Shown in pieces: positions 1 to 64,000 of a stretch of DNA of 64,000 nt. The notes under the pieces are model-generated. The model did not search any database, was not told the DNA's origin, and was given only the letters and a program-made list of their open reading frames with translations. Source of the stretch: Halegenticoccus soli (lineage in GTDB: Archaea; Halobacteriota; Halobacteria; Halobacteriales; Haloferacaceae); the NCBI RefSeq assembly GCF_002844195.1, contig NZ_PEND01000003.1, positions 496,001 through 560,000 on the forward strand, given 5' to 3'. The position numbers and the translations under genes are program-made. The number at the start of each line of letters is the position of its first letter. Positions within the stretch are counted from its first letter, which is position 1.

Positions 1-877
1 CGATGTTGGCCACTGTCTCTTTGACCCGCGTAACGAGATCGGAGGACGTGCTCCCTTCAGTCCCTCCAGGTTGACTGGACGCATCGATGGAGCCCCGATT
101 TCCGAGTGTGTACCGACGCTCGGTCGCCATCACGTCTCCTTGCGCCCCGGGAGCCGGTTGAGGAGAGCCGATGGAGTTGCGTCGCTGAAGGCGCGTTATC
201 TCCCGTTCGGGGGACTCCGATGGTGCAGTAAGACTGAGCACGCTCGTGGCGTGGTCCCTCGGATCGGTTATGGGAACCGCGACGCGGCGAACGTTGCTGT
301 TAGGTGTGTCCGTCGCGTAACCTCGTCGCCTAATGGTCCTGAGCTCTGCTGACAGGCTATGGCTTTCACCCCCCTCCCAGACATCTGGCTCGTTTGAATC
401 CGTAAGTATCTCCTTCACTCGTCTGTGTGGAAGCGACGCCAGGATCGCCCGTCCCGGCGCACTGTGTTTGAGGGAAATTTCGGCGCCAACGTCGCCGTCG
501 GGAGTGAGTTCCTCGCACCGATTCACGCTCATCAGTAGGACCGCGCGCTTCCCGATAGCCACGGTGAGTGTCGCATACGCATCCGTCTCATCGGCGATCG
601 TGGTTACCTCGTCGGACGCGGCACGGTAGATGCGCGACTCGCGTTGTGCCGAGGCCCCGAGCGGAACGAACCCCAGGTCGAGTACGTAGGTAGTCCCGCG
701 TTTCTCGACGTATCCACAGTTTCGAAGCGTTTTGAGGTGGTCGTAGACGCTACTTTTCGGCAGGTTCAGGTAGCGTGCTAGTTCGGTCACTCTGGCCCCA
801 CCAAGCGATTGTAACGCCTCGAGAATAAGGAAGTCCGTCCGAACCGACTTCACTGGATATTCCGTTTCTCTGGCCAT
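1..877 (-). CDS. IclR-family transcriptional regulator, cut by the left window edge
   Basis: The frame is open from the ATG at 877 to the window edge (292 codons), so the C-terminus lies outside. The N-terminal winged helix is clear: a VRTDFLILEAL helix, then VTELARYLNLPKSSVYDHLKTL with the KSSVYDHL recognition helix, then a wing ending in YVEKRG. The effector domain follows, with GRAILASLP and a RRGYATD segment typical of IclR proteins. It is odd that after VLSLTAP, where the last strand should run straight into the final helix, there are about 50 extra residues rich in S, G, P and R before DLVTRVKETVANI, which looks like the usual terminal helix. It probably controls the neighbouring sugar-uptake genes. 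The family call is secure; the effector is unknown. Confidence 0.85.
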   Translation of the reverse strand, partial: MARETEYPVKSVRTDFLILEALQSLGGARVTELARYLNLPKSSVYDHLKTLRNCGYVEKRGTTYVLDLGFVPLGASAQRESRIYRAASDEVTTIADETDAYATLTVAIGKRAVLLMSVNRCEELTPDGDVGAEISLKHSAPGRAILASLPHRRVKEILTDSNEPDVWEGGESHSLSAELRTIRRRGYATDTPNSNVRRVAVPITDPRDHATSVLSLTAPSESPEREITRLQRRNSIGSPQPAPGAQGDVMATERRYTLGNRGSIDASSQPGGTEGSTSSDLVTRVKETVANI

Positions 878-1479
878 GGTTGTGTATTGTCGTCGGATCA
901 CATAATTGTTCGGTAATACCGTACAAATGACGGGACACAGGATCGGCCAGTCGAGATTCAGGCCGACTCAGACTAGCTCACGGAGAATCCTCGACAGTAC
1001 AGCGGTTCCCGTAGGATGGCTGCCGTAGGTCTCGGTTACCCGGAGCGTGCACATGGCGAGATGGCACTCTGTACGGTCTAGCGGCAACAACGCTACCATC
1101 GGTCGCGAGCCATCCTTCAGTGTAGCCGACGCGAATGTCGTTGTCCGGGTCGATGCTGAATTTCCAGATGCTATACAGCAAAGAACTCCAGTCTACGTTG
1201 AGGTTGATGCGTCTCATCATTACTGACCCTCGTCCGGCAGCGTTTAGCTTTAATCGAGGGCACTAAGCTCTCTTCCTCACCGAGCGCCGCAGGCGCGAGT
1301 AGGGAGGGGAGACAGCGCCCGCACAGTTTACTTTCACTGTCTACGGCATCTGTACTCCCCGCGCGGTCGAAGCGTGCAGTACGATGCTCACCACGTCTCC
1401 GACGGTGTTCACGCATGGTTCGAAACGGCGGAGCCGGTTCGTCATCACGAAAGGCGCTCCGCGCCTTCGAACGACGACA
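878..1479. other. Gene-poor stretch after the IclR gene
   Basis: I see no convincing gene. A minus-strand frame at 978-1217 could encode about 79 residues including a WKFSIDPDNDIRVGYTEGWL stretch that reads like real protein, but it has no recognisable family and a clumsy C-terminus. It may be the tail of a lost gene. Confidence 0.4.
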
Positions 1480-1676
1480 AGAAGCGCGCACCGGCGGTTG
1501 TGGCCGAGTGTCTATTTGGGAGGAGTGGGACACTCCGAACCACCCGTAAAGGAAAGTCGCCTGCGGAGTCTGGAACCCCTGTGTCCATGTCGGATGCACG
1601 TGCCGACGCAGAAACAGGAAGCCCTGTCCTTAACAAACGAGGGGCGGGTAGCCTCGAGTGCGGTAGGGAAGGGTAG
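1480..1676 (+). pseudogene. Remnant of the 3' end of an IS200/IS605-type tnpB (IS1341-like)
   Basis: Only the last 60 or so codons resemble anything: a frame ending in AETGSPVLNKRGAGSLECGREG then stop, which is like the variable C-termini of haloarchaeal TnpB proteins, in DNA that resembles the conserved right end of these elements. No RuvC-like or zinc-finger part is present upstream and no intact element is visible, so this would be an insertion-sequence scar. The call rests on remembered family C-termini and is moderate at best. Confidence 0.4.
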
Positions 1677-2211
1677 TTCACTACTTTCACCTCCGGTTCA
1701 TTCGGCGTCCGTACAATCGCCAGTGTCCGGCAGAACCGAACAGTCGGCGGACGAACTGCTCCGTCCATCACATTCATACTGTTGTAACGCCCACGTGAGA
1801 ATCACATTCACAAGGGACGATTGCACACGTCTCTATTTTCCCTCTGGGGGTGAAATGGATCTGAGCGCCTGGATCAGGTATGTGTAATCGTTTGTTCGGT
1901 CATGGCGGACAAAATCCCAGTCGAGGGTCTTACAGGACCGACCGTCGGGTGGACACGTTCTGTGCTGGGAGAAATCGGCTATCCTGATGTACGAGGTGAG
2001 CCGATAGCCGTCGCTCGTATTCTAGCGCATCCGGCCAAATACCCCTGCACGATCCGAGCGCTGGTTTGCATCGCCGTGCATGCAATGGGGGTGGATGTTC
2101 CTCCCGACGAAGTGAACAGGAGCCTGCGTCACTCGTCGAACGACCGGTGGGAGCAGAGCAGCCGTCAAAAACGTAGCCCACCGAGGACATCAGTTCTGGT
2201 AATGAATTAAA
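1677..2211. other. Gene-poor stretch before the ABC operon
   Basis: A 102-codon plus frame at 1902-2210 has no recognisable motif and ends just before the convergent permease gene. I see nothing else here. Confidence 0.4.
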
Positions 2212-3072
2212 TCAGGTCACCCCCTGCATCTCCACGGCGGAGATGAGCTTGTCTTGGACAGCGAGGAACACCAGGAAGAGCGGTACTGACGCGATCATGG
2301 CCGAGGCCATGACCAGTGCTGGCTGATACGTGTAGGTGTTTCGGACGGTGACGATACCGATCGGGAGCGTGTATGCCTTTTCTTGCTGTAGAACGATCAA
2401 CGGCCAGAGGAACTGGTTCCAACTCCAGACAAAGATGAACAGGCCGAGAGCCGTAAGTACGGACTTCGATAGAGGCAAGATGATCTGAAGGTAAATCCGG
2501 AACGTGGAGAATCCGTCTAGCTGAGCCGCTTCCTGTAACTCGTACGGGATTTCCTTGAAGAACTGAACAAGCAGGAAGACGCCGATTGGCCCCGCTGCGA
2601 ATGGGAGGACCACCGCGAGATAGTTGTTTATGAGCCCCAGATCGGAGATGAGTGTAAACAGCGGGATGATGTTCACGAATCCAGGGACCATGAAGCTCGC
2701 GATGATGATTCCGAGAATGTAACGTTGCCCTGGCCAGTCCAGTCGCGTGATCGCGAAGGCGATCATCGAATCCACGACCAGCACGAGCACCGTGGTCGAT
2801 AACGCGATGATGAGCGTGTTGATCAACCACTGAACGATGAAGGTCTCCGTGAGCAGCCGGATATACCACTCGAAGGTGATGGTGTGCGGGATCCAGCTCG
2901 GATTCGGCGAGAGTGCTTCTTGCGACGTCTTGAGTGATGACGAGATCATCCACGCGTAGGGGATTAGGAACAGGAACGCTGTCCCATACATGACGGCGTG
3001 GATGGTGATGCTCCGTATCGTTTCCTCGGTCAAGGCGGTGACTCCATAGCTGGACTCGGTTTTTTCACTCAT
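2212..3072 (-). CDS. Carbohydrate ABC transporter permease, MalG/UgpE type
   Basis: This is an inner permease subunit of a CUT1-type sugar importer of about 286 residues. The start at 3072 (MSEKTESS) is chosen over the in-frame upstream ATG because it begins just inside the end of the preceding permease (8-base overlap, translational coupling). Six hydrophobic helices are visible. The EAAxxDG loop that docks on the ATPase reads EAAQLDGFSTFRIYLQIILP, and the C-terminus ends in KLISAVEMQGVT like other MalG proteins. Gene order is binding protein, MalF-type, MalG-type on the minus strand; the ATPase gene is 5 kb away. The substrate is not readable from the permease; the adjacent GH51 gene suggests arabinose-containing oligosaccharides. 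Confidence 0.93.
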   Translation of the reverse strand: MSEKTESSYGVTALTEETIRSITIHAVMYGTAFLFLIPYAWMISSSLKTSQEALSPNPSWIPHTITFEWYIRLLTETFIVQWLINTLIIALSTTVLVLVVDSMIAFAITRLDWPGQRYILGIIIASFMVPGFVNIIPLFTLISDLGLINNYLAVVLPFAAGPIGVFLLVQFFKEIPYELQEAAQLDGFSTFRIYLQIILPLSKSVLTALGLFIFVWSWNQFLWPLIVLQQEKAYTLPIGIVTVRNTYTYQPALVMASAMIASVPLFLVFLAVQDKLISAVEMQGVT

Positions 3073-3985
3073 TATTCCCTCTGAACAGGTAGTAGTTCGC
3101 GAACGACACCACAACGAGTATCCCTGTTAGGACGTACCCGAGGGCGGCAGCGTATCCGAAATTCCGCTGATTGAAAGCCACGTTGTACAGGTACATCACA
3201 AGGGTTTCTGTTTCCTTACCGGGTCCGCCGTGGGTCATGATGTACGGCTGGCCGAAGATCTGAAACGACCAGACGAGATTGATAATAACGACGAAGAAGA
3301 TTGCGTGGCGCATCTGGGGGAGCGTGATATCACGGAACGCTCGCCACGACCCCGCCCCGTCAAGCTTCGCTGCCTCGTAAAGATATTCCGGCACACTCTG
3401 TCGAGCGGAAAGTAGGATAACGAAGCTGAATCCAGAGATCCACCACATCGTCATAAATGCGATCGCTGGCATCGCCCAGGTGTACGACTGAAGCCACGCC
3501 GGCGGATTGATTCCGGTGAGGGAGAGGTAGGAGTTGATCGGTCCGTACCCTGTCGCGTACAGTTCGATCCAGATGAGTGCCGCCACGGAGACGGTCAGGA
3601 TGTAGGGGCTGAAGAAGACCGCTCTGAGCACTCCCCGTCCCTTGATATCGCGATTTACACCGAGTGCGAGACCGAGGCTGAAGATGACGATCATCGGAAC
3701 AGTGAGGACAACGAAATACAACGTGTTGCCCAACGAGTTCCAGAAGGCCCCGTCGGACATCATCCTCGCGTAGTTCTGGACTCCGATGAACTCCGACTCT
3801 GACGGGAAGAACGGGTTCCACTCGAACAGACTCATGTACCCGCCTTTCAGAAGTGGGTACAGTAAGAAGAGTGAAAAAGTCGCGAGATACGGGAGTGAGA
3901 ACAGGATCCCCTCTATCAGCTCTTTATTCGACCGTTGCTCCAAAAATCCGCCTTTGAGTGACGAAAGTTGGTCCTTTGTAGACAT
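3065..3985 (-). CDS. Carbohydrate ABC transporter permease, MalF/UgpA type
   Basis: This 306-residue membrane protein is the partner of the downstream MalG-type subunit. It has a short cytoplasmic N-terminus, about six transmembrane helices (first at LPYLATFSLFLLYPLLKGGY), and the EAAxxDG coupling loop as EAAKLDGAGSWRAFRDITLP. It starts 24 bases after the binding-protein gene ends and overlaps the next gene by 8 bases, so the three form one transcript. The subtype follows from gene order and from the FGQPYIMTHGGPG region typical of MalF/UgpA. Confidence 0.93.
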   Translation of the reverse strand: MSTKDQLSSLKGGFLEQRSNKELIEGILFSLPYLATFSLFLLYPLLKGGYMSLFEWNPFFPSESEFIGVQNYARMMSDGAFWNSLGNTLYFVVLTVPMIVIFSLGLALGVNRDIKGRGVLRAVFFSPYILTVSVAALIWIELYATGYGPINSYLSLTGINPPAWLQSYTWAMPAIAFMTMWWISGFSFVILLSARQSVPEYLYEAAKLDGAGSWRAFRDITLPQMRHAIFFVVIINLVWSFQIFGQPYIMTHGGPGKETETLVMYLYNVAFNQRNFGYAAALGYVLTGILVVVSFANYYLFRGNNE

Positions 3986-4009
3986 TGTGGATTGTCGTTG
4001 GACGTCAGT

Positions 4010-5356
4010 TCAGAGGTTCGAATTCCACGTCTGCACTCCGTTGCTGACCGCCTCTTTCGGGGAGACGTTGTGCGCGTACGCGTCCAACAGCCAGGTCCAG
4101 TTCGTCTGGTCGTAGATGTCGAAGTTTTCCAGCTGCGGGTAGTACGCGAGCTGACCGTTCTGGGCCATTTCCATGAAATCCTTGAGTGTCACGTCCCAGA
4201 TCTCAGCATTCCGAAGATCGTCACTTTCGAGCGTCGGGATATACGCGGGGAGATGACCGGCCTCTGCACCCCATTCCGGGTTGTTCTGTGTGAGCCACTC
4301 GGCAACTTTTACTGTCGTCTTGATGCGTTCATCGCTCATCTTCGGGTCGGGAAGGATGAGCGTATGACTGTCCGCGGCCGTTCGCAACTGGGTCGCATTC
4401 GGGGTGACGTAGGGCTTCATCATGTTCCAGTTGAAGTCGACATCGCGGAGTCGATTCACTGTCCACGTCCCGTGGACCATGAATCCGATATTGCCTGCTA
4501 AGAATTCGCGATTGACCCGGTCTTCAGAGGTGTCGGGGATGTCCCACTTTCGTTCTCCCGAGACGCTAGCGTAGTATTCGGCAGCTTCGAGCCCCGGCCC
4601 CTGGTCGAACACCGCTTTCGGCCCGTCGCCACCGGTCTCAACGAGTTTGCCACCGAGGGAGGCGATGGATGTGAGGTACTGACGATGCTCGACGCCCGTG
4701 TTCGGACTGGGACCGAACGGCGTGTAATCGGTCTCGTCGCGAATCTTGTTGCACGCCTCCTCAAACTGGGAAAAGTCGTCGAATGGGGTGTTGGTAACCC
4801 CGGCCTCCTTCAGGATATCTTCATTATAGTACAGGCCGACGGGGTGGGAGTCCATCGGGACTGCACGTATTTCGTCGTCGATCGTACACGCGTCAAGGAT
4901 CTGCTTGACGTAGTTCGTGTTGGACATCAGGTCGCCGATAGGGACTACTAGATCACTGAACCGACGTAGATACGCCCCGTGGCAAATCGCCAGGTTCGGC
5001 GCCTCGTTGGACGTCATCGCGGTAAACAATCTGTTGTAGTATTCATCCCATGGAACCCGCTGTCGAGAGATCGTGACGTCCCCGAGTGGTTGTTCGTCGT
5101 TGAACCGCTTGATCAGCTTCACCATGATCTCGCCGTCACCGCCGGTGAGTAGGGTCCAGTAGCTGATTTCCATCCCACCGCCGCTCTTCCCGGCCTTGGA
5201 TCCGCCGTCTCCACCCGTACACCCGGCAAGTCCAGCTATTCCGGCTGCGCCGACACCCCGCAGGAATCGACGTCTGCTGGAACTGCTTATTAGGGCGGAT
5301 CGGTCCTTCACTGCGGCCGCTTTTGCTGAACTGCTAGGCGTGCTACTCTGCGACAT
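4010..5356 (-). CDS. ABC transporter extracellular sugar-binding lipoprotein, Tat-exported
   Basis: This is a family 1 solute-binding protein of 448 residues. The N-terminus carries a twin-arginine signal (SSSRRRFLRGVGAAGIAG) followed by a LAGC lipobox, so the folded protein is exported by Tat and anchored by a lipid on cysteine, as usual in haloarchaea. The mature part begins EISYWTLLTGGDG and contains the family's YYNEDIL segment. The start at 5356 is preferred over an in-frame ATG at 5398 because a TATA-like element lies 25-32 bases upstream of it. It is the first gene of the importer operon and is divergent from the GH51 gene, sharing a 126-base intergenic region that probably holds the operator for both. 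Confidence 0.92.
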   Translation of the reverse strand: MSQSSTPSSSAKAAAVKDRSALISSSSRRRFLRGVGAAGIAGLAGCTGGDGGSKAGKSGGGMEISYWTLLTGGDGEIMVKLIKRFNDEQPLGDVTISRQRVPWDEYYNRLFTAMTSNEAPNLAICHGAYLRRFSDLVVPIGDLMSNTNYVKQILDACTIDDEIRAVPMDSHPVGLYYNEDILKEAGVTNTPFDDFSQFEEACNKIRDETDYTPFGPSPNTGVEHRQYLTSIASLGGKLVETGGDGPKAVFDQGPGLEAAEYYASVSGERKWDIPDTSEDRVNREFLAGNIGFMVHGTWTVNRLRDVDFNWNMMKPYVTPNATQLRTAADSHTLILPDPKMSDERIKTTVKVAEWLTQNNPEWGAEAGHLPAYIPTLESDDLRNAEIWDVTLKDFMEMAQNGQLAYYPQLENFDIYDQTNWTWLLDAYAHNVSPKEAVSNGVQTWNSNL

Positions 5357-5380
5357 CCGCTGACAATTATGATTTATAGT

Positions 5381-5388
5381 TATTAAAC
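5381..5388 (-). promoter_or_regulatory. TATA box of the first sugar ABC operon
   Basis: On the minus strand GTTTAATA is centred about 28 bases before the ATG at 5356, the spacing of a leaderless archaeal transcript. Confidence 0.6.
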
Positions 5389-5433
5389 TTTTTGTCATTT
5401 ATGTGACGGAATCGACGCTAGGAAGACTCTAGA

Positions 5434-5441
5434 TTTATATA
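5434..5441 (+). promoter_or_regulatory. TATA box of the GH51 gene
   Basis: TTTATATA lies 42 bases before the ATG at 5483, implying a leader of roughly 15-20 bases. It faces away from the ABC promoter 50 bases to the left. Confidence 0.6.
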
Positions 5442-5482
5442 CCAGATGTCTCATTAGTAAGATTGCCCACGAGCAATACCAC

Positions 5483-7006
5483 ATGACAGACAACGTATTC
5501 ATTCGGCCGCACGACGAGATCGACCGCATCGCCCCCGAAATCTACGGCCACTTTGCCGAGCACCTCGGTCGCTGTATCTACGGTGGGATCTGGGTCGGTG
5601 AGGACGATCCTTTGTCAACCACTGACGGCGTCCGCGAGGACACCGTCGAATTGTTGCGTGACCTCGAAATTCCGGTCCTTCGCTGGTCGGGTGGCTGTTT
5701 CGCCGACGATTACCACTGGGAAGACGGCATCGGCCCCCGCGAGGAGCGTCCGCGCCGCCGCAACCTCTGGTGGACACAGGGTCGCGAGAACGTCCCCGAG
5801 GAGTCGAACCAGTTCGGAACCGACGAATTCCTCCAATTCTGCCGCCTCGTCGATACCGAACCGTACCTGGCACTCAACGTCGGATCGGGATCACCGACCG
5901 AGGCGGTCGACTGGGTCGAGTACTGCAACTACGACGGCGACACTGAGTACGCGAACAGGCGACGCCAGAACGGCCAGGAAGAGCCGTACGACGTGACCTA
6001 CTGGGGCGTCGGCAACGAGAACTGGGGCTGTGGCGGCCGCTACGACCCCGAGACTTACGGCGAAGAGTTCCGCCGGTATGCGAACTACCTCCAGGGGTAC
6101 GACCGGATCATGGGCGACGGCTCGCTCGAACTCATCGGCTGTGGGCACATCACGGACGACTGGAACCGCAAGTTCATGGAAAGCGTCGGCGGGACCTCGA
6201 GGACGAGCGAGGACTCTGCGTACCACCTGTTGGACCACCTCTCCATCCACCGGTACTACGACTGCGGGGACAGCACGGATTTCACGGACGAACAGTATTA
6301 CAAGCTGTTCGCCCGGTCGCTGGCGGTGGCAGACGATGTAGACAAAGCGGCGAAGGTGCTGGACACGTACGCGCCGGGGACGGATATCGGGGTGATCGTC
6401 GACGAGTGGGGTGTCTGGCACTGGCACGCCAACGCGAAACGCGCCGCCGGTCTGGAACAGGAGAACACGGTTCGAGACGCGTTGACAGCGGCGGGTGTTC
6501 TCGATGCGTTCAATGCTCGCGCGGACGTGCTGACAATGGCCAACCTCGCACAGACGGTGAACGTGTTGCAGTGCATCATCCAGACCGACGAAGCGTCCGC
6601 TTGGGCGACGCCCACCTACCAGGTGTTCGATCTCTACAAGCCGCACATGGGTTCGACCGCGTTCCGAACGGTCGTCGATACCGAGATCATGGATCTTGAC
6701 GGGGAGGACCACGACGTGCCGCTCGTCAGCGCGTCGGCTTCCCAGAGCGACAACGGGCTTTTCGTGACACTGAGCAACCGGGACCTAGACGGACGACAGG
6801 TCGCCGTCGACACCGGTTTCGGAACGCACTTTAGCGACGTCAGCGCTAAGATCCTCTTCGCCGATCAGAACCCACGGGAGTACTCGACCAGCGAGAACGC
6901 GGACGAGTTCACGGCGGGTACCATCGATGCGGACGTCAACTCGAACGGTGAAATTGTGGTTGACATTCCCGGTAGTTCCGTGGTCAGCCTGGCCGCACGA
7001 CCGTAA
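5483..7006 (+). CDS. Alpha-L-arabinofuranosidase, glycoside hydrolase family 51
   Basis: This 507-residue retaining glycosidase would release L-arabinofuranose from oligosaccharides. The (beta/alpha)8 barrel starts with IYGHFAEHLGRCIYGGIW. The acid/base is Glu179 in WGVGNENWGCGG, and the nucleophile is Glu308 in VIVDEWGVWHWH; RWSGGCFADDYHWEDGIG near 68-84 is the conserved family segment. The C-terminal 100 residues form the usual beta sandwich. There is no signal peptide, so it works in the cytoplasm on sugars brought in by the divergently encoded ABC importer. Length and motifs are complete, and it should be active. GH51 also includes enzymes with endoglucanase or xylosidase activity, so exact specificity is inferred. 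Confidence 0.93.
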   Translation: MTDNVFIRPHDEIDRIAPEIYGHFAEHLGRCIYGGIWVGEDDPLSTTDGVREDTVELLRDLEIPVLRWSGGCFADDYHWEDGIGPREERPRRRNLWWTQGRENVPEESNQFGTDEFLQFCRLVDTEPYLALNVGSGSPTEAVDWVEYCNYDGDTEYANRRRQNGQEEPYDVTYWGVGNENWGCGGRYDPETYGEEFRRYANYLQGYDRIMGDGSLELIGCGHITDDWNRKFMESVGGTSRTSEDSAYHLLDHLSIHRYYDCGDSTDFTDEQYYKLFARSLAVADDVDKAAKVLDTYAPGTDIGVIVDEWGVWHWHANAKRAAGLEQENTVRDALTAAGVLDAFNARADVLTMANLAQTVNVLQCIIQTDEASAWATPTYQVFDLYKPHMGSTAFRTVVDTEIMDLDGEDHDVPLVSASASQSDNGLFVTLSNRDLDGRQVAVDTGFGTHFSDVSAKILFADQNPREYSTSENADEFTAGTIDADVNSNGEIVVDIPGSSVVSLAARP

Positions 7007-7163
7007 TCGGCTAGACCGACTGGACCTGCTAGCCTTCGTTTTTTGTTGTCGACGGGGTTCACTGTCGCAGTTCGAATGTAGGTTGGGGTTCGCGTCGCGA
7101 GAGTGATTCGTGTACATCGCTGGGAGAGAAAGGGTAATCTAATAACTGATCCAACCGCTGCAT

Positions 7164-7772
7164 ATGTTCATGAGGGATGCTGACACGCGAATGGTATTCA
7201 ATTCGTTCGTCGAAGCGATCCGGTTTTTTTACGCAAACGGTCCGAGACTCGTCGTCGTAAGCTTACTTTGGTTTCTCTGTTCACTCCCCATCGTCACCAG
7301 TGGGCCCGCGACGCTCGGAGCATATGCCGCGATTGCATCGCTTCGCGAGGGTCACCACATCGACCGCGAACACGTCGTTCGCACGGTGAAACGACACGCC
7401 ATATCGTCGGCATTACTGCAAGGCGTCCCGCTCGTCTTTGGCGGAGTTGCGGTGCTCTACGCTCGGCAGTACCTCGCGACGCGTTCTACGCTTGCATTCC
7501 TGCTCGGTGTTGCGGCCGTCTATGCCGCCGCGTACACCGCGCTGCTGCTTGTCCCGACGTTCGCCGGGCTCGCCACGGGTGACGCACTGGAGCCCGCGCT
7601 CCGGACTGCCGTGAGGTGGACTGCTCGAAACGGTGCCGCAGCACTGTCGATGGGAATGGCGACCCTTCTGCTGTTCGTGATCACCGCCCTGTTGACGATC
7701 GGGTTCGTCGTTTTGTTTGCCGGAATCGCGTTCTCGTTTCACCTCGAAACGGTGCTCGACCCGCCCGGGTAG
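7164..7772 (+). CDS. YesL-like DUF624 membrane protein
   Basis: This 202-residue integral membrane protein has about five hydrophobic helices. The N-terminal segment (FVEAIRFFYANGPRLVVVSLLWFLCSLPIVTSGPATLGAYAAIASLREG) matches the DUF624 pattern, in which a helix ending in LPIVTxGPAT is followed by an amphipathic stretch. Such proteins are encoded beside sugar ABC importers and glycosidases in both bacteria and haloarchaea; their biochemical role is not known. An alternative ATG exists two codons downstream at 7170. Confidence 0.75.
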   Translation: MFMRDADTRMVFNSFVEAIRFFYANGPRLVVVSLLWFLCSLPIVTSGPATLGAYAAIASLREGHHIDREHVVRTVKRHAISSALLQGVPLVFGGVAVLYARQYLATRSTLAFLLGVAAVYAAAYTALLLVPTFAGLATGDALEPALRTAVRWTARNGAAALSMGMATLLLFVITALLTIGFVVLFAGIAFSFHLETVLDPPG

Positions 7773-7826
7773 GGCGTACGAGAATCCCGGTTGTGGTTGA
7801 TTAGCATGGAACGAAGAGTCAGAACG

Positions 7827-8966
7827 TCAGGTCCGCTGTGCAGTGGCTCCCGCCGGCCCTAGTTGCGTGGAACCGGTGTCCGTCATCACGTTGTCTTCAG
7901 TCGTCTGATCGAAGATGTGCATTTTCGTCTCCTCGAACGTGACGACAATTTCGTCGCCCTCTTCGAAGCCGTAGTCCCCCATGGCCCGCATCGTGAACTC
8001 GATCCCATTCGAATTCAGATAGAAGTAGTTGTCGTCACCGACGGGTTCGTGAACGTCGAGCTGCGCGGTAACCGTGTTCACGGAGCTCCTGTCAGCGAAC
8101 ATCATGTGCTCGGGACGGATACCCAAAACGAGTTCATCACTCGTACTGCGTTCGCGGATTCGCTCCGCTGTCTGGGAGCCGACCTCGTAGGTGAAGGCCT
8201 CGCTCTTCAACGTCGTCCCGCTCAGCGTGACATCGAAGAAGTTCATCGAGGGAGAGCCGATGAAATCCGCGACGAACCTGTTAGCCGGTTTGTTGAACAC
8301 TTCGGCGGGGGTTCCGACTTGCTGTAGATTCCCGCCCTCAAGGATTACGACCCGGTCACTCATTGTGAGCGCCTCCTCCTGGTCGTGCGTCACGTAGATT
8401 GTGGTCGTCCCGAGATCGTCCTGAATACGCTGCAGTTCGGTGCGCATGTGGGCACGCAACTTCGCGTCGAGGTTCGACAACGGCTCGTCCATGAGGAACA
8501 CCTCGGGTTCGCGGACGATGGCGCGGCCAGTTGCAACGCGCTGTTGTTGCCCGCCGGAGAGCGCCCCAGGCTTCTTGTCGAGTTGATCTTCGATCCCCAT
8601 CATGGTGGCGACCTCCTCGACACGCTCGTTGATCTCGCCCTTGGGGAGGTTGGAGGTCAGTTTCAATCCATACGACATGTTCTTTCGAACAGTCATGTGT
8701 GGATAAAGTGCGTAGTTCTGGAACACCATCGCGACGTCCCGGTCCTGCGCCGGGACGTTGTTCACCACCCTGTCGCCGATGGATATTTCACCGCCCGAGA
8801 TCTCCTCGAGACCGGCGAGCATCCGAAGCAGGGTGGATTTGCCCGACCCCGACGGGCCAACGATCGTGACGAATTCTCCGTCCTCGATTTCCAGGCTGAA
8901 ATCGTCGACTGCGACGATGTCGTCGTTATAGACCTTCTTGACGTTACTGAAGCGGACCTGACTCAT
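7827..8966 (-). CDS. Sugar ABC transporter ATPase, MalK/UgpC/MsmX type
   Basis: This is the cytoplasmic energising subunit of a CUT1 importer, 379 residues from the ATG at 8966 (MSQVRFSNVKKVY). The N-terminal ATPase domain has Walker A GPSGSGKST near residue 38, Q-loop VFQNYALYPHMT, signature LSGGQQQRVA, Walker B VFLMDEPLSNLDAKLR and switch His in YVTHDQEEA. The C-terminal 130 residues are the OB-type regulatory domain, with LGIRPEHM. It is likely to serve the importer encoded at 2212-5356, which lacks its own ATPase, although MsmX-type subunits are often shared. It lies convergent to the DUF624 gene. Confidence 0.93.
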   Translation of the reverse strand: MSQVRFSNVKKVYNDDIVAVDDFSLEIEDGEFVTIVGPSGSGKSTLLRMLAGLEEISGGEISIGDRVVNNVPAQDRDVAMVFQNYALYPHMTVRKNMSYGLKLTSNLPKGEINERVEEVATMMGIEDQLDKKPGALSGGQQQRVATGRAIVREPEVFLMDEPLSNLDAKLRAHMRTELQRIQDDLGTTTIYVTHDQEEALTMSDRVVILEGGNLQQVGTPAEVFNKPANRFVADFIGSPSMNFFDVTLSGTTLKSEAFTYEVGSQTAERIRERSTSDELVLGIRPEHMMFADRSSVNTVTAQLDVHEPVGDDNYFYLNSNGIEFTMRAMGDYGFEEGDEIVVTFEETKMHIFDQTTEDNVMTDTGSTQLGPAGATAQRT

Positions 8967-9155
8967 ACGTCCTCTAGCACCTAGTGTGCGGTGTTCCACA
9001 TAACTGTTTTCCCGCCTGTCAGCGCACGACTTCAGTCATGAGCCATCAGTGACAGAATCCGAGGAACTGGCCAGCTTCACCCGTCAGTCATACATAGGCA
9101 TCGCCCAGGTCGTGACCCCATGGCTATATGTGCGGGGTACAAGTATCGGACGACC

Positions 9156-10022
9156 ATGGTCGAGTTGGACCTCATCGCAGACTACGGGTGTCACATCGGG
9201 GAAGGGCCCATCTGGCACCCCGACGAACAGCGACTCTACTGGGTCGACATCCACAATGGACGACTGTTTCGGTACGACCCCAAGGCGAACGACCACGAAC
9301 AGTGTCACGAAACGACCGCCATCGGGGGCATTACCATACAGGCCGACGGATCGTTGTTGTTGTTCGAGGACCGTGGAACTGTCGAAGTGTGGCATGATGG
9401 AACGACCGAAACGGTCATCGAGGAGATCCCACAGGAGATCGATTCGCGGTTCAATGATGTCATCGCGGACCCCAAGGGACGGGTTTTCTGTGGCACGATG
9501 CCGACAACGGACCACGGTGGCCGTCTCTATCGACTCGATCCGGACGGAACGTACACCCACTTGGAAGATGGGCTCGCGATTCCGAATGGAATGGGGTTCA
9601 CTCCCGACCTAGAACAGTTCTACTTCACCGAGTCGGAAGCGCATTGCATCTATCGGTATGACTACAGCGAGGAGACCGGTGCGCTCTCCGACCGGAAGCT
9701 GTTCCTGAGGAGTGCGGACGAACCGGGGATTCCGGACGGGATGACCGTCGACTCCGAGGGATATCTCTGGTCGGCGCGGTGGGACGGAGGGTATCTCGCT
9801 AGATACGACCCCACGGGACGGGAAGAGCGACGAATCGAGTTCCCGGCACGGAAAGTATCGAGCGTCGCATTCGGGGGCGAAGGCTACGACGAAGCCTACG
9901 TGACGACAGCACTCGGCCCTGGAGGGACGAAGGAGATCGAGGGAGAGGGCGCAGGCGCGCTGTATCGCATCGAGCCAGCCGTCAGCGGTACCCCGGAATT
10001 CCGATCGAGAATCGGGCTGTAG
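9156..10022 (+). CDS. SMP-30/gluconolactonase-family sugar lactonase
   Basis: This is a six-bladed beta-propeller hydrolase of 288 residues that opens aldonolactones. The start at 9156 (MVELDLIADYGCHIGEG) has a CTATAT box about 30 bases upstream; an earlier in-frame ATG would add 12 residues unlike the family. Divalent-metal ligands are visible: Glu in IGEGPIWH, Asn in the PNGMGFTPD turn, and Asp in PDGMTVDSEGYLW. Arg/Asn substrate loop residues (RFNDVIADPKGR) are present. In an oxidative pentose pathway it would hydrolyse arabinono-, xylono- or apiono-lactone, matching the GH51 and ABC genes next door. The exact sugar cannot be told. Confidence 0.88.
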   Translation: MVELDLIADYGCHIGEGPIWHPDEQRLYWVDIHNGRLFRYDPKANDHEQCHETTAIGGITIQADGSLLLFEDRGTVEVWHDGTTETVIEEIPQEIDSRFNDVIADPKGRVFCGTMPTTDHGGRLYRLDPDGTYTHLEDGLAIPNGMGFTPDLEQFYFTESEAHCIYRYDYSEETGALSDRKLFLRSADEPGIPDGMTVDSEGYLWSARWDGGYLARYDPTGREERRIEFPARKVSSVAFGGEGYDEAYVTTALGPGGTKEIEGEGAGALYRIEPAVSGTPEFRSRIGL

Positions 10023-11484
10023 TTCGATGGCCTAGAACGAGTCACTCATCCTGAAAGCCGTCAAATGCTTCGAGTACGGTTTTTAGTCCTTTTTCCCCCG
10101 TCACCACCGATGCTCTCGGGTTGTATCCTCCATCAAATTCACTCGAAGAGTGTTGGTCTCAATCGAAAGCTGGGCGAGCCAACCATCTGTTTCATAAGAG
10201 TACTGAAATCAAAGAGTATTTTGTCACCGCGCTTCTGAGACTCTCTTCTCCGAGAATCTATGAGTTTCACTCTGAAGCATGGTTTCATCTTCTCAGTGCC
10301 AAGAATGGCAATTACTTTTCATTCGAACGTTATACGACGGTCAGTCTGTTATCAGACAGTGGATATACTGGTCCAAAGATTCATAGAGCCAGCAATGACC
10401 GAATTACGCTCTCAACGAGTAACCTTCTGCAGAAAAACCAGGTAGCGTGTTTATTTCTACCGAACGATCTATTTTTCGGAATCCGAACTAAGCGGAACCG
10501 GCGAAATATCGGTGAAGATCGCCTCACGATGCAGTTTTTAGTTATGAATATCATCAATATGAATAGAGATAGAGAACAGGTGATTCGCTGATTCAGCTGC
10601 TCTTTGGGCCTGTATCGTGGGAATTATTGTCTGTTAGATAGCTGTGCGATGATAACGAACCATCTCACGAATTCTGTTACAGCTGTACTACTGTAATCCA
10701 AATCGGAAGCAGAAAAATAAGACTTAGTTGTCATGATCCACTCCTCGAACAAATATGTCCCTTGCCAGCGGTTTACGGGCTCAATTAGGCATCTACTGTA
10801 AGAGTTGTGTAGGAGTAACATTCTATTTGCATAAGGTACGTTGCGGCAATCAAGCTATGATAAATGTTCACTATTGCCGGACCATATGATCTGTAATGGG
10901 AGATGAGATAGCCCACCACAAATTTATAATAGTAAATAGATTATCCAAATAATCCTAGTTAAACTCACATTCTATCCCGAAAAATGACTAATACTATATG
11001 TGATTGGCTACCGTCCCTAAAGTAGGAAACTTCCTCGTTCGTCCATCATCGATGAACCCTACTTGTCAACGCATATCCACCGGAGGAGCTCTTTCAAGTC
11101 GTACGGTCGGGACCGATCCCGCTTAAGCACTATTTCTCGCCGATGTTGATGTGATAAATAAAAGAAGACATGCAAAAATGGTCGGTAGTAGCCGGCGTTC
11201 CGATGGAGAATGAGCAGAATCCCTCCCAGGTTTGCGAATCCACATCGCCGCCTCATAAGCTGTGGCGTCCACCAAGTCAACACGGATCGATTCCCTCGAA
11301 GACGTGGATGGCGTCATCTCTAACACCACGAAACAAACGCAACTTCTAGCTGTTGCAGGCGGTGAGTGCACCCTATTGTCGGGGGATTCCTTCACGTGAG
11401 GGACGTGTCGTGGCCACAGTGTGGGCTGTGACCCGCTCACCGCAAGAGGTTATCAACTTGTAAGCTCCTTTCCACAGGGAGCGA
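10023..11484. other. AT-rich stretch without a confident gene
   Basis: This block is visibly richer in A and T than its flanks. The longest frame (10121-10591, plus) has no family likeness, biased content or promoter I can defend. From 11040 to 11440 short frames on both strands look like chopped protein-coding DNA, without an identifiable parent. It may be a former insertion site. Confidence 0.4.
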
Positions 11485-11895
11485 TCAGGCCCGTCGTGTG
11501 AGTTCCTGCACTATCTCTCGCTTGGTCTCTCGAATACGTTCAAGGACACGCACACCATCGGCCAGCACTGGATATGTCTCATCCAGGTCCGCGTAAAGAT
11601 ATGCATAGAGCATGTCACTATCCGCTTGGCGAGAACTGAGCACGTCTCCACCGTGGATTGACTGTTGGCGGTCGGACGCGCACTCAGTGCAGTCAGCTTC
11701 AAGCGCGTCGAGGCACTGCCACATCGAGACGAGTTCATTGTACGGACGCGTCTCGCACTGATGTGATTTGATGCCATTACAGATCCGAATACTCCGACGG
11801 AATGACTGTTTGGCTGCCCTCAATTCCTTGGCTTCCGCGTCAAGCATCTGTCCGAATGCCTCACGCTCTTTTACCGCTTTGGCCGCTCCGGCCAC
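11485..11895 (-). CDS. Small coiled-coil haloarchaeal protein (DUF7260-like), possibly truncated
   Basis: This frame encodes 136 residues from a GTG at 11895; a TGA upstream in the same frame leaves no other obvious start. The N-terminal third is a charged helix (VKEREAFGQMLDAEAKELRAAKQSF). A central Cys pair lies in DCTECASDRQQSIH, and the C-terminus has AYLYADLDETYPVLADGVRVLERIRETKREI. That layout, with a helix, a Cys/DRQ segment and a YLYxDLxxTYPVL segment, resembles a family common on haloarchaeal plasmids and islands. No function is known. The N-terminus may have been lost, since readable sequence continues upstream without an ATG. Confidence 0.45.
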   Translation of the reverse strand: MAGAAKAVKEREAFGQMLDAEAKELRAAKQSFRRSIRICNGIKSHQCETRPYNELVSMWQCLDALEADCTECASDRQQSIHGGDVLSSRQADSDMLYAYLYADLDETYPVLADGVRVLERIRETKREIVQELTRRA

Positions 11896-12074
11896 AAGCG
11901 CACGCTGTAACTGAGGTGTGAACTCGTCTCTCGATCGTCTGCAACGGGCGCTTTCACGGTGAAAAGGCCGTAATCATGTGATATCGGTGTCAATGCGACG
12001 GCAGGATCGTGGCACACATCAGGTGAGGTTCGTAGGGCTGTGATCGCCCCGTCTCTGGTCCGCCGTTCGCCTGT

Positions 12075-12449
12075 CAGCCGAGGCTGAAGGGGTCGGAGAC
12101 CTCTCCCGACTGGTCGTACCACACGGCCTTGGTCTGGAGGTACTCCTCGAGCACCCCGGTTCCGTTCTCGCGGCCGATTCCGCTGTCCTTGTACCCGCCG
12201 AACGGCATTCGGTACGATATCGTTCGGTACTCGTTCACCCACACCATCCCGGCCTCCAGCTTCTCGACCAGTCGATTGGCCTACCGCATGTCCTCGGTCC
12301 AGACGCTGGCGGCGAGTCCGTAGGGCGTGTCGTTGGCGAGAGCGACGACCTCGTCCTCGTCAGAGAACGAGATGACGCTCGCCACGGGGCCGAAGATCTC
12401 GTCCCGTGCCACGGCCATGTCGTTGTCGACGTCCGTGAGGACCGTCGGG
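12075..12449 (-). pseudogene. Aldehyde dehydrogenase, C-terminal fragment with an internal stop
   Basis: The minus strand reads as the last 125 residues of an aldehyde dehydrogenase: [20 protein letters not shown], then [20 protein letters not shown], an interruption by TAG at 12281-12283 just after SVWTEDMR, and then ANRLVEKLEAGMVWVNEYR and MPFGGYKDSGIGRENG. The catalytic Cys and NAD-binding parts are absent. It is cut off cleanly 50 bases before the divergent acyl-CoA synthetase gene. Non-functional. Confidence 0.85.
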
Positions 12450-12498
12450 CGAGCTCATAAACGCAAAACCTAAGTCCCGAGGTTGAATCGAAGAGGGC

Positions 12499-14637
12499 AT
12501 GTCACGAATGGTAGAGAGTGTGTCACAGCCTCCGGACCTCGAGCCGCTCCTCTCACCGGACTCGGTCGCGGTCGTCGGCGCAAGCCCCGACTCGTGGTAC
12601 TCCTCACAGCTCATGAACAACCTCCTCGACTACGGCTTCGAGGGCGACGTCTACCCCGTCAACCCGAGCCGCAACGAGGCGTGGGGGCGGCGATGTTACG
12701 ACACGCTGGCCGACCTGCCCGAGACCGTCGACCTCGCCGTCGTGAGCGTCCCGCGCGAGTACGTGATCGACACCGTCCGCGACGCGGGCGAACTCGACGT
12801 TCCGGCCGCGCTGGTCATCACCGCCGGGTTCGGCGAGGCCGACGAGGAGGGCGCCCAATTCGAGCGAGAACTGGCCGAGATCGCCGACGAGTACGGCGTC
12901 CACGTCTGCGGCCCAAACTGCATTGGCCTCGCGAACGCGGTCGAGGGGACTGTCCTGACGAGCACGTGTTCGCGCGCACCCGAACCCGGGTCGGTCGGTC
13001 TGGTGAGCCAGTCGGGCGCGCTCGCGTTCACGACGTTCTACGAGCGGGCGACCGACGAGGACATCCACTTTGCGTACTTGATCTCGACCGGCAACGAGGT
13101 TGACCTCACCCTCACCGACTACGTCGACTACCTAGCCGACCAGCCCGAGGTCGACGTCGTTTGCGCCTACGTTGAGGGCATCGAGGATCCTCTCCGGTTC
13201 ATGCGGGTCGTAGACGAGGCGGTCCGATCCGGCACGCCGGTCCTGACAGTCAAGGTCGGACAGTCCGACATCGCGGAGGCGGCCACCCTCTCTCACACCG
13301 GATCGCTCACCGGCAGCGACGCCGCCTGGGAGGCCGCCTTCGAGCAGACCAGCGTCGAGCGCGTCCCCGACGTACCAGATCTTCTCGCGCGCGCGAGCGC
13401 CCATACTGCATTTGACCCGCCGGAGTCGAACCGCGTCTGCGTCGCCTCGACCAGCGGCGGCCTCGCGAGCCTGCTCGCCGACATGGCTGCCGAACGGGGG
13501 CTCGAACTCCCGGACATCGCCGGCGACACCGAGCGGCGCCTCCTCGACATGGAGAACCTGCTCACGTTCGAGGAGATGCACAACCCGGCCGACATCCGGG
13601 GGTACGGTGCCGAGGTCCTGCCAGAGATCGCCGAGAGCCTCTTCGACGACGACTCGTTCGACGCGTACGTCTTCGCAATCGGTCTCCCAGCCGTCGACGA
13701 GGCTGCGGCCAGGATCGCCGACGACCTCCTAACGGTGAGCCGGATGACCGACGACCCGGTGTTGTTTCTCTGGACCGGTCGGAAGGAGCCCGCAGACCTC
13801 GAGAACCCACAGCCCTACGAACGGGTCCAGACGGAAGTCCCCCTCTACTACGACCCCGGCCGGTGTCTCGACGCAGTCGCCTCGCTCGTCGACGCCGGCG
13901 AGGGCGAGCGTCAAACCTCACCATCGCGGACCGAACTTGAGGAGCAGGTCGGGAACGGCCCCGACCTTGACCTCCCCGAGGGGCGCGTGCTGACCTGGGA
14001 GGAGGCCAGACCGCTGCTCGAGGCATACGACGTTCCGGTCCCCGAAACCGAGGTCGCGACCTCCGCCGACGAGGCGGTCGACTGCGCCGACGAGTTGGGA
14101 TACCCGGTGGTGATAAAGGTCGACTCACCGGACATCCCACACCGGACGGACGCCGACGCGGTCGTCGGCGGCGTCGAAGACGAGGCAGAGGTTCATGGCG
14201 CTTACGAGATCGTCGTCGGGAATGTCGCAGACTACGACCCCGACGCCAAGGTGAACGGCGTGCTCGTCCAGCCGCAGGTCGACGAGGGCGTCGAGGCGCT
14301 CCTCGGCGTCTCGGAGGAGGAGGGCTTCGGTTCGGTGGTGACCGTCGGTCCGGGCGGTACCCTAGTCGAGGTGCTCGAGGACACCGCGGTTCGCGTCCCC
14401 CCACTGTCCGCCGAAGACGCGCGTAGTGCAGTCGAAGAGACGGCGCTCGACGACCTCCTCGTGGGGCATCGGGGCGACGAGGCGGGCGACAAGGCAGCGT
14501 TCATCTCGCTGGCCGAGCGGGTCGGCCTGCTGGCCGCCGAGGTCGACGGAGTTGTCGAGATCGACTTCAACCCTGTGGTCGTCCACGAGGAGGGCGAGGG
14601 GGTCACCGCGCTCGACGTCCTCGTCAGGACGGAGTAG
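12499..14637 (+). CDS. acdA: ADP-forming acyl-CoA (acetyl-CoA) synthetase, fused alpha-beta form
   Basis: This 712-residue enzyme makes ATP from acyl-CoA, ADP and phosphate (acid + CoA released) and is the typical archaeal route to acetate. Domains in order: CoA-binding Rossmann fold (SVAVVGASPDSWYSSQLMNN) at 18-120; succinyl-CoA-ligase-like domain with SQSGALAFTTFYERA; the phospho-histidine segment ATLSHTGSLTGSDAAWEAAF near 255-275; and a C-terminal ATP-grasp domain (GYPVVIKVDSPDIPHRTD, ending in VVEIDFNPVVV). High GC and strongly acidic residues look core-like, unlike the decayed dehydrogenase genes on both sides. It may be the surviving member of an alcohol-aldehyde-acyl-CoA gene group. 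The substrate acid is not determined. Confidence 0.93.
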   Translation: MSRMVESVSQPPDLEPLLSPDSVAVVGASPDSWYSSQLMNNLLDYGFEGDVYPVNPSRNEAWGRRCYDTLADLPETVDLAVVSVPREYVIDTVRDAGELDVPAALVITAGFGEADEEGAQFERELAEIADEYGVHVCGPNCIGLANAVEGTVLTSTCSRAPEPGSVGLVSQSGALAFTTFYERATDEDIHFAYLISTGNEVDLTLTDYVDYLADQPEVDVVCAYVEGIEDPLRFMRVVDEAVRSGTPVLTVKVGQSDIAEAATLSHTGSLTGSDAAWEAAFEQTSVERVPDVPDLLARASAHTAFDPPESNRVCVASTSGGLASLLADMAAERGLELPDIAGDTERRLLDMENLLTFEEMHNPADIRGYGAEVLPEIAESLFDDDSFDAYVFAIGLPAVDEAAARIADDLLTVSRMTDDPVLFLWTGRKEPADLENPQPYERVQTEVPLYYDPGRCLDAVASLVDAGEGERQTSPSRTELEEQVGNGPDLDLPEGRVLTWEEARPLLEAYDVPVPETEVATSADEAVDCADELGYPVVIKVDSPDIPHRTDADAVVGGVEDEAEVHGAYEIVVGNVADYDPDAKVNGVLVQPQVDEGVEALLGVSEEEGFGSVVTVGPGGTLVEVLEDTAVRVPPLSAEDARSAVEETALDDLLVGHRGDEAGDKAAFISLAERVGLLAAEVDGVVEIDFNPVVVHEEGEGVTALDVLVRTE

Positions 14638-14689
14638 GCCGCCGGCCGCCGGCGCCAGTGGTCGGTACGCGAGTCACGGTATCTCCGCC

Positions 14690-15783
14690 GCTCTGGGACC
14701 AGCGACGCACGGGTCATGTCGCGCTCGTCGGACTCGCGGATCGCCCGGTCGACCTCGTCGAGCGGGAAGTCGGCGTCGAACATCGCGGAGAATGGGTAAT
14801 CGTCGCCGACGTCGGCGATGAACTCGATCGACCTCCGGAGGTACCAGGGGTCGTAGCGCATACACGAGATCACGTTGATGGACTCTCGGGTTATCTTCGC
14901 GGGGTCGACCTCGGTTGGGCGGCCGGGAATGATGTTGCCCATCTCGAGGTACCTCCCGTCGGTCCGGAGGAGTTCGATCCCTTTCACGAAGGCGTCCGGG
15001 ACGCCCGCGACCTCGACGGCGACATCGGCCCCCCGGCCGTCGGTGAGTTCCCGGACGCGTTCGACCCGGTCCTCGACCGTCTCATAGCCGTCGAACCCGA
15101 CGGTGTGGTCGGCCCGAACCGTTCGGCCAGGTCGAGTCGCCCCGGCACGGGGTCGATGACGATGGCGGTTCCGCCCCGCTCTTTCACGGCCGCGATGGCG
15201 TTGAGCCCGAGTCCGCGGGCACCTTGGATTACCACGGTATCGGTCCAATCGGCGCCGACCTTGTCGAGGCCGCAGAGTACCTGCGAGAGGGCGCAGTTCA
15301 CGCTCGCAACCGCAACCTCGTCGACTTGATCGGGCACCCTGTAAAAGAACTAGTCGGGGGAGACGTAGTAGTGGGAGGCGAACGTTCCGTGGAAGTGCGG
15401 CGGGGTCTCGGCCGCCTCGGACCAGTGGTCGTAGGCGTGCTCGCAGAGCCGGAATTCGCCCTCGCCGCACCGGGGACACGCCCGAACGTCGTGAAGTAGG
15501 CCGGAACGATGAGGTCGCCCTTTGCCACGGGCTGGCCGGCGTTGTCGGTCTCGACGTTCTCGCCCAGCTCCGCGATCCGACACAGTGCCTCGTGCCCGGG
15601 CGGTCCCTCATTGATGTGGGGATGTCCGCCCTTCCAGATGTGGACTTCCGACCCGCAGACGTTCGCCCGCACGATCTCGGTCACGACGGCGTTGGGGTCC
15701 GGCGACGGTACCGCAAACTCCTTCAGTTCCACGCTCTTCGGACCGTTCAGACACGCAATCCGCCCAGTCTGCTGCGAGGCCAT
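14690..15783 (-). pseudogene. Zinc-dependent alcohol dehydrogenase (MDR), broken by two frameshifts and a stop
   Basis: Reading begins at 15783 with MASQQTGRIACLNGPKSVEL and has the catalytic-zinc Cys context (ANVCGSEVHIWKGG, GHEALCRI). The frame shifts near 15485, after which PRCGEGEFRLCEHAYDHWSE continues the structural-zinc loop. TAG at 15350-15352 interrupts YYVSPD-FFYRVPDQVDEVA. The NAD-binding part follows (VVIQGARGLGLNAIAA). A second shift near 15115 moves to ADHTVGFDGYETVEDRVERV, which runs to the usual end at MTRASLVPE. All domains are recognisable, so decay is recent. It faces the intact acyl-CoA synthetase. Confidence 0.9.
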
Positions 15784-15798
15784 GCATGGGGAACCCTC

Positions 15799-15810
15799 AC
15801 AAACGTTTGT
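15799..15810. promoter_or_regulatory. Perfect palindrome ACAAACGTTTGT upstream of the broken dehydrogenase
   Basis: A perfect 12-base inverted repeat begins 16 bases upstream of the ATG at 15783, in the position of a promoter-proximal operator. It may survive as a relic of the dehydrogenase's control. Confidence 0.4.
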
Positions 15811-17055
15811 AAACTTACATTTTGGGACAGGATCCGAATCGCGGCCGAGTCCCGTTCGATCGCGAAAACACCAGTAAACACTACTGCCGCCGGACGAATT
15901 ACCGCGTCCCGACCCTCGGGGAGATTGAGGGAGGGCTTGACCACTGACATCTATCTGAACGAAAGTCTAAGGCGAGAGCACGACCCTGATGGAGTACAGA
16001 GTCGGACATATCCGTTCCGACGACCGAAGCGGCAAGGACGCTTCCGGTTGAGGATAATTCGGACTTTGTTGCGTCGACTGAGCGACGGACCAACGGACAT
16101 CCCGCCATCCGGACTGCGGCGAACCAACGATCGCTTGACGGTCTTCTGCACGATATCCGCACGATTGCTTCCCGAGCTGACGAGCGACCGTCCGCGTCAC
16201 GCTTTCCGTTGATTCGATAAATAAGACCTGGTGTTATCCATAGCGAAATTTCCCCCGTCCAGGGAGTTACAAAGATAGATATGTAAACGTATGGCGCAAG
16301 CGGCCTGAGCGTTTGGATCGTCCATTGACGCGCGGAGGAGTGATTCACCGCATGGGTCCTTGCCGCTGGTACCGTGTTGATCTATGTAGGCCGAACAGGG
16401 GAAGTGGTCCGCACGTCATCATCGAATTCTCACCCTTTGATTGCGCTCCAGGATGCAGGCTTCTCGTCCTTGTTTCGTCATTAGTAAACGGTCAGTCTCG
16501 AAAAACGAACGCACGGACGCTGCGCGGCCGACGTCCGGATTCGACCGTCGATCTCCGGCGGTCAGTCCGTCGTTGAAATCGACATTTCTCTTATAGGCGG
16601 GAATCTAAGGGCGGACGCGTTCGAACGCAACCCCACCGTGAGTACCAAACTTCCGTCTGGATCGGCCGCGGTGGCGATCGTCTGCTCACTGTACCCGCGC
16701 CGACACGACCGTCCCATCAGAGAGACTCCTGAGGGAGTCTCACAAGCCTTCCCTCGGCGATCTGGCGGGGAACGGCACACTACAAGAGATGCAGAGATAC
16801 TTCACTATCATCTAGCATATCAGACGGCGCGTTACGACGGTCTTTCAACGTCTATGTCTGGGTCGGTGACCTAGATGCGGTTGAAGGACGTTATCAACCA
16901 TTACAAGTAGATGTGAGCTTAGGACGGTCCCCTCCCTACGAAGATCATCTAATTTAGTCCTTCCATCGTTGCGAACTTTGAGATTGATCTCCGTAGTCAA
17001 GGGATCTTCACGCTCGGGTTAAAGGTCGCAAATCGTGATCCGTCTGTTGTATCTC
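15811..17055. other. 1.2-kb stretch without a supported gene
   Basis: Several short overlapping frames lie on both strands, none with recognisable motifs. The base composition resembles coding DNA, so more decayed genes are likely, but I cannot name any. Confidence 0.4.
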
Positions 17056-17955
17056 TTATTCTTCGATGCGTGCCTCAGTCCCAGCAAGACGCTCGAGCAC
17101 CTGAATAACGCCAGAGGTATCGTCACGCCCCAGCCCAATCTCTTCCATCGATTTGTACATTTCATGGGTGAGTTCTGTTGCTGGCATCGGTGATCCATAG
17201 GCCTCGCCTGCGTCCGTGGCGATTCGGAGATCCTTGTACTGGTAAGCGGCGAAGAAACCCGGGTTAAAGTTTCCACGGATCATCCGCGGTGCCCGATTAT
17301 CCAGTGCCCAGCACCCCGCGGCTCCGCCACTTATAGCATCGACGACGGCTTCGAGATCGGCCCCCGCCTTCTTGGCGAACACCAGTGCCTCGCTGATGGC
17401 CTCCATCGTGACAGAGACCACGATCTGGTTGCAGGCCTTTGCAACTTGCCCGGCCCCATTGGTGCCGCAATGGGTGAGAGTCTCGCCCACTGTCTCGAAA
17501 ACATCCCGGTGTTCTTCGAACGTCTCTTCGCTTCCACCGATCATGATGGACAGCGTGCCGTCGATGGCACCCTCCTCGCCCCCACTTATAGGGGCATCTA
17601 GCATCGAAACTCCCTTCTCAGCGAGGCGGTCTGCAATCTGCTTGGCCACGGTTGGCCTGATAGTTGACATATCTACGACGGTGTCTCCGGCCGTCACGCC
17701 GTGGATGATACCGTCGTCACCAAGAATGAGTGCCTCTACGACCTCCGAATCAGAAAGGCAGGTAATCGTTATATCCGCGCGTTCCCCTACCTCCTGGGGT
17801 GTTTCTGCCCGATCGGCTCCTAAAGACACGAGGTTATCGATAGGCTCAGGGGAGCGGTTGTATCCAACGACGGGATAGCCACCTTCAAGGAGATTCTCCG
17901 CCATCGGCTTTCCCATAATTCCAAGGCCTACGAAACCAACTAGTTTATTTGCCAT
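17056..17955 (-). CDS. 2-hydroxy-3-oxopropionate (tartronate semialdehyde) reductase-like beta-hydroxyacid dehydrogenase
   Basis: This 299-residue NAD(P)-dependent enzyme reduces tartronate semialdehyde to glycerate or handles a related beta-hydroxy acid. The Rossmann motif is GFVGLGIMGKPMAENLLEGG at the N-terminus, substrate-binding DAPISGGEEGAIDGTLSIMI near 119-138, and the catalytic Lys in GAGQVAKACNQIVV. The SGGExxAxxGTLSIMxGG form is that of GarR/GlxR rather than 3-hydroxyisobutyrate dehydrogenase. The start at 17955 gives the family N-terminus; the longer frame adds 28 unrelated residues. A GTATAGTAAC box lies about 30-40 bases upstream. It fits glycolate, glyoxylate or C4-acid catabolism. 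Confidence 0.85.
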   Translation of the reverse strand: MANKLVGFVGLGIMGKPMAENLLEGGYPVVGYNRSPEPIDNLVSLGADRAETPQEVGERADITITCLSDSEVVEALILGDDGIIHGVTAGDTVVDMSTIRPTVAKQIADRLAEKGVSMLDAPISGGEEGAIDGTLSIMIGGSEETFEEHRDVFETVGETLTHCGTNGAGQVAKACNQIVVSVTMEAISEALVFAKKAGADLEAVVDAISGGAAGCWALDNRAPRMIRGNFNPGFFAAYQYKDLRIATDAGEAYGSPMPATELTHEMYKSMEEIGLGRDDTSGVIQVLERLAGTEARIEE

Positions 17956-18253
17956 ACAATGGCACGTCACCACCGAACAAAAAGTGTTACTATACACCAG
18001 GGAGAGGGCGATGATTCGTCGACACCATCGGTAAGCCACGGAGGCCAGTAACCGAAAGGTTCAGGGCAGTACAGCGTCAGCGAACTCCCTGCTGGGGACC
18101 TCCGTCGACTTGGCAGACAATGCAGAGTCTTACCCCGGGATGAAGGGATGGCTGAGCTGCGTCCGTCACTATCACTGATTTGTCTATGAGATTGCCGCTC
18201 ATATAGGAGAGATATAACTCTATTTCTATGTGGCGGGGCGAGCCATACTCGTG

Positions 18254-19240
18254 TTAGAATGTCCGTTCAATGGCTGCGGTGAGTTCGCTCGTACCTGGCA
18301 GTACCTCATCTTCGAGTGGTGGACTAAACGGAATAGGCGTGTCTGGTACTCCGATACGTTGTGGAGGTGCGTCGAGTGAGAAGAACGCTGACTCAGTCAC
18401 ACGCGAGATGATCTCGCCGTGTAACCCATACGAGAGCGGACTTTCGTCGGCTACAACCAACCGTCCAGTCTTCTCGACGCTCTTGACGATGGTCGCTGTG
18501 TCAAGCGGCGAGAGCGTCTGCGGGTCGATCACCTCAATGTCGATAGCCTCCATTTTGTCGGCCACGCCGATGGCGTCACCGAGCAGGCGTTGCGTGGCTA
18601 CGACGGTAATATCATTGTCTTTGCGAACAATCTGAGCCTGGCCAAGCGGAATCGTGAATTCCTTGTCTTTTGGCACCTCACCTTCACGGTTGTAGATGGT
18701 TTTATTCTCGAAGAATACGATTGGATCATCCGATCGGATAGCTGCCTTCATGAGCCCCTTTGAGCTACGTGCAGTACCGGGGGCGACAGCCTTAATGCCC
18801 GGCAAGTGTGCAATGAGCGTGTGGACGGTACTGGAGTGCTGGGCAGCTGCGCTTAGGCCCGCCCCCTCAATGGCACGCACAGTCAGAGGCACCTTCGTTG
18901 CCCCTCCGAACATATATCGCATCTTCCCAGCTTGATTCATCAGCGGCTCGAAACAAATAGCGATGAAGTCCGCAAAACTCAAATTCACAATTGGTCGCAA
19001 ACCTGTAGCGGCTGCTCCAACGCCGGCACCTACTTGGGCGGTTTCACTGATTGGCGTGTCCCGCACACGGCCCCGGCCGAACTCCTCGAAGAGCCCCATC
19101 GTGATCTCAAACGAGCCGCCGTCCTCCTCGTCCTGTCCCATGAGAAAGACCTCATCATTAGCCATGAGTTCCTCACGGATAGCAGTCCGGAGCGCCTCGC
19201 GGATCGTTAATTCTTCTGTCAATTCAGTCACGTCACTCAT
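18254..19240 (-). CDS. 2-oxoacid (pyruvate/acetoin) dehydrogenase E1 component, beta subunit
   Basis: This 328-residue transketolase-like protein forms the E1 heterotetramer with the upstream alpha subunit. The family hallmarks are FLMGQDEEDGGSFEITMGL, RVRDTPISETAQVGAGVGAA, the FEPLMNQAGKMRYMFGG segment, and the C-terminal VIDPQTLSPLDTATIVKSVE and VVADESPLSYGLHGEI. It overlaps the alpha gene by 8 bases, so translation is coupled. No E2 lipoyl-transacetylase or E3 gene is in the window, so the enzyme must borrow them or work differently. A ruined paralogue lies at 26690-27614. Confidence 0.9.
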   Translation of the reverse strand: MSDVTELTEELTIREALRTAIREELMANDEVFLMGQDEEDGGSFEITMGLFEEFGRGRVRDTPISETAQVGAGVGAAATGLRPIVNLSFADFIAICFEPLMNQAGKMRYMFGGATKVPLTVRAIEGAGLSAAAQHSSTVHTLIAHLPGIKAVAPGTARSSKGLMKAAIRSDDPIVFFENKTIYNREGEVPKDKEFTIPLGQAQIVRKDNDITVVATQRLLGDAIGVADKMEAIDIEVIDPQTLSPLDTATIVKSVEKTGRLVVADESPLSYGLHGEIISRVTESAFFSLDAPPQRIGVPDTPIPFSPPLEDEVLPGTSELTAAIERTF

Positions 19241-20285
19241 ACATCATCACCTCTGTAAGAGTTTTTTCTGCTCTGCGTTGATTTCGGAAGTAGTCAATGT
19301 CGGAGCTCCCTTCGACGAATACATCGTCGTAGGCACATTCAGGATTGGGGAATGTCTGGTTGCGTGCGTATGTGACAGCATCCTCAACTTCGGCAACCAC
19401 TTCACTGCGCATATTAGCATACGCCGCACCGGTTAAATTCCTCTCTTCACGGAGTTGCGCTGCAAATGTGTCTATTGGATCCCGGTTTTCTCGCCACTCG
19501 TTTACCTCCTCTTCGCTCCGATAGGATTCAGGATCACCCTCATAATGTCCACGGAACCGGTAGGTCTTTGCCTCGATGAAGGTAGGACCGTCGCCCGCGG
19601 CGGCGCGTTCACGAGCGGTAGAGACGGCATCGTACACCGCAGTAACGTCCATTCCGTCGACAATAACGCTAGGAATGCCGTATGCCGCCGCACCATCGGC
19701 CAAATCATCGATGTTGTGCTGCTTCTCAAAACTCATCCCCTCAGAGTAGAGATTATTTTCGACAAGATAGACGGCGGGAAGATTCCACGTAGCAGCGAGG
19801 TTGATGGATTCATGTACTTGCCCTTCGGCAACTGCCCCGTCGCCGAGGAATGAGAGTCCAACCCAGTCTTTGTCGCGTATCTCTGCTGTGAGCGCCGCCC
19901 CGGTGGCGAGTGGGACCCCTGCGCCGACGATAGGTTGGGCGCCGAGTAACCCGTCGCTGAGCGATGCAGCGTGCATTGATCCACCTTTTCCCTCGCAGCA
20001 CCCTGTTTCACGACCGTAGAGTTCAGCCATAAGTCGATTAAGGTCAAGGCCCTTTGCAAGACAATGACCGTGTCCGCGATGAGTGCTTGTCACATAGTCA
20101 TCGCGTTCGAGCGCGCAGCACGCGCCGACTCCAACCGCTTCCTGCCCAATATAGAGATGCACGAACCCGGGAATCTCCCCGTCGGCGAAATTCTTGAGTA
20201 CGGCCTTTTCGAACTCTCTAATCGTCAGCATCTGGCGAAGGGCGTGACGTCGACCGTCTGGCTCACCTATGTCAACAGATGGCAT
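19233..20285 (-). CDS. 2-oxoacid (pyruvate/acetoin) dehydrogenase E1 component, alpha subunit
   Basis: This 350-residue thiamine-diphosphate subunit starts at 20285 (MPSVDIGEPDGRRHALRQML); the longer frame adds 57 residues unlike the family. The TPP motif runs from FLGDGAVAEGQVHESINLAA to VYLVENN. FIEAKTYRFRGHYEGDPESY contains the phosphorylation-loop-like region, and GAQPIVGAGVPLATGAALTA is typical of the PDHA/AcoA branch. A CTCTTATTC box is about 30 bases upstream on the minus strand. Pyruvate, acetoin and branched-chain 2-oxoacids are all possible substrates. The downstream beta gene completes E1. Confidence 0.9.
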   Translation of the reverse strand: MPSVDIGEPDGRRHALRQMLTIREFEKAVLKNFADGEIPGFVHLYIGQEAVGVGACCALERDDYVTSTHRGHGHCLAKGLDLNRLMAELYGRETGCCEGKGGSMHAASLSDGLLGAQPIVGAGVPLATGAALTAEIRDKDWVGLSFLGDGAVAEGQVHESINLAATWNLPAVYLVENNLYSEGMSFEKQHNIDDLADGAAAYGIPSVIVDGMDVTAVYDAVSTARERAAAGDGPTFIEAKTYRFRGHYEGDPESYRSEEEVNEWRENRDPIDTFAAQLREERNLTGAAYANMRSEVVAEVEDAVTYARNQTFPNPECAYDDVFVEGSSDIDYFRNQRRAEKTLTEVMMYE

Positions 20286-20513
20286 GCGATACGTAAATGT
20301 CCATCTACAACCGAATAAGAGTTCTGCTGGTTCAAAAAACGCCCCGTCAGTTAAATACTCCAAGTGCAGTATTGCACGCCGTCCACGCGGACACCTCAGG
20401 CGCAACCAACTACGCGTTCGAAACGCCGCAGAGTCGTCGGTGGACGCATTGGACACGCGCCGCTAGCCGATGTGAGATTCGGAGTCTCCACGGTCACTTT
20501 GCGTGGAAACCCG

Positions 20514-21914
20514 TTACTTGAGGCGCCGTTGTTCGGAGTTTGGAACGCATCGGCGAACCCGCTCGAAGTACTTTTCGTCGCCGATCTGACCGCCTTTCAG
20601 GGCAATCTCCAGTCCGTCGAACTGTCCCGTGCGGGCGCTCGCGCGACAGAGCGGCGCCCCAGGGAAGATCGGGGCAATCATCTCGACGGCGTACACATCG
20701 AGCGCCGGTGTAGCGTAACTGCTAGTGTCGCCGCCGGCGATGCAGACCCGCGAGGTATCCGTCCGCTCGAGAAATTCTCGGAGTAGTCGCCCCTGTTGTC
20801 GTCCGATCCGCCGGGCGACAGCTTCGGGAGGGATACCAAGGTCCTTGGCTTCCGCTCGCGTCTCCTCGATGGCGGGATCGTCGGGCCCGCGAGCCGTGTA
20901 GAGGATCGTCCCTCGGTGTTTCCGTATGGCCTCGGTCGCGCGTCTGATTGCGTTGGCTCCCTCGTCGTCGGCCTTGTCTGGATCGATTAGAGCGGTCGTG
21001 TCGAGCTTGATGTCCGCGTATCCGTGGTCGAGGGCCCACTCGATCTGCTCTGCGGTGACGGGCGAGGCACTCCCCGAAATAACGACGAGCGAATCAACCT
21101 CGGGGACCTGAGCGTCGCCGACGCGGTTGAATGCGAGGCCGACATCCTGCCAGTACGCCCCTAAGGCGTAGTCAAAGCCGGACGAACCGACTCCGAACGT
21201 CATTCCCCCGCCGTTCGTGGTGCGCTCCCAGATGACTCGTCCGAGAGTTGCGAGGTGATCGTCGGTTAACGTGTCGAAGATCACGATTTCTCCGTCCTCT
21301 TGCGCTTTCCGGACTGCGCGCCGCGCGCCCTCAACGCCGTGATCCACATCGATAACTGTGACCCCGGTGATCGACCGGTCGGTCTGTTCTCCGAGGTGAC
21401 GAGCGAGGTCGCTCTCGGTCATGGGGGTGGCTGGGTGCGTTCGCATCGTCGGGTGTCGGTCCAGCCGATAGGTCTCGTCGTCGACCGTCGCGAAGAGGTT
21501 CCCGAAGACGACGTACCTTCCTTGCGGTTCCATCGGGGGCACCCCGACGACGACAGGAACGAATGACGAGTCAAAAACGTCCTGGCCGATATCGATCGCG
21601 CGGCCGATGCTCCCCCGATCCGGCGCTGAATCGAACGTCGAGCAAACCTTGTACTGGAACAAGGTCGGATCAAGGTCCTCAATCGCCTTGAACGTCTCCC
21701 GCAGATGCACGTCCATCTCCACAGGCGTCATTGACCGGCTCTCTCCCGCGACGCCGATCGCCTGTAGGTCGGCGAAGCGACCGGTGAGATCGTCGGACCC
21801 TGGAGGTTCGAGAAAGAGCGCGGTCCGGACTCCGTGTCGGCTGAGCGCCTCAAGCGCGTCCGTGGAACCGGTGTAGTCGTCGCCGTAGTACGCTAGTAGC
21901 AAGTTGTCAGTCAT
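20514..21914 (-). CDS. Four-carbon acid sugar kinase family protein (DUF1537; OtnK/OiaK-like)
   Basis: This 466-residue kinase of the DUF1537 family phosphorylates acid sugars such as threonate, erythronate or 3-oxo-isoapionate. The N-terminal domain opens AYYGDDYTGSTDALEALSR, with the DDxTG motif that binds the acid sugar. The C-terminal nucleotide-binding domain has VCIAGGDTSSYATPALDV. The start at 21914 overlaps the end of the RuBisCO-like gene by 4 bases (ATGA), a strong sign of coupled translation and joint function; the much longer open frame upstream is antisense noise inside that gene. A kinase next to a RuBisCO-like protein is the arrangement of OiaK with OiaX/OiaT in D-apionate catabolism. 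Substrate assignment is inference. Confidence 0.85.
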   Translation of the reverse strand: MTDNLLLAYYGDDYTGSTDALEALSRHGVRTALFLEPPGSDDLTGRFADLQAIGVAGESRSMTPVEMDVHLRETFKAIEDLDPTLFQYKVCSTFDSAPDRGSIGRAIDIGQDVFDSSFVPVVVGVPPMEPQGRYVVFGNLFATVDDETYRLDRHPTMRTHPATPMTESDLARHLGEQTDRSITGVTVIDVDHGVEGARRAVRKAQEDGEIVIFDTLTDDHLATLGRVIWERTTNGGGMTFGVGSSGFDYALGAYWQDVGLAFNRVGDAQVPEVDSLVVISGSASPVTAEQIEWALDHGYADIKLDTTALIDPDKADDEGANAIRRATEAIRKHRGTILYTARGPDDPAIEETRAEAKDLGIPPEAVARRIGRQQGRLLREFLERTDTSRVCIAGGDTSSYATPALDVYAVEMIAPIFPGAPLCRASARTGQFDGLEIALKGGQIGDEKYFERVRRCVPNSEQRRLK

Positions 21915-23173
21915 CGTTCGTAGTATTCGATCGCCGTCGCGAGTTCTTCGCAGGTCTGTGCATACTCCTCCAGGGGAACGCCGCGTAGTGCGGCGTCCCA
22001 TCCTTGACGGATGTGGGCGACGCCTGCGGCGGGGCCGTCCGGATGACCCAGAATCCCACCTCCGGCGAGATACATGAGGTCCGTATTTCCAAGCGCCTCG
22101 TACGTGTCGTGGGCCTGCCCCGCCCACTGACGCGAGGAAAACACCGGCATCGCGGTATCGTCCTCGTCAACGATCGGCGTCTGGCAGGCTTGCGCCGACG
22201 CGACGACCGACTCGTTCGACTCAGCGAACTTGTTTCGAAGGCCGTTGACGTGGAGGTGATCGACGCCGGCGAGGCGATAGAGTTTCTGGAAGACCCCGTA
22301 GTCGAACCCGAGCTGTGGGCACCGCGAGAGGCCTCCCCAGCCGTTTCGGTGCCCGTGAATTGGGAGATCACACTCACGCCGAAGTTTCCTCACGCCGGCC
22401 AGTCCGACGCTGTTGACGCTCACCATTACACAGTTACCGCCCGCATCGGTGATGCAATCAGACAGTTCCAGCATCTCGTCGACATCGCCGGTGATGTTAC
22501 ACGCGTACATCACTTCCGTTCCAGTTCGATCGCGGTGGGCGTCTACGACCGACATCACTTCGACGATTCTGTCTTCGACCGGTGAGTACGGCGGATTCGC
22601 GAGAAGTTCGTCGTCCTTGACGAAATCCACGCCTGCTTCGACGACGGTTTCAACCCTATCGGCCGTTTCTTCGGGGCTCAACCCCACGTTCGGCTTGATG
22701 ATCGTTCCGATGATCGGACGCTCCCACACGTCGAGTATCTCGCGCGTCCTGTCGATGCCGAACTGTGGGCCTGGATACTCGCGGGCCAGCGAATCCGGAA
22801 CATCGACATCGACGAGACGAATCCCCGAGAGCTCCTGAAGTTCGAACAGGTTTCCCCCGACCGTCGTAAGGAGGTTCGGAAGAGACGCTCCAATGTTCGC
22901 GAGTGGATACGAGATGACTACTTCTGCCTGGGTGTACGTCGGCGACTGGGCGTTGGACGGTGATATCGATCCCGGCAGCGACGGCTGCTCGGTCGATCCG
23001 CGTTCCTCGATACGTTCGACCGTCGCTCCGTGGCGCTCGCGCAACTCGTTGGTCTCTCCCGGCACATCGACGAAGGTTCCGGAGGACTGCTCGTCGGCCA
23101 TGGCCTCTGCCGCGTCCGCGACGCCGGATGGGGTCTCAATCCAGTACATCGCCTCCACGCGCTCATTTGGCAT
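21911..23173 (-). CDS. RuBisCO-like protein (form IV), candidate 3-oxo-isoapionate-4-phosphate decarboxylase or hydrolase
   Basis: This 420-residue protein has the RuBisCO large-subunit fold. The N-terminal domain opens with YWIETPSGVADAAEAMADEQ and SSGTF. Barrel motifs: Lys160 in GTIIKPNVGLSPEE; GVDFVKDDELLANPPYSP with Lys186 at the carbamate position plus Asp188 and Glu189 as metal ligands; His275-Arg276 in IHGHRNGWG; a loop-6-like stretch NGLRNKFAESN; and AGGGILGHPDG where genuine RuBisCO has SGG. The metal site is kept but the phosphate-binding serine and loop 6 differ, so carboxylation of ribulose bisphosphate is unlikely. The overlapping DUF1537 kinase downstream points to the RuBisCO-like enzymes of D-apionate breakdown, which decarboxylate or cleave 3-oxo-isoapionate 4-phosphate. 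I cannot distinguish those two reactions. Confidence 0.9.
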   Translation of the reverse strand: MPNERVEAMYWIETPSGVADAAEAMADEQSSGTFVDVPGETNELRERHGATVERIEERGSTEQPSLPGSISPSNAQSPTYTQAEVVISYPLANIGASLPNLLTTVGGNLFELQELSGIRLVDVDVPDSLAREYPGPQFGIDRTREILDVWERPIIGTIIKPNVGLSPEETADRVETVVEAGVDFVKDDELLANPPYSPVEDRIVEVMSVVDAHRDRTGTEVMYACNITGDVDEMLELSDCITDAGGNCVMVSVNSVGLAGVRKLRRECDLPIHGHRNGWGGLSRCPQLGFDYGVFQKLYRLAGVDHLHVNGLRNKFAESNESVVASAQACQTPIVDEDDTAMPVFSSRQWAGQAHDTYEALGNTDLMYLAGGGILGHPDGPAAGVAHIRQGWDAALRGVPLEEYAQTCEELATAIEYYER

Positions 23174-23773
23174 GTGTTATCAGACCTAGTGGTGGCGGCG
23201 CGAATAATAAAACGTTGGGAAAGTGGTCACGGCGTCGGGAGACGTAGATGCTGCCGTTGCTCCCGCCCGCATGACTCGACCGCTCTCGCGAGTCGTCATC
23301 TCATCTGGCGCAAGGATTCTATACGCGTATGATCGGTTGCCATGTCAACGGCGACCGAGATCACAAAGTGCTGGCCCCGCGCCGCGTGCAGGACTCGGCC
23401 GCACCTGGACGACGGTGAACTCCTGAACGGTAGCGTTCGGCATTGGATAATTTCCCTGAGCATGGAGAAGTAATAATTAGAACGTCGTCACGACGTTCAG
23501 CTCCGAATCACTCGGCCATCGGCGTAGGAATGGGACGTTACCGTCTGCATCCCCCTCAATCGAACGGTCATTACAAACGTAGAGTCATAAGCTAGATTCC
23601 TGTATCGGTAACCCGCCATGCATGATGTTCACTAATGGTGATCATCCGTTGGACAATGAAGAAATCTTGGTTCGCGAGCCGCATCTGCCGTTAGCGTCGG
23701 TCAGCTGAGGGAATCTACGGAGATTGAGTTCGGTCAACGGTTCGAAAAGAAGCCCGCGGTTCCGCCAGTACAG
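23174..23773. other. 600-base intergenic stretch between the RuBisCO-like gene and its likely regulator
   Basis: A minus-strand CGTTTTATTATTC element at about 23200-23215 is a reasonable promoter for the RuBisCO-like/kinase pair. I see no gene in the remainder. Confidence 0.45.
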
Positions 23774-24544
23774 TCAGGAATGTGTTATGTTAAGCTCAAT
23801 TACATTCACGGCGTTCTGTATTTTTCGGGGGAGCGTCTCTTCTAGCCGTTCGCCCCGCATCCGACAACTCGGGCCGGCGATACTGATCGCTCCTTCGACG
23901 GTTGTACCGTTGTTCAGGATCGGTACCGCCACGCCCTGAAGTCCGTCGAGATACTCTTCCATGTCGAGTGCGTACCCCTGCTCGTGGATCCGGTTGAGTT
24001 CCTCGAACAATTCCTTGCGATCAGTGATTGTGTTGTCGGTTCTCGCCGGCAGTCCGTGGCGGTCAATGATCGACTCCACTTGTTCTCGATCCATGTACGC
24101 CATGATCGCCTTTCCGAAGGCAGTCTGGTGGAGGTGGACGAACATCCCGGTCGAAGTATCCAGCTTCACGGCCTTCGTCCCCTTTTCCCGACAGAGGTAG
24201 ATCCCCTTTCCTTGTTCCTCGACCAGGAGGTTGACGACCTCCCCCGTCTCATCGGCCAACCGTTCGACTTCGGGTTTACTGATTTCGAATAACTTCCGTC
24301 GGCGTCGAGCGTACGCGCCCAATTCTAAGAATTTGAGCCCGACGTGGTACTGCTGGCCATGCTTCATAACGTATCCCTCGTGGCGGAGGGTGTCGAGATA
24401 ATTATGGACGCTGCTCTTCGAGAGGTTTAGGTGGTTAGCTACCTCCGTGATGCCCGCCCCGTCAAGTTCTTTCAGTGCCTCCACGATTCGGAAGGTGGTC
24501 CTTGACGATTTGATTGGGTGCTTTGCTTCCTTTGCTTGTGACAT
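23774..24544 (-). CDS. IclR-family transcriptional regulator
   Basis: This is a 256-residue regulator. The winged-helix domain contains TEVANHLNLSKSSVHNYLDT and ends in GYVMKHGQQYHVG; the effector domain has HQTAFGKAIMAYMDREQVES and GVAVPILNNGTTVEGAISIA, and the terminal RLEETLPRKIQNAVNVIE helix is complete. The start at 24544 is chosen because a TATTTATG box lies about 30 bases upstream; an alternative ATG at 24559 would be too close to that box. It is transcribed toward the RuBisCO-like/kinase pair on the same strand with a 600-base gap, making these genes its probable targets. The effector is unknown. Confidence 0.9.
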   Translation of the reverse strand: MSQAKEAKHPIKSSRTTFRIVEALKELDGAGITEVANHLNLSKSSVHNYLDTLRHEGYVMKHGQQYHVGLKFLELGAYARRRRKLFEISKPEVERLADETGEVVNLLVEEQGKGIYLCREKGTKAVKLDTSTGMFVHLHQTAFGKAIMAYMDREQVESIIDRHGLPARTDNTITDRKELFEELNRIHEQGYALDMEEYLDGLQGVAVPILNNGTTVEGAISIAGPSCRMRGERLEETLPRKIQNAVNVIELNITHS

Positions 24545-24572
24545 GGCGTGTTCTACCATGGCACGTATTCTA

Positions 24573-24580
24573 CATAAATA
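24573..24580 (-). promoter_or_regulatory. TATA box of the IclR regulator gene
   Basis: TATTTATG on the minus strand, centred 32 bases before the ATG at 24544. Confidence 0.55.
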
Positions 24581-24912
24581 TTCCTCATTGTGTAACAGGA
24601 GTTTGGAATCGGAGAAACCGGCTTGATCCGATTTCAAGTGCCACGAGAGTCCCCTCCGTCGTCCGCGAGATCTCTAATCGGGGCAGTTCCTCTCTACCGG
24701 GTCGATTCGCCGTTCGGTTTGAGCAAGTCTCAGCGCACGCTCGACAAGAATCGAGATACGGCGGTCACCCCGCGTCTCCGAGCGCTCCTGACAAGGTCCG
24801 ACGCGGTAATCAAGCGCCCAACCGTTGACGCTACGTGATAAATTCTAAACGGCGTCGGCGAACGGCTGACAGGAGTCTCCGGGATCGACACGGAGTTCGC
24901 GGGCAGAATCGT
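24581..24912. other. Stretch without a supported gene
   Basis: Only short frames without recognisable motifs are present. Confidence 0.4.
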
Positions 24913-25635
24913 TCATCGTGCTGACGTGCCCTGTTCGCCACGAGGACAGAGCCTCCCCGATTTGGCGCTGCGATTGTCGACGGCGACCGAGGGGATATCC
25001 CGATCGGCGAGGTTCGGAAGGCGGCTCACGCCTGCGCCGTCGGCGCCGAAACCAACGTCGTTGAACGTGATGCCCGCCACGTCAGCGGAGACGTAGGATC
25101 CGTGGCGCTCCTCGTCCGGGAGTCTCCCGCCGTGGCTCCCGGTTACGACGACGTCGGCGCGATCGTCCGTCCGTCCAGAGCATGGAAACAGAATCGAGCG
25201 CCCAGACAGGTCGCCGTCGCCGCCTCGAAGGAGGTGTCGCATCTGTCCGTATCCCAGCAGATCCGTCTCCGGCGGGTCAGCCGCCACCATCAACGACGTG
25301 CACTCGCTGGTCGACTGGTCGGGTTTACAGCCGAGAGCGGTCGTCGTTTCATTTATGTGGCTGATCTGTCCCTGCCGGCAGCAGTCGTCCCCGTCGCCGA
25401 TTCGTACGCTCGTGTTGGCAACCATTACGTAGGGACGGGAGTGTTCGTCGAGCAGCGACAGTGGCCCGATTCTCGCTCGATCCCCGACGACGACGGCGTC
25501 GTTCAGGATCACCCGCGGACCCCGGCCTTGACCGTGCGGTACCCGGCGCGTACTCGTTCCGGTGGCTGGCGGCGACGACGATCTTATCGCGATGGGAATC
25601 GTCGACGCGGGTGATCGTGTGAAGTATCTCCACCA
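24913..25635 (-). pseudogene. Decayed gene of an unrecognised family with two internal repeats
   Basis: Reading starts near 25635 (MVEILHTITRVDDSHRDKIV) and needs one frameshift near 25540 to continue as RVILNDAVVVGDRARIG, LSLLDEHSRPYVMVANTSVR and IGDGDDCCRQGQISHINET. The second half (ADVVVTGSHGG, AGITFNDVGFGADGAGVSRL, RDIPSVAVDNRSAKSG) repeats the pattern of the first: a VVxxSHxxxY/G strand, ILNDxGxGxDxAGI, a leucine-rich helix, an IPxVxVxxxSxRxG strand. The protein therefore looks like a tandem duplication of an approximately 100-residue alpha/beta module. I do not recognise a named family. Frameshift and rough C-terminus suggest a broken gene. It lies divergent from the SDR at 25778. Confidence 0.55.
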
Positions 25636-25746
25636 TATTGTAAGCCCACACATTGTGACTCAGTAACTCTTGACGATAGGATCGGAACTTTCGAACGTAG
25701 GAACCGACACCGTCGAGGCTCTCGAACGCACGAATGGTCGACCCTA

Positions 25747-25753
25747 GATTTAT
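25747..25753 (+). promoter_or_regulatory. TATA box of the first SDR gene
   Basis: GATTTAT ends 25 bases before the ATG at 25778, the position for a leaderless transcript. Confidence 0.55.
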
Positions 25754-25777
25754 CTGGCTGCGGCAAACGTACGTTCC

Positions 25778-26563
25778 ATGGATGGCATAACATTCGATTT
25801 TAACGGAAAGGTCGCCGTAGTCACGGGCGGCAGTTCCGGCATCGGTCGGGCCATCGCGACCCAGTTTGGCGCGGCGGGAGCGACCGTGATCAACGCCGAC
25901 CTCCGAGCCAAACCGAAGGCGCCGACCGAGACGGTGCCGACCCACGAGTCGATCGAGGACGACGGCGGTCGAGCGGCTTTCGTCGAAACGGATGTCTCGA
26001 ACCCCGAGGACCTCGCTACGGTGATCGAGGCAGCCCGCGAGTACGGCGGCGTCGACGTCATGGTGAACAACGCCGGCATCCACCGGTCTGGATCGGTGCG
26101 GGAGGTTACCGTCGAGGATTACGAACACGTCGCCTGCGTCAACACGAAAGGCGTCCTCTTCGGATGTCAGGTGGCGGCCAACGATATACAAGCGCGCGGC
26201 AGCGGTGGGTCGATCATCAACACAGCCTCGATCAGATACGACACGGCGTTGCCTGACCAACTCCTCTACAACATGAGCAAGGGCGCCGTCGGAATGATAA
26301 CTCGAAGCGCGGCGATGGAACTGGTCGACGATGGGATTCGCGTCAACGCCATCGCGCCGGGGCGGACCGTGACGTCGATTACAGGCAACGCCGAGCACGC
26401 AGAGAAAATGGCCGACGAGGGATCGCTCGTGAAGCCGATTCCGATAGACCGAGTCGCCGATGCCGACGAGATCGCGCCGGCGGTGCTCTTTCTTGCGAGC
26501 TCCGCAGCATCGTACGTCACCGGGGAGATCTTCGTCGTCGATGGCGGATGGAGCATCTACTGA
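25778..26563 (+). CDS. Short-chain dehydrogenase/reductase (SDR), classical type
   Basis: This 261-residue NAD(P)-dependent oxidoreductase is probably a sugar or polyol dehydrogenase. The cofactor motif is VVTGGSSGIGRAIATQFG, NNAG occurs in VMVNNAGIHRSG, the active-site pair is Tyr-x-x-x-Lys in LLYNMSKGAVGM, and the C-terminus has YVTGEIFVVDGGWSIY. A 15-residue insertion (KPKAPTETVPTHESIEDDGG) after the second strand is longer than usual; the acidic Asp of INADLRAK at the end of that strand suggests NAD preference. It is divergent from the decayed repeat gene and is followed by the ruined E1 beta copy. The specific alcohol is unknown. Confidence 0.88.
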   Translation: MDGITFDFNGKVAVVTGGSSGIGRAIATQFGAAGATVINADLRAKPKAPTETVPTHESIEDDGGRAAFVETDVSNPEDLATVIEAAREYGGVDVMVNNAGIHRSGSVREVTVEDYEHVACVNTKGVLFGCQVAANDIQARGSGGSIINTASIRYDTALPDQLLYNMSKGAVGMITRSAAMELVDDGIRVNAIAPGRTVTSITGNAEHAEKMADEGSLVKPIPIDRVADADEIAPAVLFLASSAASYVTGEIFVVDGGWSIY

Positions 26564-26689
26564 CGACCCTCTGAATCATAATCTATGAACGTCATTGTAT
26601 CCTAGTTGGTATTATAAAACCATATATTTATATTTCATCTGTGATGAATTCGGCTGGGGGAGCCACCGCGAGCGCCATGCCAATTCAGC

Positions 26690-27614
26690 CGGCCACACGC
26701 GTTCGCTGCGAGAGGCGCTCCGCGAGGAACTTACCCGCGGCGACGACGGTTTCCTGATGGGGCAAGACGAGGAGAGCGGTGGTTCCTTCGAGGTGACCGC
26801 TGACCTTTCCGAGGAGTTCGGGCGTGACAGAGTCCGGGACACGCCAACCAACGAAGCCGCCTATGTCGGCACGGTGGTCACCGGAATCTGCCCTGTCAAG
26901 AACATCAGCTTCGCAGACTTCATCTGCGTCTACTTCGATCTTATCATGAACCAGGTCGGGAATACGCAGTACATGTTTGGTGACACCTCCGAGGCCCGCT
27001 GACCGTGCGTGACGTCGAAGGTGCCGGCCTCAACGCCTCGGCCCAGCGCTCCAATACAGTTCACTTGCTCGTCGTGCACCTTCCGGGTTTGAAAGCGGTC
27101 GTGCCCGCGAGACCCTACGGTGCGAAGGGACTCACGAAGACGAGCCATCCGATCCGATGACCCGGTCGTCTTCTTCGAGAACAAGACCATCTACAAGCAG
27201 GCCGGCCCCCGCCTTCACGATACTCATCGGCGAAGCGCAGATTCTCCGCGAAGGAGCAGACATGAGTGTCGCCGCGACACAGCTGCTAGCAAAGCCTTGG
27301 ACGCCGCCGAGGACCGCCTGGAAGTCAACGTTGAGGTCATCGATCCGCAGTCGCTGTCGCCGTTCGACGTCGATACGATCGCAGCGAGCGTCCGCAAGAC
27401 CAGCCGGCTCGTTGTCAACGACGAGAGCCCACACTCCTATGGTCTCCGCGCCGAGGTGGCTTCCCGAGTGACCGAAAGGAAAATCTACTTGCTGGACGTG
27501 CCCATCCCGCGCGTGTGTGTCTCCGACACGCTGATCCCGTTCAGCCCGCCTCTTAAAGACGAGGTGCTGTCCGGCGCCGCCGAGATCAACTCCGCCATCG
27601 ACCGCATCGTGTAG
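26690..27614 (+). pseudogene. Ruined second copy of the 2-oxoacid dehydrogenase E1 beta gene
   Basis: The sequence follows the intact E1 beta at 18254-19240 almost from end to end: SLREALREELTRGDDGFLMG, GQDEESGGSFEVTADLSEEF, RVRDTPTNEAAYVGT, NISFADFICVYFDLIMNQVG, then after a stop at 27000-27002 LTVRDVEGAGLNASAQRSNT in a second frame, RSDDPVVFFENKTIYKQAG in a third, and VNVEVIDPQSLSPFDVDTIA through to DEVLSGAAEINSAIDRIV. There are at least four frame changes. The GAGVGAAATG loop is deleted, as is the segment around EVPKDKEFTIPLG. It arose either by duplication or by separate acquisition; no alpha copy accompanies it. Confidence 0.92.
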
Positions 27615-27641
27615 CGTTTAGGTCCGCTTCACGACCACAGC

Positions 27642-27649
27642 TTTATAAT
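27642..27649 (+). promoter_or_regulatory. TATA box of the second SDR gene
   Basis: TTTATAAT lies 23-30 bases before the ATG at 27672. Confidence 0.6.
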
Positions 27650-27671
27650 CCTTGTGAGCGCGTTCGTTCGT

Positions 27672-28442
27672 ATGGCTTTCCGAATCGACGGCAAGACGGC
27701 CATAGTCACCGGAGCGGCACAGGGAATCGGACGGAGCATCGCGGATGTACTGGGCGAAAACGGCGCGAACGTCGTCATCGCGGACGTGAACGGGGAGAAA
27801 GCCGAGAAAGCGGCGGCCGAACTCCGACGGGAGAGCACCGAGGCACTAGCGGTGACTTGCGACGTGACCTCCCGCAAGGACGCCGCGGCGCTCACGGACG
27901 CGACGCTCGAGGAGTTCGATTCTGTCGACGTGCTCGTCAACAACGCGGGCGTCGCAGAGGGCGAATCGTTTGGAGAACTCTCCCCGGACGAATGGCAGGG
28001 GGTTCTCGACGTCAACCTGACCGGCATGTACAACGTCTCCTCAGAGATCGTCCCAGCCATGGCCGCGCAGGATGACGGTCGTATCGTAAACGTCGCCTCG
28101 ATCGCCGGTCTGAATCTCAGCTACGAAGGACCAGCAAACTACACCGCGTCAAAGTGGGGTGTGATCGGTCTTACGAAGCACATGGCCTGGGACCTCGGAG
28201 ACGATGGGATCCGAGTGAACGCGCTCTGTCCCGGCGGCACGCTGACTCCGCTGATCGAGCAAGCCACGACCGAGGAGAGCCGCGAGCACACGCGGGAAAA
28301 GATCCCCGCAGGGCGGTGGGCGGAACCACGGGACCATGGGTACGCGGTTCTCTATCTCGTCTCCGACGAGGCAGCGTACGTCACGGGTACGACTCTCGTG
28401 GTCGACGGCGGCCTCACGCTGAGCGTCCGCCACGAAGTGTGA
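27672..28442 (+). CDS. Short-chain dehydrogenase/reductase (SDR), glucose/ribitol type
   Basis: This classical SDR has 256 residues. Motifs are TGAAQGIGRSIADVLGENG for cofactor binding with VVIADVNGEK (acidic residue selecting NAD), LVNNAGVAEGES, catalytic Ser in VNVASIAGLN, YTASKWGVIG with the Tyr-Lys pair, and the C-terminal VTGTTLVVDGGLTL. The start at 27672 is set by the TATA box and the N-terminus MAFRIDGKTAIVTG; upstream codons in the frame are not family-like. It is followed after 50 bases by the zinc dehydrogenase gene with its own promoter. Sugar or sugar-acid oxidation is likely, substrate unknown. Confidence 0.9.
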   Translation: MAFRIDGKTAIVTGAAQGIGRSIADVLGENGANVVIADVNGEKAEKAAAELRRESTEALAVTCDVTSRKDAAALTDATLEEFDSVDVLVNNAGVAEGESFGELSPDEWQGVLDVNLTGMYNVSSEIVPAMAAQDDGRIVNVASIAGLNLSYEGPANYTASKWGVIGLTKHMAWDLGDDGIRVNALCPGGTLTPLIEQATTEESREHTREKIPAGRWAEPRDHGYAVLYLVSDEAAYVTGTTLVVDGGLTLSVRHEV

Positions 28443-28463
28443 CGGCTCCGTCGGTGGTATAGA

Positions 28464-28471
28464 TTTATGTA
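28464..28471 (+). promoter_or_regulatory. TATA box of the zinc dehydrogenase gene
   Basis: TTTATGTA lies 22-29 bases before the ATG at 28493. Confidence 0.55.
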
Positions 28472-28492
28472 TTATCGCATTGCAGGGACGCC

Positions 28493-29584
28493 ATGGCGAG
28501 GTCCGACAGTGCAACCTCGATGGTACTGAGCGACGTCGGCGAACTCCGTCCGCGCGAATTCGACGTCCCCGACGTGGATGATGGCGGCATGCTGCTGGAC
28601 GTAGAGATGACCTCCGTCTGTGGGACGGACATCGGGATATACACTGGCGAGTCCTACCACAATACGTTCCCGCTCGTCTTCGGCCACGAGGTGGTGGGCT
28701 GCATCGCCGACGGCGATCCCGAGACCCTCAACCGCGTCGGCGTCGAGGTGGGCGACAGGATCATACCGGAACCGTACATCCCTTGCTACGAGTGTCACTA
28801 CTGCCAGACCGGAAACTACCACATGTGCGACGAGGGTCGGTGTTACGGCGTCACAATCTCGGCGGACGTCCCGCCGCACCTCTGGGGCGGATACGGGGAG
28901 TACATGTACCTTGACCCGAACACGAGAGCGCATCCCGTTCCCGACGGCGTCCCGGCCGAGGCGGCGTGTCTGGGGACGGTCGTGGGCAACGGTGTCCGGT
29001 GGATTCTGACGAAAGGAGACGTCGATCCCCAAGAGGACATCGTCATTGTCGGACCGGGGGCGCAGGGTCTCGCCTCGGTGATCGTCGCAGACGAGGCGGG
29101 CGCCGATAGACTCGTCCTCGCCGGCCTTTCTTCGGACGACCAGCGCCTTCGCCTGGGTGAGTCCTTCGGCGCTACGGACGTGATTCATGTTGACGAGGGC
29201 GACCCCGTGGAGGAGATCGCCACCCTCACTGATGGCGACGGTCCGGAGGTAGTCGTGGTTACCGCGCCGTCCTCGAAGGCGCTCCAGTTGGCTGTCGACG
29301 TGGTCGCACCCCTCGGGAAGATCGTCCTTCCGGGTATCATGGGGACGGAAACGGAACTCGACACTGATCGACTGGTTCACGACGAGATCCAGTTGCTCGG
29401 CGGACGCGGTCAGGCACACAACGTGGAGCGGGCGATGGCCATCCTCGAAAGGCGTGCGGACGATGTGGCCGCGATCAACACACACACCTTCCCGGTTTGG
29501 GAGGCCGAGACCGCGATCGAACGCCAGCTCCCCGGCGACGAATTTGACCACGAAATCATCCATGCGGCGTTGCATCCCGAGTAA
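28493..29584 (+). CDS. Zinc-dependent medium-chain alcohol/sugar dehydrogenase
   Basis: This 363-residue MDR enzyme is complete. Catalytic zinc ligands are Cys in SVCGTDIGIYTG and the His-Glu pair in FGHEVVGCI; four structural-zinc cysteines are in PYIPCYECHYCQTGNYHMCD. The cofactor fold is IVIVGPGAQGLASVIVADEA. The threonine/sorbitol dehydrogenase branch is the best match. It would oxidise a sugar or polyol in the pathway formed with the neighbouring SDRs and the RuBisCO-like/kinase pair. It is convergent with the amidase gene, leaving 3 bases between stop codons. The intactness contrasts with the broken homologue at 14690-15783. Confidence 0.9.
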   Translation: MARSDSATSMVLSDVGELRPREFDVPDVDDGGMLLDVEMTSVCGTDIGIYTGESYHNTFPLVFGHEVVGCIADGDPETLNRVGVEVGDRIIPEPYIPCYECHYCQTGNYHMCDEGRCYGVTISADVPPHLWGGYGEYMYLDPNTRAHPVPDGVPAEAACLGTVVGNGVRWILTKGDVDPQEDIVIVGPGAQGLASVIVADEAGADRLVLAGLSSDDQRLRLGESFGATDVIHVDEGDPVEEIATLTDGDGPEVVVVTAPSSKALQLAVDVVAPLGKIVLPGIMGTETELDTDRLVHDEIQLLGGRGQAHNVERAMAILERRADDVAAINTHTFPVWEAETAIERQLPGDEFDHEIIHAALHPE

Positions 29585-29587
29585 CGC

Positions 29588-31087
29588 TCACGCTCCGGGA
29601 GTCACCTCGGTGAGTGCCGCCGCGGCGGCGAGGAGTTCCGCCTCGTCGAAGGCAGACCCTATCAGCTGAAGTCCGGTCGGCAATCCGCCGACCGTACCGT
29701 TGGGAATCGTCACCGCAGGCAGGCGGGTGACATTCGCCGGACGGGTGTTCAGCGCGTAGTCGAACCCCGGATCGTCGGCCTCCTCGAGGCGGGGTGCCGT
29801 CGACGGGGTCGTCGGGGTCACCAGAACGTCTACGCCGGCCAACGCATCTTCGAGTTCCTCCCGAAGGACCTCCCGAAACTGCCGTGCGTTCGTGTATAGC
29901 GTCCCGGAGGATTCCCTCATGAGGTACGCCCCGGCCAGTATCTTTCCCTTGTAGAAGTGGTTCATGGTACGACTCGCGTCGCGCCGACTGTCGGCGAACG
30001 CGGCCTGATAGGCAGGCTCGACCCTCCCGCCTCGTCGATACGGTGCCGCGTACGCTCGCCAGTGGGCGGCGATCTCGGAGACGCTGACGACGTTTTTCAC
30101 CGCTTTGAAGTGCTCATACCCATCGACGGAGACTGACTGCAACGACGCTCCCGCGTCGGCGAGCCGATCGAGAGTTGCGCTGGTTCGCTCGACGACGCCG
30201 TCGTCGACCCCTGTGATCGCCCCCTCCCGGAGCAGACCGATCGTCAGATCACTCGGTTCTCGTCCACGTTCGACTGCGTCCACGTATCCGCCGATCTGGT
30301 AGCTTTCCCCTCCTGTCGGAGTGAGGCTTGCCGGATCACCCTCGTCCGGTCCAGCTATCGCTTCGAGGGTCCGAGCCGCGTCCCTGATTGAGTTCGCCAT
30401 CGGTCCCACGTGATCCTGCGTGTAGGTATTCTCGACGATGCCAGTCAGCGGAACGAGACCGTAGGTCGGTTTCACGCCGACGACGCCGCAGAACGCCGCC
30501 GGAATACGGATCGATCCGCCGGTATCGGTGCTGAGCGCGACGTCGACACGGTCGCGAGCTACCGCTACCGCACTGCCGCCGGGAGATCCACCTGCGGTAC
30601 ACGTTTCGTCCCACGGGTTCGTGATCGGCCCTGACGCGGCGGTCGTCCCATGCGCACTTCCGGCGAACTCGTCGAGGTTCGTCTTCGCCGTTATAGACGC
30701 CCGCGCCGAGAGGAGGCGGCGGACGACTGTTGCGTCCGTTCGCGGAACGAATCCGCTGAGTACCCCGGATGCAGCCTCCATCGGCACGTCGGCGACCGCA
30801 ATGGCGTCTTTTACGCCGACGCGCAGGCCCGAGAGCGGTCCGCGGTCGACGCCAGGTTCCGTGGTGCACTCAGTCACGATTGCGTTGTGGGAATCGTTTC
30901 GGGGCTCACGTCACGTCCGCGACGCATGGCACTCGTCGGCGACCGACTCCGTGACTTCAGGAATGTCTGTCGCACCGTCGAGGAGCGACCCGATCGCCTC
31001 TCCGACAGCGGCCAGTTCGTCTGCCTGAACGTCGGTTCCGAGGTGCCGCGCCAGTTCCCTGACTTCATCCGCCGTGAGGCCGCGCAT
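29588..31087 (-). pseudogene. Amidase-signature family protein interrupted by one in-frame TGA
   Basis: From the ATG at 31087 (MRGLTADEVRELARHLGTDV) a single frame runs about 500 codons to 29588, broken only by TGA at 30911-30913 (codon 59). Downstream of the stop the same frame continues REPRNDSHNAIVTECTTEPG. The amidase core is intact: catalytic Lys in RVGVKDAIAVADVPM, the Gly/Ser-rich signature (TCTAGGSPGGSAVAVARD) with TDTGGSIRIPAAFCGVVGVK supplying the Ser-cisSer-Lys nucleophile, and VKPTYGLVP. A GTG at 30877 could still start a 429-residue protein covering the catalytic core but lacking the N-terminal helices. It may therefore be inactivated or only shortened. No frameshift is present. 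Confidence 0.8.
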
Positions 31088-31267
31088 GCTCGGTCAACGA
31101 TTCCCAACCGGTATAACAGTCCCGCCGATCGACAATCTGCAGGTGGCAATTCGACAAGGGGAGGGACTTAATGGGAGTTCGCCCCGTGAAGACCGATCGT
31201 GTTGCACCGACCGCCGACGGCTAGAAGCAACGCTCGCTGGACGCCGTGAGAAAGCGGCCGCTGTGGC

Positions 31268-32443
31268 TTACTGTCCGGCGCGCCGGGTCTCCACGGTTTC
31301 GGCTACCTCGTCGCTGTCCAAATACCCGCGGGAGAACCGCTCGCCCGTCCGCCGATTGAACAGATAGGTGGCCGCCACCTCAGGAACGATCGTCGCCTCG
31401 TTGCCCTCGGGGATCTCTGTGTCGATGGGGACGACCGCCCGAAGTTCCCCCTGCGGTCCCTCAAGGTACATCAGCGTCTCGTCGCCAAGGGGCTCGTGCA
31501 GCGAAACTGTCGTTTCGATCCCCGGGGCGGACCCCTCCGCGGCCTCAACCTTACGAGGACGGAATCCTAAGACGGCGTCCTTGTCGGCCTTCTCGGGGAG
31601 GTACTCACCGGTTTCGAACGCCAGACTCGGTCCACCTTCGATGTCGACCACCGTCCGAGCCTCGTCGATGTCGACAACAGTGGCGTCGATCATGTTAATC
31701 TCAGGTGAGCCAATAAACTGCGCCACGAAGCTATTTGTGGGTTCTTGATATACTTCCTGCGGAGTACCAACCTGCTCAATCTTTCCATCGTTCATCACGG
31801 CAATCTTGTCCGACATCGTCATTGCTTCCTCCTGATCATGGGTGACGTAGATGATTGTCGCATTGAGTTCTTGATGAATCTTGCCGAGTTCCTTGCGCAT
31901 CTGGCGCTTGAGTTTCGCGTCCAAGTCGCTCATCGGCTCGTCCATGAGGAAGGCGACAGGGTCGCGGACAATGGCGCGGCTGATGGCAATACGCTGTTGC
32001 TGCCCACCGGAGAGTTCACCAGGGTACTTGTCAAGAAGGCCGTCAACTTGGACAATTTCGGCGGCCCGCTCAACTTTCTCTGTTCGCTCGTTGCGTGTCA
32101 TCCCAGCTAATTTGAGAGGGTATTCGATATTTTTCCGCGCCGTCATGTGGGGGTAAAGTGCTGTCCGCTGGAACACCATCGCCAAATCGCGGTCTTGCGG
32201 CGCTGTATTGAGCGCGTTTTCTCCTTCGAGGAGAAGTGTCCCCTCGGTCGCTGTCTCAAGTCCTGCGATGCATCGTAGGGTCGTCGTCTTTCCACACCCG
32301 CTAGGTCCGACTAGTGTGACAAATTCGCCTTCGTTGATTTCAAGATCTATACCGTCGACTGCAACTTCGACGCCCGTTGGGACATCGAACTCTTTACGTA
32401 GGTCCTGAAGCGCTATCTGGGTGTTATTTTCACTCTGACTCAT
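31268..32443 (-). CDS. Sugar ABC transporter ATPase, MalK/UgpC type (second system)
   Basis: This 391-residue cytoplasmic ATPase has Walker A GPSGCGKTTTLRCIAG, Q-loop FQRTALYPHMTAR, signature LSGGQQQRIAISRA, Walker B VAFLMDEPMSDLDAKL and switch IYVTHDQEEAMTM. The C-terminal regulatory domain has VLGFRPRKVE. It begins one base after the upstream MalG-type gene ends, as the last gene of a four-gene importer. The frequent ISRAIVRDP-type features and length are normal for MalK proteins. With the ATPase at 7827-8966 the window has two complete CUT1 systems. Confidence 0.94.
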   Translation of the reverse strand: MSQSENNTQIALQDLRKEFDVPTGVEVAVDGIDLEINEGEFVTLVGPSGCGKTTTLRCIAGLETATEGTLLLEGENALNTAPQDRDLAMVFQRTALYPHMTARKNIEYPLKLAGMTRNERTEKVERAAEIVQVDGLLDKYPGELSGGQQQRIAISRAIVRDPVAFLMDEPMSDLDAKLKRQMRKELGKIHQELNATIIYVTHDQEEAMTMSDKIAVMNDGKIEQVGTPQEVYQEPTNSFVAQFIGSPEINMIDATVVDIDEARTVVDIEGGPSLAFETGEYLPEKADKDAVLGFRPRKVEAAEGSAPGIETTVSLHEPLGDETLMYLEGPQGELRAVVPIDTEIPEGNEATIVPEVAATYLFNRRTGERFSRGYLDSDEVAETVETRRAGQ

Positions 32444-32444
32444 A

Positions 32445-33344
32445 CTATAGGCCTCCAGTTCGGAATCCTTCGAGGATGCTCTCTTGTAATTTGTACACGA
32501 GTAGGAACGGGGGAATAGACATTAGCACCGATGCTGCCATAATTTGTCCCCAGTAGACTGTGTTCTGTTCAGTAAACGTCTGTACTGCGGGTGGGAGTGT
32601 CTGCATCGACTGGTTAGGGAGGAGAATCGTAGCCATTGTGAAGTCGTTCCAACTGACCGCAAACGTGAAGATGGCGACGGCTACCATCCCTGGTTTCGCC
32701 ATTGGAATCGCAACGTCCTTGAAGGAGTGGAATCTGGATGCACCGTTCATCCATGCTGCTTCCTCATACGCAATGGGTACTGTCTGGAAGAACTTCCACA
32801 TCATCCACATTCCAAACGGTAACGAAAGCGCAATATGGGCGATTGCGATTCCGTGATAGGTGTTCAGCCATCCTATCTGCTGCCATATCTGATACTGCGG
32901 GAACGCTAATAGGATCGGGGGGAACATGTAGCTAAACAAGATGAGCCGAGCAAATGTCTTACGACCCCGGAATTCCACGCGCGTCAACCCGTATCCCGCA
33001 AGTGTCGAGGCGGCCACGGTCACAATGATAGCGATGATGGCCACCACGATACTATTGAAGTACCATCGATCGAAGGCTCGATTGACAAAGATCTGAACGT
33101 ACGATCCAATGGTCACTTGTGAAAGGACGTCGAGTGGGACCCAAGTGGGATTTTGGATAATCGCGTCGTATGGTTGGATCGACGCCACTATCATCCAATA
33201 GACAGGGAACATAAAGAGTAAACACGTTACTGTTACCAACACGTAGAGTCCGTATTTACGGAGCTTCTGTTTCTGCCTAAAGGGAAGCTTATCTGAGTCG
33301 GTTAACGACGCGATTTGATTGGCAATCCTATCAGTGTATACCAT
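32445..33344 (-). CDS. Sugar ABC transporter permease, MalG type (second system)
   Basis: This 299-residue membrane protein has six helices; the first, after a 28-residue charged N-terminus, is YGLYVLVTVTCLLFMFPVYW. The ATPase-docking loop is EEAAWMNGASRFHSFKDVAI (EAAxxxG form), and the C-terminus ends LQESILEGFRTGGL as in MalG proteins. It overlaps the MalF-type gene by one base and is followed immediately by the ATPase, so all are cotranscribed from the binding-protein promoter. AT content is a little higher than in the first importer, suggesting a different origin. Confidence 0.93.
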   Translation of the reverse strand: MVYTDRIANQIASLTDSDKLPFRQKQKLRKYGLYVLVTVTCLLFMFPVYWMIVASIQPYDAIIQNPTWVPLDVLSQVTIGSYVQIFVNRAFDRWYFNSIVVAIIAIIVTVAASTLAGYGLTRVEFRGRKTFARLILFSYMFPPILLAFPQYQIWQQIGWLNTYHGIAIAHIALSLPFGMWMMWKFFQTVPIAYEEAAWMNGASRFHSFKDVAIPMAKPGMVAVAIFTFAVSWNDFTMATILLPNQSMQTLPPAVQTFTEQNTVYWGQIMAASVLMSIPPFLLVYKLQESILEGFRTGGL

Positions 33345-34300
33345 TACCTTCCCACCTCCTCAGCCGGACTGAAGCCGGCGAAGTAGATTATTGCACCGAA
33401 CCCGAGGAACACGAATAAAGTCCCAGCGATGGCGCCAGCTGTGCCAAGGTTAAAGTTGAGAAACGCAGTCTCATAAATATAGACTGGGAGCGTGGCAGTT
33501 TCGTCTCCAGGACCTCCGCCAGTTGTGACCCAGATAATATCGAACTTGTTAAACATCCAGATACCCCGCAACAGGAGAACGAGTAGGATGACTCCTTTGA
33601 TCTGAGGAAAGGTGACGTCTCTGAACTTCCGAAGCGGTCCTGCACCGTTCATGGTTGCTGCTTCGTAATATTGCTGAGGAATGGACTGGAGTTTAGCGAG
33701 AACCATAATAGTAATGAAAATAGCAAATTTCCAACTGTTGAGAACGATGAGGCTAATCATGGCAAGATCAGAGTTTGAGAGCCAATTGACGGGGGTATTG
33801 ATGAGGCCAAGATCCATGAGGAAGACGTTTAAGATTCCGTAGCTCCCGTTAAGCATGAGTCGGAAAACCAACGCTACTACAACCGTGGGGATAAGGTACG
33901 GGAGGAAAATCATCGCGCGAGCAAGGATGACTCCTCGAAACTCACGTGATAGCATCAACGCGACCCCAACCCCGACTACGAGTTGGAGACCTACAGAACC
34001 GAACCCGAATATCAGACTCCGCTTAAAGGCATTCCAGTATGACTGACTCTCCATCAAACTCACATAGTTTTCCATTCCTACCCACGTCCAAGAGGGGCTA
34101 AGTGCGCTGGCTTCGTGGAAGCTAAGGTTGAGCGCCCAGATGACAGGTAGGAACGCAGCCAAGATCATTAACGCTAGGGCCGGGCCGATGGTCATTCCCA
34201 ACAATAGTGAGTCACGTTCAAACAGTGACGAGAGAACTCGCTCGGAGGATCGTCGGGTCTTGCTTAGGCGGTCTAACACTGTGTCGTCAATTGTACTCAT
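33344..34300 (-). CDS. Sugar ABC transporter permease, MalF type (second system)
   Basis: This 318-residue permease has an N-terminal charged region, a first helix at LLLGMTIGPALALMILAAFL, and the docking loop YYEAATMNGAGPLRKFRDVT (EAAxxxGA form). The WVTTGGGPGDETATLPVYIY segment is typical of MalF/UgpA. It starts 108 bases after the binding-protein gene and overlaps the MalG gene by one base. Only ordinary CUT1 features are seen, and substrate cannot be deduced. Confidence 0.93.
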   Translation of the reverse strand: MSTIDDTVLDRLSKTRRSSERVLSSLFERDSLLLGMTIGPALALMILAAFLPVIWALNLSFHEASALSPSWTWVGMENYVSLMESQSYWNAFKRSLIFGFGSVGLQLVVGVGVALMLSREFRGVILARAMIFLPYLIPTVVVALVFRLMLNGSYGILNVFLMDLGLINTPVNWLSNSDLAMISLIVLNSWKFAIFITIMVLAKLQSIPQQYYEAATMNGAGPLRKFRDVTFPQIKGVILLVLLLRGIWMFNKFDIIWVTTGGGPGDETATLPVYIYETAFLNFNLGTAGAIAGTLFVFLGFGAIIYFAGFSPAEEVGR

Positions 34301-34408
34301 GCGTGTAACTCACTGATTGCCTGATTTCGGATTGAGCTCTCATAATTGGGCGTCCCTGGATGCGTCCTGTGATTATTTGTGATCTTCATGAATGTTAATT
34401 TGGAACTT

Positions 34409-35866
34409 TTATAATGATTCTTCGAGGTCAGAGATTCCTGTGTCTATTGCTTCTTTAACTGACTTATTGTTCCCCACATGCTGGAACACCATATTTCCAA
34501 GGCCCAACGACATAAACATATCTGAAGTCTTGTGGTTTGGAGGATTCGTTTCGTATGAGAGTGCCCGACCTTTCGGAATTTGCTCGAGATACATTCTAAG
34601 CTGTTCTTCTGTCATGGCTTCGTTGACCATATCGACATCCCAAACCTCATGAGAGGGGTCACGCATCTCCTTCCCAAGCGGCGCGTTATGGACAGGTGCC
34701 ATCTGCAGGAGTTCCATCAACAGGTCTTGATTCATCATTATGGAGGCGACGTACTTTTTCGCAGCTTCTGGCTGACTGCTCCCTTTTACGAAACCCCATC
34801 CAGAGGGAAAGGTGTAGTCCCAGGAATCACCGGAATTTTCGCCATTTGGAAACGGACCGGGAAGAACGTCCTTAGCGAAGTCTCGACCGCGGTCCCATGC
34901 CTGAAGCTGGGGACGCGCACCCCCATAGAACGCCTCTGCGACTTTGCCGTCTGCGAAAGAGTCGATGGCTTCGGTCCAGCTCCACGTGGTAGAGTTAGGA
35001 GAATATTGGTAGTACTCCTTCATGCTTTTGAGAAACTCTCCGATGGCACCACGGTGGTCCCCTAGGGCGACTTTGGTTTCATCTCCTTCCCGCTTGCTCA
35101 TGGTGACGCCACGGGCCCAAAGGTGGCATAACGTGGTGTTTGTCCCATAGAGTTCAGCGCTGACACCTAAGGCTCCGCCGCGTAAGTTGTTGTCAGCCTC
35201 GTCAGCCATTCGGAGGAATTCTCCCCATTCCTCGAAGGTTGCAGGGGTACCATTGCTGGCGCTACCCTCAAATCCGATGTTTTCGATCACGTCACCACGG
35301 TACCAACGGACATTCGGACAACAGAAAGATGGCCACCATCTATCTTTCCCGTCTTGTTTAATCCGGAACTCCTTAGGAAAGTTCACTTGCTGCATGAAGT
35401 CGTCGACGGATCCTGTGACATCACGGAGCAGGTCATCGCTCACATACTGGCCGACGTTGAAGTCCTCGAGGTTAATGATATCCGGTGGATTTCCGGCTTG
35501 TACGAGTTGGGCAATACGTTCGTTGTAGCCTGTGTCCCAAGCGTACGTTACTTTGACCTTTTGTCCATTTTCCTCCTCGAATTTCTTGGCAGTCTTCTTC
35601 CAAAAGTTTTGGAACGTTGGGGATTGTTCCATCGAGATGTAGTGCACAGCTTGCTTGCTTGGTGCACCGCCAGATTCGTTTCCACCTCCACCGCCTCCAT
35701 CACCACCGCCGGCACAGCCAGCCAGCAGCGTCGTTCCAGCCGCAGCCGCGGTAGTGACGCCCTTTAAAAAGCCTCTACGGGACTCATTATCCGTACTTGC
35801 CTGCGGTACGGCGGCAGTGTCTCCGTGTCCCTCTCTCCGTTTCGTATTTTCGTTCTCGTGTGGCAT
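34409..35866 (-). CDS. Extracellular sugar-binding lipoprotein, Tat-exported (second system)
   Basis: This 485-residue family 1 solute-binding protein has a long N-terminus with a twin-arginine signal NESRRGFLKGVTTAAAAG and lipobox LLAGC followed by a GGGDGGGGGG linker that tethers the domain to the membrane lipid. The mature part begins VHYISMEQSPTFQNFWKKTA. The YRGDVIENIGFEG hinge region and GWGFVKGSSQPEAAKKYV are typical. It heads the operon binding protein, MalF, MalG, MalK. A minus-strand TTTATGTATT element at about 35960-35970 gives a leader of roughly 70 bases. The ligand is unknown. Confidence 0.92.
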   Translation of the reverse strand: MPHENENTKRREGHGDTAAVPQASTDNESRRGFLKGVTTAAAAGTTLLAGCAGGGDGGGGGGNESGGAPSKQAVHYISMEQSPTFQNFWKKTAKKFEEENGQKVKVTYAWDTGYNERIAQLVQAGNPPDIINLEDFNVGQYVSDDLLRDVTGSVDDFMQQVNFPKEFRIKQDGKDRWWPSFCCPNVRWYRGDVIENIGFEGSASNGTPATFEEWGEFLRMADEADNNLRGGALGVSAELYGTNTTLCHLWARGVTMSKREGDETKVALGDHRGAIGEFLKSMKEYYQYSPNSTTWSWTEAIDSFADGKVAEAFYGGARPQLQAWDRGRDFAKDVLPGPFPNGENSGDSWDYTFPSGWGFVKGSSQPEAAKKYVASIMMNQDLLMELLQMAPVHNAPLGKEMRDPSHEVWDVDMVNEAMTEEQLRMYLEQIPKGRALSYETNPPNHKTSDMFMSLGLGNMVFQHVGNNKSVKEAIDTGISDLEESL

Positions 35867-36039
35867 AGTGGCTCACGCGCCCTTTTGTATGATAGGTGGT
35901 TTCGTGGAACTTGGTCCACAATCACTATCACACTCGGACGAACGATGCATAGGAATGACAATACATAAATGTAATTAATTTCGCCAAAATACATCCGCTA
36001 AATTACGTAGGTGGATACGACAACTGCCTATTCCACTTA

Positions 36040-37680
36040 CTAGTTAACATTCCCGCTTCCCCACCCGACGTCTGGCGGGCTCATCGGATTGCCATCAGGG
36101 CCGAGGTCAGGTGCTTCTCCACCGGTACGTGGAAGTAGTGCGTCGATACGGAGGAGCGAAATCGCAGCCTCAGTACCTGCCTGGAGGGCAAGGCGTTTAG
36201 ATTCGTACGGTTCGATAATTCCCCATTCATATGCGGTTGTTACACCGCCACTTCCGACATCAACGGCCGCATCGTCAGTCCCGTCGGCGTGGGCCGCCTT
36301 CAATTGGGGTAAGACGTCAAGTGCATCATGGCCGGTATTTTGTATAAGCTGTGCAACCGTTGACTCAAGTGCATCGGCGTACGCCTCTATGGCGAGTGTA
36401 TTCCGTTCCCCAACGCCAGCAGCGATGTCTCTAACTGTGCGGGCAGCCTCAAGTTCCGTCGCCCCACCGCCTGGAACGGCCCGCGGGTCATCGTAGACGG
36501 CTGCTAGCGATCCAATTCCCTGCTTCAGCATGCGTTTGGCATGATCTGAACCAGAGGCAGTCCCAGCGTGGACAATGATTGAGACGATGTCGGGATCGTC
36601 ACAATCGGCGAAGAGAACGCCTTTGATGGTACCCGAGCCGATGTTCGTCACCGTCACTCGACCGGAGTGCCCAAGTTTCGCACTCTTGATGTCCTTTGGA
36701 GGGACTATGGTGCCGCCGACAGCCCTGTGCACCCGAGACAAGTCCTCCTCTGAGACGTCATTTTGATGAAAGACAAGTATTCCTTCAGCGGCGAGCTCAT
36801 AGACGACGGAGCTGTCAAGACTCCCCCGACAAACAACCACATCGGCGCCACTCTCTATGATATCCTGTATACGTTTTTCAAACACTTGCTGAGTAGATTC
36901 GGTAGCACCCTGGAGGGTCGCCATGCTGCCGAGCGTAACGCTCTCCTCGCCGAATAGGTCTTTTAGATTTGGTTTCGTGACCGGCTCGGAAAGTAGCAAT
37001 ATATTTGCGTTCATGATGTCCGTGGGCATGTCATGATGCGTCGGATTGGCGCGTAAAATAGTACCTGCAACTACTCTCGAACGGTCAAGACCCAGCCGGA
37101 TACTTTCCTCAAAGTAGACCCGACTGACCGCCACGTCAGGAGCAAGCACATCACCTGCGTCAAGGACGACCCGCCGAAGGTGCTTGGCGGATGAATCAGT
37201 GAATCTACCGGAAGTCACCGTTGAGACGAGCGCATACCGCTCCCGTTCGTTTAGTTTGAGAGGTACTGCCACATCATCGAGAGCTGCCTCCGCCGTGACA
37301 AAGGCACGCTCAAACCCGTGCGCTATCTCAATTGGGGAGAGTCCCGACTCGACAAGAGTTTCGGCCTCTTTGAGCAACTCACAGGTAACAAGCACCGCAA
37401 ACGTCGAGCCATCTGCGTATCGTTCGGAGAACTTACAGGCGTTGACTATGAGTTGTGCCACAGGATTGGCGATGTTAAGCCGATCGAGAATATCCGTTCC
37501 TTGGTTCGAGATGTATCCCGTCCCAAGATGGTCAATGAGAAATTTGTCTCTGCCACATGGACCGTAGGTAGTACGCAGAAGCTGTCCGAGCGCTCGCGCT
37601 GCCTGAAACGAGTTTTCGCGAAACGCATCACCGATAAGCTGGTCTGTCTCTACGAACGAAGTCTGTGTTTTGTCAGCCAT
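36040..37680 (-). CDS. Divergent group II chaperonin (thermosome) subunit
   Basis: This 546-residue thermosome-like protein keeps the family plan of equatorial, intermediate and apical domains, but many normally fixed motifs are altered. LRTTYGPCGRDKFLIDHLG replaces the usual RTTLGPKGMDK, ISNQGTDILDRL replaces NDGATIL, and YADGSTFAVLVTCELL replaces GDGTTT. The ATP-hydrolysis Asp of the ADGST loop and GGGATELEAAR are kept, so ATPase activity is possible. The C-terminus ends GWGSGNVN, without a GGM repeat tail. A GTATTAAAAGG TATA box lies 24-33 bases upstream. It sits alone between a sugar importer and a dehydrogenase, unlike core chromosomal thermosome genes. It may be a specialised or heterologous subunit. 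Confidence 0.88.
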   Translation of the reverse strand: MADKTQTSFVETDQLIGDAFRENSFQAARALGQLLRTTYGPCGRDKFLIDHLGTGYISNQGTDILDRLNIANPVAQLIVNACKFSERYADGSTFAVLVTCELLKEAETLVESGLSPIEIAHGFERAFVTAEAALDDVAVPLKLNERERYALVSTVTSGRFTDSSAKHLRRVVLDAGDVLAPDVAVSRVYFEESIRLGLDRSRVVAGTILRANPTHHDMPTDIMNANILLLSEPVTKPNLKDLFGEESVTLGSMATLQGATESTQQVFEKRIQDIIESGADVVVCRGSLDSSVVYELAAEGILVFHQNDVSEEDLSRVHRAVGGTIVPPKDIKSAKLGHSGRVTVTNIGSGTIKGVLFADCDDPDIVSIIVHAGTASGSDHAKRMLKQGIGSLAAVYDDPRAVPGGGATELEAARTVRDIAAGVGERNTLAIEAYADALESTVAQLIQNTGHDALDVLPQLKAAHADGTDDAAVDVGSGGVTTAYEWGIIEPYESKRLALQAGTEAAISLLRIDALLPRTGGEAPDLGPDGNPMSPPDVGWGSGNVN

Positions 37681-37702
37681 TATCGTGCCGGAGGTTACTC
37701 AA

Positions 37703-37713
37703 CCTTTTAATAC
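37703..37713 (-). promoter_or_regulatory. TATA box of the divergent thermosome gene
   Basis: GTATTAAAAGG on the minus strand is placed 24-33 bases before the ATG at 37680. Confidence 0.6.
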
Positions 37714-37748
37714 TTCGGGAGCCTTAAAGAGAAATACTTCACTTGATC

Positions 37749-38141
37749 TTACCCGTCTGTAACTCGTTCGCTTGGCCCCACCTGCCACCTACGGTAGCGA
37801 ATGCCAACATGGCGATACCGCTGAAACAAATAAAGAGCGGAAGTGAGCAATGGTGTCACTATGAATGATCCGACGATGTACATCCACCACGTAGGCTTCC
37901 ACTCCTGTCCAGCGTCCTGAATCTCTCTTGCGTCATAATAGAATCCGAATAATGCGGCGATAGTGAACGTTAAGAATACGAACAGCCATGCTTGAAGAGC
38001 TAAAAGTGATGCCGTTTGCGTCAGGTTCAATGAGCCACCGATGAGGAGAAACAAATCAAGAACTATCGTCCACAGGACGACCGCGACATGGCTCCACCAC
38101 CAGTTCGAACGAACGGCCACCAATTGTGCGTCTGACGTCAT
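37749..38141 (-). CDS. Small four-helix membrane protein, family not recognised
   Basis: This 130-residue protein starts at 38141 (MTSDAQLVAVRSNWWWSHVA), nine residues inside the longest frame. Three or four hydrophobic helices are visible: VAVVLWTIVLDLFLLIGGSL, LALQAWLFVFLTFTIAALFG, and WMYIVGSFIVTPLLTSALYL, with a charged C-terminus (QRYRHVGIRYRRWQVGPSER). A charged loop with DAREIQDAGQEWKP separates the second and third helices. It is upstream of the thermosome gene on the same strand and divergent from the hydroxyacid dehydrogenase. No function can be assigned. Confidence 0.7.
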   Translation of the reverse strand: MTSDAQLVAVRSNWWWSHVAVVLWTIVLDLFLLIGGSLNLTQTASLLALQAWLFVFLTFTIAALFGFYYDAREIQDAGQEWKPTWWMYIVGSFIVTPLLTSALYLFQRYRHVGIRYRRWQVGPSERVTDG

Positions 38142-38263
38142 GGATGGGGCTTCGTGTCTCTTGCCCAAATAGGCTCCGTCGAAGATCCATCATTACGAGA
38201 AATGCCATATTAGCTAACACTCCCACAACTTATTTAAGCCCCTTTATTGTGACTTGTAACCGT

Positions 38264-39220
38264 ATGACGGTAGGAGTCATCGGTCTCGGAAAGGTAGGAA
38301 ACGGTATCAGTAAAAATCTCACTGAGCAGGGCTTCGAGACTATAGGGTTCGACCTCTCAGAAGAGGCCTGCGAGGCCGCTGCCGAACACGGTATAGACAT
38401 CGCCGAGGACAGCGCTGAGGTTGCAGAGCGTGCGTCGGTCATTATCCTCTCCCTGCCCCACCCTGACGCAAGTCGTAATGCAGTTAACGCGATTGTGGAG
38501 CATGGGGATCCTGGGACAGATATTTTTGATACAAGTACACTCTCTGCACTTACTGCACGCGAACTCGGCGAGCAGGCAAAGGAGGAAGACATGTATTACT
38601 TTGACAGCCCCATCACAGGCGGAGAGGTTGGAGCACAGGCGGGCGAGCTCACGATCATGATGGGCGGTGATCCTGAACGTATTGAGGCTCAGCGGGATAT
38701 CCTCTCGGCCATCGCAAGCAACGTCTACCACATCGGCGATGTTGGCGACGGCCAGTTCGTTAAGCTTATTCACAACCATGTCGGCCAGACTACACTTATC
38801 ATTTTCATTGAGGGTGTGCTGTTGGCCGACGAGTTCGGTGTTGATCCCTCGACGCTATATCGGACGCTTCGACACTGGACGCAAATCTACGACGATAAGC
38901 TGGATTCGTTCTTCTCTAACGAGTTCGATAAGCACTTCGACGAGCACTTCGCCCTTGATGACGCCGAGGGTATTTATCGAAACAAGTTCCATCTCGACGT
39001 AGCCCACAAGGATCTCGTCGAACTCAAAAGTCTTGCCGAAAAGTACGAGACTTACCTCCCGCTTGGAAACTTCGTTGAACAATTCCACCGTGAAGGTATG
39101 AATGCCGGGTACGACAATCGCCCACATCCTGATTTGCTTCAATTTTACTCTGACATGTTCGATAAAGATCTGAAGTCGACCGAGGAGATCCGAAGCAAGA
39201 GCAAAGGCAGGATCATCTAA
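38264..39220 (+). CDS. Beta-hydroxyacid dehydrogenase (3-hydroxyisobutyrate/6-phosphogluconate-like)
   Basis: This 318-residue NAD(P)-binding enzyme has Rossmann VIGLGKVGNGISKNL at the N-terminus, FDTSTLSALTARELG, substrate loop DSPITGGEVGAQAGELTIMM, and the catalytic Lys in GQFVKLIHNHVGQTTL. The last 120 residues (QIYDDKLDSFFSNEFDKHFD onward) differ from GarR or MmsB, with an unusual aromatic-rich insertion, so the substrate is probably not simple tartronate semialdehyde. The ATG at 38264 follows an ACTTATTTAAG box by 27-36 bases; the longer frame includes that promoter. It may be functionally linked to the aldehyde dehydrogenase operon that starts 114 bases downstream. Confidence 0.85.
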   Translation: MTVGVIGLGKVGNGISKNLTEQGFETIGFDLSEEACEAAAEHGIDIAEDSAEVAERASVIILSLPHPDASRNAVNAIVEHGDPGTDIFDTSTLSALTARELGEQAKEEDMYYFDSPITGGEVGAQAGELTIMMGGDPERIEAQRDILSAIASNVYHIGDVGDGQFVKLIHNHVGQTTLIIFIEGVLLADEFGVDPSTLYRTLRHWTQIYDDKLDSFFSNEFDKHFDEHFALDDAEGIYRNKFHLDVAHKDLVELKSLAEKYETYLPLGNFVEQFHREGMNAGYDNRPHPDLLQFYSDMFDKDLKSTEEIRSKSKGRII

Positions 39221-39333
39221 GGGGTTAACAGTCAGCTATTTCCTCCTCAATGGAGGAGCGATGATTATGTTTCAGCCATATATCTTCGAAACCACAATAA
39301 AGTATATGTGAGACCCAGTCAGTGTTCCTACTG

Positions 39334-40785
39334 ATGTCGGAAGAAAATCAACTTGGAGGTCAGTATATCGCTGGCGAATGGCGAGTACCCTCCGGAACTG
39401 AGAGCATCGAAGTTCGAAATCCAACGACTGAGGAAGTAATCACAGATATCCCAAACGCGACCTCAGAGGAGATCGATTCGGCCATAAACGCTGCCGGTAA
39501 GGCCCAAATTGACTGGGGACGCCGACCGGCCCGCGAACGCGGTGAACTTGTTCGAGAAGTGGCAGAGCTCATGATGAACCACCAATCAGAACTTGCAGAT
39601 CTCATCGTCAAAGAGCAGGGAAAACCTCGTAACGTAGCATTGGGAGAAATCGAGGCATCTGCGGACCTCTGTGAATACATGGCCGAGTGGGACCGTCGTA
39701 TCGAGGGTGATATCCTTCCTGGCGATACGCGTCGAGAGTCAATTCACCTGCAGCGACACCCGCTTGGAGTCATCGCGGGTATCATCCCCTGGAACTATCC
39801 CATTGCGGTCTTTATACGCAAGTTCGCGCCTGCGCTTGTCGCTGGGAACACCCTTGTTGCAAAGCCAAGCGAAGAGACGCCGCTCGCAACGCTACGGCTC
39901 ACCGAACTCATTGACGAGGAGATTGACCTTCCCGATGGCGTGCTGAACATCGTTACTGGTGGCGGTGAGGTTGGCACTCAGCTCGTTTCATCTGACTCGA
40001 TCGATATGATATCGATGACCGGGAGTGTCGAAACGGGTAAGGCCATCATGAGAGCAGCCGCCGACAATCTGACCAAAGTCTCGCTTGAACTCGGCGGGAA
40101 GGCCCCGGTCATTGTCTGGAAGGACGCGGATATTGACCAAGCCGTAGAAGATATTCTGACAGCACGCATTACCAATACGGGACAAGTATGTACCTGTGCT
40201 GAGCGAGTGTATGTCCACGGTGACGTCCGAGAGGAATTCGAAGAGCGCTACGTCGAAGCAGCCAAGAACGTCACACTCGGCCAACCTGAGGACAATCCCG
40301 ATATGGGACCACAAGTTAACGAACGGGAGCTCGAAAAGACGGAGGCAGCCGTCGAACGGGCCCGTAATGATGGTGCGGAAGTATTGTTGGGCGGTTCTCG
40401 CCCGTCGGGTAATAGTTTCGAAAGAGGCTACTGGTACGAACCGACGGTCATCACTGACGTCAACCAGGATATGGATATCATGCAGAACGAGGTGTTCGGC
40501 CCAGTGACGCCCATTATGGAGATTGACTCACTGGAGAACGCTGTTGAGTATGCCAATGACTCACGCTACGGACTCTCCTCGTACGTGTTCACAGATAGCT
40601 ACAGGACAGCGATGCGCGTTGCCGAGGAACTGGAGTTCGGCGAGACGTACATTAATCGGACGCTCGGTGAATCGTGGCACGGCCACCATATCGGCTGGAA
40701 TGAATCCGGCCTAGGCGGCGAAGACGGTAAGTACGGCTTCCTTAAGTACACGCAATTAAAGACAGTTTACCACAATTACAACTGA
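39334..40785 (+). CDS. Aldehyde dehydrogenase, lactaldehyde/glycolaldehyde type (AldA-like)
   Basis: This NAD-dependent aldehyde dehydrogenase has 483 residues. The motifs are PWNYPIAVFIRKFAPALVAG, KPSEETPLATLRL, catalytic Glu in KVSLELGGKAPVIV, and nucleophile Cys in NTGQVCTCAERVYV. The C-terminal GESWHGHHIGWNESGLGGED segment is the distinctive feature of E. coli AldA-type lactaldehyde and glycolaldehyde dehydrogenases. The start at 39334 (MSEENQLGGQYIAG) is used; the longer frame adds only four residues. It heads an operon with two VOC proteins and a DRL-like protein, spaced 16, 7 and 5 bases. Glycolaldehyde from pentose or tetrose cleavage is a plausible substrate. Confidence 0.93.
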   Translation: MSEENQLGGQYIAGEWRVPSGTESIEVRNPTTEEVITDIPNATSEEIDSAINAAGKAQIDWGRRPARERGELVREVAELMMNHQSELADLIVKEQGKPRNVALGEIEASADLCEYMAEWDRRIEGDILPGDTRRESIHLQRHPLGVIAGIIPWNYPIAVFIRKFAPALVAGNTLVAKPSEETPLATLRLTELIDEEIDLPDGVLNIVTGGGEVGTQLVSSDSIDMISMTGSVETGKAIMRAAADNLTKVSLELGGKAPVIVWKDADIDQAVEDILTARITNTGQVCTCAERVYVHGDVREEFEERYVEAAKNVTLGQPEDNPDMGPQVNERELEKTEAAVERARNDGAEVLLGGSRPSGNSFERGYWYEPTVITDVNQDMDIMQNEVFGPVTPIMEIDSLENAVEYANDSRYGLSSYVFTDSYRTAMRVAEELEFGETYINRTLGESWHGHHIGWNESGLGGEDGKYGFLKYTQLKTVYHNYN

Positions 40786-40801
40786 ATCCACGGAGACTAC
40801 A

Positions 40802-41227
40802 ATGATTGGACAATCCCACCACTACGGCGTGACAGTATCAGACATGGACGAGGCTCTCGGATTCTACCGAGACACTCTCGGCATGGAGGAACTAGATCAG
40901 CTTTCCTTTGCGAGCGAGGAATTCAGTAAGTTTGTCGGTGTTGAGAACGTCGACGTTGACCTCGTCTTCCTCGATGCGGATGGCTGTGCGGTCGAACTGC
41001 TCGAATACAACCATCCTTCGGGAGACAACGCCAATGACGGCGTCTCGAACAACGATATCGGCGCAGCGCACTTCTGCCTCGAAGTGGACGACCTCGATGC
41101 AATCTATGATGACCTCCGGTCGGATGGCGTCGAATTCATCAATCCGCCACAAACACTCGAGAACGGAGCTGAAGTGGCCTACATGTACGATCCAGACGGT
41201 AACGTAGTTGAGTTGCTTTCGGAGTGA
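40802..41227 (+). CDS. VOC-superfamily (glyoxalase/dioxygenase fold) protein, first of a pair
   Basis: This 141-residue protein has the paired beta-alpha-beta-beta-beta modules of the vicinal oxygen chelate superfamily. His5 or His6 of QSHHYGVTVSD, Glu of CAVELLEYNHPS, His of AAHFCLEVDDL and Glu near the end of DGNVVELLSE give the usual two-His two-Glu metal site. The members nearest in form are methylmalonyl-CoA epimerases and glyoxalase I relatives. It sits 16 bases after the aldehyde dehydrogenase stop and 7 bases before the second VOC gene. Possible roles are epimerisation or isomerisation of an alpha-hydroxy or keto acid; none is proven. Confidence 0.85.
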   Translation: MIGQSHHYGVTVSDMDEALGFYRDTLGMEELDQLSFASEEFSKFVGVENVDVDLVFLDADGCAVELLEYNHPSGDNANDGVSNNDIGAAHFCLEVDDLDAIYDDLRSDGVEFINPPQTLENGAEVAYMYDPDGNVVELLSE

Positions 41228-41234
41228 ATCCCCT

Positions 41235-41663
41235 ATGAGCGAGAAAGACGAGATATTCGAGCGCATTCACCACGTGGCGTACACTGTTGGCGATATTGAC
41301 GACTACCGCCCGTTCTTCGAGAACGTCCTCGGCATGACCTTGGTCGACTATCGCGAGATGCCCGAGGCTGGCTACGATGCAGCGGTCTACCAAGTCGGAG
41401 AGACCTACATTGAAGTCCAAGAGCCACAGGGACACCCCGAAATAGAGGCGTTTCATGAGGAGCACGGTAACGGACTTAACCATGTGGCCTACGAAGTCAA
41501 CGATCTTGATGTAGCAGTCGAAAACTTCGCGGACCAAGGCATCGAACCTGAGTGGGACGAAGCCATCCTTGCGCCAACCTTCCCAGGATGTAAGCTTCTA
41601 GACATGGATGTAGAAACGAGCGAGGGGATCTACCTTCAATTAGTCGAAGAACTCGAAAACTAA
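41235..41663 (+). CDS. VOC-superfamily protein, second of a pair (methylmalonyl-CoA epimerase-like)
   Basis: This 142-residue VOC protein starts at 41235 (MSEKDEIFERIHHVAYTVGD); the longer frame overlaps the previous gene. Metal ligands are likely His of IHHVAYTVGD, Glu of YIEVQEPQGH, His of NGLNHVAYEVND and Glu of EGIYLQLVEE. The order HHVAYxV, EVQEP and LNHVAYEV resembles methylmalonyl-CoA epimerase more than the first VOC protein does. It has 7 bases upstream and 5 downstream to its neighbours, so the four genes surely share a transcript. The two VOC proteins are distinct rather than recent duplicates. Confidence 0.85.
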   Translation: MSEKDEIFERIHHVAYTVGDIDDYRPFFENVLGMTLVDYREMPEAGYDAAVYQVGETYIEVQEPQGHPEIEAFHEEHGNGLNHVAYEVNDLDVAVENFADQGIEPEWDEAILAPTFPGCKLLDMDVETSEGIYLQLVEELEN

Positions 41664-41668
41664 GACTC

Positions 41669-43015
41669 ATGTTCAATGTTCCGTCGCAACTCACCGAACT
41701 TAACGAACCAATTACTGTCGGCGTTATTGGCGCTGGGTTATTTGGGAGACGACTGGTCGACCAAGTAGAACGCGCTCCTGGCATGCAGACGGCCGCCATC
41801 GCCGATCTAGAAGTAGACAAAGCAGTAGATGCCTTCAACGGAGCTGACGTAGGTGATATTAAGCAGGTTGATGATCCCGACGCCCTCGAAGCGACCATCG
41901 CTGATGGCATGCGAGCAGTTACCGATGATGGTATCGTCCTAGCTGAAAGCGATGTCGACGTCGTTGTTGAAGCAACAGGTATCCCTGAGGTGGGTGCCCG
42001 TCACGCCTATACAGCCATTATGGACAAAAAACATGTAGTGATGGTCACCGTCGAGGCCGACACAGTCGTCGGACCAATCCTCGCAAAACTCGCCGATAGG
42101 GTTGGAGTGACTTACTCAATGGCGTACGGCGACCAGCCTGCACTCATCGCCGAGCTATATGATTGGGCTCAGACCGTCGGGCTTGATGTTGTCGCCGCCG
42201 GGAAAGGGAATCCTTTCATCAATGAGTACAAATACGGGACCCCTGACGATGTCTTCGAGCGGTGGGGATTCGATAAGAAGTTCGTCGAAGAGAATCACCT
42301 CAACCCGTACATGTATAACTCGTTCCTTGACGGGACAAAGGTCGCCGTCGAAATGTGCGCTGTCGCTAACGCGACTGGGTTGAAGCCAGACGTGTCGGGC
42401 ATGCACATACCAGCGGCCGAACTCGAAGAGATACCAAAACGTATGCGTCCGCAGGAAGATGGAGGATTACTAGAAAACTCCGGCGTCGTTGACACGATAA
42501 GCTCATTAAATCCTGACGGAAGTGAGATCAAAAACGACATTGAATTTGGCGTCTGGATCGTCACGACAACACCGAACGAAGGTGTCCGAGAGTATCTCAA
42601 CCAGTACGGTGGATCTGGAATGTACGTCGCAAATGCTGGGAAGTACCAGCTCTTCTACCGGCCGTTCCACCTCCCTGGGACCGAAACCTCCGTGAGCGTC
42701 GCCAGCGCGGCACTCCGGAATGAACCGACTGGAGTTCCGAAACAGCATGTAGCCGAGGTTGTCGGCGCAGCCAAGCGCGACCTCTCGGCCGGTGAAGAAC
42801 TAGACGGTGGCGGTGGATACACAGTCTACGGTATGATTGAAGACGCTGAGACGGCCACACGGTCCAACTATGTCCCTCTCGAACTCCTAGAGGGTGCAAC
42901 GCTTGTCTCCGATGTCGAGAAGGACACGATTGTCACCGCCGACGATGTCCAACTGGATCAAGAATCATTTCTCTATCGCCTTCGAATGCTCGAAGAGTCC
43001 GACAAGACCTTGTAG
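41669..43015 (+). CDS. DRL-like NAD(P)-dependent oxidoreductase (reductoisomerase-related) with C-terminal SAF-like domain
   Basis: This 448-residue protein has an N-terminal Rossmann domain (TVGVIGAGLFGRRLVDQVER, VDVVVEATGIPEVGARHAYT), a central catalytic region (VTVEADTVVGPILAKLADRV, YSMAYGDQPALIAELYDW, GKGNPFINEYKYGTPDDVFE) and a C-terminal SAF-like stretch (GYTVYGMIEDAETATR, then a TIVTADDVQL motif). That architecture matches the family of Brucella DRL, which performs the DXP reductoisomerase step in bacteria without DXR. Haloarchaea make isoprenoids by a mevalonate route, so another substrate is expected; a hydroxymethyl- or carbon-migrating oxidoisomerase in sugar-acid breakdown would fit the chemistry and neighbours. 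That role is inference. A T-rich tract follows the stop. Confidence 0.8.
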   Translation: MFNVPSQLTELNEPITVGVIGAGLFGRRLVDQVERAPGMQTAAIADLEVDKAVDAFNGADVGDIKQVDDPDALEATIADGMRAVTDDGIVLAESDVDVVVEATGIPEVGARHAYTAIMDKKHVVMVTVEADTVVGPILAKLADRVGVTYSMAYGDQPALIAELYDWAQTVGLDVVAAGKGNPFINEYKYGTPDDVFERWGFDKKFVEENHLNPYMYNSFLDGTKVAVEMCAVANATGLKPDVSGMHIPAAELEEIPKRMRPQEDGGLLENSGVVDTISSLNPDGSEIKNDIEFGVWIVTTTPNEGVREYLNQYGGSGMYVANAGKYQLFYRPFHLPGTETSVSVASAALRNEPTGVPKQHVAEVVGAAKRDLSAGEELDGGGGYTVYGMIEDAETATRSNYVPLELLEGATLVSDVEKDTIVTADDVQLDQESFLYRLRMLEESDKTL

Positions 43016-43027
43016 GCTTTGCTATCC

Positions 43028-43050
43028 CCATTTCTTCAATTTTATTTTTA
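43028..43050 (+). terminator. T-rich terminator of the ALDH-VOC-VOC-DRL operon
   Basis: Within 35 bases of the DRL stop the coding strand carries TTCTTCAATTTTATTTTTAA, a typical archaeal oligo-T termination signal without a hairpin. Confidence 0.5.
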
Positions 43051-43505
43051 ATACCGGCTATTCTGGATAGCAAATACTCATGGCTATATAGGTCGTTGAA
43101 AACAACGATAGAGCCGTGGGGAATTCGCGATTTTCATCGTGGAAGGGTTTCATCGAGATCGTTGGTAACTTCGCCTAGCGGCCAAACGACTTCGCCATGA
43201 GGACCTATAGCGGTAATCGACCACGCCATACTTCGCTCATTCGGGTAGTTACTCATTACCTCCCAGACGTCCGTCGAAGGTAACATACGGATTATTCATG
43301 ATTAGCTGGACGGTTCGGTCAATCTAGTCCGATAACGGAATAGCGATACCCAGGATCCGGTGACCGAGTCTTTAACCGCACCGAGATACCTCTCTGTCTA
43401 TTGGAACCTTGATTCTAATTATAGAGTAGATTGTAGTTGAAGATGGTTAACGTCAGGATCCAACGTTTATACCTGACGCAACTCCCCAGCCTTGACGAGG
43501 AAATA
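43051..43505. other. Intergenic stretch between convergent genes
   Basis: No gene is visible. The stretch separates the DRL operon from the convergent 3-hydroxyacyl-CoA dehydrogenase gene. Confidence 0.45.
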
Positions 43506-44432
43506 TTATTCATCTAGTACCCTCTTGAGCGCCGCCAACTGCTTGTCCCGGCGGTGGGTGACCTCCTCCGGAGGAATATCGTACTCGAAGAATCCAGCAC
43601 CGTCCTCAATGCCGCCATGGTTCGCTTGAAGGTACTTCTCGAAAAGGATACTCGGTTCATCGTCGTCACAGAGGTAGGGATAAAGATTCCTCGCGTTGGT
43701 CTCAAAGAGGTCAAGACCAGCGATGTCTGTCGTTTCGAACGGACCAACGACAGAAGTCCGGCGGGCGTATCCATCACGAACTGCCATGTTGATATCTTCA
43801 ATCGAGGCCACCCCCTTTTCTGCGAGGTGCATACATTCGCGGATGACGGCGAACTGAATTCGGTTCCAAACGAATCCAGGAACGTCTCGCTTGACGACTA
43901 CCGGAGTTCTGTCAACCGTTTCGAGGTACGTCACCGTTCTATCTACTGTCTCGTCACTAGTCTCTTCACCGCGAATGACCTCCACAGGCGTCAGTAGGTA
44001 CGGAGGGTACCACCAGTGACAGCCGATGATTCTGTTGGCCGCGTCATTGCCCGCCGCAATGTCAGTAATAGGAATACCGGAAGTGTTAGTCGCCAATACC
44101 GCGTCATCCTCCGTCGAGTCCGCAAGTGTCGCGAACATCTCCCGTTTGGTGTCAAGATCTTCTGAGACAGTTTCGATGACAAGCTCCGCGTCGCTGACCT
44201 CCTCCGCGCAGTCGAGTGTGAATGAGATCGAATTCATGACTGATTTAGGTAACACGGACACGAGTTCCATCTCGTCTTGAAACTGGGTGACCTTCTTAAT
44301 ACGCTCACGAGCATTGTCGAGGTTCGATTGTCGATGATCAATGAGCGTTACGTTCCAATCGTGCAGTGCAAAGTGAGCGGCAAGTCCGTGTCCCATGTTC
44401 CCTGCACCGACAACTGCTACCACGCCAGTCAT
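43506..44432 (-). CDS. 3-hydroxyacyl-CoA dehydrogenase family protein
   Basis: This 308-residue NAD-dependent enzyme starts at 44432 (MTGVVAVVGAGNMGHGLAAH), which gives the standard N-terminal Rossmann fold. It has SDAELVIETVSEDLDTKREM, LATNTSGIPITDIAA and GCHWWYPPYLLTPVEVIRGE, followed by the helical C-terminal domain VKRDVPGFVWNRIQFAVIRE and GPFETTDIAGLDLFE. The catalytic His-Glu pair corresponds to GCHWWYPP and TPVEVIRG. HWWYPP instead of the usual HFFNP suggests a substrate other than straight-chain 3-hydroxybutyryl-CoA, as in L-gulonate or carnitine dehydrogenase relatives. It stands alone and is convergent with the DRL operon. Confidence 0.85.
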   Translation of the reverse strand: MTGVVAVVGAGNMGHGLAAHFALHDWNVTLIDHRQSNLDNARERIKKVTQFQDEMELVSVLPKSVMNSISFTLDCAEEVSDAELVIETVSEDLDTKREMFATLADSTEDDAVLATNTSGIPITDIAAGNDAANRIIGCHWWYPPYLLTPVEVIRGEETSDETVDRTVTYLETVDRTPVVVKRDVPGFVWNRIQFAVIRECMHLAEKGVASIEDINMAVRDGYARRTSVVGPFETTDIAGLDLFETNARNLYPYLCDDDEPSILFEKYLQANHGGIEDGAGFFEYDIPPEEVTHRRDKQLAALKRVLDE

Positions 44433-45004
44433 AACCAACACAATGCCAGCGGACAATACTAAACTTTCTCCCTACGCCTCCAATAGCATCATTATCGGCA
44501 CCAGGCGTAATAGAGCGCTCTCTTCCGCAATTACAATCGGCTACTAGCGGCACTATTTTGCCGTCTTTTCCTATCTCTTGACCCCCTTCCGTTTGTACCA
44601 CTGTGCTACTAAGTACCTAAGGAACGGGCCCGCACTGGCGGCCGTGCAGGTGGTAAGCGAGATGGTAAACATCATTTTCTGTATCCAGCTCGCCGGATCT
44701 GTGTCAATGGGACTCGCCCACAACCAGTGCATCGTCCGTCGATTCGTCTTCGGTGACGCTTAGAGCGTCGCGATCTCACTTCATTCCAGTACCATCGCCT
44801 GTTCTCAGCGATATAGTCAAATGGATCTACTAGAACAGGAGGACGTCGTCTTCGTTCTTATCCATCACATGTATGAGAGATCAGTTCCATCGAGTAGATA
44901 AACCGTACTATCCGGCGTTCCTGCTTCAGCCTTCATCAGACTTATCGGCCGCAGAAATATCTATCTTTTACCTGGCCCGGTCATGGCAATACCGCTGACT
45001 GAAC
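44433..45004. other. 570-base stretch without a supported gene
   Basis: Short frames only. It separates two minus-strand dehydrogenase genes, and I see no regulatory motif beyond ordinary AT-rich runs. Confidence 0.4.
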
Positions 45005-46111
45005 TCAAGCATCGAAGGGGCCCAGGACTGAACTTTTGATTCCCGACTGTCTCGCAACATCTGCGAGCAGGCTAAGCGTCTCGTCGTGAAACGGTATGCC
45101 TTCTTCGAGCCGCTTCTGTCGCTTCTCGTATTCGATTTCCCCCGGAAGTACCACACGATCACCCTTCGCAGAGGGACCCATCGGTATCTCCTCGGAATGA
45201 TCAGCGCTGTGGACTAACCTGACAAGTGCCTCCACGCGCCGCCGGTTTGCCTCGTATGTCGAAAAATATTCGGGATCGACGAAGACGAACATTGCGCCGT
45301 TGTTGACACGCCGTTCATTACACTGGCCAGAGACCTGGTGATTCGCTATAATACCGGCGAATAACTCTGCGATCACTGCGAGGCCAAATCCCTTGTATCC
45401 CGCCGTGAGACCACCGAGTGGTAACATTGCTCCCTGTTTCTCTTCTTCGTAAGCCCGTGCGGTAGTGATTGCCTCGCCTAACTCATCAATAGCCCAGCCT
45501 TTGGGAAGTGGTTGATCCTCTATATACCGTTTTGTTATCTTTCCGTGGGCGACTTGACTAGTGGCCATATCAAGGACTACCGGATGAGGGAGCACATCAA
45601 ACGTGGGAACGCCGAATGCCAATGGGTTGGTCGGCAGCAGGCGTTCAGCACTTCCTGGTACCGCCACGAGCGGAGAGGTGCCGCCGGTGTTGACGAAGGC
45701 AGCAAAACCGATCCCAGCGGCTGCCGCTCGCTCAGCCCATTCACCGACGCGGCCAAGGTGGGTTGCATTTCGGACTCCAACGATGGCGGAGCCGCTATCA
45801 CTAGCGAGTTCAATACCGACATCAACGGCGCGCCGGCCAACTACCTGTCCGTACTGGAAGTTACCATTGACCTGCGCGGTCGTTGGACTCAGCCGTTCGA
45901 TTTCGGGGGTGGCTCGAGGACGGATTTCGCCATTCTCGATCATCTCGCGGTAAAAAGTTCCCATGCGGATGACTCCATGCGAACCGTGGCCGCGGAGGTC
46001 AGACTCAACAAGCGATTCTGCTACCTCGGCGGCAACTTGATTGGATGTACCAAGTGCCGAAACTAGTTTTATGGCTAATGACTCTAGCTCGGTTACGTCG
46101 ATCCGTCGCAT
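45005..46111 (-). CDS. Malate/L-lactate dehydrogenase family oxidoreductase (Ldh2/YlbC type)
   Basis: This 368-residue NAD(P)-dependent 2-hydroxyacid dehydrogenase has its own fold, unrelated to classical malate dehydrogenase. Signature segments are SDLRGHGSHGVIRMGTFYRE with the catalytic His, VVGRRAVDVGIELASDSGSA, FVNTGGTSPLVAVPGSAERL, NPLAFGVPTFDVLPHPVVLD, and GGLTAGYKGFGLAVIAELFA. Members oxidise ureidoglycolate, 2,3-diketogulonate, sulfolactate or L-malate. All motifs are intact and the length is normal. It is not in an operon. In this setting oxidation or reduction of a sugar-derived hydroxy acid is the likely role. Confidence 0.9.
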   Translation of the reverse strand: MRRIDVTELESLAIKLVSALGTSNQVAAEVAESLVESDLRGHGSHGVIRMGTFYREMIENGEIRPRATPEIERLSPTTAQVNGNFQYGQVVGRRAVDVGIELASDSGSAIVGVRNATHLGRVGEWAERAAAAGIGFAAFVNTGGTSPLVAVPGSAERLLPTNPLAFGVPTFDVLPHPVVLDMATSQVAHGKITKRYIEDQPLPKGWAIDELGEAITTARAYEEEKQGAMLPLGGLTAGYKGFGLAVIAELFAGIIANHQVSGQCNERRVNNGAMFVFVDPEYFSTYEANRRRVEALVRLVHSADHSEEIPMGPSAKGDRVVLPGEIEYEKRQKRLEEGIPFHDETLSLLADVARQSGIKSSVLGPFDA

Positions 46112-46895
46112 ACATGTATCTCACATTGTTAGGAGTTAAATCCACTTATGGTCATCCTCAATCTGTATGTTCGATCACATACACGAAGCTAGAGAGCTCT
46201 TTGTACCATGTTTCTGTTCCTCCGGCTAGTGGCAAACAGTTGCTCTCCATTTTCAAACCTACTTCCGATGTTATCTATACCGTTTCCGTTCGAGGAACGG
46301 TCTCTCTGTGCTGTTCACGAATGTTAAACCTCTGTTTTACAATGAGAAATTCACTTGTTTCAAGGACCGAATCGCACCAAGAAGGCGGAATTGACCGTTG
46401 AAAAGGCTCCTTTAGCCATTTTCTGATGCAGCATCAATAAAAGTGATAGCGGTCAAATAAGAAGGGTATGACTCTAATAGTGCCGTAACGGCCCTGTCAC
46501 ACGATAACTCCCATCAAGGCGCGTTCGACGCTAGTAAACGGTATACTAGAGTATCCAAAAACCACGCAACTGGGGAAATGTAAATATAATCTTATTACAG
46601 ACATCTACGACGAGATGGCTATTTGCGCCTATGAAGAATGGCTTCAAAGTAATTGGTGAGTATTTGAGATGAATTTGGCAATCAATCACGATGGCGTGAC
46701 GGCCTTACTATAAAAATGTTACTGTTAAGAGCGCTTTCGACGATGGTGAACGGAACTTCGGAATTATAGGAACCGCGTTTTCGATCAAATTAGGTGGCTA
46801 CTCTCCAAATGAGATACTCATCGAATCTCTCTTCTTTAAGCGGATCGGTGAAGTAACCCAAAACGTTTTATCATCGGTTTACAAGTTTGGAAAGG
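46112..46895. other. AT-rich intergenic stretch, 780 bases
   Basis: No gene. A TTTTATCA element at about 46867-46874 is placed 22-29 bases before the aldolase ATG at 46896 and is probably its promoter. The rest is AT-rich and unexplained. Confidence 0.45.
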
Positions 46896-47672
46896 ATGAT
46901 GCACGTAAACAAGGTTCGTAGAAGACTTGAGGCCGACGAAGCAGTGATCGGTGCACGGTCAAAAACTATGTCACCAATGCTTGTTGAGATCTATGGACAA
47001 CTAGGGTTTGACTTTGTGTGGCTTGATTTTGAGCATGCTGGGAAAAGCCCATACGATAGTACTGGGTTCGACTCGCTCGTTAGAGCGGCCGAGAGCGTCG
47101 ACATTGAATTGCTCGTCAGGGTACCCAATTCAGATCCATCCCTCATTCATAAAGTTCTTGATACTGGGATCTCAACTCTATTGGTTCCGCGAATCAAGAA
47201 TGCTGAGGAGGCTCAGCGTGCGGTAAAGGCAGCTCGTTTTTCGTTTGACGGTGGACCGGGCAACAGGGGATTTGGCGGTGGCCGTAATGCTGAGTGGGGC
47301 GCCGCCATGGAAGGGTTCACCGAACGAGAGGACGAATCAGTCCTTGTCGGAGTTATGATAGAAATGGTTGAAGCCATCGAGAATATAGAAGAGATCCTCG
47401 GCATACCACATTTAGGGTTCGTCTTTGTCGGGCCGATGGACCTCTCGATCTCTATGGGATACCCTCAGCAAACTGATCACCCCGAAGTAAATGACGCTAT
47501 CAAAACGATCGAAGACGCCTGCGCAGATGCTCATGTTCCTATTGGCATCCCTGAACACTCTACCGAAGGTGCTGCAGACCTTCTTTCGCAGGGTTACCGT
47601 GTCCTCCGCGTCGGCGATGAGGTGGATTCGGTTCAAGAAATTCTCGGGAAGCGACTTGACGCGCTTCGCTAG
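46896..47672 (+). CDS. HpcH/HpaI-family aldolase (2-keto-3-deoxy acid aldolase type)
   Basis: This 258-residue class II aldolase of the pyruvate/oxaloacetate-aldolase superfamily has VIGARSKTMSPMLVEIYGQL, FVWLDFEHAGKSPYDSTGFD with its catalytic base context, LLVRVPNSDPSLIHKVLDTG, the metal-binding Glu in VGVMIEMVEAIENIEEIL, and the metal-binding Asp in FVGPMDLSISMGYP. Start is ATG at 46896 or the next codon at 46899; the TTG further up is unlikely. Family members cleave 2-keto-3-deoxy-aldonates to pyruvate and an aldehyde such as glycolaldehyde, which would feed the AldA-like enzyme at 39334. It is monocistronic, ending the metabolic part of the window. Confidence 0.9.
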   Translation: MMHVNKVRRRLEADEAVIGARSKTMSPMLVEIYGQLGFDFVWLDFEHAGKSPYDSTGFDSLVRAAESVDIELLVRVPNSDPSLIHKVLDTGISTLLVPRIKNAEEAQRAVKAARFSFDGGPGNRGFGGGRNAEWGAAMEGFTEREDESVLVGVMIEMVEAIENIEEILGIPHLGFVFVGPMDLSISMGYPQQTDHPEVNDAIKTIEDACADAHVPIGIPEHSTEGAADLLSQGYRVLRVGDEVDSVQEILGKRLDALR

Positions 47673-48400
47673 ATACTTACGAAAACATGGGTCAACGTCC
47701 CGCTCAACAATGAGTCGACTTCATGCGGTATTTCAGCAGAAATCTTCATGACGGTTGACGACGTTTCCTGTCCTCTAGCCCGATGTTTCTAGTTACCTCG
47801 TCTACTAAGAGATGTCCATCTAACTGATTGGCTGTGACTTCAACGGTGACATTGAATTTCTCATCCCCAGTAGGGTGATCGATGAGTTCTCATGTCTCGC
47901 GACGTTAAGTTCTTCGGAGCCTCGTAGAGGGTAGAAACCCACTCACAACTTCGGAGTTTAGCCAGGTGATGCACGGCTTCTTTTCGCGCTACTTACGATG
48001 AATTGGGTGACCTCAGTCGGTTCTCCAGTTGAACAATACCCCGTTCTTCTTGCCGGAAGGCGCACTTCAGAACCCCATCCTCCGAAATTGTGACCCGCAA
48101 TCTAAGAAGAATTTATATATCAGCATGCGGTTTACGCAAATTGCGCGCAAATTTAGGGGCTTCCCTCGGTGTTCACACGGACTGCTACCGTCTGTGTGGT
48201 CCCAGAATTCAACACTATCTTGTTAAATAGAGCCTCCCGACCGAAAATACCACTCTCAGAACCAGAACGTCACACAGCGGGGCTGCTACCCTCTGCCCAC
48301 CACGACCACCCCTGCAGCCGACAGACTAGACACCGAGAAGAAACCCGAAACTCACTATGGAACCACCGTAGAAGAAGTCGGCAACGTCGCTAACCGCGCT
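47673..48400. other. 730-base intergenic stretch between the metabolic and partition regions
   Basis: No supported gene. Around 48110-48155 there is an AATTTATATATCAG element followed by TTTACGCAAATTGCGCGCAA, containing the perfect 10-base palindrome TTGCGCGCAA at 48141-48150; it could be an operator or a partition-related site. Nothing else is evident. Confidence 0.4.
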
Positions 48401-48838
48401 CTAAGACTTCTCGAGATCATACCCCCATTCACGGAGAACTTCGGCAACGAGCTCGGGGTTGCGCTGAGCGACGACCATGGCAGCCTCTCGGTAATCAGAT
48501 TTGTAGACGCTTTCGCCGAGAAGCTCCTCCAGCGTATCCTGAAGATCGCCCTCGGCTTCGATGATCTCGCTCCGAAGGAAATAGGGAACTTGCTCGCGTC
48601 CTTCGTTCACCTTCTCCCGGCGAAGCTTGTAAGGGAGCGAGTCCATCGTCGGCCGTGAAGGAGATGACGTCTCTGATCCGCTCACAGAGCCAGTATCTTT
48701 GTCGCTCGTTTCAGTTGGTGCTGAATTAGCTGCCGTCGTGTCTTCCGTCAAAGATACATTTTCGTCCCGGTCGTCAGATCGCTCGACGTCGTCCGATTCG
48801 TCGAGTCCAGCATCTCGTGACCCGGATTTGAGCCCCAT
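48401..48838 (-). CDS. Small acidic partner of the ParA gene, candidate partition adaptor
   Basis: This 145-residue protein has two parts. The first 65 residues are disordered and very acidic, rich in Asp, Ser and Thr (DESDDVERSDDRDENVSLTE). The last 80 are compact: MDSLPYKLRREKVNEGREQV, VPYFLRSEIIEAEGDLQDTL, ELLGESVYKSDYREAAMVVA. The gene overlaps the ParA stop by one base (TAATG), so the two are coupled. Small proteins following ParA-like ATPases on haloarchaeal plasmids are thought to fill the ParB or adaptor role. No ParB motif or helix-turn-helix is obvious, so that role is inferred from position. Confidence 0.75.
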   Translation of the reverse strand: MGLKSGSRDAGLDESDDVERSDDRDENVSLTEDTTAANSAPTETSDKDTGSVSGSETSSPSRPTMDSLPYKLRREKVNEGREQVPYFLRSEIIEAEGDLQDTLEELLGESVYKSDYREAAMVVAQRNPELVAEVLREWGYDLEKS

Positions 48839-49695
48839 TATGCCGTCACCTCGGGCGTTGTAAGGCCGGCCTGCCGTTCGAGATGGCGGGCGAGTTCGTC
48901 GAATTGGTCGAGCGTTTCTAGCTCATACTCACGTTGCCGGTCGCGATGCTTTTCCACGTACGTGTACGGGCTACACTGCTGCTTCCAGCTCCCCTCCATC
49001 ATAGAGCCACGCTCACCAATGACCACTGGAACCGGGAACCCACTTTCGCGAAGCTCATTGAGTATTTCGCGCTGATCGCGCGTGTTTTTGTAGCCGATCG
49101 GGACGACCGCGAGGACGCCGACGTCGACGTCGATGCTTTGCTCTAATCCGTCAACGAGGTCGTCGAGGCCTTCGATCGATTCTTTTCCCTTTGCGGTCGC
49201 CTCGAACGGGATGACCACGTTCCTGACGGCGACCAGTGCGTTATACAGAATGGGTCCTGCTTTCCCGGCAGAGTCAACGATGATGACGTCGTACTCGTCA
49301 CGAACGTTTGCCTCGCGGAGGACACGATGTAACTGGTGGTACATGCTGTAGGATTCCCCGAAGTTCTCGGCCTGATTTTTCTCGTTGAGAAGAAACTCGT
49401 GAAGGTCTTCGAGCATGTTGTGCGACGGAATCAGGTCGATTCCGCGTTCGACTTCGAGAGCGAGATCGTGAAAATCGCCTTTCGGACGACCAACGAGGTG
49501 GCGAACGAGGTTATCGACGCTTGGATCGCCGCGGTCGTAATCAGGTCCGAAAAAATATGTGAGACTTCCGTTCTGGGTGTCCATATCGATGACCAGGACA
49601 TCGTGGCCAGCGCGCGCGTGGCTCGTCGCCAGTGTCGCTGCTGTCGTCGTCTTCCCGACACCGCCAGCCTCCGAAACTGGAGTATAGGTGAGCAT
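48838..49695 (-). CDS. ParA/Soj-family partition ATPase
   Basis: This 285-residue MinD/ParA-type P-loop ATPase segregates the replicon. The deviant Walker A is SEAGGVGKTTTAATLATSHA near residue 8; the signature lysine normally preceding GGVGKT is replaced by alanine, which also occurs in haloarchaeal Soj-like proteins. Walker A' is VLVIDMDTQNGSLTYFFGPD, and the Walker B region is YDVIIVDSAGKAGPILYNAL. The length and C-terminus are ordinary. A CCTTTATAT box lies 26-34 bases upstream. The start at 49695 is just upstream of MLTYTPVSEAGG. It precedes the partner gene with a one-base overlap; TATAGCTATA-type palindromes lie upstream. Confidence 0.92.
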   Translation of the reverse strand: MLTYTPVSEAGGVGKTTTAATLATSHARAGHDVLVIDMDTQNGSLTYFFGPDYDRGDPSVDNLVRHLVGRPKGDFHDLALEVERGIDLIPSHNMLEDLHEFLLNEKNQAENFGESYSMYHQLHRVLREANVRDEYDVIIVDSAGKAGPILYNALVAVRNVVIPFEATAKGKESIEGLDDLVDGLEQSIDVDVGVLAVVPIGYKNTRDQREILNELRESGFPVPVVIGERGSMMEGSWKQQCSPYTYVEKHRDRQREYELETLDQFDELARHLERQAGLTTPEVTA

Positions 49696-49720
49696 TATAG
49701 GGAATAGTTGATGACCACGG

Positions 49721-49729
49721 ATATAAAGG
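49721..49729 (-). promoter_or_regulatory. TATA box of the ParA operon
   Basis: CCTTTATAT on the minus strand, 26-34 bases before the ATG at 49695. Confidence 0.6.
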
Positions 49730-50629
49730 TAAGTCAGACAATACAGTGACGTCTCCCAGCTATATCTGATAACGATACATTATAACTATATTTGGGATCT
49801 ATATTCACCACCTATACCGAGTAGCGATACGTGGCATCGAGAGTCGATCAGCACACGCGTTGGTGAGTGGCAGTCGGTACAGAGATCCACTCTCAGGCAT
49901 CTACCCCACCAGTGGAATAATCGCTGAACAGCTGGGGAGACGGAGCACAACGCGATAAGGCGAGGTCCAACCAGAGGGAGAAATCCAAGATAAACATAGT
50001 TTACAGCCACAATAAATAGCTATGCCATCGAGCTATATCCTATAGCTATACCCATCATTGAAAAGTAATAGCGTCCATTGCAGAGTCGGCGTCGATCCAC
50101 CGAGGCGAGTCAGACCAAAGCCGGTGTGAATGATCAATGAACACCGTTTCAAAAGAAGTTAGATCAAGTGCGGAGCGAGTCGGGTAGTGATGGTTCTTAG
50201 AGTCGGGAGAGATATTTACTACCCCTCTGATCACGTCCGTGAGAACATCAGCCCCTCCTCAAATGTGGGAGTGGTCTCAGTCTATCCCCTCTCTCAAAAT
50301 GAGACTTGCTTGGTGCCTCGATAAACTCCATGATGGGATACAGATGAAGTCTCTTGCTGCACCCTACAGATTCCGCGTTTAGATTTCTACAAACTGACAA
50401 TAGAATGATACTTCCCCAATATCCGATCGAGTTCAGCGCATTGTAAGGATTGGCCGTCCACAGCGCACTCAAGAGTAAATCGAGTGAATGTCGGGTTCTT
50501 GGCCTGCTTTGTAGTAGGATAGGATCCTGAATCGAAACCAAGACCAATATCTCAGTTCGGTCAGAGACGGCTCAAAATCCCCTTGCGACCGCTATGACCG
50601 GTGGACAATCGGAGAACGAGTGCATGGGT
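49730..50629. other. AT-rich region upstream of ParA with GCTATA repeats
   Basis: No gene is supported. From 49757 to 50051 the motif GCTATA or its half-forms recur (AGCTATATC at 49758-49766 and 50031-50039, the palindrome TATAGCTATA at 50041-50050, TATAACTATA nearby). Such clusters upstream of parA often serve as operator or centromere. 50060-50600 shows nothing definite. Confidence 0.45.
50041..50051. repeat. TATAGCTATAC palindromic site upstream of ParA
   Basis: A perfect 10-base palindrome plus one base, identical to 61072-61082 on the other side of the replication genes. Candidate binding site for a partition or copy-control protein. Confidence 0.45.
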
Positions 50630-51814
50630 CTACGGTAGCGCCGTCCGGAGATCCTCGCAGAGGGCGTCGGCGTCTTCGAGGCCAACGGATACTCGGACCA
50701 ACGTCTCGGGAATCTCCGCTGAATCCTCACTACGACTGAGCTCCTCGGGGATCATTAGTGACGGCACCTCAACAAGGCTCTCAACCCCGCCGAGACTGGC
50801 TCCCGGCGTGAATACCTGAAGTCCCTTAACGAACGCCTCAAGTTCGATGAGTGTACCATCGAACTCGAAGGACAGCATCCCGCTGTACCCCGACATCTGC
50901 TCACTCGCAAGATCGTGTTGCGGGTGGCTCTCGAGACCCGGATAGTGAACACGAGCGACCCGATCGTGGCTTTCGAGGAACCGGGCGACTTCCATCGCGT
51001 TCTTCTCATGATGTTCCATCCGCGCGGGCAGCGTCTTGATGCCTCGTGCAACGAGGTAGCAGTCGAACGGCGAAAGCATATTCCCAAGCCCAACCCGCTG
51101 CGCGAACGCTAATTGCTCAAAAACACCACTGTCGTCGGTGATAACGGCACCGCCGATCGAGTCGGAGTGCCCGTTGAGATACTTGGTGGTGCTGTGAACG
51201 ACGACGTCAGCACCCAGTTCGAGTGGGGCTTGGTAGTACGGACTCGCAAAGGTACTGTCCACGCCGGACAGCGCATCATGGGCATCGGCGATGTCGGCTA
51301 TCGTTTGGATATCGCACAACCTAATCAAGGGGTTCGACGGTGTTTCTACCCAAATCAGGTCAGTGTCCGCGTTGATTGCATCGGCGACGTTGTCGGGGTC
51401 ACGAGCGTCAACAAAGTCAATGTCAACGCCGAGATGTCCGGCCATGTGTTCCGTGAGCAGTTTTTCGGTTCCGCTGTAGATGGAGTCCGAGGAGACGACG
51501 TGGCCTCCCGGAGGGACCAGCGATAGCATCGTCGTCGATGTGGCGGCCATTCCGGAGGCGAACGCCAACCCATGCTCGCCGCCTTCGAGACGGGCTAACT
51601 GCGCTTCAAGGGCTGCCCGCGTCGGATTGCTCTCACGCGAATAGTCGTGTTCATTGGCCTCGTCTCCGCTGGTCCACTCGAATGTGGTCGAGAGGTGGAT
51701 CGGCGGGACGACGTCGTTTGTTCCACCTCTGTGGGGATGCGTCTCGGTTTCTGCTGCGCCGACGGCGATGGTTGCGAATCGGTTCTTGCTGGACCGGTCA
51801 TCGTGTCGTGTCAT
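50630..51814 (-). CDS. Cys/Met-metabolism PLP-dependent enzyme (cystathionine gamma-synthase/lyase or methionine gamma-lyase type)
   Basis: This 394-residue gamma-family PLP enzyme forms the usual tetramer. PLP lysine is in DVVVHSTTKYLNGHSDSIGG. YSRESNPTRAALEAQLARLE holds the partner-subunit Tyr and Arg, GLAFASGMAATSTTMLSLVP the cofactor phosphate loop, and VWVETPSNPLIRLCDI-like sequence the substrate Ser/Asn region. The ending RVSVGLEDADALCEDLRTAL is complete. The synthase, lyase and methionine gamma-lyase types cannot be separated by eye. It could supply cysteine or methionine, or degrade methionine. It is a lone gene downstream of the AT-rich ParA upstream region. Confidence 0.92.
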   Translation of the reverse strand: MTRHDDRSSKNRFATIAVGAAETETHPHRGGTNDVVPPIHLSTTFEWTSGDEANEHDYSRESNPTRAALEAQLARLEGGEHGLAFASGMAATSTTMLSLVPPGGHVVSSDSIYSGTEKLLTEHMAGHLGVDIDFVDARDPDNVADAINADTDLIWVETPSNPLIRLCDIQTIADIADAHDALSGVDSTFASPYYQAPLELGADVVVHSTTKYLNGHSDSIGGAVITDDSGVFEQLAFAQRVGLGNMLSPFDCYLVARGIKTLPARMEHHEKNAMEVARFLESHDRVARVHYPGLESHPQHDLASEQMSGYSGMLSFEFDGTLIELEAFVKGLQVFTPGASLGGVESLVEVPSLMIPEELSRSEDSAEIPETLVRVSVGLEDADALCEDLRTALP

Positions 51815-52036
51815 AGGTTACTCACTACAAGACCCACTTGGGCGGTGAACATATCTCCGATACAATTGGGTGGTTCATAGGAGTGTTCTCCGTAGCGGTA
51901 GATAGTCGTAGAGTTATAGGCGAGACTGGCCAGAGATAAAACCTGAACTGGGCACGAGTCAGCGAGCGATCTGTAACGAACTGTTGTGTCCCTGGAAGGG
52001 AGGTTTCTTATTCACATTGGCGAGTAAACTGTAGTG

Positions 52037-52357
52037 ATGTATCTTGTCACGTTCCGCCTTGATCCGGGGGAGTACGATGCAGAGTTTCACGAGTTGAATG
52101 ACGCGATACAAGTGGCTGCCGAGGACACAGAGGGGTATCTGGGCAAGCGGACGTGGCATGCCTCTGAGAGTGAAGAGGTTCTCGTCGTGTACTACTGGGA
52201 GTCGTTGGACGCGCTTGAGTCGTTTGGCGCAGATTCTGACCACAAAGAGGCGAAACAGCGATGGACAGAGTGGTACGATGCGTACGAAGTCACCGTTACA
52301 GAAGTCGTCGAGGCGTACGGGAGTGGGTTTGGTGACGACGCCGATCCACCCCTATAG
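52037..52357 (+). CDS. ABM/dimeric alpha-beta barrel-like small protein
   Basis: This 106-residue protein starts at the ATG at 52037 (MYLVTFRLDPGEYDAEFHEL). It has the beta-alpha-beta-beta pattern of antibiotic-biosynthesis-monooxygenase-like ferredoxin folds: strand YLVTFRLD, helix FHELNDAIQVAAED, strand TWHASESEEVLVVYYWESLD, helix ALESFGADSDHKEAKQRWTE, then WYDAYEVTVTEVVEAYGSGF. Many members have no catalytic residues and bind heme or quinone products; none can be assigned here. The stop at 52357 faces a peroxiredoxin relic. A broken second copy of the C-terminal part is at 55218-55357. Confidence 0.75.
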   Translation: MYLVTFRLDPGEYDAEFHELNDAIQVAAEDTEGYLGKRTWHASESEEVLVVYYWESLDALESFGADSDHKEAKQRWTEWYDAYEVTVTEVVEAYGSGFGDDADPPL

Positions 52358-52439
52358 CATCCCGAGCCAATACGAAAGTCCTCAAACAATAGAACGGGTC
52401 GGCTGGCAGAGCACTACTCGGTGTCCTCTCTATCGGGGG

Positions 52440-52697
52440 ATTTTCTTTCATCCATTCGAGGACTTCGCTCGCGTGTTCATCCGGTGGGAAGATTGGGTAG
52501 AAGGCGTGCTCAATACGTCCCTCAGAAACAACCATCGTTAACCGCTTCAGGTATTCATCCCCCTCGATAGTGAAAGCCGGTAATTCGAGTCCGCTCGCCA
52601 GCTCCCATTCGGCATCGCTGAGCATCGTATGAGGGCAATCGATCTGCCCGAGTCCTGTTAGTACCAGTGTGACCGATGCAGAGCCTGTATTCAGCAA
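52440..52697 (-). pseudogene. Peroxiredoxin (redoxin) C-terminal fragment
   Basis: The minus strand reads LGQIDCPHTMLSDAEWELAS, GLELPAFTIEGDEYLKRLTM, VVSEGRIEHAFYPIFPPDEH, ASEVLEWMKEN, the second half of a haloarchaeal-type peroxiredoxin. The N-terminal half with the peroxidatic Cys is absent upstream, and the reading frame enters unrelated sequence after the end. A deletion remnant. Confidence 0.7.
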
Positions 52698-52874
52698 GAC
52701 GCGGGGCTTTTGTTCAGCCCCTTTAGTCAGAATCAGCTGGTAGGCGAGCGCTCACATCTATTTTTGGATTGAGTTCAATATGTTCCCTATTTATAATGTC
52801 TCATACAATATTAACCACTCAAACCGAATTCAGTACGGGGAAGGTATTTGTACCTGAGCTATAAGACAGTACGT

Positions 52875-53366
52875 ATGGAAGGTGAAGGGACTGCTAAACA
52901 CATTTTCACTGCGCCTGACGCCGGCGTTGAGATGGACAAACGCAGTGAAGTCGAAGCCATCGCAGGCCGTGGTCTGCAGGGCGACAGGTATTTCAGCGAT
53001 ATCGAAGCCGGGACGTTTGTTACTTGGGAATCGGACGAAGACCGCCAGGACGGTTATGACCTGACGCTCATTGAGCAGGAGGCTATCGACGCAATCGAAC
53101 GCGAGGCAGACGTTGTACTCGCTCCCGGCGAACACCGGCGGAACATCGTCACGCAGGATGCCGCACTCAACCACCTCGTCGGAACGCGATTCCGAATCGG
53201 CACCGCCATCTGTCGTGGCGACCGCCTCTGCGAACCCTGCGGATATTTGCAAGACCTCACTGGAAAAGACCTCTTGGATACGCTGGCCCACCGGGGCGGG
53301 CTTCGAGCTGATATCCTCGAAAGCGGGACAATTCGGCCGGGCGACACGATCGAACCACTCGAATAA
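52875..53366 (+). CDS. MOSC-domain protein
   Basis: This 163-residue protein is a single MOSC domain, the beta-barrel fold first seen in molybdenum cofactor sulfurase C-termini. The start at 52875 (MEGEGTAKHIFTAPDAGVEM) follows a CTATAAG box by about 15 bases; the longer frame would include it. Typical features are EAIAGRGLQGDRYFSDIEAG, LTLIEQEAIDAIE, PGEHRRNIVTQDAALNHLVG and the Cys-rich LCEPCGYLQDLTGKDLLDTL, with a likely sulfur-carrying Cys. These proteins often transfer sulfur or reduce N-hydroxylated compounds with a molybdenum partner; no such partner is adjacent. Confidence 0.9.
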   Translation: MEGEGTAKHIFTAPDAGVEMDKRSEVEAIAGRGLQGDRYFSDIEAGTFVTWESDEDRQDGYDLTLIEQEAIDAIEREADVVLAPGEHRRNIVTQDAALNHLVGTRFRIGTAICRGDRLCEPCGYLQDLTGKDLLDTLAHRGGLRADILESGTIRPGDTIEPLE

Positions 53367-53694
53367 TGACCGACTCTGAACGGTTCGAACGGCCTCGATG
53401 TGCAGTTCCATCCGTGGTGAATGTGCGCCCTACGTCTAACGTTCAGAATATGAGACCGCTGATTCCTTTCAGCCAACCCATTCAAGTCTGTATCCATGTG
53501 AGGAATTCAACAGAGCCTCGGGAGCTACTACGACGCGTCCGTCGCCCTCGTCGGTTCGTAGGGTGCGAACCTCCACGGCGTGGACGAGTGGACGACGACG
53601 GAGTCACTTGTCGAGGCGGCATAGGCCGTCCCGAGCATCGTCGTCGATTACTGTGGGGTCACAGACAAGCAATGTACGGTACTTTGGGGCGACG
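53367..53694. other. Short stretch with possible gene debris
   Basis: One plus frame reads NLHGVDEWTTTESLVEAA then a stop then AVPSIVVDYCG, which looks like protein from a decayed gene. I do not recognise the family. Confidence 0.35.
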
Positions 53695-54969
53695 GTGCTG
53701 ACGCGACTCGACACGCGACGCGTCCGGTGGATGATGTGGGGCGTTCTCACGTTCGGGTACGTGCTCATGAGTTTCACCCGCGTCTCGACGGCAGTGTTGG
53801 CGGAGTCGCTGGCGCGCGCGTTCGACATCACGGCGACGGAACTCGGGTTGCTCCACTCGTCGTTCTTCTACCTGTACGCCGCCATGCAGTTGCCCGCCGG
53901 GTTGCTCGCAGACCGGTACGGTCCGCGCCACGTCGCCGGGACGGGCACGTTCGTGATGGGCCTCGGTGCCGTCGCGTTCGCGATGAGTGATTCGTTCCTC
54001 ATGGGCTTTCTTGCCCGCGCACTCGTGGGCCTCGGCGGGAGCGTCATCTTCCTCGCCATCCTCCGGTTCGCTGTGACGTGGTTCCGGGCGGACGAGTACG
54101 CCACCGTGACGGGCATGACTATCGGCGTCTCGGCGCTCGGCGGCATCGTCGCGACGACGCCACTCGCCATCGCCGCGTCCGTCGCCGGGTGGCGGGCATC
54201 GATGCTCGCCGTCGGGTCGTTCTGTGTCGTCAGTGCCCTCGTCATCTTCCTGTTGGTCCGTGACCGACCGGCCGACCCGTCCGACGACGAGTCGCCAGAA
54301 CTGGCTGCCGACGGCGCGCCCACGTCACTTCGTGCCGATTTACGGTCCGTCCTCGGCGGCCCGGACGTGTGGGTCCTCGGCGTCCTCGACTTTCTGGTTC
54401 TCGGCGTCAACTTTACCGTCATCGGCCTGTGGGGCGTCCCGTACCTCGTCCACCTCTACAATCTCTCCGTCGCGCGTGCGTCGCTGTACGTCCTTGCGGG
54501 TAACGTCGGCCTCCTGGTTGGGTCACCGCTGTTTGGGTGGGTCGCAGACCGCATCGCCGCCCATACCGCACTGGTGTTGTTCTCGACGCTCGTGTTCTGC
54601 GTCGTCTACGGCACTATCACGGCCCTCGGGACGCCACCGCTCGTCTTCGTCGGCGTCCTCTTCTTCGCGGCCATGTTCGTCAACGGCGGAATCTCGCTTG
54701 CGTTCACCGTCGGACGTCGGCGGCACCCCGACGAGGTGAGCGGAACGGTGAGCGGGACGATAAACAGCGTCGGCTACTTGGGGGCCGCCATCGTGCCCGC
54801 GGTGATGGGCGTGGCGCTCGATGCCTTCTGGACCGGGAAGACAGTCGGCGGCACGCCCGTCTACTCCTTTACGGGTTATCGCGTCGCGTTCGGTATCGCC
54901 ACGGCCGCCGGCCTCGCGGCCCTCGTGTGTGCGCTGTGGATTCACCGGACTCGGCGGACCCTGGACTGA
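53695..54969 (+). CDS. Major facilitator superfamily transporter
   Basis: This membrane protein has about 424 residues from the GTG at 53695 (or 412 from the ATG at 53731). The first helix is MMWGVLTFGYVLMSFTRVST, then twelve helices in two halves around a charged linker (DRPADPSDDESPELAADGAP). Loop 2-3 has LLADRYGPRHVAGTG, a GxxxDRxGxR-type MFS motif, and GWVADRIAAHTA is its counterpart in the second half. The ACS/NNP-like region (RALVGLGGSVIFLAILRFA) suggests an organic-anion or anion porter. The GC-rich, core-like codon use differs from its AT-rich surroundings. The start is uncertain because the frame extends far upstream. Confidence 0.88.
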   Translation: MLTRLDTRRVRWMMWGVLTFGYVLMSFTRVSTAVLAESLARAFDITATELGLLHSSFFYLYAAMQLPAGLLADRYGPRHVAGTGTFVMGLGAVAFAMSDSFLMGFLARALVGLGGSVIFLAILRFAVTWFRADEYATVTGMTIGVSALGGIVATTPLAIAASVAGWRASMLAVGSFCVVSALVIFLLVRDRPADPSDDESPELAADGAPTSLRADLRSVLGGPDVWVLGVLDFLVLGVNFTVIGLWGVPYLVHLYNLSVARASLYVLAGNVGLLVGSPLFGWVADRIAAHTALVLFSTLVFCVVYGTITALGTPPLVFVGVLFFAAMFVNGGISLAFTVGRRRHPDEVSGTVSGTINSVGYLGAAIVPAVMGVALDAFWTGKTVGGTPVYSFTGYRVAFGIATAAGLAALVCALWIHRTRRTLD

Positions 54970-55217
54970 GGGGCAACGTGACGAACATCAGCGTGGGTAT
55001 ATCGACGCGGGCGATCGGCCCTCGACGCTGCCGGCGGAAGTCGAGATACAGGGCCGCGTCGGGTAGTCGCCGGGCGAGACGCGTAAGCGAAGTTCCAGAG
55101 TGGACAAAGGACAATCCGCGGTAAATCGACGGCGTGACTGGGCACGGAACTGCCAATTCAGTTTTGCCAACCTCTCTGAATTGATAACCGTCTGAGTCTC
55201 TCGACAGAGCCTCGATG
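54970..55217. other. Intergenic sequence after the MFS gene
   Basis: Short overlapping frames only, no supported gene. Confidence 0.35.
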
Positions 55218-55357
55218 CACTTCTCGGGTGAGTCAGCTTCGTCATCAAAGCCACTCCTGTACGTTTCTAACCTTCCGTGACGGTGGCTTCCTACGCATCG
55301 TACCACTCCGTCCACCACTGCTTCGTCGCTTTGTGGTCTGAATCCACTCCAAACGAA
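55218..55357 (-). pseudogene. Broken copy of the ABM-like protein at 52037-52357
   Basis: The minus strand reads SFGVDSDHKATKQWWTEWYD A-stop EATVTE, against SFGADSDHKEAKQRWTEWYD AYEVTVTE in the intact gene, then after a shift SGFDDEADSPE against SGFGDDADPPL. It starts in the middle of the protein and has at least two stops. The duplicate lies 3 kb away on the opposite strand. Confidence 0.8.
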
Positions 55358-55710
55358 TTTCCTCTGTGGACGTGAGGTTTCGCCACGGATGCTTCTCCGT
55401 CACCAATACGCGCTGTGTATTCAGCACGGCTGTTGAAACCTATCACCGATTGAGGGTTTCGACAAGGCCGGATTTCAATAAAGCCACATGAGAATATTCC
55501 CTTTATCTCGGTTGACTAGGTTTCGAGTCATAAGAAGAAGTTGGTATCGTAATAAACTACTTAAAATATAGACCATCTCGTGGCTCATGAGCCATAAGAC
55601 GGTGGAAGGTGCGTTTGATGTGCTTCCTGCCCTGAACCGTCAGCTGAGACAGTTCCATTTGTGGCTGAGGATTTCACAAGAGGTAGCCGAGCCGTTATAA
55701 ATCGTTCGTC

Positions 55711-56187
55711 TCAGTCGCTGTCCTCTCCCGTCCCATCGGCGTCCTCGAGTTCTTCAATTGGCTCAAGATTCGCTTCCATACGTTTGTGTTTGGCTTCACG
55801 AAGCTTCTCTTCTGACGCCATCTTCGGCACTAAAGACGCTCCTTCGGGAAGGTCGACATCCTGATCCTCTACGAGTTCCGAATCGGTGACCATCTTGCGG
55901 ATCTCCATATCTCGGTTGAGCTTCCCAACCATCCGCTCGAACGCCGTCTCACGTTCTGGGGAGACACGGACGCAAACATGGTCGTCAGAAGTAGTCTGAC
56001 GGACAGCGAAATCGCCCGTGGTTTTGCGACGGCGCGGTACGTTCTTTCTTGCAGTCTCACCGATATCTTCTCGCAGTTCCGCAGATCCAGGAGTGTCCCA
56101 CTCTAAAGCAACTTCCGAGGAGATTGCTCCCTGCGGATGGACCTGTATCTGCAAAGCGAGTCGTGGAAGCAGGAAACCCATTCCCAC
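55711..56187 (-). CDS. Uncharacterised protein next to the Orc1 gene
   Basis: This 158-residue frame reads like a real haloarchaeal protein: LQIQVHPQGAISSEVALEWD, RKNVPRRRKTTGDFAVRQTT, HVCVRVSPERETAFERMVGK, LNRDMEIRKMVTDSELVEDQ, EEKLREAKHKRMEANLEPIE, and a very acidic tail EDADGTGEDSD. I do not recognise a family. It is on the same strand as Orc1, from which it is separated by the left array of origin-like repeats, and may be a replicon-specific accessory or copy-control protein. That idea is based on position only. Confidence 0.6.
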   Translation of the reverse strand: MGMGFLLPRLALQIQVHPQGAISSEVALEWDTPGSAELREDIGETARKNVPRRRKTTGDFAVRQTTSDDHVCVRVSPERETAFERMVGKLNRDMEIRKMVTDSELVEDQDVDLPEGASLVPKMASEEKLREAKHKRMEANLEPIEELEDADGTGEDSD

Positions 56188-56250
56188 GCGTGAGGGCGTC
56201 GGTCTGACCGGCGGGAGAGGTAGTTCGTCGCCCTGGACCGCTGTTCAGAC

Positions 56251-56452
56251 ACCCCCCAATCAGACTGTATCGGGTGACACACCGTACGCCGTCTCCCTTT
56301 TGAGTAACGACGATCCCGGAGGGACCCCTCATTCAGACTGTATCGGATGCCACCCGTAACCTTCTCCGAACACGCCTTAGTCAGAGTGTATTCTCTGACA
56401 AATGAGAACCGGTTAGGACTTCGGGGACCCCTCGTTCAGAGTGAAAACGGGG
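56251..56452. repeat. Left origin-like repeats (ORB candidates) downstream of Orc1
   Basis: Four related sites lie on the plus strand: CCCCCCAATCAGACTGTATC at 56252-56271, CCCCTCATTCAGACTGTATC at 56325-56344, CCTTAGTCAGAGTGTATTC at 56375-56393 and CCCCTCGTTCAGAGTGAAAAC-type at 56428-56448. The shared core is TCAGAnTGnA, with a C/G-run 5' of it as in haloarchaeal origin recognition boxes. They are in the same orientation. Confidence 0.7.
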
Positions 56453-56484
56453 TAATCACCACCTACGTCAAGAGGTCACGCGGT

Positions 56485-57792
56485 TCACTGGTTTGAACCA
56501 AACGTCGTCTGTGACGATTGCTCCTGGTGAGCGATTGTGAGGTCCTGGAGATCCTCAAGAGACGGAAGCGCATCGAGACTCGTGTCTCGGCGGACGGCCT
56601 TGACGATGTGCTTCGGATCAGTGACGAGCCGATGGAGGAGATAGCTTCCCTGGGAGCGACCACCGCCAGTTTTGGTCGATTCGATCACGCCGAGGAAGGC
56701 CTGCTCTTTCAACTGCTTATACAGTCCGTTCTCGGTTACGGACTCATAGCCAGCGAGATCGCACATTTTGCCGTACCGGTCATAGACTTCCCGAGTCGAG
56801 TAACTCTCCTTGCTTCCCGTGATGATGAGACTGGCAAGCGAGTACAGCGCGAGCTTCGCGTGGATCGTTCCGCCGCTCGTGAGTTCCTCGATGCGATTGA
56901 TCTCCGCGACCTTCTGCGCCTGCTGGATGTGTTCGTCAGTAATCGTTCTATCCCCGTTTCGACGAGCGAGTTCCCCGGCTTCTTTCAGGATGTCGATCGC
57001 CTTCCGTGCGTCACCGTGTTTCTTCGCCGCGAGAGCGGCACAGAGTTCAATCGCCCCAGCCCCAAGAACCCCCGGTTGGAAGGCGTCAGTCCGATTCCGC
57101 ATGATCTCTTGGAGCTGAGACGCATCATAGGGGTGGAAGAACAGCTCGCGGTGGCCAAAACTCGAGTCTATCCGCTCGTCGAGAGAGTCCTTGTACTGAA
57201 TTTTGTTACTGATCCCGATGATGCCGATGAACGACTCGGTCTTCCCGGCCTCTTTGGCGCGGGAAAGCTGCATCAGGATATTCGAATTGGTGAGTTTGTC
57301 GATCTCGTCGAGGATAATGAGGACGGCGTCGAAGTGAAGATCGAGAATGCGCCAGATGTGTTGGTAGTACTCCATCGTTCCGACGCCACGGAGCGGGACC
57401 TTCTGTTCGTACGGCGTACTCCGTTTGAGAGTGGTGGCGATCTGTCTCGTGGCTCGCGTTTCTGTGTCCGCCTCGGAACAATCGACGTAGACAACGTCGC
57501 ATCGAACCCCGTTCGACTGGGCAGCGTTCTTCGCTCGACTCGCAACGTGCCGAGAAACGAGACTCTTCCCCGTTCCGGTTTTCCCGTAGATCATCACGTT
57601 GTTCGGCGGGTCGTCCCGGACGATAGCGCCAATTTCGTCGGCAACGGACTCGATCTCGGTGTCCCGGCCGACGATGCGGTTTTTCTCGGGGACGTGGCCG
57701 ACGTGAAGGAGTTCCTTCCGGGCGAAAATTGGGTCCTGATCGGCGAACAACGGATCGCCCACGGAGTCTGTACCGTCCGGTTGCTCCGTCAT
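56485..57792 (-). CDS. Orc1/Cdc6-family replication initiator
   Basis: This 435-residue initiator binds origin repeats and loads the MCM helicase. The AAA+ domain has Walker A VMIYGKTGTGKSLVSRHVAS near residue 67, Walker B VLIILDEIDKLTNSNI and sensor 1 FIGIIGISNKIQYKDSLDER. The C-terminal winged helix follows YSTREVYDRYGKMCDLAGYE and LKEQAFLGVIESTKTGGGRS. TATA-like TTTGTAATAAGG lies 20-31 bases before the ATG at 57792. Repeats on both sides of the gene form a probable origin. Homologues of this kind are numerous on haloarchaeal secondary replicons, each tied to its own repeats. Confidence 0.94.
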   Translation of the reverse strand: MTEQPDGTDSVGDPLFADQDPIFARKELLHVGHVPEKNRIVGRDTEIESVADEIGAIVRDDPPNNVMIYGKTGTGKSLVSRHVASRAKNAAQSNGVRCDVVYVDCSEADTETRATRQIATTLKRSTPYEQKVPLRGVGTMEYYQHIWRILDLHFDAVLIILDEIDKLTNSNILMQLSRAKEAGKTESFIGIIGISNKIQYKDSLDERIDSSFGHRELFFHPYDASQLQEIMRNRTDAFQPGVLGAGAIELCAALAAKKHGDARKAIDILKEAGELARRNGDRTITDEHIQQAQKVAEINRIEELTSGGTIHAKLALYSLASLIITGSKESYSTREVYDRYGKMCDLAGYESVTENGLYKQLKEQAFLGVIESTKTGGGRSQGSYLLHRLVTDPKHIVKAVRRDTSLDALPSLEDLQDLTIAHQEQSSQTTFGSNQ

Positions 57793-57811
57793 ATCCCGTG
57801 TATCAACACCA

Positions 57812-57823
57812 TTTGTAATAAGG
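57812..57823 (-). promoter_or_regulatory. TATA-like element of the Orc1 gene, adjacent to a repeat
   Basis: CCTTATTACAAA on the minus strand, 20-31 bases before the ATG at 57792 and 6 bases from an ORB-like site, suggesting autoregulation by initiator binding. Confidence 0.5.
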
Positions 57824-57828
57824 TTGTT

Positions 57829-58160
57829 GGGGGTCTGTCAGAGTGAAAGTCTAAACGCTACGTCGCTATCTCTCTCGATTTCTCCTTCTTCGAAGCTAGT
57901 TCTAACGGCGTATTCGAGTCGCACTCCCCCACCCCTCATTCAGAGTGAAACGCTATCCAAACGAGTCTAGTAAGAATCCGTCAGACAGACCCCTCGTTCA
58001 GAGTGATAACTTCGATGTTTTAGCGCCTTCAACGTCTGTTGAGCCGGATCTCGTTTCATCATCGACTGGCTGATCATCGTCCAGCTACGAGCGTAGTGCC
58101 CACGTGGCGGCTGGTTTCAGAGAGGTATTCCCGTTTTCACTCTGAACGAGGGGTGGGGGA
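57829..58160. repeat. Right origin-like repeats (ORB candidates) upstream of Orc1
   Basis: Four sites: GGGGTCTGTCAGAGTGAAAG at 57829-57848, CCCCTCATTCAGAGTGAAAC-type at 57932-57951, CCCCTCGTTCAGAGTGATAA at 57990-58009, and one inverted copy GTTTTCACTCTGAACGAGGG at 58133-58152. The plus-orientation sites face the single inverted one, with about 120 bases of unique sequence between, a typical arrangement of archaeal origins where the duplex-unwinding region lies between inverted boxes. Identity to the left array shows that one initiator probably reads both. Confidence 0.75.
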
Positions 58161-58219
58161 GTTTATGTAGCTGATCGTGACGGCCACCGAGCTGCGCTGT
58201 TCGAGCGGGCTGTCCTGAT

Positions 58220-58279
58220 CTACAATCCAGCGAAACGTTCTCCAGTCCAGTGAAATGATCTACAGTTCAACGAAAACAA
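58220..58279. repeat. Three tandem 20-base iterons downstream of the TFB gene
   Basis: Three copies begin exactly every 20 bases (58220, 58240, 58260): TCTACAATCCAGCGAAACGT, TCTCCAGTCCAGTGAAATGA, TCTACAGTTCAACGAAAACA. Consensus TCTnCAnTCCAnCGAAAnnn, two helical turns apart, so a protein would bind one face of the DNA. They differ from the ORB-like sites and lie between the right array and the TFB gene. Confidence 0.7.
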
Positions 58280-58311
58280 CTCCACGGGCGGGTAAGTCCC
58301 CCCGATATTTC

Positions 58312-59268
58312 TCAGTAAAGTCCCATCGCTTCGATTTGTTCCTGGTACCGATTTCGGATCGTCACTTCCGTGACTTGGGCGACATCGGCTACTTCCCGTT
58401 GTGTTCGCTTTTCGTTGCACAGGAGGCCGGCGGCATAGAGTGCAGCAGCCGCAAATCCCGTCGGCGATTTCCCGGAGAGGAGGCCCTGTTCCGCGGAGGT
58501 TTCGATGATCTCGTTCGCCTTCTGTGTCGTCTCTTCGCTCAGTTCGAGTTCGGAGGCGAAGCGCGGGACGTACTCCTTCGGATCAACCGGCTGCATCTCC
58601 AAGCCGAGTTCGTGTGCGATGTATCGGTAGGTACGACCGAGTTCTTTGTACGGAATGCGTGCTACGTCCGTCACTTCATCGAGACTCCGTGGGATCCCTT
58701 CCTGCCGACACGCCGCGTACAGGCAGCTCGTCGCGACCCCCTCGATGGAGCGCCCGCGAATGAGGTCCTCGTTTAGCGCACGGCGGTAGAGAACGGACGC
58801 GACTTCGCGAGTTGATCGAGGAATCCCCAGAGCGGACGCCATGCGGTCGATCTCTGAGAGGGCAAATTGGAGGTTGCGTTCGCCCGCGTCTTTCGTTCGA
58901 ATACGTTCCTGCCACTTACGCAATCGATTCATCTGCGAGCGCTTCTCCGACGAGAGGGACCGACCGTACGCGTCCTGATTCTTCCAATCGATCTGGGTTG
59001 TCAGCCCCTTGTCGTGCATCGTCTTCGTCGTAGGAGCCCCGACCCGGGACTTCGAATCACGTTCGCTCTGGTTGAACGCTCGCCATTCCGGTCCGTGATC
59101 GATGTTTTGATCTTCGAGAATGAGTCCACAGTCGTCGCACAGACGTTCCCCCGCATCCCCGTCCTGAATGATCGAGTCCGAGCCACATTCTGGGCAGGTC
59201 CGAGTAGAGACATCCGTTCGTTCCCGTTTTGCTTCACGCTCCTGTCGTTGATGAGAAAATCCGGCCAT
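58312..59268 (-). CDS. tfb: Transcription initiation factor IIB (TFB)
   Basis: This 318-residue factor recruits RNA polymerase to TBP-bound promoters. The N-terminal zinc ribbon is CPECGSDSIIQDGDAGERLC with CDDCGLIL completing the four cysteines. The B-reader region is GPEWRAFNQSERDSKSRVGA. Two cyclin-like repeats follow (ALSEIDRMASALGIPRSTRE and KSPTGFAAAALYAAGLLCNE), ending in a helix VTIRNRYQEQIEAMGLY. The N-terminus has an extra basic 25-residue stretch rich in R, E and Q. A GAATATAAAAA-type TATA box (minus strand) is 24-32 bases upstream. Multiple TFBs on plasmids are normal in haloarchaea and let them rewire promoter choice. Confidence 0.95.
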   Translation of the reverse strand: MAGFSHQRQEREAKRERTDVSTRTCPECGSDSIIQDGDAGERLCDDCGLILEDQNIDHGPEWRAFNQSERDSKSRVGAPTTKTMHDKGLTTQIDWKNQDAYGRSLSSEKRSQMNRLRKWQERIRTKDAGERNLQFALSEIDRMASALGIPRSTREVASVLYRRALNEDLIRGRSIEGVATSCLYAACRQEGIPRSLDEVTDVARIPYKELGRTYRYIAHELGLEMQPVDPKEYVPRFASELELSEETTQKANEIIETSAEQGLLSGKSPTGFAAAALYAAGLLCNEKRTQREVADVAQVTEVTIRNRYQEQIEAMGLY

Positions 59269-59639
59269 TGAGAATCATTCGCAGATAGAGAATATAAAAA
59301 TGCGTCGTTCTGCCAGAAGAGGTGAGGAACTGCTTGGTAACACTCAGTTACTCCCCCCTGCTCACGTACCTTCAGGTCCGTTCGGGTGTCGAGTGAGTTC
59401 CGGTTTTACAGTGGTAACGAGACGAAGACCTACACCCGTTCACATCTCTAACCTTACTGTGGAACTCGTTGCAACTGTCTTCATCTATGCTGAGTCGAAA
59501 TTCATCGCTCTCGGACGATAGGGGAGCGAAACTGCCGGTTCCGCGGAAAATGTTTAATTGACCTGTGGCGTACTAGCGTACATAGCACAATACGAATAAA
59601 GATTCGGGAGCTGAGGGAACTGATCAATAACGGTGGAAT
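59269..59639. other. Divergent promoter region of the TFB and antiporter genes
   Basis: Contains the TFB TATA box ATATAAAAA at 59292-59300 (read on the minus strand). For the plus-strand antiporter an AATACGAATAAAG element near 59588-59600 is the best promoter. No gene is present. Confidence 0.45.
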
Positions 59640-60881
59640 ATGGTCGGAGCTGTCGAATTTGACCTCCTGAATCTCTTGCTCGTGCTCACGCTCGCGTGGG
59701 CCGGCGGGACACTGACAGAGCGACTCGGATATCCTGCGATGATGGGCGAACTGCTTGTCGGTTTGTTGTTCGGTCCTCCGCTACTCGGGTTACTCCATGG
59801 CGGCGTAGCACTGGACATCTTCGCTGAACTCGGTGTGTTCCTGCTCATGGTTTATGTGGGTATGGAAATTGACATCCACGACCTCTTCGATTTAGGGCCG
59901 CAGGCGCTCGTCGTCGCTGTCGGCGCGTTCGTGCTCCCGTTCATCTTAGGATACGTAAGCGGCGTTTTGACGATCGCGACGACGGAGGGTGCGCTGTTTC
60001 TCGGACTCGCGATGGCGGCAACGTCGTTGGCGACAAAATCGCGTATTCTTGTTGACTTAGAGCTCCTTGACACTCGAATTGCCGGTATTTTGCTGGGTGG
60101 CGCACTCGTCTCCGACGTGGGCGTCCTCGTCGTGTTCGCCGGTGTGATCGGATTTATTCAGGCCGGATCAGTGAATGTGACAGACATCGTCAGCGTCATG
60201 GGAAAGGCACTCGCTTTCTTTATTATCACGCTCGTCATCGGCGATCGTTTTCTACCGATTCTCTGGTCACGGCTCGATCGCCTCCTCGAAGAGTACGGAT
60301 TCGTCGATAAGACCTCCGCGTTTACGCTTGCGCTGCTCGTTGCGCTCTTTTTCGCCGAACTAGCCACGATCGCTGGTCTCCACATGATCATCGGGGGGTT
60401 CATGGCCGGACTCTTTCTCCATCAGGCAGATCTTGAACCGGAGCTGTACGAGCACATGTACAACGTCATCTACGACCTGGCAATCGGTTTTTTCGCTCCG
60501 ATCTTCTTCGTCTCCGTTGCGTTCGACCTGACGCTTGATGTCTTTACACGGAGTCTTGGTCTTCTCATCTTACTGATCGTGATCGCATTCGTTGGAAAGA
60601 TCGTTGGCTCGTGGGTCTCTGCGCTCCCGACGCAGCTCACCTCCCGCGAAGGTCTCGTGATCGGCTTTGGGATGAACGGTCGTGGCACCGTCGAGATTAT
60701 CATCGCCTCAGTCGGTCTCTCCGCCGGAATCATCACTCAGGAACTGTTCTCGGTGCTGGTCTTCATCGCTATTTTCACCACCGCACTGGTTCCAGTAACG
60801 GTGAAATGGGGAGTTGACTGGGTAGAGCAGGCGGGAGAACTCGTGCGAATTGACCGGGAAGACGGTTCTAACGCGGAGTAG
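59640..60881 (+). CDS. CPA2-type cation:proton antiporter
   Basis: This 413-residue Na+/H+ or K+/H+ exchanger has twelve or so hydrophobic helices beginning LLNLLLVLTLAWAGGTLTER. Motifs are LGYPAMMGELLVGLLFGPPL (the GxxxGxxxGP-like region), FLLMVYVGMEIDIHDLFDLG, MAATSLATKSRILVDLELLD, and GGALVSDVGVLVVFAGVIGF, with the D of SDVG as the ion-binding acid. C-terminal NGRGTVEIIIASVGLSAGII is the KefB/CPA2 form. No C-terminal TrkA regulatory domain is fused. It would help keep ion balance; the ion is not assignable. Convergent AT-rich sequence follows. Confidence 0.9.
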   Translation: MVGAVEFDLLNLLLVLTLAWAGGTLTERLGYPAMMGELLVGLLFGPPLLGLLHGGVALDIFAELGVFLLMVYVGMEIDIHDLFDLGPQALVVAVGAFVLPFILGYVSGVLTIATTEGALFLGLAMAATSLATKSRILVDLELLDTRIAGILLGGALVSDVGVLVVFAGVIGFIQAGSVNVTDIVSVMGKALAFFIITLVIGDRFLPILWSRLDRLLEEYGFVDKTSAFTLALLVALFFAELATIAGLHMIIGGFMAGLFLHQADLEPELYEHMYNVIYDLAIGFFAPIFFVSVAFDLTLDVFTRSLGLLILLIVIAFVGKIVGSWVSALPTQLTSREGLVIGFGMNGRGTVEIIIASVGLSAGIITQELFSVLVFIAIFTTALVPVTVKWGVDWVEQAGELVRIDREDGSNAE

Positions 60882-61350
60882 ACGCTCTTTCTCTCGAGAA
60901 ATGCATGTGCGAGGCAATCTATGAATCCACGGAGACCGAGCGGTAAAGAGCGCTACGCTCTTCCCTCATTGACTCCCTCTCTTGACGAGAGCAGTTCCTG
61001 AAGTAACATAAACACCGGAGTACTGTGCTGATCAAGCCGTTCGAGTCTGTACTGGGATTCTACCTATAACGTATAGCTATACCTCTGGCCTATATCAAAT
61101 ATGTATACAATCTCGGGCCCATTAATCAGTGCGGAAAAAAGGAGGCGCCGAGAGCGCGTCGACGGATCCACGGCCGTCGCGGGGATGTAGTTCGAACCCG
61201 TCGGGATCAGGCCGCGCTCGTTCGCTCAGTCGCCGAAGATAACACCGCATCCCACTCCTTCCGTGATTCTCCTTTCGCGTGATGCGTGATATTTCACCAC
61301 CTCCGATCCGGGCACCATCTCACAGAAACCGTATCCGGAGATCGCGTAAC
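60882..61350. other. AT-rich intergenic stretch with a GTATAGCTATAC palindrome
   Basis: No gene. A perfect 12-base palindrome GTATAGCTATAC is at 61071-61082, sharing 11 bases with the ParA-upstream site at 50041-50051. A TTCGAACCC string at 61189 is tRNA-like in isolation but lacks the rest of a tRNA. Confidence 0.45.
61071..61082. repeat. GTATAGCTATAC palindromic site
   Basis: Perfect 12-base palindrome repeating the sequence at 50041-50051. The two copies lie outside opposite ends of the partition-to-antiporter block. Confidence 0.45.
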
Positions 61351-62094
61351 TCACGTGCTCCACTCCGGGAAAGGGAAGGTATCGACCCGCTCTTCGTTGG
61401 TGTCGGGGAGCACGTACTGCTTCCACTCGCGGACCCCCGGCTCACCGTAGTCGCCAATGTCGGGGTGGCGCGGCACGTCGTCGTAGTCGGCCAGTCGATC
61501 GCGAATCACACGACGGGCGTTCTGACCGGCCTCGGTGTCGCCGCCGAGGCCGTCGAACACCCATCGCGGCTGCACGGTGATCTCCAGTCCGTGGGGGGCG
61601 TATCTGCTGTGTCGGCGCTCATAGCATGGCGCCCGCGCCACGAGGAATATCGGCTCGCCGGCGAAACAGAACTCCCACTTTGGATCCGACGGGTCGGTCG
61701 GAATCGACTCCGGCCACGGCGCGGGATCGTGACGGTGCAGGTGATCCAAAAGGTCCCAGAACCGATCGTGATAGTCCTTCGCAGAGAGCGACGCCGACGG
61801 CGGTTCGAAGAACACCGCCAGCGCCGTTACGTCGGCGATACTTGGTGCGGCGTCGAGGTACGTCGCAAGTTCCTCGGCGAAAGTGGCCTTTCCGTCGTCG
61901 CTCGTCTCCGATGGAGAAAACAGATACCGGAGGTCCCCGTCGCGGTGAGCGCTAACGGCGAAGTAGCAGGGATACGGGGCGTCCTCACCCGTCATTGTCT
62001 CATCGAAGGCGCGATAACGGCGCTTCGCCCATTGGGGGAGGGAGTCGTTCTCGATAGCTAGTTCGACGTTGGCACGCGTCCGGATAGCCGTCAT
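61351..62094 (-). CDS. YqcI/YcgG-family protein (heme-type N-hydroxylase-related)
   Basis: This 247-residue protein matches the YqcI/YcgG family. The N-terminal segment PYPCYFAVSAHRDGDLRYLF includes the PC signature, DPKWEFCFAGEPIFLVARAP is the conserved core, and APCYERRHSRYAPHGLEITV follows. ENDSLPQWAKRRYRAFDETM near the N-terminus precedes the core. Family members include GntA, a heme-dependent hydroxylase acting on a guanidino nitrogen. Here the adjacent DUF1989 gene, a family tied to guanidine metabolism, suggests a nitrogen-oxygen function. The substrate remains unknown. The start at 62094 is 158 bases from the DUF1989 stop, on the same strand. Confidence 0.8.
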   Translation of the reverse strand: MTAIRTRANVELAIENDSLPQWAKRRYRAFDETMTGEDAPYPCYFAVSAHRDGDLRYLFSPSETSDDGKATFAEELATYLDAAPSIADVTALAVFFEPPSASLSAKDYHDRFWDLLDHLHRHDPAPWPESIPTDPSDPKWEFCFAGEPIFLVARAPCYERRHSRYAPHGLEITVQPRWVFDGLGGDTEAGQNARRVIRDRLADYDDVPRHPDIGDYGEPGVREWKQYVLPDTNEERVDTFPFPEWST

Positions 62095-62252
62095 CCCTCT
62101 TTATAAATCAACGACGGATCTCAATAAGTAATAACTCTCTATCGAATGTAGACTTCGAATACCGATACGTAGACGGATCTTACCTGATCGCGTCAGACGG
62201 CAGTTCGCCCGACGTTGAGCACAAAACCTCGCTCCGAAGGGCGGAGAGCCCG

Positions 62253-62891
62253 TCAATCCTGACGGTCATCGTGAACGGACGCACGGTGGACCGTTGTGTT
62301 CGCCGGAACCTGGACGTCAATCGGCGTAAGCGTCGTTCCGCTGGCGACGCCTTTCGCCGAGCAAGCGGAAACGGCGACAACGACGTCGCGTTCGGCGCGG
62401 AGCCTCACCGCGTCGCCGGCGTCGGCGGGACTTTCGCGCACGTCGAAGTAGACCTGGTCGGTCACCGTCGACTGCTGGAAGACGTTGAACGTGTCCGGAA
62501 CGGGGACGTCGAGTCCGTACGCTTCGAGGGCGAGCGCGAGGTTCTCTCGACATCCGCCGGGTTCGTCCTGTCGCCCCTCGCCGGTCGGCCGGTCGGTGAG
62601 CATCCATTCGGTGCAGGGACCGAACAGGATGTCGTGGACGCCGCAGTCGTCGTCCGTGATCGTCAACAGTTCGTTCCCGCGTGTCGTGTAGAGGACGTCG
62701 CCGGTCGTGATACGGAGCTTCCCGTTGAGGTCCCGCGTGTAGGATTGGGCAAACGCCTCCGACGGATCTGAACGGTCGAACGCGACGAGATCGGCTACTT
62801 GTCGCGGCTCCGGCGTGATGACCGCAAACGACTCGCCGGCTTTGACGGCGAACGCCGCGCCGCTCTTCGGCGGAATACGGGCGGTTTCCAT
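62253..62891 (-). CDS. DUF1989-family protein (urea-carboxylase-associated/carboxyguanidine-deiminase-like)
   Basis: This 212-residue protein has the DUF1989 pattern: IPPKSGAAFAVKAGESFAVI, VADLVAFDRSDPSEAFAQSY, TTRGNELLTITDDDCGVHDI, LFGPCTEWM, GGCRENLALALEAYGLDVPV and PDTFNVFQQSTVTDQVYFDV. Cys and His of CGVHD and CRENL are the probable metal or catalytic residues. DUF1989 proteins accompany urea/guanidine carboxylases, where a pair acts as carboxyguanidine deiminase; other members have unknown roles. The next gene downstream is YqcI/YcgG. No guanidine carboxylase or allophanate hydrolase is in the window. The start at 62891 gives the family N-terminus. Confidence 0.82.
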   Translation of the reverse strand: METARIPPKSGAAFAVKAGESFAVITPEPRQVADLVAFDRSDPSEAFAQSYTRDLNGKLRITTGDVLYTTRGNELLTITDDDCGVHDILFGPCTEWMLTDRPTGEGRQDEPGGCRENLALALEAYGLDVPVPDTFNVFQQSTVTDQVYFDVRESPADAGDAVRLRAERDVVVAVSACSAKGVASGTTLTPIDVQVPANTTVHRASVHDDRQD

Positions 62892-63110
62892 GGTCGAGCC
62901 GACGGAAGCGATCAGTAAAGTGGTACCGGCGGACGGCTCAAAGCCGGAAGCCCACCGCTTCGGACCTTTCTCCTCACCAGATCGTCAGCCCGCCGAACGT
63001 GAACGGACCGCACGCGCGATCGCCAATGGTTCTTATGGGTTCTTCGAGGCGATTTCCCACCGGCTGCGCCGGTCGGCATCGCGATGAGAGCGTCGTCGGC
63101 CTCTGCAACG

Positions 63111-63530
63111 TCAGGTGACAGAAATCCCTCGATCTTCGAGCCACTCGCGGACGTCAGTGATGACGACGGGGCTGCCGATGAGACGGACCGTGTCGTTCTC
63201 ATCGACGAGCGTGATCATGAACGCCTCGCAGAGTTCGTCGCGATACTCGGCTACCGCGTCCTTCGGAAGGACGATCTGTGTGCTGTCACGGAACCACCCA
63301 GCGTCAGGCACTATCTCAGCAGGCGGTGTAGCGATGTAAGAGTTTGACGTTTTTCGGCCTGCCGCAGACTCAGTACTCGGCGAGGGTGGGGCGGTCGGGG
63401 CGTTCTGACCGATTTCACTCGCCCTGTCCTCCTGTATCGACCCACCGTGAGCGACCAGCGGAAAACCCTCACCGTGCGACGACTCCGTCGAGACCGCGTT
63501 CTCACACGACTTCGAGGCGGAAGCGCACAA
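63111..63530 (-). CDS. Small haloarchaeal protein with a C-terminal 65-residue domain, function unknown
   Basis: This 139-residue frame has a disordered first half (SSHGEGFPLVAHGGSIQEDR, then P/S-rich) and a compact C-terminal part: FRDSTQIVLPKDAVAEYRDE, LCEAFMITLVDENDTVRLIG, SPVVITDVREWLEDRGISVT. The repeated RLIGSPVVITDV pattern with a final helix resembles small haloarchaeal DNA-binding-like or adaptor domains, but I do not recognise a family. It may start at an internal ATG not visible in the frame. The upstream side (63540-63760) is dense in inverted repeats that could form its leader. Confidence 0.5.
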   Translation of the reverse strand: MCASASKSCENAVSTESSHGEGFPLVAHGGSIQEDRASEIGQNAPTAPPSPSTESAAGRKTSNSYIATPPAEIVPDAGWFRDSTQIVLPKDAVAEYRDELCEAFMITLVDENDTVRLIGSPVVITDVREWLEDRGISVT

Positions 63531-63541
63531 CGTATGATGAA

Positions 63542-63757
63542 GGCAGCACCGCGGTGCGGTGTGCTGCCCGTGGTGGATGGGACGCTAAGTGCCGGAACGC
63601 GGGTTCCGGTGTCGACCTCTGTGCCCATCCACCGGGTGGCTCGCATCCGATGGCTCGTGAGCGGCGGTACCGAGTTGACCGAACTACGGGTTCGTCCCCT
63701 CGTCCCCAGGTGGACGAGGCAGCGGGCGCGTTCCGCGGTCCCGTAATTCGGTCTTTC
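63542..63757. ncRNA. Dense cluster of inverted repeats, candidate structured RNA or element end
   Basis: In about 215 bases I can pair GGCAGCAC 63542-63549 with GTGCTGCC 63561-63568; GGTGGATGGG 63572-63581 with CCCATCCACC 63624-63633, enclosing CCGGAAC 63592-63598 with GTTCCGG 63603-63609 (four-base loop); and ACCGAACTACGGG near 63678-63690 with CCCGTAATTCGGT near 63744-63757 (one mismatch), enclosing CCTCGTCC with GGACGAGG. The strand is unknown because hairpins read both ways. No match to SRP RNA, RNase P RNA or a tRNA is apparent. Confidence 0.4.
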
Positions 63758-64000
63758 CGATACAGGGGACAGTCGTACTAATGCGTTGGGGGCACCCGAC
63801 AGCCAGACGAGAGAAGTTGGTCCAGCGGTCCGTCTGTAAGAGAAACACCGACGGGAGGAGAGCTCGATACGCGTGACGATTTTCGGACGGTGACGGTGAC
63901 TCGCTACCCGGTAGCCACTTGTCAGTCAGCATAACGGGGCGAGCGGATTTCAGAGAGAAAAGGAAACATCATACCGACGATTCACTGCAATTGATCTACA
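63758..64000. other. Right edge of the window
   Basis: No supported gene; a short palindromic GCTACCCGGTAGC string is at about 63902-63914. Confidence 0.35.

Follow-up and report, generated by a model that had tools for sequence, protein, structure and literature searches.

The window analyzed here is a stretch of 64,000 nucleotides from Halegenticoccus soli (GCF_002844195.1, NZ_PEND01000003.1:496001-560000). On its minus strand, a gene for a RuBisCO-like protein (RLP) is followed by a gene for a DUF1537 kinase. The RLP starts with the ATG at 23173 and ends with the TGA at 21913-21911, and the ATG of the kinase occupies 21914-21912. The four-base ATGA overlap given in a preliminary description of this DNA was confirmed in the sequence; the term "fused" used there does not apply, as the genes overlap without any fusion. 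Of 15 annotated relatives, 11 show an overlap of 4 or 8 bases as well (ATGA, GTGA, or ATGACTGA), which indicates that translational coupling is widespread among such pairs. In Pfam, the RLP matched RuBisCO_large (242.9 bits) and RuBisCO_large_N (38 bits), and the kinase matched SBD_N (184 bits) and NBD_C (122 bits). The features of the window are summarized in Table 1.

Table 1. Features of the RLP/kinase region and its surroundings in the window.
Feature	Position	Strand	Basis
RuBisCO-like protein (RLP), OiaX/OiaT superclade, 420 aa	21911..23173	-	Pfam, NCBIfam, trees, residues
DUF1537 (SBD_N/NBD_C) kinase, OiaK-like, 466 aa	20514..21914	-	NCBIfam, tree
ATGA overlap, RLP stop/kinase start	21911..21914	-	Sequence; recurs in relatives
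E1 alpha, 2-oxoacid-dehydrogenase-type enzyme, downstream of kinase	19233..20288	-	Pfam E1_dh; conserved in G233, G278
E1 beta subunit	18254..19240	-	Pfam Transket_pyr, Transketolase_C
Tartronate-semialdehyde-reductase-like dehydrogenase	17056..17955	-	TIGR01505 322 bits, cut-off 340.75; 64% in G264 near G264 RLP
ADP-forming acyl-CoA ligase	12499..14637	+	Pfam; 61-72% in DRL+ relatives
SMP-30/gluconolactonase-like protein	9120..10022	+	Pfam SGL
IclR-family regulator	23774..24637	-	Pfam IclR_C, HTH_IclR
Remnant of hypothetical protein (~267 aa), apparently frameshifted, upstream of IclR gene	24925..25566	-	tblastn 34-40%
SDR dehydrogenase 1	25778..26563	+	Pfam adh_short_C2
SDR dehydrogenase 2	27654..28442	+	Pfam; NF005559 260 bits, cut-off 215
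MDR zinc dehydrogenase (Tdh-like)	28493..29584	+	Pfam; 57-65% in DRL+ relatives
ABC sugar importer: ATPase, two permeases, binding protein	31268..35866	-	ATPase: Pfam/NCBIfam; others: homology, gene order; conserved in G233, G281
3-hydroxyisobutyrate-dehydrogenase-like protein	38126..39220	+	Pfam NAD_binding_2; 68% in G233
Aldehyde dehydrogenase	39322..40785	+	Pfam Aldedh; 75% in G233
VOC-family protein, upstream of DRL	41253..41561 (extent of tblastn match)	+	tblastn 33-38% to VOC proteins of RLP loci
DRL: DXR-II-like oxidoreductase (PF21135 + SAF), proposed ApnO replacement	41669..43015	+	Pfam 177 bits; Brucella 3UPY 232 bits; ApnO complementarity
3HCD: 3-hydroxyacyl-CoA-dehydrogenase-family protein, DRL neighbor	43506..44456	-	Pfam; co-occurrence

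Among the neighbors named in the preliminary description, the lactonase is the SMP-30 protein, which is located about 10 kb from the pair and is not an ApnL-type D-apionate lactonase. The region also contains an apparently broken zinc dehydrogenase gene in three reading-frame pieces (14694-15783, minus strand) and an interrupted second copy of the E1 beta gene (26703-27608, plus strand), both of which may reflect decay or sequencing errors. The hypothetical protein of about 267 aa, of which the window holds a remnant, belongs to no clear Pfam family. In Haloterrigena, Haloarcula, and Natronosalvus, its gene immediately precedes that of the RLP, and relatives are found at L200:11137-11940, L203:19128-19934, and L216:11115-11921.

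The top NCBIfam matches were OiaX (NF042437) for the RLP and OiaK (NF042436) for the kinase, each with 479 bits and a cut-off of 700. Positive controls passed this threshold, with 779 bits for OiaX of Shinella (L053) and 822 bits for OiaK of Paraburkholderia (L210). As both proteins stay below the equivalog cut-offs, they are relatives, not certified members, of the OiaX/OiaT and OiaK families, and the earlier reading as OiaK with OiaX or OiaT is not supported as stated. Scores with other models were lower still. The kinase reached 185 bits with 3-oxo-tetronate kinase and 78 bits with threonate kinase, and the RLP 275 bits with the form III RuBisCO model TIGR03326 (cut-off 497) and 206 and 171 bits with the MtnW models (cut-offs 409 and 514).

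In a maximum-likelihood tree, the RLP fell into a superclade (support 100/100) with canonical OiaX, PDB 3NWR, and the RLP of L210, apart from haloarchaeal form III RuBisCO; the only OiaT anchor of this tree is L210, an OiaT by inference. The kinase clustered with the partners of other haloarchaeal RLPs and then with Chloroflexi kinases. The relationship to OiaX/OiaT and OiaK proposed in the preliminary description was thus borne out, with the kinase placed among OiaK-like proteins and not with 3-oxo-tetronate kinase. The contrary outcome named there, with the RLP among form III carboxylases or in an unrelated clade and the kinase among ordinary threonate or erythronate kinases, was not seen. 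On scores, residues, and tree, we rejected form III RuBisCO or MtnW as the family of the RLP, and on scores and tree 3-oxo-tetronate or threonate kinase for its partner. When the tree was rooted on form III, which forms a long outgroup branch, bacterial RLPs were nested among the haloarchaeal ones. Haloarchaeal monophyly was not rejected (AU p 0.33) and, given this value and the long outgroup branch, we do not claim that the OiaX/OiaT clade as a whole arose in archaea. An archaeal RLP from a Methanonatronarchaeales MAG (L072:9944-11194) branches between form III and the superclade; it has kept SGG and has no adjoining kinase.

The RuBisCO residues N123, K175, K201, D203, E204, H292, H294, R295, H327, K334, S379, and GGG403-405 have equivalents in the RLP (N108, K160, K186, D188, E189, H273, H275, R276, H308, K315, S347, and G371-373, respectively). 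Changes were found at K177, which is Asn, and at G380-G381, which are Arg-Gln. The metal ligands Lys186, Asp188, and Glu189 are therefore as first described. The assertion that the SGG motif and loop 6 have changed needs correction: the loop 6 lysine (K315) is kept, and of SGG the Ser (S347) is kept and the two glycines are changed. In the canonical OiaX clade, positions 123 and 327 are Gly and Gln, whereas the window RLP has Asn and His and so departs from the OiaX residue pattern. N123 and H327 are both kept in the haloarchaeal RLPs and in those of L196-L199, L209-L215, and L217, and the N123/H327/K334 pattern of the window RLP is the same as in the inferred OiaT of L210. The position of Gly380, in a phosphate-binding loop of RuBisCO, is Arg348 in the window protein alone and Gly or Ala in its relatives.

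An OiaX-like RLP was found in 11 of 391 haloarchaeal genomes with 461-515 bits, all remaining matches being below 200 bits. The OiaK-like kinase was present in 14 of the 391, including all 11 with the RLP (hypergeometric p 5e-19, with no account taken of genome relatedness). This co-occurrence and the recurring overlap rule out that the two genes are chance neighbors. Halomarina halobia, in addition to the 391-genome set, is a twelfth haloarchaeal RLP genome. The pair was also found on further plasmids, and named examples of plasmids with it come from Haloterrigena, Haloarcula, Halalkalicoccus, Natronosalvus, and Natronococcus. Far from being unique to the window, the pair is hence a variant that recurs among haloarchaea, and the suggestion of a first archaeal route of this kind is not supported as stated. 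Among the papers searched, none on haloarchaeal apiose use was found.

Several loci depart from the common arrangement. Halomarina halobia NZ_CP119993.1 carries the RLP/kinase region (L035, L036) and the DRL gene (matches G392:C2) twice on one plasmid. In G122 (L128), the kinase (C2:660671) and ApnO (C2:662126) occur without an RLP, and the adjoining gene, assigned by eye, is DhnA/class I aldolase-like and followed by a permease; this aldolase-like gene may replace the RLP. G056 (L126) and G100 (L127) have an OiaK-like kinase but neither RLP nor ApnO nor DRL; both carry an Asp/Glu-racemase-like gene in its vicinity, and G056 additionally has a class II aldolase-like gene there.

ApnO-like proteins, which combine PGDH_C with a KARI-like N-terminal domain, were detected in 7 of the 14 kinase-bearing haloarchaea. 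Among 312 sampled haloarchaea, ApnO occurred in only five, all of them kinase-bearing. The presence of ApnO in six haloarchaeal RLP genomes, and its detection in none but kinase-bearing haloarchaea, tie the pair to apionate-type chemistry in Archaea. The window genome itself showed no ApnO beyond a weak NAD-domain match of 23.6 bits. For ApnL, no match was obtained in the 14 genomes searched, including the window genome, and the control genomes gave no positive in that same search; with hmmscan, the ApnL model scored 822 bits for L053 and 770 bits for L210. As neither ApnO nor ApnL was found, we rejected the presence of a full canonical apiose locus in this genome, and the D-apiose route proposed earlier is not recognizably encoded there in its known D-apiose/D-apionate form.

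The most informative neighbor of the pair is DRL, which the preliminary description did not mention. Six of the 12 RLP genomes have ApnO without DRL (G197, G106, G192, G312, G026, and G345), and the other six have DRL without ApnO (the window genome, G233, G281, G264, G278, and Halomarina). The two are complementary in all 12 genomes (Fisher p 0.002, a value that ignores relatedness and refers to a split found post hoc in the data). DRL_cat proteins occur in 16 of 391 haloarchaeal genomes and are enriched in those with the RLP (p 2e-5, relatedness ignored). In five of the six DRL-bearing RLP genomes, DRL is 6-22 kb from the kinase; in Halomarina, each of the two DRL copies has an RLP copy at a distance of about 15 kb. 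Mapped onto the RLP tree, the ApnO/DRL distribution requires four changes, and grouping all DRL-bearing genomes in one clade was disfavored (AU p 0.02, post hoc). In the kinase tree, Natronosalvus and Halomarina (DRL) cluster with Haloterrigena and Haloarcula (ApnO) with support of 100/98. Natronosalvus also shares a block of SDR, VOC, hypothetical, RLP, and kinase genes with the latter two. Most simply, these data would mean that the RLP and kinase have one substrate, which either ApnO or DRL can supply. DRL may take the place of ApnO and feed the pair via a different carbon-skeleton rearrangement; we found no earlier report of such an exchange of the upstream oxidoisomerase.

Our working hypothesis, in which we place somewhat more belief than doubt, is that the kinase and an OiaT-type RLP act on 3-oxo-isoapionate or a very close branched 3-oxo acid supplied by DRL, not by ApnO. 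The kinase would phosphorylate C4 of this acid. The RLP would bind the monophosphate via a carbamylated lysine and Mg2+ (K186, D188, E189) and then break it down, with cleavage to 3-phosphoglycerate and glycolate being more likely than decarboxylation to L-erythrulose 1-phosphate. In the window genome, the substrate would be made without ApnO, the candidate supplier being DRL, probably together with 3HCD. In favor of this hypothesis, OiaX and OiaK are the best NCBIfam matches by a wide margin. Against it count the scores below the equivalog cut-offs, the absence of ApnO and detectable ApnL from the window genome, and the lack of a linkage to pyruvate kinase and enolase genes in most loci, the window included. 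The earlier interpretation is partly supported, being right in outline.

The type of RLP reaction was judged from residues and gene context. OiaT forms 3-phosphoglycerate and glycolate, and OiaX forms L-erythrulose 1-phosphate. Two ways in which RLPs act on 3-oxo-isoapionate 4-phosphate have been described, one a decarboxylation and the other a transcarboxylation/hydrolysis (Carter 2018, cited in PMC6302742). L210 from Paraburkholderia sprentiae is a full apiose-type locus, in which ApnL and OiaK pass their cut-offs and an ApnO-like PGDH_C protein and a Gfo/Idh dehydrogenase are encoded. Its RLP keeps N123 and, with 444 bits, fails the OiaX cut-off. With two RLP activities described for the substrate, this RLP is, by elimination, probably an OiaT. 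In five loci (Haloterrigena KLK7, Cupriavidus pinatubonensis, Cupriavidus KK10, Azospirillum, and Bradyrhizobium), a pyruvate kinase gene is found no more than about 10 kb from an N123-keeping RLP, and the first three also have enolase nearby; neither gene was found beside the canonical OiaX loci examined. Most loci, including that of the window, lack this context; where present, it agrees with the formation of 3-phosphoglycerate by N123-keeping RLPs. Since N123 and H327, lost in the canonical OiaX clade, are kept, and since some relatives adjoin pyruvate kinase and enolase genes, OiaT-type cleavage appears favored for the window RLP over OiaX-type decarboxylation.

Decarboxylation of the same substrate, with release of CO2 and passage of L-erythrulose 1-phosphate to tetrulose-phosphate isomerases or a class II aldolase, would agree with OiaX being the top NCBIfam model and with the class II aldolase genes that Natronococcus, Natronoglomus, and Halomarina carry close to the pair. 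We regard it as unlikely: the states at 123 and 327 are unlike those of the canonical clade, and TIM-like genes adjoin three canonical OiaX loci and no N123-keeping RLP, the reverse of what was observed for pyruvate kinase. The third conceivable activity, CO2 fixation on ribulose bisphosphate by a true form III-like RuBisCO, could explain why most catalytic residues are retained (the equivalents of K175, K201, D203, E204, H294, R295, H327, and K334). It is nevertheless extremely improbable in view of the TIGR03326 score, the lost K177 and altered SGG, the well-supported split from haloarchaeal form III, and the strict pairing with an OiaK-like kinase; carboxylation had already been called unlikely in the preliminary description.

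The substrate itself could also differ. In DRL-bearing genomes, the pair might act on the 4-phosphate of another branched or linear 3-oxo acid, with DRL belonging to that pathway and 3-oxo-isoapionate not being involved. Neither ApnO nor ApnL was detected in the window genome, which suits this alternative, as does the set of MDR, ligase, 3HCD, and E1 genes that DRL-bearing genomes share and that was not seen near the pair in most ApnO-bearing ones. DRL and 3HCD moreover occur without an RLP in G324. The intermixing of both states on the RLP and kinase trees, catalytic residues identical except for R348, and the gene block common to Natronosalvus, Haloterrigena, and Haloarcula speak for a shared substrate, however, and a separate one seems improbable to us.

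As archaeal isoprenoids come via mevalonate, isoprenoid synthesis is an unlikely role for DRL. In DXR-type chemistry, a carbon group is shifted onto a neighboring ketone and the resulting aldehyde is reduced. DRL keeps Arg320 of DXR-II, but Thr229 is replaced by Val (Pro in G264), so the residue pattern of DXR-II is incomplete. Thr229 has been tied to DXR-II function, and the related DLO families (DLO1/DLO2) are uncharacterized (PMC3847144). In a class sample, 3HCD was present in all five genomes with DRL and RLP compared to one of six with ApnO and RLP (p 0.015, relatedness ignored). DRL and 3HCD are close neighbors in the window, G264, G324, and G304. It is conceivable, if rather doubtful, that DXR-II-like proteins are a second, non-homologous group of carbon-skeleton-rearranging dehydrogenases that feed OiaK and the RLP. 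By a DXR-type shift in which COOH replaces CH3, DRL would convert a linear 2-oxo-pentonate to 2-C-(hydroxymethyl)tetronate, which 3HCD, acting as a 3-hydroxyacid dehydrogenase, would oxidize to 3-oxo-isoapionate. Two observations count against this scheme: DRL and 3HCD are present in G324 although both RLP and kinase are missing there, and DRL genes are also found near E1/E2/E3 dehydrogenase genes. For these reasons, DRL may be part of another pathway in the same island. The window contains a GH51-like alpha-L-arabinofuranosidase gene (5483-7006) and the SMP-30 lactonase gene beside a second ABC sugar importer (2212-10022), a region that is a possible pentonate source for the proposed DRL route.

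At least 12 haloarchaeal genomes are seen here to carry apiose-type RLP/kinase genes, which none of the papers searched reports, and the analysis provides a residue-and-context hypothesis for separating OiaT-type from OiaX-type RLPs. Upstream of one RLP/kinase pair, two unrelated families of rearranging enzymes, the KARI-like ApnO and the DXR-II-like DRL, appear to be naturally swapped, which opens the function of orphan DXR-II-like oxidoreductases to direct tests. If DRL does feed the pair by the proposed shift, the use of RuBisCO-like chemistry would extend beyond apiose to a linear sugar acid, and some uncharacterized DXR-II-like oxidoreductases would have a first function.

Compared to known systems, the pair resembles the bacterial OiaT/OiaK/ApnO system in the retention of N123 and H327, in the overlapping or nearby kinase, in its superclade, and in the presence of ApnO in half of the haloarchaeal RLP genomes. 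It differs in the lower score of its kinase (479 vs. 822 bits for a certified OiaK) and in a window genome that has DRL but no ApnO and no detectable ApnL; the RLP matched no NCBIfam OiaT model, and its likeness to OiaT refers to the inferred OiaT of L210. With OiaX (3-oxo-isoapionate-4-phosphate decarboxylase), the RLP shares 45% identity to the certified Shinella protein as well as K175, K201, D203, E204, and K334, but neither the Gly and Gln at 123 and 327 nor a score above 700 bits. Haloarchaeal form III RuBisCO shares the fold and the metal ligands with the RLP at about 33% identity; it is separate on the tree, and the RLP differs from it in the K177 and SGG changes and the paired kinase. 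The window DRL is similar over its full length to Brucella DXR-II/DRL (3UPY, 3UPL), with Arg320 kept, but has Val at Thr229. The best solved relative of the RLP is the Burkholderia fungorum RLP (PDB 3NWR; E 3e-124, full length), which belongs to the same superclade and keeps N123, H327, and K334, but falls into a different subclade and has Gly where the window RLP has Arg348.

Follow-up and report, generated by a model that had tools for sequence, protein, structure and literature searches.

DRL-A, a DXR-II-like oxidoreductase encoded in the haloarchaeon Halegenticoccus soli, has in our estimate about an even chance of being an NAD-linked oxidoisomerase that makes 3-oxo-isoapionate, and so of standing in for the non-homologous ApnO in some haloarchaea. 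If so, the RuBisCO-like-protein (RLP) pathway would be completed in archaea that have no ApnO, a rare reaction (oxidation with hydroxymethyl migration) would have two separate origins, in families unrelated to each other, and a first function could be given to a large, uncharacterised relative of an enzyme that is an antibiotic target. The gene lies in a stretch of 64,000 nucleotides, referred to below as the window, whose features are collected in Table 1 together with related loci in other genomes.

Table 1. Features of the window and related loci elsewhere (L numbers denote other loci)
Feature	Position	Strand	Remarks
DRL-A	41669..43015	+	DXR-II-like NAD(P) oxidoreductase; Rossmann, DRL_cat and SAF; proposed 3-oxo-isoapionate-forming oxidoisomerase
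HIBADH / 2-hydroxy-3-oxopropionate reductase-like dehydrogenase	38126..39220	+	Relative follows OiaK in G069 and G071
Aldehyde dehydrogenase (ALDH), AldA-like	39322..40785	+	PRK10090, 563.7 bits, above cut-off of 500
VOC1, glyoxalase superfamily	40802..41227	+
VOC2	41208..41663	+	Glyoxalase_4; sub-cut-off match to methylmalonyl-CoA epimerase; overlaps VOC1, with an uncertain start
3HCDH-type dehydrogenase	43506..44456	-	Best NCBIfam match FHMPC 5-dehydrogenase, below cut-off
RuBisCO-like protein (RLP)	21911..23173	-	Closest NCBIfam OiaX, 479 bits against cut-off of 700
DUF1537 kinase	20514..22127	-	Closest NCBIfam OiaK, 479.5 bits against cut-off of 700
SDR1	25778..26563	+	43% to SDR of an ApnO-type OiaX cluster
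HIBADH2 and PDH-type E1 beta/alpha genes	17056..20456	-	In line with OiaK
Thermosome/TCP-1-like gene	36040-37680		Divergent; 322 bits, NCBIfam cut-off 450
Thermosome/TCP-1-like gene, other loci	L027:16411-18057, L028:3110-4804, L029:2436-4100, L030:16545-18185
Acetate-CoA ligase, ADP-forming type	12499-14637
Acetate-CoA ligase, other loci	L023:2143-4479, L090:524-3055, L100:2629-4743
DXR-II-type gene with FGGY kinase	L036:9624-12756 (G369), L037:7561-10518 (G244), L038:2235-12833 (G417), L051:648-13194 (Priestia plasmid)

Fold and family placement of DRL-A

The DRL-A reading frame runs uninterrupted from ATG to stop and encodes 448 amino acids, in which Pfam identified DRL_cat (3.8e-52), SAF (6e-7) and NAD_binding_3 (2e-5). 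By phmmer its PDB matches were Brucella DRL alone (3upy and 3upl; E 9e-68, residues 9-443). An AlphaFold model based on 36 sequences reached a pLDDT of 94.1, and comparison of the predicted structure with Brucella DRL, a check proposed in the first-pass annotation, gave 3upl as the closest structure (Z 50.2, 1.7 A over 423 residues), with DXR-I (Z ~19) and homoserine dehydrogenase (Z ~16.6) ranking after it. The latter resembles DRL-A in its N-terminal NAD domain and distantly in fold (Z ~16), but DRL-A has DRL_cat and a C-terminal SAF, and Pfam matched no homoserine dehydrogenase catalytic domain in it, NAD_binding_3 alone being in common. Compared with the orthologue in a genome of the same genus (G008), DRL-A has a dN of 0.064 and a dS of 0.93, and the gene is under purifying selection. 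IspG/GcpE was looked for and not found in the window genome, nor was IspG found in the nine DRL-A genomes searched. The end-to-end match to Brucella DRL and a genome without IspG thus uphold the earlier description of a DRL-family protein in an organism without the MEP pathway.

Besides functional DXR-II, the DRL family includes the two uncharacterised clades DLO1 and DLO2; K191, K193 and T229 are the fosmidomycin anchors of DXR-II, R320 is among its dimer-interface residues, and DLO1 has a hydrophobic residue at position 229 (PMC3847144). We compared these positions (Brucella numbering) across haloarchaeal group A, which consists of the window protein and nine relatives. The active-site comparison gave a divided answer: the core residues D225, K228 and E232 are kept, as are H250, K191 and R320, but two substrate anchors are replaced, K193 by N in every member and T229 by V or P. 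The window protein has V at position 229, hydrophobic as in DLO1. In the family tree, group A fell with haloarchaeal group B (support 91), and DXR-II with haloarchaeal group C formed a separate clade (100). All members of haloarchaeal groups A, B and C carry Asp46, where beta-2 ends, and this position is D or E in all 91 other DLO-side rows of the alignment; Brucella has SARR there, and the Asp points to NAD. DRL-A shares with the Brucella enzyme full-length homology, fold, dimer-interface Arg, GKG loop and Asp/Lys/Glu core, and differs from it in the two anchors, in the NAD-type Asp and in a host without the MEP pathway. Judged by its position outside the DXR-II clade and its lack of T229, it belongs with the DXR-II-like oxidoreductases (DLO), for which our literature search returned no assigned function.

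Linkage to OiaX and OiaK and complementarity with ApnO

The HIBADH-type, ALDH, VOC1, VOC2 and DRL-A genes follow one another on the plus strand, with the 3HCDH-type gene downstream on the opposite strand. DRL-A is thus the last gene of an ALDH-VOC-VOC operon, as first annotated, with a HIBADH-type gene ahead of it. The RLP and DUF1537 kinase genes lie ~18.5 kb away; the kinase reading frame starts inside the RLP gene, and its domain begins at about residue 72. The DRL/3HCDH/Ldh2 genes (38126-46111) have a GC3 of ~0.54-0.63, and RLP and OiaK (20514-23173) one of 0.71-0.72, a difference suggesting that the two clusters may have arrived separately. The thermosome/TCP-1-like gene is found near the DRL-A cluster in five genomes (43-77% identity), and the acetate-CoA ligase is a recurrent neighbour of DRL-A/OiaX clusters (61-72% identity).

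We examined the association with RLP across 391 haloarchaeal genomes. OiaX orthologues formed a distinct class (E <1e-170, at least 60% identity), followed by a drop to ordinary RuBisCO at E ~1e-62, and were present in 11 genomes. DRL_cat was detected in 16 genomes, 7 of which carry group A. DRL-A and OiaX coincided in five (hypergeometric p 1.3e-7, for a small and phylogenetically non-independent sample), in every case on one contig and within about 20 kb. The first-pass annotation had made its reading depend on DRL relatives co-occurring with the RLP/kinase pair, and they do so in five of the seven DRL-A genomes, often as near neighbours. The two genes are ~3 kb apart in G069 and G071, where ALDH-VOC-VOC-DRL is followed by two genes, RLP-DUF1537, one further gene and HIBADH. 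Elsewhere the distance is 15 kb (the Halomarina PSR21 plasmid record), 16 kb (G075), 17 kb (G144, on a single 48-kb contig), 18 kb (G339) or 19 kb (G351). None of the sampled genomes with haloarchaeal DRL groups B or C had an OiaX orthologue. OiaX was also absent from two DRL-A genomes, G378 and G366, and from the 60 kb read of G450, an out-of-sample genome with DRL-A and 3HCDH. In G366 the DRL-A gene is split by a frameshift into two reading frames (L035:7286-8439). Our literature search found nothing on haloarchaeal RLP/kinase pathways.

For comparison, an OiaX-OiaK cluster of Microvirga contains, besides these two genes, ones for a Gfo/Idh/MocA dehydrogenase, a large hypothetical protein and a PGDH_C protein. 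Clusters of this type are listed as supplying an apiose dehydrogenase, an apionolactonase, an apionate oxidoisomerase, a kinase and a decarboxylase (PMC11747546). PGDH_C is represented by structure 5t57, deposited as a semialdehyde dehydrogenase NAD-binding protein, and weakly resembles ketol-acid reductoisomerase, in keeping with a reaction that involves migration. By elimination among the cluster functions, and in line with work on apiose, we take the PGDH_C protein to be ApnO (EC 1.1.1.421). A whole-genome search of the window genome found no PGDH_C/ApnO, nor is the domain present in DRL-A itself, so the earlier remark that no ApnO-like gene was visible now extends to the entire genome. Across the sample, ApnO/PGDH_C occurred in 7 of 391 genomes, and 6 of the 7 also have OiaX. 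Among the 11 OiaX genomes the division was clean, five having DRL-A alone and six ApnO alone, with none having both or neither; the chance of so perfect a split at those totals is 1/462. G071, which is outside the unbiased sample, likewise has DRL without ApnO. OiaX with ApnO was also found on four plasmid records, for which the plasmid sequence alone was read (Haloarcula JP-L23, Halalkalicoccus FCH27, Haloterrigena salifodinae and Natrinema A869).

DRL-A and ApnO are both present in G144 and G008, two genomes found through DRL. The OiaX-ApnO pair of G008 is on another contig than the DRL-side cluster, whose own OiaX was lost by a deletion joining OiaK residue 189 to HIBADH2 residue 248. The scar (L096:9713-10268) fuses OiaK residues 84-189 to HIBADH2 residues 248-327; OiaX and both E1 genes are gone, and the IclR gene at this locus remains 97% identical. 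An IS605 OrfB/TnpB-like gene lies between DRL-A and 3HCDH in the same genome (L027:7893-9158).

The two types also exchange within a shared cluster. Natronosalvus (DRL) and Haloterrigena KLK7 (ApnO) have in common an SDR-VOC-hypothetical-OiaX-OiaK run (62, 40, 64, 72 and 64%, respectively). DRL and ApnO types are interleaved in both the OiaX and OiaK trees, at least three changes being needed on each, and the starred branches of the OiaK tree force three. If OiaX and OiaK are the same for the two types, the enzyme ahead of them should yield the same product, 3-oxo-isoapionate.

Proposed reaction and competing explanations

ApnO oxidises C2 of apionate and moves a hydroxymethyl group. DXR-type enzymes carry out the same class of chemistry, shifting a carbon as they reduce the substrate, and would act as oxidoisomerases if run in reverse. 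We propose that DRL-A, with its DXR-II fold, would work in the oxidative direction, using NAD+ to oxidise D-apionate (or the C2 epimer) at its C2 hydroxyl and shifting a hydroxymethyl group to give 3-oxo-isoapionate, which OiaK (DUF1537) would phosphorylate and OiaX (RLP) would then decarboxylate. By feeding OiaK and then OiaX, DRL-A would substitute for ApnO, having the same place beside these genes and, as proposed, the same product. The two proteins are nonetheless of unrelated families, ApnO combining PGDH_C (PF16896) with a KARI-like NAD domain and DRL-A having DRL_cat and SAF. An unphosphorylated acid sugar would suit a DRL fold that has an NAD site but lacks the complete set of substrate anchors; loss of K193 and T229 is as expected if the substrate has no phosphate, because OiaK would add it later. 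That DRL-A is an analogue of the ApnO-type upstream step, as suggested in the first-pass annotation, is now considerably likelier than it was as an inference from sequence alone: it is linked to OiaX/OiaK and occupies the sampled OiaX genomes without ApnO, although its 3HCDH companion and its OiaX-less relatives count on the other side, as do G144 and G008 with both enzymes, the single RLP neighbour among the bacterial relatives and the below-cut-off scores of the window's OiaX and OiaK.

The OiaX-less relatives, in G378 and G366, are in line with an alternative that we regard as unlikely, namely that the substrate of DRL-A is a different acid sugar, branched or linear, and that the gene lies near OiaX only because acid-sugar genes gather in catabolic islands. 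The bacterial relatives, mostly found with ABM, HIBADH, TRAP and other kinase genes, and the different GC3 of the DRL and RLP clusters of the window (~0.57 vs 0.71) are in its favour. Clustering in islands, however, predicts neither that the 11 OiaX genomes divide cleanly 5/6 between DRL-A and ApnO nor that the two are swapped inside one conserved cluster.

A live rival, though about as unlikely, is that the 3HCDH-type enzyme fills the ApnO slot, oxidising C3 of isoapionate (2-C-hydroxymethyl-tetronate) to 3-oxo-isoapionate, while DRL-A does another step such as an upstream isomer interconversion. The 3HCDH family includes beta-hydroxyacid dehydrogenases, orthologues (at least 49%) were present in all DRL-A genomes searched, OiaX-less ones included, and among the OiaX genomes without DRL one was found in G102 alone. 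G102, however, has 3HCDH and ApnO together, so the presence of 3HCDH does not make ApnO dispensable in that genome. Moreover, in G069 and G071 the 3HCDH gene is about 42-62 kb off whereas DRL-A is beside OiaX, and the C3 hydroxyl of D-apionate is tertiary and not oxidisable. The linkage to OiaX and the chemistry favour DRL-A over 3HCDH as the probable maker of the 3-oxo acid. Because 3HCDH tracks DRL-A in every genome, the pair, rather than DRL-A alone, may replace ApnO.

We give little credence to DRL-A being a plain 2-hydroxyacid dehydrogenase without carbon migration, whose product a VOC protein isomerises. Its architecture is homoserine-dehydrogenase-like, VOC genes adjoin it in four genomes, and VOC2 has a distant relative (36% over 91 aa) in the VOC next to OiaX of ApnO-type clusters. 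Those clusters, however, retain VOC genes too, with the migration there being the work of ApnO, and most DRL-A loci do not have the VOC pair adjacent. Least credible is a role as a DXP reductoisomerase of the Brucella type (DXR-II), which the full-length homology and near-identical fold would allow and which the K193N/T229V replacements, the clade outside DXR-II, the NAD-type Asp46 and the lack of IspG in nine DRL-A genomes together rule out.

Bacterial relatives and other sugar-kinase loci

With DRL-A as a single-protein query, our scan of contigs returned no matches; an alignment-based scan identified 80 DRL relatives, nearly all bacterial. An RLP was within 10 kb of the DRL gene at just one of these 80 loci, in a genome that has ApnO too, indicating that the OiaX link is mainly a feature of haloarchaeal group A. 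Methylobacterium platani, whose genome carries ApnO, has a contiguous run of DRL (10001-11290), ABM (11395-11673), OiaX (11853-13094) and OiaK (13076-14455). Other bacterial relatives are often beside an ABM protein, HIBADH, TRAP transporters or other kinases. In Rhizobiales (L046:9995-16082, L047, L052, L055 and others) a conserved operon joins a DRL-like gene, an ABM-domain 'quinol monooxygenase' and a HIBADH-type dehydrogenase, usually with a TRAP transporter and gluconokinase. On Paracoccus versutus pTAV3 (L201:5971-12808) a run of TRAP transporter, otnK and otnC genes has a distant DRL-family member at its head, otnK and otnC encoding 3-oxo-tetronate kinase and decarboxylase; this is a second link of the DRL family to DUF1537 kinases.

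More tentatively, and with the balance of probability against it, the DRL/DLO fold might constitute a second family of acid-sugar oxidoisomerases, of independent evolutionary origin, feeding DUF1537 kinases and RLP decarboxylases in archaea and bacteria, of which DXR-II would be a member that isoprenoid synthesis employs in the reverse direction. In that case the convergence of DXR-I and DXR-II would have a parallel, in a second reaction, in ApnO and DRL-A. Reading DRL-A as an oxidoisomerase would make the origin of DXR-II testable.

Finally, DXR-II-type genes with the GKGK motif adjoin an FGGY sugar kinase gene in three haloarchaea and on a Priestia plasmid (Table 1). PDH/acetoin-type E1 genes are present at L036, L038 and L051, with a full E1-E3 set in Priestia, a dihydrolipoyl-dehydrogenase-like gene at L038, and ABC transporter genes at L036 and L038. 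Our literature search found nothing on methylerythritol catabolism. These loci look like a route for 2-C-methyl-erythritol, in which the kinase would form MEP, DXR-II run oxidatively would convert it to DXP, and a TPP complex would split DXP into acetyl-CoA and glyceraldehyde 3-phosphate.
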